From positions 1 to 35,183 of the forward strand of contig NZ_JVDT01000018.1 in assembly GCF_001076885.1 (NCBI RefSeq): 35,183 bases of DNA, read 5' to 3'. The DNA comes from Bacillus sp. 522_BSPC. GTDB taxonomy: Bacteria > Bacillota > Bacilli > Bacillales > Cytobacillaceae. Within the stretch, counting starts at the first letter, position 1, and every line of letters starts with the position of its first letter. The translations under genes were made by a program, and so were the position numbers. Shown one piece after another: positions 1 to 35,183 of this stretch. The notes beneath the pieces are model-generated. The model ran no database searches. It worked only from the letters and a program-made list of their open reading frames with translations, and was not told the DNA's origin.

Positions 1-14
1 CGTCTTTAAAGATT

Positions 15-40
15 AGTTATTTAGTTTTGTCCCAGCCTCT
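15..40 (-). repeat. GAGGCTGGGACAAAA-type Firmicutes intergenic motif (window edge)
   Basis: Just downstream of the solute-binding protein stop, the minus strand reads AAAGAGGCTGGGACAAAAC. I recall very similar 'GAGGCTGGGACA' or 'GAGGTTGGGACA' strings as recurrent intergenic elements, often near transcript ends, in several Firmicutes. Only one arm lies inside the window, so I cannot tell whether it forms a terminator hairpin or belongs to a dispersed repeat family. Confidence 0.35.
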
Positions 41-47
41 TTTTGGT

Positions 48-1013
48 TTAATTCGGTAACAATGTGAAGTCTGTTAAATCTTCATAAGAATAGTTTTTCG
101 TAATTTGCCCTTTATCTTTCGTCCACTGAACAATCGAATCAAAGGTATCTTTTGAAACTATACTTGCATAAGGAAAGCTATCTTTTGTTGATAAATAGTT
201 GCTCATTGCATCTGGGAATTGATATTTAGTTAATATATCTCCATATTCTTCCGCCTTCGTATTATTCATATAGTCAATTGCTTGATTATACGCTTTATAA
301 AAAGCTTTGATGTCCGCTGATTTGGTTGAAATCATTTCATCTGAAAAAAGAATCGTCCCTCCTTTAATTCCTGCATCTGTTGAGCTACCTAAAAGGTGAG
401 CTCCCTGGCTAACTAGCATACTAGCCTGTGGTTCTGTAAATACAACTCCATCTACTTTGTCTGCCATCAGCGCTTCTGCACGACCAGAAAAAGAAGGGAT
501 TTCCACGATATTATAGGTGAAGTCTTCTTTAGCTGCGAAATCATCCATAATATATTCCAAGATAAAGTTCGGCACTAACGAAACATTTTTCCCATTTAAA
601 TCTTTCATCTCTGTAATTCCTGAATTAGGAGAGGAGAGGATTTTAAAATCTTCACTTATATCGGAAGTAATCTTCATATTAATTCCATTTTCCATAAATG
701 CTGCCGCTGTCATCACATCAGCGATTGTACCATCTAGTTCATTCGCTTGAATTGCAACATTTCGATCTGTTGGCGAAGAAAAGGATTTTATGGATACGTC
801 TATTCCTTCTTCGTCAAAGTATCCATTTTCCTCTGCTAAAATAATAGGTATCGCCGATTCTGCCGGCAATATTCCGATGGTTAGCTCTTCTCCAGATGTT
901 TTTTCTGTGTTGCTGTTTTCGTTTTTATCTGTTTCGGTTGTAGCAGTCTTTCCACAAGCAGCAGAAAGTAAAACAAATACGATTAATAAGGATAGCGTCA
1001 TTATTTTTTTCAT
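48..1013 (-). CDS. ABC transporter solute-binding lipoprotein (NitT/TauT/NMT1-like)
   Basis: Encodes 321 residues, predicted to be the membrane-anchored extracytoplasmic receptor of an ABC importer. Residues 1-20 are a lipoprotein signal with lipobox LSAAC (lipidated Cys20). A Ser/Thr/Asn/Glu-rich linker to about residue 42 precedes the domain opening ELTIGILPAESAIPIILAEE. The 'eengYFdeeGidV' segment and the later 'aDGVVFTEPQA' segment are typical of SsuA/TauA/ThiY-like type II binding folds, so candidate ligands include sulfonates, pyrimidines and other small organics; the sequence does not decide. A ribosome binding site (AGGAG) sits in the 10 bp gap after the deacetylase-like gene, so the two are probably co-transcribed. 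Permease and ATPase genes are not visible and may lie beyond the left edge. Confidence 0.8.
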   Translation of the reverse strand: MKKIMTLSLLIVFVLLSAACGKTATTETDKNENSNTEKTSGEELTIGILPAESAIPIILAEENGYFDEEGIDVSIKSFSSPTDRNVAIQANELDGTIADVMTAAAFMENGINMKITSDISEDFKILSSPNSGITEMKDLNGKNVSLVPNFILEYIMDDFAAKEDFTYNIVEIPSFSGRAEALMADKVDGVVFTEPQASMLVSQGAHLLGSSTDAGIKGGTILFSDEMISTKSADIKAFYKAYNQAIDYMNNTKAEEYGDILTKYQFPDAMSNYLSTKDSFPYASIVSKDTFDSIVQWTKDKGQITKNYSYEDLTDFTLLPN

Positions 1014-1023
1014 CTTTTTTCTC

Positions 1024-1773
1024 CTAATTTGTAATGATTTTTTTGAATGTCTCTAATTCCATTAAATAGGGAATAGCATTTCTTTTTAATAAAAGTGGAT
1101 CATTTTTTCTATCATTGTGACCATTTTCACAAGTGAAGGCGAGTTTAAACGCTTTTTCTCTTAAAGTTAAAACATTGGATTCGTTAAATAGTCCAAATGG
1201 ATAGGCGAATACATTTTTATGCTCGATTAGTGAATGGTTATTACATTCATCTAAGTCTTTAGCAAAGTCTTCTTTACTAGATGTCATTAATAAACTTTCT
1301 GTTTCACTTGTTCGGACATGCATACAATGAGTGTGGTTGGCATATTCAAAAACATCAGCCATTTCCTTTAAATCGTTTATGGATAAGCAGACAGATTTTT
1401 CTTTTTCAAATTGTCTTTTACTATCATGCAGCCACCCTGTTACAACAAAAGCTGTTGCATGAAATTGGTATTTTTTTAGAATTGGATACGCATATTCCTT
1501 TATGGATTGAAAGCAATCATCAAAAGTAAGTAATACAGATTTCTCCGGTAAAGGACCTCCTTCGTAATATGCTTTTACTTCATTTAGAGTTAAAGGGTGA
1601 AAACCATTGATAAATAAATACTCCATTTGCTGTTCAAATTTTTCAAGTGTTATGAAAAGTGGAGAAGGCAAGAAATCTTTATAATTTTGCTTTACATCGA
1701 TTGGATGCTGTTCGGTTGCATGAAAATCTTCTTCTTTTCTTATTTCGTGATACATTAGCACGGGAAAAGTCAT
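1024..1773 (-). CDS. Polysaccharide deacetylase-like (NodB-fold) protein
   Basis: Encodes 249 residues. The opening 'FPVLMYHEI' and the motifs LLTFDD (about residues 81-86), NHTHCMH (about 146-152) and AYPFG (about 191-195) are the usual landmarks of the carbohydrate esterase 4/NodB family. The Asp pair and the His residues are candidates for metal binding. No signal peptide or membrane segment is visible at the N-terminus, which is odd for a cell wall or polysaccharide deacetylase and leaves a cytoplasmic substrate or a divergent function open. AAGGAGGATC precedes the ATG. It is the first gene of a minus-strand pair with the solute-binding protein, an unusual pairing that might link uptake and deacetylation of an N-acylated compound (inference). 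Confidence 0.75.
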   Translation of the reverse strand: MTFPVLMYHEIRKEEDFHATEQHPIDVKQNYKDFLPSPLFITLEKFEQQMEYLFINGFHPLTLNEVKAYYEGGPLPEKSVLLTFDDCFQSIKEYAYPILKKYQFHATAFVVTGWLHDSKRQFEKEKSVCLSINDLKEMADVFEYANHTHCMHVRTSETESLLMTSSKEDFAKDLDECNNHSLIEHKNVFAYPFGLFNESNVLTLREKAFKLAFTCENGHNDRKNDPLLLKRNAIPYLMELETFKKIITN

Positions 1774-1787
1774 AATAGATCCTCCTT

Positions 1788-1806
1788 TTTAGATAAAAAA
1801 TCTAAA
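1788..1806 (-). promoter_or_regulatory. Perfect 7-bp inverted repeat next to the deacetylase ribosome binding site
   Basis: The minus-strand leader holds TTTAGAT, five bases, then ATCTAAA, immediately before AAGGAGG of the 1773 start. It could be an mRNA hairpin affecting initiation or a small operator. It is AT-rich and short, so chance is possible. Confidence 0.3.
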
Positions 1807-2003
1807 TTGGTCTACATTTCCAATTTAAATAATTTTGATAACTTGTAAAATCTGCTTTTATTATATAAAACCTTTACTAAAAAAAGGGCTAGAAAAAGCA
1901 ATTAGTTTTAACAATTTGGTGTATGAATTCTGAAAAATAAGATTAATCAAGTGGAAATAGTCTATTTTCCTCTATTGTTAAGACAAACAAATGAAAGAAA
2001 TAT

Positions 2004-2032
2004 TCATAAAGTGTTACAGACAATCATAAGTT
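2004..2032 (+). promoter_or_regulatory. Possible sigma-E promoter of spoVID
   Basis: TCATAAA (2004-2010), then 14 bases, then CATAAGTT (2025-2032). This partly matches the sigma-E pattern as I recall it (-35 KMATATT, -10 CATACAMT, about 14 bp apart). spoVID is a sigma-E gene in B. subtilis, which makes a site here expected, but the match is only about 5/7 and 5/8. Confidence 0.3.
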
Positions 2033-2083
2033 TTTAAAGACAATAGTGATATATACGTGAAAGGAATGAGAGGAGGAGTCGCT

Positions 2084-3256
2084 TTGTCTCAAGAAAATTC
2101 GTCTATTTTGCGGTTTTCGTTGGAAGAGTCCGTCTGGTTTCAAAAAGGACAGGAAGTAGAGGATCTGCTTTCCATTTCACTTGATCCCAATATAACAATC
2201 CAAGAGAACGATCAGTATATTATCATTCAAGGCTCTTTAGAGTTAAGTGGTGAATACAAGCGCTTTAATGAAGGGGAACAAGAAGAAGAGGAGGCTTTTA
2301 AGGCTCCTAAATTAATTCATTCAATAATGGAAAGAGAGGAAGGAGTGTGTGAATTTTTACACCATTTTCCGGTGGATATTACCATGCCCCTTTCGAGAGT
2401 CACTAGTCTTGAAGATGTTGAAATTGAGATTGATACTTTTGATTATGTCTTCCCGGAAAGAAGCTGTTTGAATTTGACAGCAGATTTAACTATTTCAGGT
2501 CTTGCTTCTGAAGAAGAAGAGAGTGATGAAGAAGAGAGTGTTGAAGAAGAGAATGTAGAAGAAGAACTAGAATTAGCTTGGCGAGGTTCAGTGGATGAGG
2601 ATGAAAATGGAAATGAATCAATAGAAGAACCTATTGAAATAGCTGTTAGTCCATTTCAAAATGTCAGTCCACTTTTAGAAGAACAGCGTGAAGAGAAGGC
2701 AGAAGACGATGATTTGTATTCCCCATTCGAACTTGAGGTTAGAAAGTCACCAGAAGAAGAGGATGATTGGGGTACGAATGAAAATGCTAAAGTACCTTAT
2801 TTTTCTGAGGAAACTAGAGAAGAAGAGATTACCTCTTCAGAACCTGAGATGAAGGTTTCTTTATTCAGAGGTGAGGAAAATGTCTATTCTGCAGAAGATG
2901 TATTTAAAAAGCCACAACAAGAATCTTCATCTGAATCGAAGCAGGAAGAACTTTTACTGGAAGAAGAGAAATTAGAAGAATCATCATCTTCTCCTAATGA
3001 AGAACCAAAAAAGAAAAAAGGGCTATTTAGTAAAACAAAATCTCTAACCTTTACAGAATTTTTTGCTAGAAAAGAAGAAGAGAAGCATACAAAAGTGAAA
3101 GTTTGTATTGTTCAGCAAGGCGATACATTAGAAAAGTTAAGTAATCGTTATAATGTCAATATCCATACATTATTGAAAGAAAATAGAATGGAAGCAAATC
3201 AAGATGTTTATGAAGGGCAAGTTTTATATATACCAGGAAATTTCGTAGAGAAATAA
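2084..3256 (+). CDS. spoVID: Stage VI sporulation protein D (SpoVID), LysM coat-assembly protein
   Basis: Encodes about 390 residues. SpoVID is a spore coat morphogenetic protein needed for the coat to encase the forespore, and in B. subtilis it works with SafA and SpoIVA. The N-terminus (LRFSLEESVWFQKGQEVEDL followed by LSISLDPNI) carries the characteristic SpoVID start; the middle, about residues 60-320, is very rich in Glu/Asp; a LysM domain closes the protein at about 345-388 (VQQGDTLEKLSNRYNVN... to GQVLYIP). It is shorter than the roughly 575-residue B. subtilis protein, the loss being in the acidic region. I chose TTG at 2084 over the in-frame GTG at 2057 because AGGAGGAG (2071-2078) is well spaced before it and the protein then begins like known SpoVID. 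Confidence 0.93.
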   Translation: MSQENSSILRFSLEESVWFQKGQEVEDLLSISLDPNITIQENDQYIIIQGSLELSGEYKRFNEGEQEEEEAFKAPKLIHSIMEREEGVCEFLHHFPVDITMPLSRVTSLEDVEIEIDTFDYVFPERSCLNLTADLTISGLASEEEESDEEESVEEENVEEELELAWRGSVDEDENGNESIEEPIEIAVSPFQNVSPLLEEQREEKAEDDDLYSPFELEVRKSPEEEDDWGTNENAKVPYFSEETREEEITSSEPEMKVSLFRGEENVYSAEDVFKKPQQESSSESKQEELLLEEEKLEESSSSPNEEPKKKKGLFSKTKSLTFTEFFARKEEEKHTKVKVCIVQQGDTLEKLSNRYNVNIHTLLKENRMEANQDVYEGQVLYIPGNFVEK

Positions 3257-3272
3257 GAACAATAAACTGGAG

Positions 3273-3314
3273 CAGGCAGGAGGTTTTTCCTGCTTGACTG
3301 TTTTCTTTTTGCTT
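3273..3314 (+). terminator. Hairpin after spoVID, probable terminator
   Basis: Just after the stop the strand reads GCAGG-aggttttt-CCTGC, followed by a T-rich run (TGTTTTCTTTTTG). The stem is short (about 6 bp), so termination may be partial and read-through into the ysxE-like gene is possible. Confidence 0.5.
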
Positions 3315-3398
3315 TGTTCAATCGTTTTTTGAGGGGGAAAATCGATTAAAGGGTTAAAGAGTAAATAGATTATTTTAAGAGCTTGGTAGTATTCGATC

Positions 3399-3429
3399 TT
3401 GACACTTTGGTAAATGCCCGAATTATATA
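3399..3429 (+). promoter_or_regulatory. Possible sigma-A promoter before the ysxE-like gene
   Basis: A perfect TTGACA (3399-3404) is followed by TATATA (3424-3429, 19 bp spacer) or TTATAT (3423-3428, 18 bp). The -35 is strong and the spacer somewhat long. It lies 55-70 bp before the coding start. Its presence would let this gene be expressed apart from spoVID. Confidence 0.4.
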
Positions 3430-3495
3430 GCTAACCATCTATAGAAAATAAGAAAAGGATGGGAGTTTTCACTTGATAAGAAAGTGTGGGCGGAT

Positions 3496-4557
3496 ATGAA
3501 TGAAAAAAATATATTAAACAAATATTCACCTATCTTAAAATCATACGCAGTAGTACCGAATTTTGTTGAAGAGTTTGGCAAAGTTGCCAAAATATATAGC
3601 AATAAAGGTACTTTTGCGTTAAAACGAATTGATCCTCATAATGGGGCTGATTTTACACGTCATATAAGAATGCTGTATCAAAAAGGGTATAATCGAATTG
3701 TGCCAATATATCCAGCGGTGGATGGAAGATATGCGATTCTTTATGACAATCAATTGTATTATTTAATGCCTTGGCTGCCAAATGAAGAAAGAGAAACATA
3801 TTTCAAGAAACATCAACAAATGTTTCGAGAGCTAGCAAGGCTCCATATTTTAAGTTCTAAAGAAGTAAAAATTGAAAAGGAAGATCGACAAGAGCATTTT
3901 GAGAATACACAATTAGAAATGGAGAAAGAACAAGAGTTTCTAGCTGGTTTTATTGAGCAATGTGAAAATAAAGAATATATGTCACCGTTTGAGTTAATGT
4001 TTTGTATGTATTATCATGACATTCGGCAGGCTTTGATTTATTCAGAGACTAAATTGAAGGAATGGTATGAGGAAACGAAAGAGGATGAAAAGGCAAGAGT
4101 CGCCATTATCCACGGGAAAATATCACCAGAACATTTTCTTTATGATGATAGAGGGTATGGCTACTTTACTAATTTTGAAAATGCTAGATATGGATCGGCA
4201 AGCCATGACCTGCTTCCGTTTCTGTCCCGTTCCTTGAGGACAGCACCTAAGCAAAATGAGGACTGTATTGAGTGGCTTTATACGTATTTCAATCATAATC
4301 CTTTAAAATATGATGAAATGCTGTTGTTTTTAAGTTATTTGGCTCATCCAGGACCAGTTCTTCGTATTTGTGAGAAATATATGAAAGCAGATAAGAAAGC
4401 GATCAATGAACGCAAATATGCACAAAAACTACTTAAACAATATTGGCTTTTAAAAAATACAGAATATGTTGTGATGCGAGTAGATGAAATAGAAAGACAA
4501 AAGAAAGCACAGCAAGAAGCGGCAGAACAAGCGGAACAAGCAGAGACTCAGGATTAA
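3496..4557 (+). CDS. ysxE: YsxE-like spore coat protein (CotS/kinase-fold family)
   Basis: Encodes about 353 residues related to the CotS/YutH/YsxE group of sporulation proteins, which have an aminoglycoside-phosphotransferase/protein kinase-like fold. Visible landmarks are the N-lobe 'VAKIYSNKGTFALKRID' (Lys in beta-3 position), 'AIIHGKISPEHFLYDDRGYGYFTNFENARYGSASHDL' without the full catalytic HxD pattern (HGKISPEHFLYD) or DFG-type residues (TNFENA), and a Lys/Gln/Ala-rich C-terminal tail. This suggests a degenerate or pseudokinase-like coat component. The spoVID-ysxE-valS order matches B. subtilis. The start is uncertain: ATG at 3496 has only a weak GTGGGCGG before it, and an in-frame GTG lies at 3484. 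A stronger AAGGATGGGAG upstream serves a short TTG reading frame that stops over this ATG. Confidence 0.85.
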   Translation: MNEKNILNKYSPILKSYAVVPNFVEEFGKVAKIYSNKGTFALKRIDPHNGADFTRHIRMLYQKGYNRIVPIYPAVDGRYAILYDNQLYYLMPWLPNEERETYFKKHQQMFRELARLHILSSKEVKIEKEDRQEHFENTQLEMEKEQEFLAGFIEQCENKEYMSPFELMFCMYYHDIRQALIYSETKLKEWYEETKEDEKARVAIIHGKISPEHFLYDDRGYGYFTNFENARYGSASHDLLPFLSRSLRTAPKQNEDCIEWLYTYFNHNPLKYDEMLLFLSYLAHPGPVLRICEKYMKADKKAINERKYAQKLLKQYWLLKNTEYVVMRVDEIERQKKAQQEAAEQAEQAETQD

Positions 4558-4579
4558 AATCTTGGGTCTCTGCTTGTTC
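4534..4579 (+). terminator. Very stable hairpin overlapping the ysxE stop codon
   Basis: A perfect 14-bp inverted repeat, GAACAAGCAGAGAC (4534-4547) and GTCTCTGCTTGTTC (4566-4579), with further pairing inward using two G-U pairs, leaves a loop of about four bases that includes the stop codon (TAA 4555-4557). The sequence after it is not a clean T-run (CTAAATTTG), so it may act as an mRNA 3'-end stabiliser or inefficient terminator. Confidence 0.6.
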
Positions 4580-4670
4580 CTAAATTTGTAACGATCTTTT
4601 CCCAGGCACATATATTAAAGATAAACAAAAAATAGATAGGAATAAAATGAAAAAAAATCGGCAATCCTTA

Positions 4671-4700
4671 TTGACGAGAATTAGTTTTTTTCGGTAGTAT
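4671..4700 (+). promoter_or_regulatory. Probable sigma-A promoter of the valS leader
   Basis: TTGACG (4671-4676), 18 bp spacer, TAGTAT (4695-4700). It stands a few bases before the start of the T-box leader, the position expected for the valS promoter. Confidence 0.5.
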
Positions 4701-4706
4701 AGCATA

Positions 4707-4966
4707 TATAAATAAATTATTAAGGCAATGACGGGGAGTAGTACAATGTACGTTGTTTCAAAGAGAGGAAATCATCTGCTGCGAGATTTCTATTCAACCC
4801 ATTGGAAGGTAGCCCTCGAGCTTCTTTTGCGAACGGTGTGCTTATTAGTAAAAGACGGACAGTATCCGATATCATCTTTGAAAGAGCCAGCACTTTTTGT
4901 GTTGGAAAAAAGGTGGTACCGCGAACAAACTCCATTCGTCCTTTTCAGACGAGTGGAGTTTTTTTA
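4707..4966 (+). promoter_or_regulatory. T-box riboswitch leader of valS
   Basis: A T-box leader senses uncharged tRNA and controls read-through of a terminator. The conserved T-box AAGGTGGTACCGCG lies at about 4909-4923 and pairs with the tRNA acceptor end in the family. The Stem I region (about 4725-4835) includes an AGTA motif near 4737. A terminator, ACTCCATTCGTC / GACGAGTGGAGT plus seven T's, spans 4929-4966. The downstream gene is valyl-tRNA synthetase, so tRNA-Val is the expected ligand; GTA at 4809-4811 (GGAAGGTAGCC) is a candidate specifier codon, but I could not fold Stem I to confirm it. Apparent small reading frames in this interval are leader RNA, not genes. Confidence 0.92.
4929..4966 (+). 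terminator. T-box-controlled terminator before valS
   Basis: 12-bp stem with an ACTCCA...TGGAGT base, a loop of about 7 bases and a T-tract. Its 5' arm overlaps the region used by the alternative antiterminator formed with the T-box sequence. Confidence 0.88.
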
Positions 4967-5011
4967 TTTGCTTTAAAAAGGACAAAGGAACAAGATTAGG
5001 AGGAAATTAGG

Positions 5012-7657
5012 ATGGAAATGAAAGAAATCTCCATGCCGACAAAGTATGATCCAGCAAGTATTGAAAAGGGTCGCTATGATTGGTGGTTAGAAGGCAAGTT
5101 TTTTGAGGCGAAGCCAGATGAAGGGAAAAATCCTTATACAATCGTAATTCCGCCTCCAAATGTAACAGGTAAATTGCATTTAGGGCATGCATGGGATACA
5201 ACATTACAAGATATTTTAACAAGAATGAAAAGAATGCAAGGCTATGATGTATTATGGTTACCTGGTATGGACCATGCAGGTATTGCAACACAAGCAAAGG
5301 TAGAAGAAAAGCTTCGTGCCCAAAAGATTAGCAGATATGATCTTGGCCGTGAAAAATTTGTAGAAGAAACATGGAAATGGAAAGAGGAATATGCAAGCCA
5401 TATTCGTGCACAATGGTCTAAATTAGGATTAGGCTTAGATTATTCTAGAGAAAGATTTACGCTTGATGAAGGTCTTTCAAAAGCAGTTCGCGAGGTGTTT
5501 GTTTCTTTATACAAGAAAGGGCTTATCTACCGCGGCGAATATATTATTAACTGGGACCCAGCTACCAAAACAGCTCTTTCTGATATTGAAGTAATTTACA
5601 AGGATGTACAAGGTGCATTCTATCATATGAAATATCCTTTAGCAGATGGAACTGGTTATATTGAAGTAGCAACAACTCGCCCAGAAACGATGCTAGGCGA
5701 TTCAGGTGTTGCTGTCCATCCGAAAGATGAAAGATACCAACATCTAATTGGCAAGAAAGTAATTTTGCCAATAGTAGGTAGAGAGATTCCGATTGTTGCA
5801 GATGATTATGTGGAAATGGATTTCGGTTCAGGTGCTGTTAAAATGACTCCTGCCCATGACCCAAATGATTTCGAAGTTGGTAATCGTCATAATCTAGAAA
5901 GAATTCTTGTAATGCATGAAGACGGCACAATGAATGAGCGTGCAGGAAAATATGAGGGAATGGATCGTTTCGAATGTCGTAAACAAATCGTAAAAGATTT
6001 ACAGGAAATGGGCGTACTATTCAAAATTGAAGAGCATATGCATTCAGTTGGACACTCAGAGCGAAGCGGTGCTGTAGTAGAGCCATATCTATCTACTCAA
6101 TGGTTTGTTAAAATGCAGCCATTGGCTGATGAAGCAATTGCATTACAAGGTAAAGAAGAAGAAAAAGTAAACTTTGTGCCAAATCGTTTTGAAAACACTT
6201 ATATGCGCTGGATGGAAAATATTCGCGATTGGTGTATTTCTCGTCAGCTTTGGTGGGGGCATCGTATTCCTGCTTGGTATCATAAAGAAACAGGAGAAAT
6301 CTATGTAAACCATGAAGCGCCGGCAGATATTGAAAATTGGACGCAGGATACAGATGTATTAGATACATGGTTCAGTTCAGCGTTATGGCCATTCTCTACA
6401 TTAAATTGGCCAAATACAGAGGCAGAGGACTATAAGCGTTATTATCCTACTGCTGCATTAGTAACTGGATATGACATTATTTTCTTCTGGGTATCTCGTA
6501 TGATTTTCCAAGGGATAGAATTTACTGGAGAGAGACCATTTAAAGATGTACTGATCCATGGACTTGTTCGTGATGAGCAAGGACGCAAGATGAGTAAATC
6601 TTTAGGAAATGGTGTAGATCCAATGGATGTTATTGCTAAGTACGGTGCAGACTCCTTACGCTATTTCTTATCAACAGGAAGCTCACCAGGTCAAGATTTG
6701 CGCTTCAGCATTGAAAAGGTTGAATCAACTTGGAACTTTGCAAATAAAATTTGGAATGCTTCCCGCTTTGCATTAATGAATATGGATGGTTTAGCTTATG
6801 ATGAAATTGATTTATCAGGCGAAAAATCAGTGGCAGATAAGTGGATCTTAACGAGATTAAATGAAACAATTGAAACAGTAACACGTCTATCTGATCGCTA
6901 TGAGTTTGGAGAAGTAGGAAGAGTTCTTTATAACTTTATCTGGGATGATTTCTGTGACTGGTATATTGAGATGGCGAAGCTTCCATTATATGGTGAAGAT
7001 GAAGCGGCTAAATTGACAACTCGCTCGATTTTAGCGTATGTTCTTGATAATACAATGCGCTTATTACATCCATTTATGCCATTCATCACAGAAGAAATCT
7101 GGCAAAACCTTCCGCATGCTGGCGAATCGATTACCATTGCGAAATGGCCAAAGGTAAATCCTGCGTTTACAGATGAGAAGGCTGCTAATGATATGAAATT
7201 GCTTGTGGAGATTATCCGTTCTGTTCGTAATAGCCGTGCGGAAGTTAATACACCAATGAGCAAGAAAATCAGTATTTTATTAAAAGCTAAAGATGAAGAG
7301 GTAAAAGCTACGCTCCTTGAAAATAAATCTTTTATTGAGCGTTTCTGTAATCCAGAAACATTAAGTATCGATACAGATATTGCTGTTCCGGATAAAGCGA
7401 TGACAGCTGTAGTAACAGGTGTTGAAATCATTCTTCCTTTAGAAGGTTTAATTAATATGGAAGAAGAAATCGCTCGATTAAATAAAGAGCTAGAGAAATG
7501 GAATAAAGAAGTAGAACGTGTTCAAAAGAAATTAAGCAATGAAGGCTTCGTGAAAAAAGCGCCAGAAAAGGTGATTAACGAAGAAAAAGCAAAAGAGAAA
7601 GACTATTTAGAAAAGCGTGCAGCAGTAGAAGCACGTATAAATGAATTAAAAGGTTAA
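5012..7657 (+). CDS. valS: Valyl-tRNA synthetase
   Basis: Encodes 881 residues, the normal bacterial length. The enzyme charges tRNA-Val with valine using ATP. Class I signatures are clear: [15 protein letters not shown] (HIGH-type HLGH at about 56-59) and [10 protein letters not shown] (KMSKS at about 526-530). The editing (CP1) region with '[19 protein letters not shown]' lies between them. The C-terminal residues from about 815 form the Glu/Lys-rich coiled coil typical of ValRS that contacts tRNA. AGGAGG precedes the ATG at good spacing. The gene is preceded by its own T-box leader and followed by folC, as in B. subtilis. Confidence 0.98.
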
Positions 7658-7660
7658 TTT

Positions 7661-7718
7661 CATAGTAGAACGAAGGGTGTCTCCACTATCCAAACCTTTG
7701 AGGCACCCTTCTTCTATG
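7661..7718 (+). terminator. Long hairpin after valS, possible terminator
   Basis: GAAGGGTG (7672-7679) pairs with CACCCTTC (7704-7711), and outer CATAG pairs with CTATG (7714-7718). The T-tract is displaced (ACTTTTTAAG about 14 bases later), so this may be an inefficient terminator or a processing/stability element between valS and folC. Confidence 0.5.
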
Positions 7719-7806
7719 GATGAAGCAGTTACTTTTTAAGATGATACTGGATAAAGGTAAGTATAGATGATCATAACAATCATTATTCATAAAAGAGGGT
7801 GTAGCA

Positions 7807-9108
7807 ATGTTTCATAGTTATGAAGAAGCATTAAATTGGATTCATTCTCGTTTGCGTTTTGGAATAAAGCCTGGGTTAACTAGAATGGAAATGATGATGG
7901 AAAAGCTAAATCATCCAGAAAAACAGATAAAAACAGTTCATATAGGTGGAACAAATGGAAAAGGGTCTACCGTTACTTATTTAAGAAATATTCTTCAACA
8001 AGCAGGATTATCAGTTGGAACCTTTACATCTCCTTACATAGAACAATTCAATGAGAGAATCAGTGTGAATGGAAAACCAATTAGCGACGAAGAAATTCTC
8101 ACATTAGCAAATAAATTGCATCCGATTGTGGAAGAAATGGACAAAATGGAAATTGGCGGTCCAACCGAATTTGAAATCATTACTGCAATGTCTTTCTACT
8201 ATTTTGCTTATATGCATAAAATGGATATCGTTATATATGAGGTGGGATTAGGAGGTCGATTCGATTCAACCAATATCATCTCCCCGCTACTTTCTATCAT
8301 TACAAGTATCGGCTTAGACCATACAGCAATATTAGGGGACACTTATGAACAAATTGCATTTGAGAAAGCTGGAATTATAAAAAAGGACACCCCTATTATT
8401 GCGGCTGTTAAACAAAAAGAGGCGCAAGCTGTCATTGTAAAACAGGCTAATAAGATGGAAGCACCAATTTACTTATTGGATAAAGATTTTACGATAGCTG
8501 GCTATCATTCGAAGTCTACAACGGAATCTTTTAACTTAATGTCTCCATTTTTTAAATGGGAGGATTTGCAAATAACAATGTTTGGAAAGCATCAAATAGA
8601 AAATGCATCATTAGCAGTAATAGTTGCCGAGCATTTACGTGACCAATTTGTTTCTATTAATGATGAAAGTATTAGAAAGGGCTTATTACTGTCTCGATGG
8701 CCAGGAAGATTTGAGATTATTTCAGAAGAACCCCTAGTAGTATTAGATGGTGCACATAATGAAGAAGGAATAGAGGCATTAGTGGATGTATTAGTAAATC
8801 GCTATAAAGGGAAGAAGAAAAAAATTATTTTTGCAGCACTCTCTGATAAAAAAACAGATAAAATGATCACTAAACTTGATCAAGTTGCTTCAACGATTAC
8901 CTTTGTAACATTTGACTATCCAAGAGCTGCCGATTGCCGCACATTATATAAAGAAAGTAACCATCCATTCAAGTACCAAAACACTGACTGGAAAAAAGCA
9001 ATTCTTGAACATATGGAAAACATTGAAAAGGATGAGATGCTCCTTATAACTGGGTCCTTGTATTTTATTTCAGAAGTTAAGACATTTTGGAAAAATTTCA
9101 AGAAATAA
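7807..9108 (+). CDS. folC: Folylpolyglutamate synthase / dihydrofolate synthase
   Basis: Encodes 433 residues of the Mur ligase-like FolC family, which adds glutamate to dihydropteroate and/or folates with ATP in the cytoplasm. The P-loop IGGTNGKGST is at about 46-55, followed by 'GTFTSPYIEQFNERISVNG', the conserved folate-binding region, and 'YEVGLGGRFDSTNI' (about 144-157). The C-terminal domain holds 'RWPGRFEII' and 'VVLDGAHNEEGIEAL'. AGAGGGTGT precedes the ATG. It follows valS as in B. subtilis, but the next gene is not comC as it would be there. Confidence 0.97.
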   Translation: MFHSYEEALNWIHSRLRFGIKPGLTRMEMMMEKLNHPEKQIKTVHIGGTNGKGSTVTYLRNILQQAGLSVGTFTSPYIEQFNERISVNGKPISDEEILTLANKLHPIVEEMDKMEIGGPTEFEIITAMSFYYFAYMHKMDIVIYEVGLGGRFDSTNIISPLLSIITSIGLDHTAILGDTYEQIAFEKAGIIKKDTPIIAAVKQKEAQAVIVKQANKMEAPIYLLDKDFTIAGYHSKSTTESFNLMSPFFKWEDLQITMFGKHQIENASLAVIVAEHLRDQFVSINDESIRKGLLLSRWPGRFEIISEEPLVVLDGAHNEEGIEALVDVLVNRYKGKKKKIIFAALSDKKTDKMITKLDQVASTITFVTFDYPRAADCRTLYKESNHPFKYQNTDWKKAILEHMENIEKDEMLLITGSLYFISEVKTFWKNFKK

Positions 9109-9169
9109 CTATATCAAAAAAAATATCTAGATTATTAGGAAAGAAAAGGGTAGTATATATTTATCAGGT

Positions 9170-9198
9170 TTGAAATGTGGGAATTTTAAGAATATGGT
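9170..9198 (+). promoter_or_regulatory. Weak candidate sigma-A promoter for the GGDEF gene
   Basis: TTGAAA (9170-9175), 17 bp spacer, TATGGT (9193-9198). The -10 is poor (4/6). A separate promoter in this 183 bp gap is reasonable because the gap is AT-rich and no terminator is obvious after folC. Confidence 0.28.
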
Positions 9199-9291
9199 AA
9201 AATATTCTCTATTTAACGATATATTATAACAAAATGAATACCTATTATACTTGCAATACGAATATATTGGTTCAAAAGAAGGGGGAAGAGA

Positions 9292-11007
9292 ATGGTAAAA
9301 CCAAGCTATAAAAAAATAATATGGGCAGTTTGGATATTCCTTCTCCCTTTTGGTCTATGGTTCTCTCATAATATCTATCCTCCGCAAATTCGGGGGAATG
9401 AATGGGAGATTCTTGCATTTCTAATATTTATGACAGTTGTGGCGAGTATGCCAATGATCATAAATGGTACGCCGGTATTTTTCTTACAGTGGGCGACATT
9501 ATCTGTTTTTCTAATATTCGGATTATTTTTTGAAATTATCCTCGTTCAAATTGCGTTAATAGCAGTATTATATCAAGCGAAGTTGGATAAAAAGACACTT
9601 TTTCGTTTGCCTATGAATTCAATCATGTTTTTTCTTGTCTCTTTTTTTAGTGGAATTATCTACTATAGTTTTGGAGGAAAACATGGATTCGATTTAGCTT
9701 TCAATTTCCATTTATTTGTCTTGATAAGTCTGTATCTTGTTTCCTATTTGTTGCTTAATACGTTGGGAATCTTTTTGATAGACCGTTTTATCTATAAAAG
9801 AAAAGAGCGTTTCATTAAAAAGGATTTAATATGGGAAATATTTACAACGATTATTACCTATCCAGTAGGTATTGCGTTATATATTATGTATCAATATGTT
9901 GGGCTTGCTGCATTACTTCTAATAGGTGTGCCTTTTATAAGCCTATCGCTCATTTTAAAGCTGTATCATTCAAGTCAAACTGCCAATGACTATTTAAGAA
10001 AAACAGCAGAAATTGGACATCAACTTTCTCAAAACTTGTATGTGAATGAAACCGTTGAGTTTTTTATTGAAAAGCTATATGAGTTATTTAAAGTTGATTT
10101 TGTGTTTATCCATCAAGTAAATGCTAATAATCAATTAGAAATGATTTCGCGTGTGGAGCAACAGGAAAAGCTACCAATTTTTTCTGAAGTGATGCATGAA
10201 AACGAAGGCATATGTGGTCGAGTGTTAGCCTCCCAAAAATCAAGTGTATTTCATTCTAAGCAAGATTGGCAGAATGTAAATAAGGGCTATATGCCTGAAG
10301 GAATTCAAAGTGTATTATGCATGCCGCTCATTAAAAATAAAAATGTGATTGGTGTATTATTATTGGGAAGTAAAAAAAAGAAGGCATTTGCCAATATAAA
10401 ATTAATGGTATTGGATCTTTTATGTACCCAATTTGCCATTGCGCTAGAAAATGCAAAGTACTTTGAGCAAACAAAGGAAAATAGTGAGAAATGTGCTTTA
10501 ACCAAGCTGTATAATTACCGCTATTTCGAAAAGCTATTAAGTGACCAGTTCAAGGAGCTTAATGAGGAGAAATTGGACAATCTTGCGCTGATTATGCTAG
10601 ATATTGATCATTTTAAATCGATAAATGATCAATATGGTCATCAGGCAGGAAATGAAATTTTAAAAGCTTTTGCTAAAAGAATTCAAAAGCTTATTGGTGA
10701 CCACGGAATTGTTGCTAGATACGGAGGAGAAGAGTTTGTGATTCTTCTGACCAATATTGCAAAAAAAGAAGCGCTTGATCTAGCTGAGTTTATCCGCAAG
10801 ATGATTGCATCTAGACCCTTTGTTATAAAACAAAATATAGACGATTCAAAAAAAATAAAAAAAGTAAATATTACAGCTTCTTTAGGTTTAGCTTATGCTC
10901 CTGAAGATGCCGATGAGTCGTTGGCATTGATTCGACATGCAGATAGAGCATTATACGTGGGAGCAAAAAGAGCAGGGCGTAACCGTGTTGGCAGTTATGT
11001 GAAATGA
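9292..11007 (+). CDS. Membrane-bound GAF-GGDEF diguanylate cyclase
   Basis: Encodes 571 residues. The N-terminal ~225 residues contain about six hydrophobic membrane segments, followed by a GAF domain (about 240-390) and a GGDEF domain (about 400-565). The active-site signature is ARYGGEEFVILL (GGEEF at 478-482) with 'LIMLDIDHFKSINDQYGHQAGNE' for metal and GTP binding, so it should make cyclic di-GMP from two GTP. The RxxD product-inhibition site normally five residues before GGDEF is absent (GDHG instead). No EAL or HD-GYP domain is present. It borders the type IV pilus locus, suggesting local second-messenger control of the pilus (inference). GGGGGAAGAG precedes the ATG. Confidence 0.93.
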   Translation: MVKPSYKKIIWAVWIFLLPFGLWFSHNIYPPQIRGNEWEILAFLIFMTVVASMPMIINGTPVFFLQWATLSVFLIFGLFFEIILVQIALIAVLYQAKLDKKTLFRLPMNSIMFFLVSFFSGIIYYSFGGKHGFDLAFNFHLFVLISLYLVSYLLLNTLGIFLIDRFIYKRKERFIKKDLIWEIFTTIITYPVGIALYIMYQYVGLAALLLIGVPFISLSLILKLYHSSQTANDYLRKTAEIGHQLSQNLYVNETVEFFIEKLYELFKVDFVFIHQVNANNQLEMISRVEQQEKLPIFSEVMHENEGICGRVLASQKSSVFHSKQDWQNVNKGYMPEGIQSVLCMPLIKNKNVIGVLLLGSKKKKAFANIKLMVLDLLCTQFAIALENAKYFEQTKENSEKCALTKLYNYRYFEKLLSDQFKELNEEKLDNLALIMLDIDHFKSINDQYGHQAGNEILKAFAKRIQKLIGDHGIVARYGGEEFVILLTNIAKKEALDLAEFIRKMIASRPFVIKQNIDDSKKIKKVNITASLGLAYAPEDADESLALIRHADRALYVGAKRAGRNRVGSYVK

Positions 11008-11025
11008 CTGGAATAAAAAAAGAAA

Positions 11026-11058
11026 AAGGAAGAATTTTAAATAATCTTCCTTTTTTCT
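11026..11058. terminator. Bidirectional terminator between the GGDEF gene and the minor pilin operon
   Basis: GGAAGA and TCTTCC pair around an AT-rich loop, with A-rich sequence on the left and T-rich on the right (AAAAAGGAAGA ... TCTTCCTTTTTTC). It lies between two convergent genes and can end transcripts from both strands. Confidence 0.8.
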
Positions 11059-11098
11059 TTACATACATATTTATTAAAATAGGGAAGATTCTCTGAAA

Positions 11099-12793
11099 TT
11101 AATAATTATAATCGACATTAATTTCACTATCCTCTACTCGTAAATCATTGGCAATCGCTGGTATATAAACAGTTTCTGGTGCAGTACTTCCTCCATCATT
11201 TTCATCCCCATCGCTAAATCCACTATTACAATTCGTTGCAAAATTAGTAGGATTCGTGTCAATTTTACTTCTATTGTTGTTATTTGTATCAGAAGATATT
11301 GCCGAAGCATATACTTTGCCATTTCCATTTAGATTAAAGTTTCCAGGGTTACTTATAGTGCCTCTTACGCATATTTTTGAATCATTGCCCATATTTATAT
11401 TGTTAATTGTCCCATCACCGCCAATATAAATAGCTGTTTTTGAGGGGTTATTTATAGTAGAAATGGTTGCATTCCCTAAAATACTAATTATACTATTATC
11501 TCCAGGGTTATTAATATGATTGATAGTTGCTGTTCCTTTTATTGAAAGAACTGTATTACTAAAGGAACTATTTATATTATCGATCTCTGCTGTGCCGCCA
11601 ATTGAAATAATGCTATCAGATGTATTATTCCAATTTTTGCTTTCAAAATTACCTTTTACTTCTAATTTGGTCTTTGTGAAGCTATTTCCATTTCTAAAGG
11701 TAGCTTTCCCACCAACATAAATAGAGGAGTCAATTGTACTGATGTTTTCGAAAGTTCCATCCTTTGCTACTTCAATAATTGAATTATTTAAGGAACTGTT
11801 TAAATTGTTAAATTTCGCCTCTCCACCTACATGAATTTTAATTGAAGAAATCCCATTTATATTACCAGTGGAATAGAAATCATTAGTTGTATATATTGTT
11901 GAATCAGTAAACTGATTAATATTGGACATTGTTAAAGTACCATTCGTTTTTAAAATTGCACTATTAGTAATGCTTGTATTGTTGGTTATCGTTGTGTTTT
12001 TGTTATATTGACACTTGCTTGAAAATTGATTTGGAAATTCACCCTCACTCCCGCAAGCTGTCAATACTCCAGGATCTTGAACATCGTTCCCAGTCAAACC
12101 TGTCTTTACAGTGGCTTGGTCATCTGAAGTGTCAGTGTTGCCCTCACTAGTACCATCTCCTGTTTCTGTACTAGCTTCTGTTTCCAATACAATAGGATCA
12201 AGTTTTATCGGAATGGTAAAGACCGATGATAATGTGATTTCTTTATCCCCATCGATTCCTTTACTATCAAATGTATAGGTAATCCCATCCTGATTACTAG
12301 TTTGCTTTATATTTGAAATAATAAAAGAGCTCCCCGCCGAACTATCAACAGAAACAGCTACGTTTTGAAAAAAGTTACGATTTATTGTTTCTAGTTCCGT
12401 TTTTATTTTCTCCATATATTGATTGGAAGCAATTGCAGTTAATTTATTAAAATAATCTACTTTATTGATTTCTGCTTCTGTAGTTTCCTTATTATTAGCT
12501 GTAATTTTTCCGAATGTGTCACTTATTTGTTTTGAAATCGATTGATTGATACTATCCTTAAAAGCACTATTTGCTTTTACTTCGCTACTTTTATTGTATA
12601 AGGCTGTTTTATAATAGGTGATTCCCATCTCGGCAATGGAAACAGCTTGTGCATTATCTTCTGTTATCGTAATCTGTTTAGAATTAGTAATCGATACACC
12701 AACAATGGAGATATAAAGAATACTAAAGACGGATATAAGGACAAGAATCAATATAAGTGTATTTCCTTTTTCGTTAAAATAACGCAATGACAA
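11099..12793 (-). CDS. PilX-like type IV pilin with a predicted beta-solenoid body (candidate tip adhesin)
   Basis: Encodes 564 residues. The N-terminus MSLRYFNEKG|NTLILILVLIS has a prepilin peptidase-like KG site followed by a hydrophobic helix without the usual Glu5, then 'AQAVSIAEMGITYYKTALYN', the pattern of PilX/GspK-type minor pilins. Residues about 60-200 are a globular/helical region and 203-240 a Ser/Thr/Asp-rich linker. Residues about 265-500 form about nine 18-21-residue repeats of the type 'I.VGG.ATF.N.N...', as in right-handed beta-solenoids. Four Cys (about 247, 261, 475, 522) could form disulfides outside the cell. It is the last gene of a three-pilin operon. Starts TTG at 12793 or the second TTG at 12787, both after AAAGGAGG. 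I know no named homologue. Confidence 0.8.
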   Translation of the reverse strand: MSLRYFNEKGNTLILILVLISVFSILYISIVGVSITNSKQITITEDNAQAVSIAEMGITYYKTALYNKSSEVKANSAFKDSINQSISKQISDTFGKITANNKETTEAEINKVDYFNKLTAIASNQYMEKIKTELETINRNFFQNVAVSVDSSAGSSFIISNIKQTSNQDGITYTFDSKGIDGDKEITLSSVFTIPIKLDPIVLETEASTETGDGTSEGNTDTSDDQATVKTGLTGNDVQDPGVLTACGSEGEFPNQFSSKCQYNKNTTITNNTSITNSAILKTNGTLTMSNINQFTDSTIYTTNDFYSTGNINGISSIKIHVGGEAKFNNLNSSLNNSIIEVAKDGTFENISTIDSSIYVGGKATFRNGNSFTKTKLEVKGNFESKNWNNTSDSIISIGGTAEIDNINSSFSNTVLSIKGTATINHINNPGDNSIISILGNATISTINNPSKTAIYIGGDGTINNINMGNDSKICVRGTISNPGNFNLNGNGKVYASAISSDTNNNNRSKIDTNPTNFATNCNSGFSDGDENDGGSTAPETVYIPAIANDLRVEDSEINVDYNY

Positions 12794-12805
12794 ATTCCCT
12801 CCTTT

Positions 12806-13261
12806 CTATTTTAATCGTGATAAGGTTGCGGTTGTTTGATAGGTTTGGTTTTCCTTATCTTTGCTCGTAATTTTAATGGTTAGGATGACATCCTCTTTGA
12901 GAGGATTAACAGTAAATGCATTAGGAATATAGGTATTATTTGTTCCATTTTTATTCATCAATTCATATCGGAATTTTTTATTCTGAAAGGTAATCTTTTG
13001 CTTCCCATCCACCGTAATATACGATGCATTTGGATTTTGATCAAATGTAATAGAATACGAATCAGAGGTTTGATGTATTTTTGTCATACTTGAAACCATA
13101 TAGTTCGCTTCTTGTTGTAATAAGGTTTTATCATTGACTACTTTCGAGAAGTGAATTCCTTGAAAAAAGAACTGATAGATAAGGACTAGCACAATCGAAC
13201 CGAGTGCAATAGAAACTAGCAATTCAATTAAAGTAAATCCTCTTTCGTTTTGAATCGTCAT
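12806..13261 (-). CDS. Type IV prepilin-like minor pilin (PilW/PulJ-like)
   Basis: Encodes 151 residues. The class III prepilin signal 'NERG|FTLIELLVSIALGSIVLVLIYQFF' has the cleavage Gly, the +5 Glu and a 20-residue hydrophobic helix, so PilD should cleave and methylate it before assembly. The remainder is a small beta-rich domain (KQKITFQNKKFRYELMN, VILTIKITSK). The position between a PilV/PulI-like and a PilX/GspK-like gene matches the minor pilin order V-W-X that builds the tip complex in other type IV systems. AAGGGAG precedes the ATG; the gap to the gene before is 14 bp. Confidence 0.85.
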   Translation of the reverse strand: MTIQNERGFTLIELLVSIALGSIVLVLIYQFFFQGIHFSKVVNDKTLLQQEANYMVSSMTKIHQTSDSYSITFDQNPNASYITVDGKQKITFQNKKFRYELMNKNGTNNTYIPNAFTVNPLKEDVILTIKITSKDKENQTYQTTATLSRLK

Positions 13262-13275
13262 CTTTTTTCTCCCTT

Positions 13276-13746
13276 TTATTTTTTCGTAATATATCCGTAT
13301 ATATTGCTGTTTAATTTATCTTGTTCATCAAAAACGTCAATGCGTATTTTATAAAGCGTATTTGCTCCCTTTAATGTTTCCTCCCGATAATATAGATAAA
13401 GATGAATAAAATAGTTATTTTCTTTAAAGATTAATTCTATAGCATCTGAATTTCTGTTTATATTTGTTAATAATGGCAAATTGTTTGCATTTATTGAAGC
13501 TGATGGATTATCTGTTAGATTAATCAATTGTTTATATAAAGTACTTTCACTATTTTGTGCTTGGACTAACCAACTCTTTGCTAGTGTAACACTTGTTAAC
13601 CTCTCATCTGTCTTCTTATTAAAGGAAGATACTTGAGGGAAAAAAGTGAGAAAGGACGTAATGAGAATACTTAACAAAACAATCGAAACTAAAATTTCTA
13701 TTAATGAAATGCCTTTATCATTTTGTATGAAACGCTTAAACGGCAT
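13276..13746 (-). CDS. Type IV prepilin-like minor pilin (PilV/PulI-like)
   Basis: Encodes 156 residues with prepilin signal 'NDKG|ISLIEILVSIVLLSILITSFLTFF' (Glu5 present). The short mature domain contains beta-strand-like segments (FIHLYLYYREE, YKIRIDVFDEQ). It is the first gene of the minus-strand minor pilin operon. A strong GGAGTGGAGG ribosome binding site precedes the ATG. It is predicted to be part of a tip-initiating minor pilin complex and processed by the PilD encoded at 20716. Confidence 0.85.
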   Translation of the reverse strand: MPFKRFIQNDKGISLIEILVSIVLLSILITSFLTFFPQVSSFNKKTDERLTSVTLAKSWLVQAQNSESTLYKQLINLTDNPSASINANNLPLLTNINRNSDAIELIFKENNYFIHLYLYYREETLKGANTLYKIRIDVFDEQDKLNSNIYGYITKK

Positions 13747-13844
13747 GCTTTTGCCTCCACTCCTAAATGGAAAATTTAAAAGAGAAAGAATAAGAAAAAT
13801 ATTATGTGAAACTATTGACCTATTCTTTTAAAATAATTGATTCT

Positions 13845-13850
13845 ATTATA
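13845..13850 (-). promoter_or_regulatory. Perfect -10 box (TATAAT) for the minor pilin operon
   Basis: The minus strand carries TATAAT here, about 100 bp before the first minor pilin start. No good -35 (TTGACA) lies 17 bp upstream, so the promoter may need an activator or be a chance match in AT-rich DNA. Confidence 0.35.
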
Positions 13851-13952
13851 CAATACATAGGATAAGAAAAAACGAAAAGTTGTAGGACTAAATGCATTGG
13901 AAAATAAATAAACTCTAGTTTGTTCTTACTATTTAGAATAGTGGTGATTAAA

Positions 13953-14723
13953 ATGCAAGTATTATTAATCTCTATCGTTTGTTTACTAATTATTACAATA
14001 ATTTTTGTTGTTTTTCCTTCTAGTATGACAATCAAGGGAAGATTTGTAGTGGTTGTGGTTGCTTTTGTGCTATCAAATATCGGCTTGGCTGTTCAATATT
14101 TATATGAGAATTATATGATTAGTTTAGGTAGTCTGTTGCTTTTAGTTTTGATGCTACCTTTATTAATGCAAAAAAGCGCTCGTTTTTTCTTTAAAGAAGA
14201 AATACATAGTGAATACATTACAACGTATACGGCAAAAGACATGAATAAGCAGAATATAGAATTAGAAGAAGAGCTGTTAATTATGGATAAAGGGAAGCCT
14301 GCATTAAAAAAAGAGGGGAAAATAACATCTAACACAATAGTGGAAGAAGTAGAACAATCCGAACGAAAACCTATTAAGGAAGAAGAATTTCCGCCCATTA
14401 AAGTGGACAACAACTTTAGTGTAATGGTTTCTTCAGAGGAAACAGAGAATGTAAATAAGCAAGAAGAGGAAAAGGATTGGGTCTATGCTACATTAAATAC
14501 TACCGAGGCTCATCCAAAAGAGGATTATTGGAAAAATGATAATGTAATGGTCAGGGAAAACTCGATTGAAGCTTTTTTAAAAGAATTAAATGCTAATAAA
14601 GATAATGATAAAGAGGAAGAACAACTAGAGGAAATAGAAGAAAAGCCAAACAGACGATATTTAGAGAGGTTAGAAAAAATTAGAATTTTAGACAACAGTA
14701 ATTTACCAAAAGATAAGGATTAA
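13953..14723 (+). CDS. Acidic membrane protein of unknown function at the head of the pilus operon
   Basis: Encodes about 256 residues. I do not recognise a family. Three hydrophobic segments (about residues 2-20, 30-48, 54-75) are followed by a roughly 175-residue charged tail rich in Glu, Lys and Asn, probably cytoplasmic. I start at ATG 13953 because GTGGTGATT, complementary to the 16S rRNA end, is well spaced before it; the reading frame extends to a TTG at 13920 without a site. It is divergent from the minor pilin operon and 75 bp before the VanW/G5 gene. Its conserved position in other bacilli would be needed to link it to pilus function. Confidence 0.7.
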   Translation: MQVLLISIVCLLIITIIFVVFPSSMTIKGRFVVVVVAFVLSNIGLAVQYLYENYMISLGSLLLLVLMLPLLMQKSARFFFKEEIHSEYITTYTAKDMNKQNIELEEELLIMDKGKPALKKEGKITSNTIVEEVEQSERKPIKEEEFPPIKVDNNFSVMVSSEETENVNKQEEEKDWVYATLNTTEAHPKEDYWKNDNVMVRENSIEAFLKELNANKDNDKEEEQLEEIEEKPNRRYLERLEKIRILDNSNLPKDKD

Positions 14724-14798
14724 GTATTTGATCTGAAAAATTTAAGTGCAAACAAAAGGAGTCTCTAAAGCCGTTTTTTTAGAAAGGTAGAATACAGA

Positions 14799-16130
14799 AT
14801 GGATAAAAAAACTTTCACTTTATTTATTAGGCTTTTTATAGCAACATTTTTCCTTTTTGGAGGCACCAGTTTAGGTGTTTACGCCTTTCAGAAGGCAGAT
14901 AAAGAAGAGCTTTACCCCATAAATACAAGTGTAGCTGGGATAAGCATTGGAGGATTAACAGAATTAGAGGCAAAAAATATGCTTGAAAATCATCTTATTG
15001 GTTGGAAAGCCAATGCTATATATGAGTTTCAATATAAAGAAAAAACGGTTCAGATAAGTAATGATATATTTGTCTTTGATGTAGAAGAAACACTAAAGAA
15101 TATAACGGAAAACAGTGCAAATGATTTTGTTGTAAATGTAAGGGAAGAAGTTTTACAAACGGAATTGGAACAGTATAATTCGTTTTCTATGGAAGATATC
15201 GATATTGATCTTTTCAAATCAGCATTATTAGAAGCTGCATCCATTCTTCAAGTAGATAAGAAAATAGCTGTAGAAGAATACTTTGCCTCCTATGTTTCCG
15301 GCAAAGATTTGTTAAATACCGTCGAAATGACAGTGCCTGATCAAATAGAAGAATTGGAATCCGTTATTCCAACTATTAAAGAAATCACTATATTACCAAA
15401 AACAACTTTTTCTTTATTAGGATTATTAGAGGATGTAAATCAGAAAGGCGCAAAGGATGAAACGGTAAGTATACTAGCAACAGGTATTTATCAATTAGTT
15501 CTTCAAACCAATTTTGACATAAGAGAGCGTACAATAAGCAAGGAGCTTCCTGATTATGTAGATGTTGGTTATGAAGCGAAAGCAAGCTTTCGTAGTCAAC
15601 TAGATTTACGCTTTACTAATCCAAATGAACATGCTTATCTTATCGCTCTTAAGGTAGAGGAGAATCAATTAATCCTTCAATTAAAGGGGCAAGAATTTCC
15701 GAACCGTTATGAGATTGTTATAGAGGAGAAGGAAGAATATGAACCAAAAACAATTGTCCAATTTGATTCTTTGCTTGAGGGCGATCAGGTAAAGGTTAAA
15801 CAGGAAGGGAAAAATGGTATCTCTGTTGGTGTCATCAAAGAAGTACTGGATAAAAACGGAGATCAGGTAAAAAGAGAATCAATCGCTACGGACTATTATC
15901 CACCTATTTATAGGGTAGAAGTTCGAGGATTGCCAAATAACAAGGACATAGAGCAAACAGATAGTATGGAAGATGGCGAAGAGGCACCAATAGAGGAAGA
16001 TTTAAATGATCCTGCAATAGAAGAATCCACAATGGACGAAGAGAATAATCCAAATCAAGAAATCGATCAGGAAAAGGAAGATGATGATCTAAACGATTCG
16101 ATAGATGATGACCAAATTATTGAAAAATAG
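14799..16130 (+). CDS. VanW/G5 domain cell-surface protein
   Basis: Encodes 443 residues. One N-terminal membrane segment (about 8-30) is followed by 'INTSVAGISIGGLTELEAKNML', the start of a YoaR/PGBD4-like peptidoglycan-binding region, then a VanW-like domain (about 195-310; 'ILPKTTFSLLGLLEDV', 'LDLRFTNPNEHAYLIALKV') and a G5 domain (about 320-400; 'ILDK..'-type strands, 'EYEPKTIVQFDSLLEGDQVKVKQEGKNGI'). A 45-residue Asp/Glu tail ends it. G5 domains bind sugars or peptidoglycan-type glycans in other proteins. In this operon it might open or anchor the wall for the pilus (inference). AAAGGTAG precedes the ATG. Confidence 0.82.
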   Translation: MDKKTFTLFIRLFIATFFLFGGTSLGVYAFQKADKEELYPINTSVAGISIGGLTELEAKNMLENHLIGWKANAIYEFQYKEKTVQISNDIFVFDVEETLKNITENSANDFVVNVREEVLQTELEQYNSFSMEDIDIDLFKSALLEAASILQVDKKIAVEEYFASYVSGKDLLNTVEMTVPDQIEELESVIPTIKEITILPKTTFSLLGLLEDVNQKGAKDETVSILATGIYQLVLQTNFDIRERTISKELPDYVDVGYEAKASFRSQLDLRFTNPNEHAYLIALKVEENQLILQLKGQEFPNRYEIVIEEKEEYEPKTIVQFDSLLEGDQVKVKQEGKNGISVGVIKEVLDKNGDQVKRESIATDYYPPIYRVEVRGLPNNKDIEQTDSMEDGEEAPIEEDLNDPAIEESTMDEENNPNQEIDQEKEDDDLNDSIDDDQIIEK

Positions 16131-16199
16131 CCAAGTAACATCCATTAAGGAAAATATCGTTTTTCATACATAATACCAAATAGGTAAAGGAAGATGATA

Positions 16200-17855
16200 A
16201 TGAAGAATACTCGTAAACGACTAGGGGATTTATTAATAGAGGCTAATCTGATAACACAAGAGCAATTAGACGAGACATTGGCTAGAAAAAGTTCTAATCA
16301 AAAGCTTGGAGATGCGTTACTTAAAGAGGGATTAATCACGGAACAGCAGCTTATAGAAGTGCTGGAATTTCAGCTAGGAATTCCTCATATTAGTTTATAT
16401 CGGTATCCTTTTGAGCAAAATCTTTTTTCACTCGTACCAAAGGAAACAGCCAAAAGAAATATTCTTATTCCTTTAAAAATTGAGGGAGATAAACTTTTTG
16501 TTGCGATGGCGGATCCTATGGATTATTTTGCCATTGACGACCTTCGCCTAACGACTGGATTTCAAATTGAGCCGGCAATAGCAACAAGAGATGATATTAT
16601 TCGGGCCATTAATAAATACTATGATGTGGATGATGAGTTTAAAGAATTGCTTTTCCCTGTGGAACAAGAGGAAGAAGTTGATTTAGATGTTGTTCAAGAT
16701 TCTCCCATTATTAGGCTAGTCAATCAGCTAATAACAAATGCTATTCATGCAAAAGCAAGTGATATTCATATTGATCCCCATGAAACAAAGGTAACGATTC
16801 GTTATCGGATTGATGGAGTTCTTCGCACAGAAAGAATTTTGCCAAAGCATATGCAAAGTGTTTTGATTGCCCGGATAAAAATATTGGCTAATCTGGATAT
16901 TACCGAATATCGTCTACCACAGGACGGCAGAATTAAGTTTAATCTGGAATTGCACCCAGTAGATTTGCGCATTTCCTCCATCCCGACTGTATATGGGGAA
17001 AAAATTGTAATGCGGATACTTGACTTAGGGAGTGCTTTAAATGACATTACAAAGCTTGGATTTCATCCCTACAATCTCCAATTATTTAATAAAATGCTTA
17101 AGAAGCCGAATGGGATTGTGTTGATAACAGGTCCAACAGGATCAGGTAAATCATCCACTTTATATGCAGCATTAAATCAGTTGAATAATGAGGAAGTCAA
17201 TATTTTAACAATTGAAGATCCAGTAGAATTTCAATTGGAAGGGATTAATCAAATTCAAGTAAATGTAAATACAGGCATGGACTTTGCAGTTGGTTTGCGT
17301 TCTATTTTAAGGCAGGATCCAAATATTATCATGGTCGGAGAAATTCGTGATAAGGATACAGTAGAAGTGGCTATTCGCGCTTCCTTAACTGGTCATTTAG
17401 TGCTCAGTACTCTTCATACGAATGATTCTATAGGAACGATTACCCGCTTAATTGATATGGGAGTAGAGCCATTCTTAGTAGCATCTTCTTTAAATGGAAT
17501 CGTTGCACAGCGATTAGTAAGAAAAGTATGTCGAGATTGCAAAAGAGAAGAAGCGGCTACCAAAAGAGAAATAGAGATTTTTGCAAGAAGAGGTATGTCT
17601 ATTGAGCATATTGTTCGCGGTAAAGGATGTTCTTCTTGCAATATGACAGGTTATCGCGGCCGAATCGCGATTCATGAGGTCCTAGTTATGAATGAAGAGA
17701 TAAGAAAATTGATCATGAACGGAGAATCTTTTCTAAAGGTAAGAGAGCAAGCAGAAAAGGATAAAACCGTGTTTTTAATTGATGATGGGTTATTAAAAGT
17801 GAAACAAGGGATTACAACAACGGAAGAAGTACTAAGAGTCGTTCTTCCTGAATAG
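16200..17855 (+). CDS. pilB: Type IV pilus extension ATPase PilB (GspE/PilB family)
   Basis: Encodes about 551 residues, the hexameric motor that powers pilus extension. The N-terminus (7-58) carries two MshEN-like 24-residue motifs (RLGDLLIEANLITQ..., KLGDALLKEGLITE...) that in MshE-type ATPases bind cyclic di-GMP. The ATPase core has Walker A GPTGSGKSS (311-319), an Asp box around TIEDPVEF, Walker B IIMVGEIRD (376-384), a His box TGHLVLSTLHT, and a zinc Cys tetrad CRDC/CSSC (444, 447, 477, 480). ATG 16200 is preferred to ATG 16194 because AAAGGAAG is 7-8 bp before it. The gene is 11 bp from pilT. Confidence 0.95.
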   Translation: MKNTRKRLGDLLIEANLITQEQLDETLARKSSNQKLGDALLKEGLITEQQLIEVLEFQLGIPHISLYRYPFEQNLFSLVPKETAKRNILIPLKIEGDKLFVAMADPMDYFAIDDLRLTTGFQIEPAIATRDDIIRAINKYYDVDDEFKELLFPVEQEEEVDLDVVQDSPIIRLVNQLITNAIHAKASDIHIDPHETKVTIRYRIDGVLRTERILPKHMQSVLIARIKILANLDITEYRLPQDGRIKFNLELHPVDLRISSIPTVYGEKIVMRILDLGSALNDITKLGFHPYNLQLFNKMLKKPNGIVLITGPTGSGKSSTLYAALNQLNNEEVNILTIEDPVEFQLEGINQIQVNVNTGMDFAVGLRSILRQDPNIIMVGEIRDKDTVEVAIRASLTGHLVLSTLHTNDSIGTITRLIDMGVEPFLVASSLNGIVAQRLVRKVCRDCKREEAATKREIEIFARRGMSIEHIVRGKGCSSCNMTGYRGRIAIHEVLVMNEEIRKLIMNGESFLKVREQAEKDKTVFLIDDGLLKVKQGITTTEEVLRVVLPE

Positions 17856-17866
17856 AGGGGAATATC

Positions 17867-18919
17867 TTGAAAGAGAAATTAGATGAGATTTTGAAGACTG
17901 CTTATGTAAATCGAGCTTCTGATGTTCATTTAACGGTAGGGATACCGCCTGTTATCCGCATAAATGGAGAATTGAAAAGGATTGGTGAAAAAAGCTTGGT
18001 GAAAGCTGAAACAGAAGGAATGGCAAAGGAAATTGCTCCTGAAACGTTATGGGAAACTTTTTTAGAAAAAGGGGAATTAGATTTCTCCTATGAAATAAAG
18101 GGTCTTTCTCGCTTCAGAGTCAATATCTTTAAACAGCGTGGACAAGTATCCATTGCCTTGAGAATTGTGCCAACAGCCATTCCGACGATTGAACAGCTTG
18201 GTATGCCAGCTATACTACGTAAAATAGCGGAAAAACAACAAGGTCTTGTACTTGTAACAGGTCCTACTGGTAGCGGGAAATCGACCACTTTAGCAGCAAT
18301 GATTCGGTATTTAAATGAGACATCCCATAAGCATATTATTACTCTTGAAGATCCAATTGAATATTATCATTCACATGGAATGTCGATTATTGACCAACGA
18401 GAGGTTGGCTTTGATACAAATAATTTTGCAAATGGGCTGCGTGCTGCATTAAGGCAAGATCCAGATGTAATCTTAGTAGGGGAAATGCGAGATTTAGAAA
18501 CGATTCAAACTGCAATTACTGCAGCGGAAACGGGTCATCTCGTATTGGGAACATTACACACCTCTGGAGCACCAGCAACAATAAATAGAATAATTGATGT
18601 GTTTCCACCAGAACAACAGCAACAAATTAGAATTCAATTAGCTTCTGTGTTAGTTTCGGTTGTGTCTCAGCGCCTTTTCCCGACAGCCAATAAAAGAGGC
18701 AGAGTTGTTGCTTTGGAGATTCTCCTAAACAATTCAGCAGTGGCTAATTTGATTCGTAATGAGAAGATACATCAAATCATGAATATTATGCAAACATCCA
18801 AATCACAAGGAATGGTAACATTAGAAAATAGCATTAAAGAGCTTGTTCAATTTGGGCATATTCATCAAGATTTAGCTGCGCAATATTTACAGGAGTTGTC
18901 AATTAATGGCTCGATTTAA
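17867..18919 (+). CDS. pilT: Type IV pilus retraction ATPase PilT
   Basis: Encodes 350 residues, the usual PilT length. Landmarks are the PAS-like N-terminal 'RASDVHLTVGIPPVIRINGEL', Walker A GPTGSGKST (132-140), Walker B VILVGEMRD (201-209), His box TGHLVLGTLHT (222-232) and the PilT C-terminal signature 'AVANLIRNEKIHQIMNIMQ' related to AIRNLIRE. PilT depolymerises the pilus and drives twitching. Its presence separates this locus from ComG-type competence pseudopili, which have only one ATPase. TTG start after AGAGGGGAAT; the end overlaps pilC by 14 bp. Confidence 0.96.
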   Translation: MKEKLDEILKTAYVNRASDVHLTVGIPPVIRINGELKRIGEKSLVKAETEGMAKEIAPETLWETFLEKGELDFSYEIKGLSRFRVNIFKQRGQVSIALRIVPTAIPTIEQLGMPAILRKIAEKQQGLVLVTGPTGSGKSTTLAAMIRYLNETSHKHIITLEDPIEYYHSHGMSIIDQREVGFDTNNFANGLRAALRQDPDVILVGEMRDLETIQTAITAAETGHLVLGTLHTSGAPATINRIIDVFPPEQQQQIRIQLASVLVSVVSQRLFPTANKRGRVVALEILLNNSAVANLIRNEKIHQIMNIMQTSKSQGMVTLENSIKELVQFGHIHQDLAAQYLQELSINGSI

Positions 18920-20117
18920 GTATACCGGGAGAACGATACAAGGAAAACGAGAGGGAAGCATTAATGCATCATCAAAGCGTGAGGCATTATTTTCACTAAG
19001 GGAACAAGGTATTCGAGTTACAGAAATAATGGAAGTCAAAGAATCATTCTTTACAAAGGATATTGTCATTGGCAATCCTGTGAAATTGCAGGATATGGTC
19101 ATTTATTTACGACAGTTTGCAACGCTTTTGTCTGCAGGAATTTCCATTATCGATTCCACAAGAATACTTGCAGAGCAAACCTCAAGTAAAGTACTACGAA
19201 AGGTTTTAAAAGCAGTGGAAGAGGATTTAAGGGAAGGAAATCCTCTGTCTAATGCTGCAGAAAAGCACAGGAGAGTATTTTCGCCAATGTTCATCAATAT
19301 GGTTCGAGCTGGAGAAGCGAGTGGTAATATGGATGAAACACTTGAACGATTAGCTATCCATTACGAAAGACAGCATTTTACAAAACAAAAGATTATTTCT
19401 GCACTTGCTTATCCGGCAGCTGTTGGATTACTTTCTATGTTTGTTGTCGTCTTTTTGTTAATTTATGTTGTGCCAATTTTTGTTGGAATGTTTGCTAGTT
19501 TAGGCGGAAAATTGCCGTTCATTACCCAATTTGTGCTAGATGCAAGTGCTTTTGTCCAATCTTACTGGTGGTTAATTGCGTTTGTGGTGATACTAATTAC
19601 GATTGTGTTTATACTGCTTCGAAATAATGAAACGTCTAAATATTATTTGGATTATGGGGTATTAAGGATGCCGGTTATTGGGAAGCTACTACAGAAGGCA
19701 GAACTAGCAAAAATGACACGTACACTAAGCTCGTTATTTTCTAGTTCTGTCCCAATATTGCAAGCATTAACCATTGTTGAATCAGTAGTAGAAAATAAAG
19801 TAATTGCAGAAGTGGTGCATAAATCCCATGCTGCATTGGAAAATGGTCAGTCGCTGATTGAGCCTATGAAAAAGCACTGGGCCTTTCCCCCTTTGATTAC
19901 CCAAATGATTGCCATTGGGGAGGAGACAGGCTCCTTAGACCTCATGCTTGGGAAAGTTGCTGACTTTTATGAAAAAGAAGTGGAAGTTAGTACAGATCGG
20001 CTAAAAGCCATTTTGGAACCTTTATTAATTGTTCTTTTAGCTGGCCTTGTTGGGGTTATCGTTTCCGCGCTGATGATACCAATGTTTGAAATTTTTAACC
20101 AAGTGGATAATTACTAA
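18906..20117 (+). CDS. pilC: Type IV pilus platform protein PilC (GspF family)
   Basis: Encodes 403 residues of the inner-membrane assembly platform that PilB and PilT act on. Two T2SSF domains are visible (about 65-190 and 265-390), each starting with the 'FLRQFATLLSAGISI' / 'MTRTLSSLFSSSVPIL' type helix, and three membrane segments: about 170-195, 220-240 and 375-397. 'FSPMFINMVRAGEASGNMDETLERLA' is a family hallmark, repeated as 'FPPLITQMIAIGEETGSLDLML'. It starts inside the end of pilT, suggesting translational coupling. Confidence 0.96.
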   Translation: MARFKYTGRTIQGKREGSINASSKREALFSLREQGIRVTEIMEVKESFFTKDIVIGNPVKLQDMVIYLRQFATLLSAGISIIDSTRILAEQTSSKVLRKVLKAVEEDLREGNPLSNAAEKHRRVFSPMFINMVRAGEASGNMDETLERLAIHYERQHFTKQKIISALAYPAAVGLLSMFVVVFLLIYVVPIFVGMFASLGGKLPFITQFVLDASAFVQSYWWLIAFVVILITIVFILLRNNETSKYYLDYGVLRMPVIGKLLQKAELAKMTRTLSSLFSSSVPILQALTIVESVVENKVIAEVVHKSHAALENGQSLIEPMKKHWAFPPLITQMIAIGEETGSLDLMLGKVADFYEKEVEVSTDRLKAILEPLLIVLLAGLVGVIVSALMIPMFEIFNQVDNY

Positions 20118-20173
20118 GAAAAATATGTAATATTCCAAAAAAATAATTCTTCCTTTTAAAAAGAGAATCTGCT

Positions 20174-20205
20174 AAAGTACTACTTAGAATAGTAAAAAAG
20201 TACTA
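20174..20205 (+). repeat. Direct repeat of AAAGTACTA before pilA
   Basis: AAAGTACTA occurs at 20174-20182 and 20197-20205 (23 bp apart), each holding the palindrome AGTACT, and the second touches the AGGGAGG ribosome binding site of pilA. The pair could be a protein site about two helix turns apart or form an mRNA hairpin. No convincing promoter is visible in this 103 bp gap. Confidence 0.35.
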
Positions 20206-20220
20206 GGGAGGCAATAAAAA

Positions 20221-20700
20221 ATGAAAAAAATAATAAATCGTATAAAAAATCAAAAAGGTTTAACGTTAATTGAGCTATTAGCAGTTGTCGTTATTCTTGG
20301 AATTATTGCAGCAATCGCTGTTCCGAGTGTTGGGAAAATAATCGACAACACAAAGAAAGATGCTCATGTGGCAAACGCACAGCAAATGATTAATTCTGCT
20401 AAATTGGCTGTATCGGCTGATACTGGGTTGTTGCCGAGTTCGGGTTCGAAGATTATCACCATGGCTTATTTAGAGGAACAGGGTTATTTAGATGTAGTGA
20501 AAGATCCAGATGGTGGAGAATATGAGAAAGGCACTTCTGAAACTGATGATACTGGTTCTTATGTGAAAATTACAAAAGGTACGGAAGGTAAATACAGTTA
20601 TACTGTTAAATTAGTTGGTAGTGAACGACAAATAGACGAAACAGCAGAAGCAGAATTAGCTAGGGATGAAGTTGAACCTATAACTGAAGCCAATCAATAA
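20221..20700 (+). CDS. pilA: Major type IV pilin (PilA/ComGC-like)
   Basis: Encodes 159 residues. The class III signal ends 'NQKG|LTLIELLAVVVILGIIAAIAVPSV', with Glu5 and Pro22 of classical pilins, followed by 'GKIIDNTKKDAHVANAQQM' of the helical stalk. The globular domain is short, with no cysteines, and its end is acidic. Its position directly after pilC and before pilD, its strong AGGGAGG ribosome binding site and the separate 103 bp leader suggest it is the abundant subunit. PilD is predicted to remove the leader and methylate the new N-terminus. Confidence 0.92.
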   Translation: MKKIINRIKNQKGLTLIELLAVVVILGIIAAIAVPSVGKIIDNTKKDAHVANAQQMINSAKLAVSADTGLLPSSGSKIITMAYLEEQGYLDVVKDPDGGEYEKGTSETDDTGSYVKITKGTEGKYSYTVKLVGSERQIDETAEAELARDEVEPITEANQ

Positions 20701-20715
20701 GCTCGGTAAATAATA

Positions 20716-21462
20716 ATGCTATTCCTAATCTTCCTATACGGACTCCTATTCGGCTCCTTCTTTAACGTAGTCGGTCTAAGAGTCCCTGTCAATCAGTCGA
20801 TTGTTGCCCCGCGGTCAGCCTGTCCAAAATGTGGACATACTTTAAGCTGGTATGAATTAATACCTGTATTATCTTATATTTTTCAAAAGGGGAAATGCGG
20901 TCAGTGTAAGACAGCAATTTCCCCAATTTACCCGATTGTCGAATTGATAACCGGTCTTTTGTTTATTTTGGCACCTGTTAAATTAGGATGGTCAACTGAA
21001 CTTTTTGTTGCCTGGACACTTATCTCCTTGCTTATGATTATATTGGTGTCCGATCTTGCTTATATGATCATTCCAGATAAGGTATTGATTGTATTTTCCA
21101 TCCTCCTTATTATAGAAAAAATATTCATTCCCCAAAATTCTTGGGCTTTCTCTATTTCAGGGGCAGCTGTTGGCTTTTTCTTATTGTTATTCCTTGCAGT
21201 TATTAGTAAAGGTGGCATGGGCGGCGGAGATATCAAACTGTTTGCAGTCATTGGCTTTGTCCTTGGTCCGAAATTAGTTTTACTAGCTTTTTTCCTTGCT
21301 TCCTTATTTGGTGCTTTAATTGGTATAATTGGAATGTTATTAAAGCAATTTAAGAAGAGGGAGCCAATTCCGTTTGGTCCATATATTGTTTTAGGCACGC
21401 TTATCGCCTATTTTTATGGATTGGAGTTACTAGATTTTTACTTTCAACTTCTTAACATATAA
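20716..21462 (+). CDS. pilD: Prepilin peptidase PilD (TFPP, A24 family)
   Basis: Encodes 248 residues of a polytopic membrane aspartic peptidase that cleaves and N-methylates type IV prepilins. The N-terminal methylase part has the two zinc CxxC pairs (36/39 and 61/64; CPKCGHTLSWYELIPVLSYI). The catalytic Asp residues are expected in 'SDLAYMIIPD' (about 113) and in 'GMGGGDIKLF' (about 172). In B. subtilis comC, the homologous peptidase, lies at this place on the chromosome between folC and spoIIB. It may therefore serve both this pilus and the Com pseudopilus. The ribosome binding site is weak and the gene follows pilA by 15 bp. Confidence 0.95.
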   Translation: MLFLIFLYGLLFGSFFNVVGLRVPVNQSIVAPRSACPKCGHTLSWYELIPVLSYIFQKGKCGQCKTAISPIYPIVELITGLLFILAPVKLGWSTELFVAWTLISLLMIILVSDLAYMIIPDKVLIVFSILLIIEKIFIPQNSWAFSISGAAVGFFLLLFLAVISKGGMGGGDIKLFAVIGFVLGPKLVLLAFFLASLFGALIGIIGMLLKQFKKREPIPFGPYIVLGTLIAYFYGLELLDFYFQLLNI

Positions 21463-21473
21463 GGAGATATCAT

Positions 21474-22460
21474 ATGGGGTTGTTTCGAAACAAAAGAACT
21501 GTCCAGCTCATTTTTAATGATCATTCCATTCGATATATGGAAATGAAACAAATTAATCCTCCTCAACCAATCAAATGGGGGGAAAGGATTTTGGCAGAAG
21601 GTATCATTAGAAATGGAAAAGTGGTCAATAAAGAAAGCTTGCAGTTAATTTTAGAAGAATGTGCGGAGACTTGGAAAATAAAGAAAAGGGACATTCAGAT
21701 GGTCGTTCCTGATGCGCTAATTATTATTCGGAAAATATCCATTCCAGCAGATATAAAAGAAGATGAATTAAAAGAGTATTTATACTTAGAAATTGGCACA
21801 TCCATCCATCTCCCATTTGAAGAGCCGGTCTTTGATACGGTTGTTCTAAAAGAAGAAGACGAAAAAAAGGAAGTTTTATTCATTGCTGCACAAGCAGAAT
21901 TAGTTCAGGAATATGTGGATGCTCTAACAGAAGCAAAGCTATATCCAGTTGCTGCAGATATTTCCTCGTTAGCAGCCTTCCGTATATATGAACGACTTTA
22001 TACAGCTGCAGAAGAGGAGAGACTGTTATTTGTACATATGGATTTAGAAAATGTGAATATAACTATTTTTGAACATGGATATCCGATTTTTGCCCACTTT
22101 TTGCCGCTTACCTTTATACGCGAGGATTGGGAAATTCGAGTAAATCGGTCACAGCAATCAGAGCTTTTCTTTCAAGGAGATATCGAGGAGCTCATGATTG
22201 AATACGATAATATTTTTCGAGAAGTAAACCGATTAATGGATTTTTATCGTTATTCTATTCATCAAGGAAGAGAACAATTGATGAAAATTATTTTGACGGG
22301 TGATCACCCTATGCTACCATCCATGAAAGAAGAATTATCTACTCGTTTTGAGCTGCCTATTATTATGCCAGAAGTAGATAGCCTATTAACTGGATTTAAG
22401 CGATCTTTGCCAAGTGGCTTTCACCTTGTTTTAGGATTAGCTTTAAAAGAGGTGAAATAG
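21474..22460 (+). CDS. pilM: PilM, actin-like pilus assembly protein
   Basis: Encodes 328 residues of the cytoplasmic actin/FtsA-like protein that binds the N-terminus of PilN and links the alignment complex to the motor. Recognised from 'RTVQLIFNDHSIRYMEMK' (N-terminal phosphate-loop strand), 'VVPDALIIIRKISIPADIKEDELKEYLYLEIG' and 'LLFVHMDLENVNITIFEHGYPIFAH', all standard PilM patterns. AAGGAGATAT precedes the ATG 11 bp after pilD, and the stop directly abuts the pilN start. Confidence 0.92.
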   Translation: MGLFRNKRTVQLIFNDHSIRYMEMKQINPPQPIKWGERILAEGIIRNGKVVNKESLQLILEECAETWKIKKRDIQMVVPDALIIIRKISIPADIKEDELKEYLYLEIGTSIHLPFEEPVFDTVVLKEEDEKKEVLFIAAQAELVQEYVDALTEAKLYPVAADISSLAAFRIYERLYTAAEEERLLFVHMDLENVNITIFEHGYPIFAHFLPLTFIREDWEIRVNRSQQSELFFQGDIEELMIEYDNIFREVNRLMDFYRYSIHQGREQLMKIILTGDHPMLPSMKEELSTRFELPIIMPEVDSLLTGFKRSLPSGFHLVLGLALKEVK

Positions 22461-23090
22461 ATGTTAGTGGATATCAATTTACTCCCAAAAAGAGAAAAAA
22501 GAAGTAAAAAATCCGTTTATATTCTTTTTATTTTTGCTGGGGTGGCACTGCTTAGTATAATTGTGATGCTGTTTATTGGCCAATCCATTCAGAAAAAGAA
22601 TGATGAATTGGCAAAACAAGTAAATACAATGAAGGAACAAGTGGAATCATCTCAAACGCTGCTTACTACCTATGAAAATTCAAATGCTGCAGCAGAATTA
22701 GAAAAAGCAGTCATTTGGGCAGAGGACTATCCTTTAAAAACCGTTCCAGTAATAAGAGAGTTAACTTCCTACCTACCAGAGCGGGGGTTTATTCTATCTT
22801 TTCTTTATAATGAAGATGGAACAATTCAATTAGAGGCTCAATTTGATACAACTAGAGAAGCTGCCTATTATTTAAAGAGATTAATGGATTCAGCGTGGAT
22901 TACTGATGTTACACTCTCTAAACTATCAACAACGACCATTACTACTTCTGTTGATGAAGGAGCTCTTTCTACAGAGCAAGATGTACAAAGATACATTGGT
23001 TCTTTTCAAATCTTCTTAAATAAAGAAACGATTAAAGAGGAGGAGCAAATGGATCAGCAAGAAAAGGAACAAGGAGATTCTAATTCATGA
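22461..23090 (+). CDS. pilN: PilN, pilus alignment complex membrane protein
   Basis: Encodes 209 residues. The 'VDINLLPKREKR' start is the conserved PilN motif that docks on PilM, followed by one membrane segment (about 21-43), a coiled coil (about 48-75) and an external PilN fold (GFILSFLYNEDGTIQLEAQFD). The last 20 residues are Glu/Gln-rich. It overlaps pilO by four bases (ATGA), so the two are probably coupled and form a heterodimer. Confidence 0.92.
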   Translation: MLVDINLLPKREKRSKKSVYILFIFAGVALLSIIVMLFIGQSIQKKNDELAKQVNTMKEQVESSQTLLTTYENSNAAAELEKAVIWAEDYPLKTVPVIRELTSYLPERGFILSFLYNEDGTIQLEAQFDTTREAAYYLKRLMDSAWITDVTLSKLSTTTITTSVDEGALSTEQDVQRYIGSFQIFLNKETIKEEEQMDQQEKEQGDSNS

Positions 23091-23833
23091 ACCTTGATAG
23101 GCATAGATTGTTTACCATAAGTAGTATGCTGATTATATTCTGTTTTTTAGCAGGAATGTATTTCTTTTATTTACAGCCTAAGATTGTTGAAAATAATAAA
23201 AAAAATGATCAGATTGAGACAGAGCAACAGCTATTATCAGTGATAGAAACAAATATTCAAGAGAAGAAAGAATCTGGAGAAAAAAATACATTTGAATTGC
23301 AAAAAAGTGTTCCGATAAAACCGCTAACAGATCAACTGTTAATCGATATCGAAAAAGCAGAGCTACTTTCAGAAACGACGATACAGAATATGGTATTTAG
23401 TGATGGTGAGGTAGAAGTTGATTCTACGGATGATATCGGGATATTACAACAACAATTTGATAAAAGCACAAGCCTAGAAACCGAGGAAGAGACGAAAGAG
23501 GAGAATTCCGAGGAAACGGAGCTTTCATCTATAGAAATGCCTTCTGGGATGAAAGAGATGACTGCTACCCTTGAAATACAAGCACAGGATTACTTTGGAT
23601 TGGAAAAGTTTATATCTGAAATGGAGAATAATGAGCGGATTGTATTAGTAAGAAATATAAATTTCTCTGGTGAAGAAGAAAAAACGACTGTTTCAGATGA
23701 AGAAAATCAGTTAGTAACATTTTATGTTACTTTTTCCGTCTTCTATATGCCGGAACTAGTAGATTTACAAGAAAGCTTGCCTAAACTAGATGTTCCGTCA
23801 CCTGGCAATAAAATAAATCCTTTTGCTAACTAA
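23087..23833 (+). CDS. pilO: PilO-like pilus alignment complex protein
   Basis: Encodes 248 residues. One membrane segment (about 8-27) is followed by a short coiled coil (to about 65), an external region and 'ATLEIQAQDYFGLEKFISEMENNERIVLVRNINFSG', the ferredoxin-like PilO signature. A Glu-rich insert (about 127-146) is unusual compared with PilO of Gram-negatives. No PilP or PilQ follows, as expected for a one-membrane cell. It is the last gene of the pilus operon, before a strong terminator. Confidence 0.87.
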   Translation: MNLDRHRLFTISSMLIIFCFLAGMYFFYLQPKIVENNKKNDQIETEQQLLSVIETNIQEKKESGEKNTFELQKSVPIKPLTDQLLIDIEKAELLSETTIQNMVFSDGEVEVDSTDDIGILQQQFDKSTSLETEEETKEENSEETELSSIEMPSGMKEMTATLEIQAQDYFGLEKFISEMENNERIVLVRNINFSGEEEKTTVSDEENQLVTFYVTFSVFYMPELVDLQESLPKLDVPSPGNKINPFAN

Positions 23834-23870
23834 TGGCGAATAATTAAATAATTTGACGAAATCATTCTAT

Positions 23871-23903
23871 AACAAGACGACAAAAGTCTTGTTATTTTTT
23901 TTT
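23871..23903 (+). terminator. Rho-independent terminator ending the pilus operon
   Basis: AACAAGAC (23871-23878) and GTCTTGTT (23886-23893) form a perfect 8-bp stem followed by an almost uninterrupted T-run. It separates pilO from spoIIB. Confidence 0.9.
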
Positions 23904-23951
23904 GCTTATATGATAGGATAAACAAAATAAATGAAAATGGGGGTAGGACGA

Positions 23952-25049
23952 GTGAATGAAAAACCGGAGAATCGCAAAACGATAACGATAAAAATCAACG
24001 GAAAAGACCGTCCATTCCAAAAAAAGGATACAGATGAAACAATGGAACGGAATGAACCTACTGTTTTTCATAAGGACCAAAATAATAAAAAAAAGGAAGA
24101 TACTGTTTTTAGCGAAGAGTCTGCAGCTGGACAAGAAGCAGAGCTAGAAGAAAGCTTTGATTGGATTCTTCCTGTACCAGAGGAAATGCCAGCAAAAAAT
24201 AAAGAGAAAAGCATGTTTAGCTTTCAATCACCTTTGAGTAAAAAGGACAAGCCAACATCTTTTTCAAAGAGTGTTAAAAGTAAAGAAGGCAAAAAAAAGA
24301 GTTTGCCTAAGGAGATTGTAGCTTCTATTTTCTTTGCCGTCTTTTTTGCAGTCATATTAGGAACTAGCTTTGGGTTTATTTTATTAAACATGGTAAGTAG
24401 TGATCAGACTAGCACGACAAATGGGAATATAACTGCTTCAGCCAATATTTCTCAAAATAATGATGGACAAGCTTCTTCTGCTACGGAAAGTGCTACAAAA
24501 GCAGATATTAGCACATATGTCCTTCAAGCGAATGTTTTTTCTAATGAAGAGCGAGCAAAAAATGATCAAAAAAAATTAACAGAAGAAGGGACAGTTAGCC
24601 AAATTATTCCTTTAGAAGAAAAACAGTTCCTTCTGTTAGGGGTTACGAGTAATTTAGAAGATGCGAAAATCTGGCAAAAGGAAGTAGAAGGATCCTATGC
24701 AAAAGAGATGATTTTTAATGGGAAAGAAGTAAATAATGTCTCTAAGGAAGAGAAAGCTGTTATTGAAGGGTCGTCAGCTATTTATTATTCTGTTCTCCAA
24801 ATCGTAACAAGTGCTCAATTTGATAAAGCAATTTCTGAGGATGATAGAAGTAAGTTGGAGGAGGAGCTTGCGATAGTGGATGAGAAGAATGTCTCTGCTA
24901 TTACAAATGAAAAAATTCAAACCATGGCAACACACCTAGCGAAGGGTGGCGAGCTTGCAATGAATTTAACAACAAATAGTAGTCAAAAAGAAATAGAGGC
25001 AGTTCAACAGCAATTGTTAGATTACTTAGCCACATATGTCGCGTTATGA
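23952..25049 (+). CDS. spoIIB: Stage II sporulation protein B (SpoIIB), SPOR-domain protein
   Basis: Encodes about 365 residues. The start 'KTITIKINGKDRPF' resembles SpoIIB. A long charged cytoplasmic part precedes one membrane segment (about 126-148), a Ser/Thr/Asn linker and a SPOR domain (about 180-250; 'YVLQANVFSNEERAKNDQKKL...KQFLLLGVTSNLEDAKIW'), which binds denuded septal peptidoglycan. In B. subtilis SpoIIB helps localise the septal peptidoglycan-degrading SpoIIDMP machinery at the onset of engulfment. I start at GTG 23952, which has GGGGGTAGGA before it; the in-frame ATG at 23931 has no site. The position between comC/pilD and maf matches B. subtilis. Confidence 0.87.
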   Translation: MNEKPENRKTITIKINGKDRPFQKKDTDETMERNEPTVFHKDQNNKKKEDTVFSEESAAGQEAELEESFDWILPVPEEMPAKNKEKSMFSFQSPLSKKDKPTSFSKSVKSKEGKKKSLPKEIVASIFFAVFFAVILGTSFGFILLNMVSSDQTSTTNGNITASANISQNNDGQASSATESATKADISTYVLQANVFSNEERAKNDQKKLTEEGTVSQIIPLEEKQFLLLGVTSNLEDAKIWQKEVEGSYAKEMIFNGKEVNNVSKEEKAVIEGSSAIYYSVLQIVTSAQFDKAISEDDRSKLEEELAIVDEKNVSAITNEKIQTMATHLAKGGELAMNLTTNSSQKEIEAVQQQLLDYLATYVAL

Positions 25050-25072
25050 TTTTTTCAGTAGAATATTAGTAG

Positions 25073-25116
25073 GGAGCGAAAAACGTTATTAACGAAGCGC
25101 TCCTTTTTTGTTTTTT
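25073..25116 (+). terminator. Terminator after spoIIB
   Basis: GGAGCG (25073-25078) pairs with CGCTCC (25098-25103), with extra AACG/CGTT pairing in the loop, and two T-runs follow (TTTTTTGTTTTTT). Confidence 0.82.
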
Positions 25117-25350
25117 CAAGAGGAGAATGCTTATTAGATGTACTATCAATGGTAGAGAACAAAGTAATAGTATAGCAATTAAAACAGCATTTATTATATC
25201 AAAATAATTATGGGAATATTTCTACAAATTTCGGCATATTACATTTCATTTACTATTCGATAAAAAATTACGTTTCAAAATTGTGTATCCTGTCATTCTT
25301 TGATAGGATTAATTTGTATCTCTCAATTTGAAAAGTAGGTAGGTGTAATA
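25117..25350 (+). other. AT-rich gap before maf
   Basis: No gene is visible here. A weak promoter-like pair TTGTGT / TAGGAT with a 17 bp spacer lies at about 25280-25308, overlapping an ATCCT...AGGAT inverted repeat. The maf ribosome binding site TAGGTAGGTG is at about 25336-25345. The maf-radC-mre transcript probably begins in this gap. Confidence 0.3.
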
Positions 25351-25929
25351 ATGTTAAAGCAAACCCTCATATTGGCCTCTTCTTCTCCTCGACGAAAAGA
25401 GCTCCTTGAAGAACTCCAAATACCAATTGTTATATCCAGTAGTAACGTAGATGAAAGCTTTGATCCTACTCTTGCCCCAGAAGAAATTGTTATGTATTTA
25501 GCGAGAAAAAAAGTCGAAGCAGTTTATTCTAATGACAAAGAATCATTTATACTAGGTGCCGATACGGTAGTATGTCTAGATGGTGTCATATTAGGAAAGC
25601 CTCGTACAAGGGAAGAAGCATCTCAAATGCTGAGTCAGCTTTCAGGAAAAACGCATTCTGTATATACTGGTGTCGCTATTATGGCAAATGGAATATGCTC
25701 TACATTCTATGAAAAAACGGACGTGTTATTTTGGGAATTAATAGATGAAGAAATACACGATTACTTAGACACCGGGGAACCATTTGATAAAGCAGGTGCG
25801 TATGGAATTCAAGGAGTAGGCAGAATACTAGTGAAAGAAATTAAAGGAGATTATTTCACCGTAGTTGGTCTTCCGATTTCTCGAACAGTACGCGAATTAA
25901 AAGCAAAAGGCTTCAGTATGCCTCATTAA
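25351..25929 (+). CDS. maf: Maf nucleotide pyrophosphatase
   Basis: Encodes 192 residues of the Maf/HAM1-like family, which hydrolyses dTTP, UTP and modified nucleoside triphosphates to monophosphates. Motifs: 'LASSSPRRKELL' (9-20), 'GADTVVCLDG' (about 69-78), 'GKPRTREEASQML' and 'FDKAGAYGIQGVG'. In B. subtilis Maf overproduction blocks septum formation, and it lies in the same cell-shape cluster. TAGGTAGGTG precedes the ATG. Confidence 0.96.
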   Translation: MLKQTLILASSSPRRKELLEELQIPIVISSSNVDESFDPTLAPEEIVMYLARKKVEAVYSNDKESFILGADTVVCLDGVILGKPRTREEASQMLSQLSGKTHSVYTGVAIMANGICSTFYEKTDVLFWELIDEEIHDYLDTGEPFDKAGAYGIQGVGRILVKEIKGDYFTVVGLPISRTVRELKAKGFSMPH

Positions 25930-25990
25930 AATCAATGGTCCCTTATTCTATTCTTCCCAAAATCGACAGACAAGGGAGGAACAAATAAAA

Positions 25991-26674
25991 ATGGATTCTA
26001 TGTTAATAAGAGATTTTCCAGATGATGAACGACCGAGAGAACGTTTTATCAAACAGGGACCAGAGAGCTTGGCTAATCATGAATTAATCGCTTTATTGAT
26101 TCAAACAGGTTCCAAAAACGAATCTGTTCTAACATTAGCGAATAAGCTTTTAATCCATTTTGATGGACTTCGTTTACTGAAGGATGCAAGTCTTGATGAG
26201 TTAAAAGCGATAAAAGGGATTGGTACAGCAAAAGCTATACAACTGATGGCAGCGATCGAGTTAGGTAGACGTGTTTCCAATTTAGAATTCACAGATAGAT
26301 ATTGTATTCGTTCTCCAGAAGATGCTGCCAAATATATGATGAATGAAATGAGATTTTTAACGCAAGAACATTTCGTTTGTTTATATTTAAACACTAAAAA
26401 CCAAGTAATGCATAAGCAAGTTGTTTTTATTGGAAGTTTAAATGCGAGTATTGTCCATCCCCGGGAAGTATATAAGGAAGCATTTAGAAGATCTGCAGCA
26501 TCGATTATCTGTCTTCATAATCATCCCTCTGGTGATCCTTCGCCAAGCAGAGAAGATATTGAAGTTACAAAAAGGTTAGTCGAATGCGGGAAAATTATTG
26601 GAATTGATTTGCTAGATCATATCATAATTGGGGAAAATAAATTTATCAGCTTAAAAGAAAAAGGCTACGTATGA
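25991..26674 (+). CDS. radC: RadC family JAB domain protein
   Basis: Encodes 227 residues. A helix-hairpin-helix region (LKAIKGIGTAKAIQLMAAIELGRR, about 70-94) is followed by a JAMM-like metalloprotease fold with 'HNHPSGDPSPSRED' (176-189), the zinc signature, and an upstream Glu at 'VHPREVYKEA'. The cellular role of RadC is not settled; older links to recombination repair were not upheld. It lies between maf and mreB as in B. subtilis. GGGAGGAAC precedes the ATG. Confidence 0.95.
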   Translation: MDSMLIRDFPDDERPRERFIKQGPESLANHELIALLIQTGSKNESVLTLANKLLIHFDGLRLLKDASLDELKAIKGIGTAKAIQLMAAIELGRRVSNLEFTDRYCIRSPEDAAKYMMNEMRFLTQEHFVCLYLNTKNQVMHKQVVFIGSLNASIVHPREVYKEAFRRSAASIICLHNHPSGDPSPSREDIEVTKRLVECGKIIGIDLLDHIIIGENKFISLKEKGYV

Positions 26675-26843
26675 TGCTGTTCTTTTTTGAAGATATAAGC
26701 TATAATATATTTTATGATTTTTTGGCTATTTCTGTCTAATCATGACAAAATATAGATATGTAACAATTAGAAGATAATTACAAAGAGGAGAATATCTACC
26801 TACTTTATAATATTGCATTAGTTTCAGAAAGGGAGATACATTT

Positions 26844-27866
26844 ATGTTAGGTTTTGGAACAAGAGATCTTGGAATTGATTTAGGAACAGCGAACACGCTA
26901 GTTTATGTAAAAGGAAAAGGAATTGTAGTAAGAGAGCCTTCTGTAGTTGCACTACAAACAGATACAAAGAGTATTGTAGCAGTTGGTAACGATGCGAAGA
27001 ATATGATCGGTAGAACGCCAGGGAATGTTGTTGCATTACGTCCTATGAAAGATGGGGTAATTGCTGATTATGAAACAACTGCAACAATGATGAAATATTA
27101 TATTAAGCAAGCGATTAAAAATAAGGGCTATTTCTCAGGCAAACCTTATGTAATGGTTTGTGTACCCTCAGGAATTACAGCCGTTGAAGAGAGAGCTGTA
27201 ATCGATGCAACACGTCAAGCGGGAGCAAGAGATGCTTATACAATTGAAGAGCCATTTGCTGCTGCAATTGGGGCGAATCTTCCAGTATGGGAGCCAACAG
27301 GAAGCATGGTAGTGGATATCGGTGGTGGTACAACAGAAGTAGCCATTATTTCTCTTGGTGGTATTGTTACTAGCCAATCGATTCGAATTGCTGGTGATGA
27401 AATGGATGATGCGATCGTTAATTATATTCGTAAAACGTATAACTTAATGATTGGGGAAAGAACTTCTGAAAGCATTAAAATGGAAATTGGAAGTGCTGGA
27501 AATCCGGACCAAATTGAAAACATGGATATTCGTGGTAGAGATTTATTAACAGGACTACCAAAAACAATCAAAATTACTGCAGATGAAATTGCTAAAGCAT
27601 TAAAAGATACAGTCACTGCGATTGTAGATGCAGTGAAAGTAACATTAGAAAAAACACCGCCAGAATTAGCAGCAGATATCATGGATCGCGGAATTGTTTT
27701 AACAGGTGGTGGAGCATTGCTTCGAAATCTTGATAAAATTATCAGTGAAGAAACGAGTATGCCTGTTGTCATAGCAGAAGATCCATTGGATTGTGTTGCC
27801 ATCGGAACTGGTAAAGCTTTAGACCATATTCATTTATTCAAAAATAAAGCAAAAGATTCACGATAA
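26844..27866 (+). CDS. mreB: Rod-shape determining protein MreB
   Basis: Encodes 340 residues of the bacterial actin that directs lateral cell wall synthesis. '[30 protein letters not shown]' is the phosphate-1 loop, '[21 protein letters not shown]' the phosphate-2 loop, and '[17 protein letters not shown]' the adenosine loop. AGAAAGGGAGAT precedes the ATG. First gene of mreBCD, 21 bp before mreC. Confidence 0.98.
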
Positions 27867-27887
27867 TTTTACTCGAGGTGTATAAGC

Positions 27888-28775
27888 ATGCCACAGTTTT
27901 TTATGAATAAACGCCTGATTATTTTGCTTGTTAGCATCATTATTCTCGTGGCATTAATAGGGTTTTCTTTGAGTGACCGAAATAAATTAACCTGGCCGGA
28001 GCAATTTGTAAAAGATACAACCGGCTGGGTTCAAACCCTTGTTTCCAGACCTGCCCATTTTGTGGTGGGTTTTGTTGATAATGTCAAAGCATTAAAGGAT
28101 ACATACGAAGAGAATAAGGAATTAAAGGCGAAGCTAGAGGAAAATGCTCAGCTTAAATACCAGGTTCAAGGTCTCAAAAAAGATGTCCAAGCATTGCAAG
28201 AAACATTAGAAGAAAAAGAATCATTAAGCGATTATACCCTAATGAAAGCAACGGTAATTCGCAGAAATCCATCGCAATGGACGGAGCTAGTTACCATTAA
28301 TCGTGGGGAAAATGATGGCGTAGAGAAAAATATGGCTGTTATTACTTCTGCTGGATTAATAGGGAAAATAAAATCAGTCGCTCCAAATACTGCTACTGTG
28401 CAACTATTGAGCTCTGAAGATCCGGCTAATCGAATCTCAGCTTTTATTCAGCCAAAAGATGAAGAAGAGAATAAAGATAAAACAGATGTTTTTGGCATTA
28501 TTGCTGATTATGATAAAGAGACGAAGCAATTGATTATGACATGGGAAGAAGTCCCGAACGGATTAAAAGTGGAAAAAGGACAGCTTGTTACGACATCAGG
28601 AATGGGTGGAGTCTTTCCGAAAGACTTAGCAATTGGAACAGTAGAAAAAGTAGAGCCTGATGAAAATGGTCTGCAGAAAAAAGTGTTCATTAAACCAGCA
28701 GCGGATTTCTATGATATTGAGCATGTAATGGTAGTAGATAGGGAAGCTTTATCCCCTGAAGAGGATGAACAATGA
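27888..28775 (+). CDS. mreC: Rod-shape determining protein MreC
   Basis: Encodes 295 residues. One membrane segment (about 8-28), a coiled coil (about 60-112; ELKAKLEENAQLKYQVQGLK), then the extracytoplasmic beta domain with 'ATVIRRNPSQWTELVTINRGENDGVEKNMAVITSAGLIGKI' and 'LVTTSGMGGVFPKDLAIGTVEKV'. It links MreB filaments to the elongasome. A Lys/Glu-rich insert (about 189-202) is present. It overlaps mreD by four bases. Confidence 0.96.
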   Translation: MPQFFMNKRLIILLVSIIILVALIGFSLSDRNKLTWPEQFVKDTTGWVQTLVSRPAHFVVGFVDNVKALKDTYEENKELKAKLEENAQLKYQVQGLKKDVQALQETLEEKESLSDYTLMKATVIRRNPSQWTELVTINRGENDGVEKNMAVITSAGLIGKIKSVAPNTATVQLLSSEDPANRISAFIQPKDEEENKDKTDVFGIIADYDKETKQLIMTWEEVPNGLKVEKGQLVTTSGMGGVFPKDLAIGTVEKVEPDENGLQKKVFIKPAADFYDIEHVMVVDREALSPEEDEQ

Positions 28776-29287
28776 GAAAAGTTTTAATTGGTTGCTTAAT
28801 CTCATTTATGTTTATATTAGAGAGTGTTTTTCTGGAATTATTACCGACAGACCTTTTTGGAGGGAATTTGATATTCGTTCCGTATTTTCTCCTCATTACC
28901 ATTCTATTCTTTTCTGTTTATGGAAATAGAAATGTTGGTGTGATCTATGGTTTTGTTTTTGGATTACTTTTTGATATTGTTTATACAGAAATTTTAGGTA
29001 TCTATTTTTTTGCTTTCCCTTTTATCATCTATATTTTTAATAAATTGATGAAAATTTTTCATAGCAATATTGTGGTTGTTTCTGTGATGTGCTTGCTTGC
29101 TGTCTCGGCGCTAGAAATAATTGTTTATCAAGTGATAAAAGTTATAAATCTTACAACAATAGATTTTGCGAACTTCCTTCATTTAAGACTTTTTCCCTCT
29201 CTTGGGCTGAATCTTATTTTTATCGTAATTGTCGCATATCCATATAAACGTTTATTCGAGAAGTATGCAGCAGAGCTAAAAGAATGA
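28772..29287 (+). CDS. mreD: Rod-shape determining protein MreD
   Basis: Encodes 171 residues, mostly hydrophobic, with about five or six membrane segments and the MreD pattern 'FGLLFDIVYTEILGIYFFAFPFIIYIFNKL'. It works with MreC and RodA in cell elongation. ATGA overlap with mreC indicates coupling. A 746 bp gap follows instead of the short gap seen before minC in B. subtilis. Confidence 0.93.
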   Translation: MRKVLIGCLISFMFILESVFLELLPTDLFGGNLIFVPYFLLITILFFSVYGNRNVGVIYGFVFGLLFDIVYTEILGIYFFAFPFIIYIFNKLMKIFHSNIVVVSVMCLLAVSALEIIVYQVIKVINLTTIDFANFLHLRLFPSLGLNLIFIVIVAYPYKRLFEKYAAELKE

Positions 29288-29301
29288 TATAGTTAGAAGT
29301 G

Positions 29302-29349
29302 AAATAAATTTCAGGTTGGACATTTCGTGTCTCGATCTGAAATTTATTT
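29302..29349 (+). terminator. Long hairpin after mreD
   Basis: A perfect 13-bp inverted repeat AAATAAATTTCAG (29302-29314) and CTGAAATTTATTT (29337-29349) encloses a second GACA/TGTC stem (about 29320-29331). The 3' arm is T-rich and could double as a termination signal, though no long T-run follows. It may end mreBCD transcripts or be a stable structured RNA element. Confidence 0.6.
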
Positions 29350-29789
29350 GATTGAAGAACTGTCTTCCACTTTAAGGTTAAAAAAGAGTTTAGCTTATCT
29401 TTAGTCTATTCGGTGTCTAGCACAAGCAGACAACCCTGTAAGTCTTCCTTTTTTAGGATTGCACGTCAACAAATGCTACCAGTCTTTCCTGTTTCTTCAT
29501 CATATTTGAGAAAAGGCGCTTACATATTACTAATTTTTGAGAAATATATTTTGCTTGAAAAGGAATTTTAAAAACGTTTGTCGAATGATATTAAATAGGA
29601 ATTAGAAACCATTGAATAGAGCTCTAAAGTCCTTAAGAATTAATGTTATGTATGGATTTGGATAAGACGCTTGTTAAAAGGGCAAGAAGTAAGGGGAAAA
29701 TATTTTGTATGTTAAAACGCATTTATGAAAAGAGTAAATGCTCTAGCTAAAGTGTCAACCATCTATCAAATGAAAAGGTGAGCTTGAAT
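29350..29789 (+). other. Long intergenic stretch in the mre-min cluster
   Basis: No long gene is visible. The stretch 29409-29524 resembles a decayed copy of a Bacillus intergenic repeat that I recall as starting 'GTGTCTAGCTCCAGCGCC' and carrying 'GTCTTTCCTGT' and 'GGCGCTT'; here 'CGGTGTCTAGCACAAGC', 'GTCTTTCCTGT' and 'AAGGCGCTTAC' are found in that order. The rest is AT-rich without clear structure. Confidence 0.35.
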
Positions 29790-29840
29790 ATGTGTGCACC
29801 ATATTTATTCAGGTTTGATAACACTACATTATTTGATTAG
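29790..29840 (+). CDS. Candidate 16-residue small protein upstream of minC
   Basis: ATG at 29790 opens a 16-codon frame (MCAPYLFRFDNTTLFD) ending in TAG. AAAAGGTGA (29773-29781) lies 8 bp before it, a good match to the 16S rRNA end. The composition looks protein-like but the length is too short to exclude chance. It could be a leader peptide or a small regulatory protein. A second short frame (ATG 29842) follows directly. No known function can be assigned. Confidence 0.3.
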   Translation: MCAPYLFRFDNTTLFD

Positions 29841-30033
29841 GATGATTGCGCTTTTTTATGCAAAGTGAGATTTATAAGTATTACGATATCGAGCATTTGC
29901 GTCCATTTGCCTAATGTGGTTAAAACTATATCCTGTTTGTACAATAGCATAAACAGAAGTATTTTATGTATTTTAGTGGTTACGGGATGAAAGGAGACGC
30001 TTACGCTTTTCTTACAGAGGTGAACAACTTGAT

Positions 30034-30711
30034 ATGAAAAAAAGGCAGCTAGTAACAATTAAAGGAACGAAGAATGGACTGGGCCTACATCTGAATGATA
30101 ATTGTTCATATGAAGAGTTATTAAGAGAACTCCAGTTTAAATTAAATGAAAGCTCGAGTCTGCATAATGAAAAACGAGATATAAAAGTGACAGTAGAGCT
30201 TGGAAATAGATATGTAACAGATGAACAAAAAGAAGAAATTGTTCATTTAATTCAGGAAAAACAAAATCTATCCGTTCAATCTATTAATAGTAATTTAGTT
30301 ACAAAGAAAGAAGCGGAAACTTGGCTAAGACAAAATGAAGTGAAATCGATTACCAGTATTGTGCGGTCAGGTCAAATTCTAGAAGTTCCTGGTGATTTAT
30401 TGCTAATCGGAGATGTAAATCCAGGTGGGAAAGTTATTGCTGGGGGCAATATCTATATCATGGGCCAGTTAAAAGGAATAGCTCATGCTGGATATAATGG
30501 AAATGATGATGCGGTCATCGCTGCTTCTATTATGAAACCGACGCAAATTCGCATTAGCCATTTTATCGAGAGAGAGGTAAAGGATGCCTCTTCTGAAAAT
30601 ACGAGAGAAATGGAATGTGCATATGTGAATAATAGTGTAATTAAGATAGATAGATTACAAGTATTACCACATTTAAGACCAAATTTGGTGAAATTGGAAG
30701 GAGGATATTAA
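30034..30711 (+). CDS. minC: Septum site-determining protein MinC
   Basis: Encodes 225 residues, the FtsZ polymerisation inhibitor of the Min system. The N-terminal domain (about 1-100) opens 'QLVTIKGTKNGLGLHLND'; the C-terminal beta-helix (about 115-215) has 'GDVNPGGKVIAGGNIYIMGQLKGIAHAG' and 'IAASIMKPTQIRIS', the dimer and MinD-binding part. AGAGGTGA lies 10-11 bp before the ATG. It follows a 746 bp gap, so it may have its own promoter there, though I could not identify one. Confidence 0.96.
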   Translation: MKKRQLVTIKGTKNGLGLHLNDNCSYEELLRELQFKLNESSSLHNEKRDIKVTVELGNRYVTDEQKEEIVHLIQEKQNLSVQSINSNLVTKKEAETWLRQNEVKSITSIVRSGQILEVPGDLLLIGDVNPGGKVIAGGNIYIMGQLKGIAHAGYNGNDDAVIAASIMKPTQIRISHFIEREVKDASSENTREMECAYVNNSVIKIDRLQVLPHLRPNLVKLEGGY

Positions 30712-30712
30712 G

Positions 30713-31516
30713 ATGGGAGAGGCAATTGTTATAACATCAGGTAAAGGTGGAGTTGGAAAGACGACTACTTCTGCAAACATTGGAACAGCACTTGCATTAC
30801 AAGGAAAAAAAGTCTGTTTAGTAGATACAGATATTGGCTTACGAAATCTTGATGTCGTAATGGGATTAGAAAATCGAATCATTTATGATTTAGTAGATGT
30901 GGTAGAAGAAAGATGTAAAATTCATCAAGCACTTGTTAAAGATAAAAGATTTGATGATTTGTTATATTTATTACCTGCTGCACAAACGAGTGATAAAACA
31001 GCTGTTCGACCAAATCAAATGAGAGAGTTAGTTCTTCGCCTAAAGCAGGATTATGATTATGTCATCATTGATTGCCCTGCAGGAATTGAACAAGGATATC
31101 AAAATGCAGTGGCTGGTGCGGATAAAGCTATCGTGGTTACTACTCCTGAAGTATCCTCTGTACGAGATGCAGATAGGGTAATTGGATTACTAGAAAAAGA
31201 AGAACAAATGGAACCACCAATGCTTGTTATTAATAGAATTAGAAATCATATGGTGAAAAATGGGGACATGCTAGATATTGATGAAGTAACAAGCCATCTG
31301 TCCATTGATCTATTAGGTATTGTTGCAGATGACGATGCTGTCATCAGAGCTTCTAACAATGGGGAGCCAATCGCTTTAAATCCAAATAGTAAATCTGCCA
31401 TTGCTTATCGCAATATTGCTAGAAGAATTTTAGGAGAAACGGTTCCCTTGCAACACTTGGAAGAAGAATCAAAAGGTGTCTTTGCAAAGATTAAGACATT
31501 CTTTGGTGCTAGATAG
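30713..31516 (+). CDS. minD: Septum site-determining ATPase MinD
   Basis: Encodes 267 residues of the ParA/MinD family. Deviant Walker A 'SGKGGVGKTTTSANIG' (9-24), 'LVDTDIGLRNLDVVMGLENRI' and 'YVIIDCPAGIEQG' (Walker B). The last 12 residues (GVFAKIKTFFGAR) form the amphipathic membrane-targeting helix. It brings MinC to the membrane near cell poles. GGAAGGAGGATAT at the end of minC is its ribosome binding site; only one base separates the two genes. Confidence 0.98.
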   Translation: MGEAIVITSGKGGVGKTTTSANIGTALALQGKKVCLVDTDIGLRNLDVVMGLENRIIYDLVDVVEERCKIHQALVKDKRFDDLLYLLPAAQTSDKTAVRPNQMRELVLRLKQDYDYVIIDCPAGIEQGYQNAVAGADKAIVVTTPEVSSVRDADRVIGLLEKEEQMEPPMLVINRIRNHMVKNGDMLDIDEVTSHLSIDLLGIVADDDAVIRASNNGEPIALNPNSKSAIAYRNIARRILGETVPLQHLEEESKGVFAKIKTFFGAR

Positions 31517-31681
31517 GAAAGCTACTAGGTTAGTCGATTTTTTGCTGGCATACGTACATAAAATAGGACGTATTAGAAGTAAGCAAAGATTACGGAGAAT
31601 AAAGCTCTTATCTATTTTAATTGGATAATGAAGGAAGATTTAATCTTATAGCCCTTAGACTATATGCTCTGTTTTTAAATT
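31517..31681 (+). other. Non-coding stretch after minD
   Basis: No gene is visible. It contains ATACGT/ACGTAT arms (about 31550-31574) and is otherwise AT-rich before the terminator at 31682. Confidence 0.4.
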
Positions 31682-31745
31682 AGCCCTGTAAAGCCGTAGA
31701 TATTGGTTCGGAAGAATCATTCTACAGCTTTACAGGGCTTTTTGT
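31682..31745 (+). terminator. Strong terminator after minD
   Basis: AGCCCTGTAAAGC (31682-31694) pairs perfectly with GCTTTACAGGGCT (31727-31739), extended by GTAGA/TCTAC (31696-31700 with 31721-31725), and is followed by TTTTTTG. It isolates the min genes from the sporulation genes after it. Confidence 0.93.
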
Positions 31746-31818
31746 ACCCTTCCTATTTACTTTAAGATTAGGAGGATTAGTTCCTTATCTTTTCGTAATG
31801 CATACACCCTGATTAAAG

Positions 31819-31847
31819 GCATACTTTGTTTCATCGTTACATAAATA
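31819..31847 (+). promoter_or_regulatory. Candidate sigma-E promoter of spoIVFAB
   Basis: GCATACT (31819-31825) matches the sigma-E -35 KMATATT at 6 of 7 positions; 14 bp later CATAAATA (31840-31847) matches the -10 CATACAMT at 5 of 8. The operon is sigma-E controlled in B. subtilis and this site is about 40 bp before the start codon. Confidence 0.42.
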
Positions 31848-31885
31848 TAGGATTAAAAGGACAAGTATGTAGGGGAGAGGAGTAA

Positions 31886-32656
31886 ATGGGGTCAAGAAAC
31901 GATGATGTTAGAAAAAAAATTGAAAAAAGAAGAAAAGAACGGGCGAGGATAGAAAAAAATATCGATAGTCGAGTGTTATGGTCAGATGAAGAGGAGAGCC
32001 AAGACTACCTTTTTACAAGTAAAGAGGAAAATTATCCAACAAAGATACATCCATTATTTCGGAAAGATTTATTCATGTTAAAAATCCTAGGAGCAGCCGT
32101 TCTTTTTCTTGCTGTTGCAATCATTGTAGATCATCCATCTGCAAAACTTGCGAAAGTAGAGAATTCGCTTAAACAGGTGATGTCGCAGGAATTTAACTTT
32201 ATGGTTGTAACAGATTGGTATGAAGATAAATTTGGAAAACCATTAGCATTTCTACCAGAGCAAAAAGAACAGGTACAAGATACAGAGCAATTACAGCAAT
32301 ATGCATTATCTGCATCTGGTAAAGTATTAGAGGAATTTGAGCAAAATGGACAAAGAATCGCAATAGAAACAGGAACAGATACAACGGTGCAATCTTTTAA
32401 TGAAGGACAAATAACCTTTATAGGAGAGAAAGAAGGGTTTGGGAAAACAGTTGTCATTAAGCATAGTGACCAAAGTGAATCATGGTATGGAAACTTAGAA
32501 GAAGTGGATGTAAAGTTATACGAAAATATTAACAAAGGAACAAAAGTAGGAAGTGCCTCAAGGTATGAAGGAGATGAAGCACTAGGTTTATTCTTTTTTG
32601 CAATAAAGAAAAATGATGATTTTATCGATCCTTTACAGGTGATCGAAATTGAATAG
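31886..32656 (+). CDS. spoIVFA: Stage IV sporulation protein FA (SpoIVFA)
   Basis: Encodes 256 residues. A charged cytoplasmic N-terminus, one membrane segment (about 67-85) and a C-terminal LytM/M23-like fold ('GFGKTVVIKHSDQSESWYGNLEEVDVKLYENINKG') whose metal-binding HxH is not intact, so it is not a working peptidase. In B. subtilis SpoIVFA holds SpoIVFB and BofA in a complex in the outer forespore membrane and keeps the protease silent until SpoIVB cleaves it. GGGGAGAGGAG precedes the ATG. The end overlaps spoIVFB by 8 bp. Confidence 0.92.
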   Translation: MGSRNDDVRKKIEKRRKERARIEKNIDSRVLWSDEEESQDYLFTSKEENYPTKIHPLFRKDLFMLKILGAAVLFLAVAIIVDHPSAKLAKVENSLKQVMSQEFNFMVVTDWYEDKFGKPLAFLPEQKEQVQDTEQLQQYALSASGKVLEEFEQNGQRIAIETGTDTTVQSFNEGQITFIGEKEGFGKTVVIKHSDQSESWYGNLEEVDVKLYENINKGTKVGSASRYEGDEALGLFFFAIKKNDDFIDPLQVIEIE

Positions 32657-33515
32657 GTTCCTTGGTGTTTTTAAGTGCCTCCATATTCATCCACTATTAT
32701 GGGTTGTCATTGCTATCGGTGTAATGACTGCCCATTTTTATGAATTATGCTTATTGTTTATGATCATCCTTATCCATGAATTAGGTCATGCATTTGCTGC
32801 TGCTTTTTTTTCATGGAGAATAAAGAGAATATCTTTATTGCCATTTGGAGGAGTGGCGGAAATGGATGAACATGGAAATCGACCATTGCTAGAGGAGGCA
32901 ATTGTCATTATTTCTGGACCTATCCAGCATATTTGGCTAGTAGGGCTAGGCTTTCTTTTATGGCAAGGAGAGATTCTTACTGATTCCTTATATCAAACAT
33001 TCACCCAATATAATATCATGATATTTTTCTTTAATTTACTTCCCATCTGGCCGCTTGATGGCGGTAAGCTAATGTTTCTTTTATTTTCCTTAAAAAATTC
33101 CTTTCCTAAGTCGCATAAATGGACGCTTTATTTTTCCATTTTCGGGGTTTTTATCTTTCTAATAACAGTCCTAATTAAGATGCCAACAAATATAAATGCT
33201 TGGATTATCATAAGTTTCTTACTTTTTTCTATTTTTTATGAATGGAAACAAAGAAGATTCTTATTTATGCGATTTTTACTCGAACGTTACTATGGAAAAA
33301 CAAATGAATTTCGAAAATTACTGCCGTTAGAAGTTCAGGAAGAGGATCATCTGTTGGACGTTTTAGAACGATTTCACAGAGGGTGTAAGCATCCGATTAT
33401 TGTAAAGGCAAAGAGTGGGGATAATACGATGCTGGATGAAAATGAGCTATTATACGTCTATTTTAAAGAAAAGAATGTGACTGCTAGGGTAAAGGATATA
33501 ATCGCTGTTTTATAG
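32649..33515 (+). CDS. spoIVFB: Intramembrane metalloprotease SpoIVFB (pro-sigma-K processing)
   Basis: Encodes 288 residues of the M50 site-2 protease family. The zinc motif HELGH is at 43-47 in a membrane helix and the third ligand lies in 'LLPIWPLDGGK' (Asp137). The C-terminal soluble part (from about 200) is a CBS-like domain (KHPIIVKAKSGDNTMLDENELL). The enzyme cleaves pro-sigma-K in the mother cell. It starts at TTG 32649 after AGGTGATC, inside the end of spoIVFA, indicating coupled translation. Confidence 0.95.
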   Translation: MNRFLGVFKCLHIHPLLWVVIAIGVMTAHFYELCLLFMIILIHELGHAFAAAFFSWRIKRISLLPFGGVAEMDEHGNRPLLEEAIVIISGPIQHIWLVGLGFLLWQGEILTDSLYQTFTQYNIMIFFFNLLPIWPLDGGKLMFLLFSLKNSFPKSHKWTLYFSIFGVFIFLITVLIKMPTNINAWIIISFLLFSIFYEWKQRRFLFMRFLLERYYGKTNEFRKLLPLEVQEEDHLLDVLERFHRGCKHPIIVKAKSGDNTMLDENELLYVYFKEKNVTARVKDIIAVL

Positions 33516-33679
33516 GTATACATAAAAAAGAATGTTTATAGATGTTTCTGTTCTAATAACTGTGTTTAGTTAAACGAAATTTGAGCGGAAAGGAAGTTAG
33601 CATCATTAAATAGATGTATGAGTTTACTAAAACATTTCATCTAAGCTAAAATAGTAAGATAACCATAAAAAGAGGATGT

Positions 33680-35119
33680 ATGATGTTGAACCAAGTAATC
33701 GTCAATATGAGAACAAGAGAAAATAGATTTGCTTATCTGATAAATGGAAAGATAGAGAAAATTTATGTCCAGCAGCCCCAATATAAAACGACTGTTGGCA
33801 ATATTTATTTAGGACAAGTGACAAAGGTGATTCCAGGGATGAATGCAGCATTTGTTGAAATTGGAGAAGGAAAAGGTGCGTATTTACCGAGAGAAAAAAT
33901 GATTTCCTTTGTTCGAGATGAGGGAACTTTAGAAGAGAAAAAAAAGAAGAGTGTATCCTCTTATATTAAACAAGGGGAACGAGTACTAGTTCAAGTAATA
34001 AAAGATGCTGCAGGACCCAAAGGAGCAAAAATAACGGGCATTATTGAGATATCTGGTGATAATCTAGTATATATGCCTTATGGCCGATATGTTGCTGTAT
34101 CTAAAAAAGTAAACTCCAAAGCTGCTCAAGCAAATTTGAGAAGCTTTGGAGATACCATCAAGTCAGAGAAGGAAGGGCTGATTTTTCGTACTTCAGCAGC
34201 AAATTGTTCGGAAGCGGACCTAATAGAGGAACTGGAAATTTTACGTCGGCAATATTGCGACTTGGAAAAGAAAGCTATGCAGAAAAGAGTCATGCTTTTA
34301 CAGGAGACTAATGAGTTTAACAAACAGCTACTCTATCTGTTTAAACAAATGAAAGAGGGAGAAGTGATAGTCGATAGGTTAGAAGAGAGGAAGCATTGGC
34401 AAGAATTATTTCCCCATTTAATGTTTTCCTTCCATCAAGGAAACGAGGATATTTTCACACATTATCAGCTTGATACCGAAATAGAGAAAGCATTAAAAAG
34501 AGTTGTTTGGCTAAGCAATGGTGCATATTTGATTATTGATCAGGCAGAGGCAGCGACGATTATAGATGTAAATACAGGCAAATATGAAGGAAAGCATCAG
34601 CTAGAACAAACCGTTTTTCAGACAAATATGCTTGCTGCAAAAGAAGTAGCAAGACAAATTGCCCTAAGAGATATTTCTGGGATTATTTTAATTGATTTTA
34701 TAGACATGAGAAAAACGGAAGAAAAGCAGATTATGGATAGTATGCTTAAGGAATTAAAAAGGGATAATAGGCAATCAAAAGTAGTAGGATTTACAGAGCT
34801 TGGGATATTACAATTAACGCGAAAAAAGACCATGAAATCTTTATCTGAAACGGTACAGAGCAAGTGTATGACTTGTGAAGGTACAGGCGTTGTAAAGAGT
34901 GCTGAAAGTATGGCATTTCAACTAGAAAGAGAGCTCTGGGAATATCGAAATAAAGATATAGCTCTTGTAGAGATACAAGCAACGGAAGAAGTGACTAAGA
35001 TATTTAGTGGTGAAGGAAATGTTCATAAAAAGCGGCTAGAAGAAGCATTAGGTTTTACAATTAAGATAGAAGCAGCTCCATTTCCAAAGCCAGACTACTT
35101 TATCCGAATGGTTAAATGA
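33680..35119 (+). CDS. rng: Ribonuclease G/E family endoribonuclease
   Basis: Encodes 479 residues, the size of RNase G, without the long C-terminal scaffold of RNase E. An S1 domain (about 35-120; 'GNIYLGQVTKVIPGMNAAFVEIGEGKGAYLP') precedes the catalytic core with metal-binding Asp residues in 'ATIIDVNTGKYEGK' (about 296) and 'IILIDFIDMR' (about 339), and the zinc-link CMTCEGTG (about 395-398). It cleaves single-stranded 5'-monophosphate RNA. B. subtilis lacks this family and uses RNase Y and J, but other bacilli have it between spoIVFB and rplU. Starts ATG 33680 or 33683; AGAGGATG precedes. Confidence 0.94.
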   Translation: MMLNQVIVNMRTRENRFAYLINGKIEKIYVQQPQYKTTVGNIYLGQVTKVIPGMNAAFVEIGEGKGAYLPREKMISFVRDEGTLEEKKKKSVSSYIKQGERVLVQVIKDAAGPKGAKITGIIEISGDNLVYMPYGRYVAVSKKVNSKAAQANLRSFGDTIKSEKEGLIFRTSAANCSEADLIEELEILRRQYCDLEKKAMQKRVMLLQETNEFNKQLLYLFKQMKEGEVIVDRLEERKHWQELFPHLMFSFHQGNEDIFTHYQLDTEIEKALKRVVWLSNGAYLIIDQAEAATIIDVNTGKYEGKHQLEQTVFQTNMLAAKEVARQIALRDISGIILIDFIDMRKTEEKQIMDSMLKELKRDNRQSKVVGFTELGILQLTRKKTMKSLSETVQSKCMTCEGTGVVKSAESMAFQLERELWEYRNKDIALVEIQATEEVTKIFSGEGNVHKKRLEEALGFTIKIEAAPFPKPDYFIRMVK

Positions 35120-35183
35120 ATACTCAACAGGGATTAATTAGGTATGAGTAAAATGTTTGTGGGAGAATAAATATCCTTTTTGT

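Follow-up and report, generated by a model that had tools for sequence, protein, structure and literature searches.

The gap between folC and a spoIIB-like gene in Bacillus sp. 522_BSPC holds a complete type IVa pilus locus (positions 9292 to 23833 of the 35,183-nucleotide stretch analyzed here, called the window), whereas the corresponding interval in Bacillus subtilis carries a single prepilin peptidase gene, comC, which stands apart from the comG operon. This raises the question of whether the lone comC is what is left of such a locus or whether the locus grew around comC. The evidence set out below favors the first answer: A type IV pilus locus was most likely lost, with the solitary comC as its last surviving gene.

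Gene Content and Setting of the pil Locus

Besides pilB, pilT, pilC, pilA, pilD, pilM, pilN, pilO, and three minor pilin genes, the locus encodes a VanW/G5 protein, a membrane protein, and a GGDEF enzyme (Table 1). An earlier sequence-only reading had claimed a complete pil locus between folC and spoIIB at a site where B. subtilis keeps only comC, and this claim is borne out: All named genes within 9292 to 23833 are present as open reading frames with no internal stop, and the interval reads folC-comC-spoIIB in B. mojavensis and B. glycinifermentans, two members of the B. subtilis group. The flanking order is spoVID-ysxE-valS-folC on one side and spoIIB-like-maf-radC-mreB on the other, with the names of some flanking genes assigned from gene order. 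Terminator-like sites numbered 7 in the scan against 7.6 in shuffled sequences, and promoter-like sites were no more common than chance (55 vs. 62.5 in shuffles). The sole Rfam match was a T-box upstream of valS, and no c-di-GMP riboswitch was found at the Rfam gathering score.

Table 1. Features of the folC to spoIIB-like interval, in window coordinates.
Feature	Position	Strand	Basis or remark
folC	7807..9108	+	Mur ligase domains; upstream anchor of the site and survey anchor
Membrane-GAF-GGDEF protein, predicted diguanylate cyclase	9292..11007	+	Pfam GGDEF E 9e-42, GAF; RYGGEEF by eye
Large minor pilin, 564 aa	11099..12793	-	Pilin-like N-terminus without Glu at +5; predicted C-terminal beta-solenoid
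Minor pilin	12806..13261	-	N_methyl E 2.6e-9; GFTLIE motif
Minor pilin	13276..13746	-	N_methyl E 8.7e-6; GISLIE motif
Membrane protein with acidic tail	13920..14723	+	No Pfam or NCBIfam match
VanW/G5 protein	14799..16130	+	VanW and G5 domains
pilB, extension ATPase	16194..17855	+	T2SSE and MshEN c-di-GMP-binding domain (predicted)
pilT, retraction ATPase	17867..18919	+	TIGR01420 478 bits
pilC, platform protein	18906..20117	+	T2SSF E 3e-62
pilA, major pilin	20221..20700	+	N_methyl E 3e-8; GLTLIE motif
pilD/comC, prepilin peptidase	20716..21462	+	A24_N and Peptidase_A24
pilM	21474..22460	+	PilM_2 E 3e-19
pilN	22461..23090	+	INLLP start; M. xanthus PilN match by family profile
pilO	23087..23833	+	M. 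xanthus PilO match by family profile; PilO folds
Intrinsic-terminator-like hairpin and T run, end of pil genes	23869..23895	+	Consensus match
spoIIB-like SPOR protein, downstream anchor	23931..25049	+	SPOR match below cut-off; precedes maf-radC-mreB

A Bacillus pil operon has been known since 2011, when Imam et al. (2011; PMC3244431) presented theirs as possibly the first reported, together with other Gram-positive type IVa loci. Those loci, from Bacillus sp. NRRL B-14911, Geobacillus, Exiguobacterium, and Clostridium, resemble the present one in having pil operons with pilB, pilC, pilD, pilM, and pilN, and in some cases pilT. The same paper describes one com operon per Bacillales genome, with pilD/comC sometimes outside it, but its main text does not mention folC, and we found in it no link of the site to comC. 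A cluster of Paenibacillus thiaminolyticus, as described in PMC9765702, likewise has an MshEN-containing pilB, pilT, pilC, a pilin gene, pilD, and stator genes; it lies on a predicted mobile element, whereas the locus of 522_BSPC occupies a conserved chromosomal site. Our literature search found no published statement of a link between the pil locus and comC, and hardly any work on pili in the order containing Bacillus.

Assignment of the Pilus Proteins

Domain and family calls were made with Pfam and NCBIfam profiles. PilT passes the cut-off of TIGR01420 (319 bits), matches a solved PilT structure in the PDB (E 5e-105), and keeps the Walker A, VGEMRD, and ANLIR motifs. PilB carries T2SSE and MshEN above the Pfam cut-offs and passes NF053729 (59 bits, cut-off 38), and its best NCBIfam model, TIGR02538, scores 620 bits, below the equivalog cut-off of 676. 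For PilC, T2SSF is above its Pfam cut-off and every NCBIfam model is below, with GspF the highest. PilM matches PilM_2 at 70 bits (cut-off 27) and TIGR01175 at 88 bits, below 133. PilN falls marginally short of the Pfam threshold, and Pfam gives no PilO match for PilO; Pfam and NCBIfam alone do not name PilO, and the identities of both were settled by family profiles, which lead to M. xanthus PilN (E 6e-7) and PilO (E 5e-9), and by a fold search, in which the top PDB matches of the PilO model are the PilO structures 3jc8 and 2rjz. All members of the PilM/PilN/PilO alignment complex are present in the locus.

Class III signal pilins are represented by PilA and two minor pilins, all with N_methyl, and by a fourth pilin that lacks Glu at +5. 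This large minor pilin has no Pfam match and is not named by NCBIfam; related proteins occur in 72 of the 90 intact loci. Its fold search returned nothing significant (the best match was a bacterial beta-helical antifreeze protein, E 0.06), and therefore its placement at the fiber tip is a guess. The VanW/G5 protein is a recurrent accessory of these loci (77/90), and relatives of the membrane protein with the acidic tail occur in 27/90.

Two other identities were considered and fit poorly. For a ComG competence pilus, the ComGA, ComGB, and ComGC equivalogs all score below their curated cut-offs (267 against 300, 141 against 240, and 22 against 75). For type II secretion, the GspE, GspF, and GspG equivalogs are also below their cut-offs (GspE 593 against 630, GspF 381 against 424), and no secretin domain occurs among the locus proteins.

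It seems unlikely that decay or silencing of the locus leaves 522_BSPC without pili. Frequent loss across the order would fit such decay, but every reading frame is open, the catalytic motifs of PilD and PilT are present, and PilB is 76% identical to the PilB of B. methanolicus.

We regard as very unlikely the proposal that these genes form an elaborate version of a Com system for DNA uptake or of a type II-like secretion system, as opposed to a pilus for motility or adhesion. The PilB, PilC, and pilin profiles do overlap with those of GspE, GspF, and ComG, the family of the large minor pilin shows a nonsignificant resemblance to Thermus ComZ (E 0.21), and in other orders PilT is retained where the sole platform protein found is short and most similar to ComGB or GspF. 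Against this stand the scores just given, the existence of a comG operon elsewhere in the genome, and the presence of PilT together with PilM, PilN, and PilO, as in the Firmicutes type IVa pili described in PMC6916266. The Com system of B. subtilis, although similar in that its prepilin peptidase occupies the equivalent syntenic position and in its comG genes, which 522_BSPC also has, lacks PilT, PilM, PilN, and PilO, all four of which are present here.

A Single Prepilin Peptidase Match and a Separate comG Operon

The sequence-only reading had pointed to a second comC elsewhere, more closely akin to B. subtilis comC, as evidence against a relic, and to a separate comG operon as worth seeking. 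In a search of the genome, PilD was the only prepilin peptidase match, and a comG operon was found on another contig, where ComGA, ComGB, ComGC, ComGD, and ComGF pass curated cut-offs, ComGE is below its cut-off, and comGG has no match. Given the single peptidase match and the separate comG operon, PilD presumably serves both the pil and the ComG pilins. Its two catalytic aspartates, D113 and D172, are invariant across 14 aligned rows. A search for ComK boxes (paired AT-boxes at most 300 bases upstream) gave no clear signal: Boxes with at most two mismatches were present at 2 of 43 comC-only loci and 0 of 89 in-operon pilD genes, shuffle p values of at most 0.05 were obtained for 4/43 and 1/89, respectively, and no box was found upstream of comGA in 522_BSPC (p 0.73).

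Distribution across the Order and Class

Among 150 genomes surveyed in the order, PilD/ComC is present in 149 and PilT in 110. Comparison of the folC-spoIIB intervals, as the sequence-only reading had suggested, placed a pilT-pilD pair by folC in 89 genomes (88 under a downstream test, which the PilD of the remaining genome, G132, fails) and pilD/comC by folC without PilT in 29; pilT-pilD is unlinked to folC in 19, in part because folC is on another contig, and contig breaks may mask linkage in any of the samples. The folC-adjacent pil locus is common in the order and no rarity: The linkage recurs across 32 families, and 39 of 40 loci read contain pilB, pilT, pilC, pilA, pilD, pilM, pilN, and pilO, the remaining stretch being incomplete. 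Intact and comC-only states coexist in 12 GTDB families.

The same site is used beyond the order. Of the 88 PilT-bearing genomes in the rest of the class, 58 have PilT at a distance of 1.4 to 17.8 kb downstream of folC, 24 have it remote from folC or on a different contig, and 6 have no listed FolC. Largely complete pil loci were read at this site in other orders, and PilC adjoins PilT in only 5 of the 20 tested among the 58. Outside the class, none of 109 genomes has PilT within 25 kb of folC. A pil locus between folC and spoIIB or maf was probably present in the ancestors of the order and of the class.

Remnants of pil Genes and the PilD/ComC Trees

At the comC-only sites of G098, G071, G101, and Cytobacillus horneckiae, fragments of pil genes remain in the ancestral order. 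The site of G098 aligns with the intact locus of Pseudalkalibacillus hwajinpoensis in two long blocks at 92-93%; its pilD sits in a block of 92.8% identity, with approximately 7.9 kb gone before it and 1.7 kb after. Pairwise PilD dN/dS is 0.17 and 0.09 in two pairs of relic and intact loci. No pil fragment other than GGDEF is present at 22 of the 29 comC-only sites in the survey sample and 11 of 12 in a sample of named species. None remains at the comC site of the B. subtilis group, whose ComC branch is long and unsure in position; for these reasons, the case for a relic origin of that particular comC is built on synteny and on the pattern seen more widely.

In the trees, comC-only peptidases are interspersed with the PilDs and often group with the intact PilDs of their own family. 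A single comC-only clade was rejected in two tests whose AU p values differ widely, 4e-6 with locus L101 (G089) taken as comC-only and 2e-50 with it taken as intact; the stretch fetched for L101 ended before pilB, pilT, and pilC, and PilT lies approximately 8 kb past pilD. Between 24 and 29 changes of state were counted on the PilD tree (29 with L101 intact, 27 without the partial loci L044 and L133, and 24 also without six long-branch rows), counts that do not separate gain from loss on a tree in which many inner branches are weak. The first tree had 81 rows. The enlarged tree omitted 11 of them, in whose stretches neither folC nor spoIIB was seen (L111 and L118, among these 11, are intact loci with incomplete stretches), and took 26 of 80 named loci, chosen by hand. 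A grouping of PilD with distant phyla had been named as evidence against a relic; PilD groups with Bacillales PilDs in these trees, which included no distant phyla.

The idea that comC is a remnant, one of two alternatives raised in the sequence-only reading, is thus supported by the ordered fragments, the coexistence of both states in 12 families, the failure of the comC-only peptidases to form one clade, and the class-wide linkage of folC and pilT, and this evidence indicates that pil loci were lost many times over, leaving a lone comC. The other alternative, that a solitary comC came first and pil genes were repeatedly added around or next to it, brought into the folC-spoIIB interval by horizontal transfer, is highly improbable, for although type IV pilus loci can move, as the mobile-element operon of P. 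thiaminolyticus suggests (PMC9765702), and the 19 unlinked genomes (partly a contig effect) would be in keeping with insertion, it is disfavored by the truncated pil genes in ancestral order at some comC-only sites, the recurrence of the linkage in 32 families and of largely complete loci in other orders, and the frequent tracking of family lines by PilD.

Proposed Function and Evolution of the Locus

We consider it very probable, on the basis of sequence comparisons, that the product of the locus is a type IVa pilus capable of retraction and that the locus is ancestral, lost elsewhere by deletions with pilD kept as comC. In this single-membrane bacterium, PilD would cleave the pilins, PilB, PilC, and PilM/PilN/PilO would build the fiber, and PilT would retract it. 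PilB is probably controlled through MshEN by c-di-GMP, perhaps supplied by the GGDEF enzyme of the locus, and the minor pilins, including the large one with the predicted beta-solenoid, may form the tip. PilD would also mature the ComG pilins, which belong to a separate competence pilus. The locus would have lain between folC and spoIIB or maf in the ancestors of the order and probably in those of the class; deletions would then have removed the pilus, and pilD was presumably retained because competence depends on it, resulting in a comC that stands alone, as it does in the B. subtilis group. This would explain why comC of B. subtilis lies apart from comG, and it would make possession of type IVa pili the common condition in the order and probably the ancestral one. 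Close species pairs with and without the locus are available for experiments.

PilT without a Recognizable PilC in Other Orders

Ten genomes from four GTDB families in other orders have pilT beside pilD downstream of folC and no recognizable PilC; two of them also retain pilM, pilN, and pilO at the folC site. Their only platform protein is a short one whose nearest match is ComGB or GspF. The sequence-only reading had held that PilT plus PilMNO makes the pilus of 522_BSPC retractable and not a Com structure: The sequence fits type IVa, but these ten genomes mean that PilT alone is compatible with a Com role. It is possible, if doubtful, that the ComG pilus of some lineages of the class took over PilT as well as PilD, with PilT as the missing Com retraction motor. 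We give this reading lower weight because 0/10 platform proteins reach the cut-off of ComGB, and for three of them the GspF score is slightly the higher. If it were true, PilT of 522_BSPC might serve the two pili alike. The solitary PilT-PilD sites make retraction of the Com pilus testable.

Distribution of the pil Locus in the Order

The pil locus between folC and the spoIIB-like gene of the window proved to be a common arrangement in its order. Among 150 evenly sampled genomes from 47 GTDB families, the window included, the prepilin peptidase PilD/ComC was found in 149 (E ≤ 1e-6; the one other gave no PilD match), FolC in 148 and PilT in 110 (E ≤ 1e-70). In 89 of the 150, combined coordinates show pilT linked to pilD and lying by folC, and in 29 they show a comC-only site, with pilD/comC 0.8–7.8 kb from folC and PilT absent. 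Further genomes have pilT by pilD without folC linkage (19, in part accounted for by contig breaks), PilD elsewhere and no PilT (10), or PilT away from PilD (2). The linked arrangement occurs in 32 families, the comC-only site in 19 and both in 12, and both are found inside at least eight genera. All of pilB, T, C, A, D, M, N and O are present in 39 of the 40 linked loci read (L081–L120), the fortieth (L101) being a stretch that ended early. Of 80 loci from titled records, 50 hold all eight genes and 12 have folC and pilD but none of pilB, T, M, N and O.

Several variants of the locus were observed. In 18 loci (L096, L099, L112–L114, L116, L117, L119, L120, L125, L126, L133, L139, L141, L145, L146, L150, L169) the interval from pilO to spoIIB contains an extra open reading frame (ORF) that matches the pilA profile and is absent from the window. 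In Psychrobacillus, Planococcus, Rummeliibacillus, Bhargavaea and Lysinibacillus loci (L159, L160, L164, L166, L174, L175, L178, L186), pilD follows pilO instead of lying between pilA and pilM. L101 (genome G089) and L199 (Cytobacillus sp. NCCP-133) have the changed order pilA-pilD-minor pilins-pilMNO at the same site, and in L199 pilB-pilT-pilC come after pilMNO. A record titled Pseudomonas sp. ISL-84 (L137) holds a locus of Bacillus type, folC-GGDEF-comC-spoIIB, and is probably misnamed.

Remnants at comC-Only Sites and Direction of Change

The sequence-only reading proposed that the solitary comC of B. subtilis is left over after loss of such a locus, or that the locus grew around comC. We favor loss, because leftover pil pieces remain at some comC-only sites and folC-pil linkage is class-wide; the peptidase tree itself gives no polarity. 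The pieces were revealed by gene order at the 29 sites and by translated searches of the gaps of 45 comC-only or partial loci. A pil piece beyond GGDEF persists at 7 of the 29 sites (including L053, only weakly, E 6e-5) and at 1 of 12 comC-only sites of titled records; GGDEF is retained at 11 of the 29. Genome G098 keeps GGDEF, then a 72-residue C-terminal piece of the large minor pilin, a 40-residue N-terminal piece of another, comC and ~60% of pilM; G071 has the end of pilA directly before comC and that of pilO directly after it; G101 has comC, pilM split in two ORFs, pilN and the pilO end; and Cytobacillus horneckiae (L121) has a pilC piece and the pilA end, both before comC. At the G025 site vanW, pilM, pilN and pilO are kept and pilB, pilT and pilC are absent. 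In Parageobacillus caldoxylosilyticus (L133), pilT is absent, pilB is without its first half and little of pilC is present, possibly through an assembly fault.

Compared with its intact relative Pseudalkalibacillus hwajinpoensis, G098 is 92.8% identical in the block with pilD and 91.8% in a second block, from the pilO end through mreB and beyond, preceded by a 272-column piece at 84%; ~7.9 kb is absent before pilD and ~1.7 kb after, and the pilD alignment is unbroken. Pairwise PilD dN/dS for two relic-intact pairs is 0.17 and 0.09, mixed values in that the intact lineage is part of each pair; a value of 0.30 is also obtained for the pilM remnant of G098.

A PilD/ComC tree of 96 rows, built by a quick method, requires 24–29 state changes between comC-only and intact rows, depending on the rows counted. 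A single clade of comC-only peptidases is rejected (p 4e-6; 2e-50 with the L101 label corrected to intact). Relics adjoin intact relatives in G098 with P. hwajinpoensis (94), G071 with Anaerobacillus alkalilacustris (99) and Lederbergia with G081 (98). Many of the deeper branches have weak support, and the length of the B. subtilis-group branch leaves its exact position uncertain; B. mojavensis clusters with G112 and G140 of family f44 (99), which also holds a linked, intact locus (G082).

Imam et al. (2011; PMC3244431) described pil operons for Bacillus sp. NRRL B-14911, Geobacillus and Exiguobacterium; each Bacillales genome they examined has one com operon. Denise et al. (2019; PMC6668835) left the peptidase tree aside, its support being poor, and the main text of a review of monoderm pili (PMC6916266) lacks the word Bacillus. 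No statement of comC as a relic of a folC pil locus was found in the literature searched, which excludes most subscription journals.

Age of the Linkage

In a class sample of 151 genomes, 140 of them outside the order, PilT (E ≤ 1e-60) was present in 88 of the 140. It lies on folC's strand 1.4–17.8 kb downstream in 58 of these 88, from 21 families, and is distant or on another contig in 24; six have no FolC among the matches listed. Among phylum-sample genomes from outside the class, 114 have PilT, 109 of them with FolC, and in none of the 109 does pilT lie within 25 kb of folC (nearest ~40 kb). Being found throughout the class, the folC-pil linkage seems to be older than the order. Linkage is not equivalent to an intact locus. 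Among ten class loci read with PilT by folC, four (G393, G324, G317, G298) hold all eight pil genes, G310 lacks a pilN match, G306 and G318 are incomplete because the stretch or contig ends, and G433, G311 and G347 have pilT alone or with pilD. Five genomes of family f136 (2.0–2.7 Mb) have valS-folC-comC-radC.

Of 20 tested among the 58 linked class genomes, PilC lies beside PilT in five and elsewhere in five (E 1e-73 to 1e-80), and ten have no recognizable PilC and only a weak platform match (E 1e-11 to 1e-31). These ten proteins are short and ComGB- or GspF-like (ComGB best-scoring in seven, GspF in three, all below curated cut-offs). In all ten genomes pilT adjoins pilD downstream of folC (L211, L215, L223, L225, L227, L229, L231, L233, L235, L236); pilM, pilN and pilO are retained as well in G395 and G415. 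The PilT C-terminal motif occurs in strict form by pattern in two of the ten, and in looser forms by eye in three others. The gene content suggests that PilT may work with a Com (competence) pilus in these genomes.

Gene Content and Predicted Function in the Window

Every gene named in the sequence-only reading was recovered as an ORF in its assigned position. The two weakest assignments, PilN and PilO, were resolved by family profiles built from titled relatives, which match M. xanthus PilN (E 6e-7) and PilO (E 5e-9); the predicted PilO model (mean pLDDT 79) has PilO structures as its top solved-structure matches.

Features of the window
Feature	Position	Remarks
NMT1/THI5-like substrate-binding protein and polysaccharide deacetylase-like genes	48–1773, minus strand	directly before spoVID
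Upstream flank: spoVID, ysxE, valS, folC	before pil region	some names by gene order, domains checked
T-box leader	4719–4946	upstream of valS; ordinary
pil region	9292–23833	between folC and spoIIB-like gene
Terminator-like hairpin	3' of pilO	sequence scan
Downstream flank: spoIIB-like gene, maf, radC, mreB	after pil region	some names by gene order, domains checked

In the window's assembly (5.14 Mb in 291 contigs, with completeness 100), a search for a second comC returned a single prepilin peptidase match, the window's pilD, and the comG operon sought elsewhere is present, with seven genes, on another contig, C93. The PilB query has three matches (pilB, pilT and one on C93), and of six N_methyl pilins three are in the window and three on C93. 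ComGA, GB, GC, GD and GF score above curated cut-offs, ComGE scores 32 against a cut-off of 49, and the last ORF of the operon had no match in the profile search. Given one peptidase match and this operon, the ComG pilins are most simply matured by PilD of the pilus locus.

PilB carries an MshEN domain, a GGDEF protein is encoded at the locus, and the PilT motifs and PilD catalytic residues are present. The window's PilB may extend the pilus under c-di-GMP control, as PMC9765702 gives for clostridial PilB with MshEN. PilT would perform retraction, and the minor pilins would make up the tip. In its predicted model (mean pLDDT 71), the large minor pilin begins with a pilin helix and sheet and continues as a beta-solenoid, and its relatives are ORFs of 84 to 769 aa, some shortened by stretch ends, a spread as expected for a putative exchangeable tip module. 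G5 domains are believed to bind wall sugars, and the VanW/G5 protein, which is encoded in at least 77 of the 90 intact loci (some of which are cut), could possibly act in cell wall passage or anchoring.
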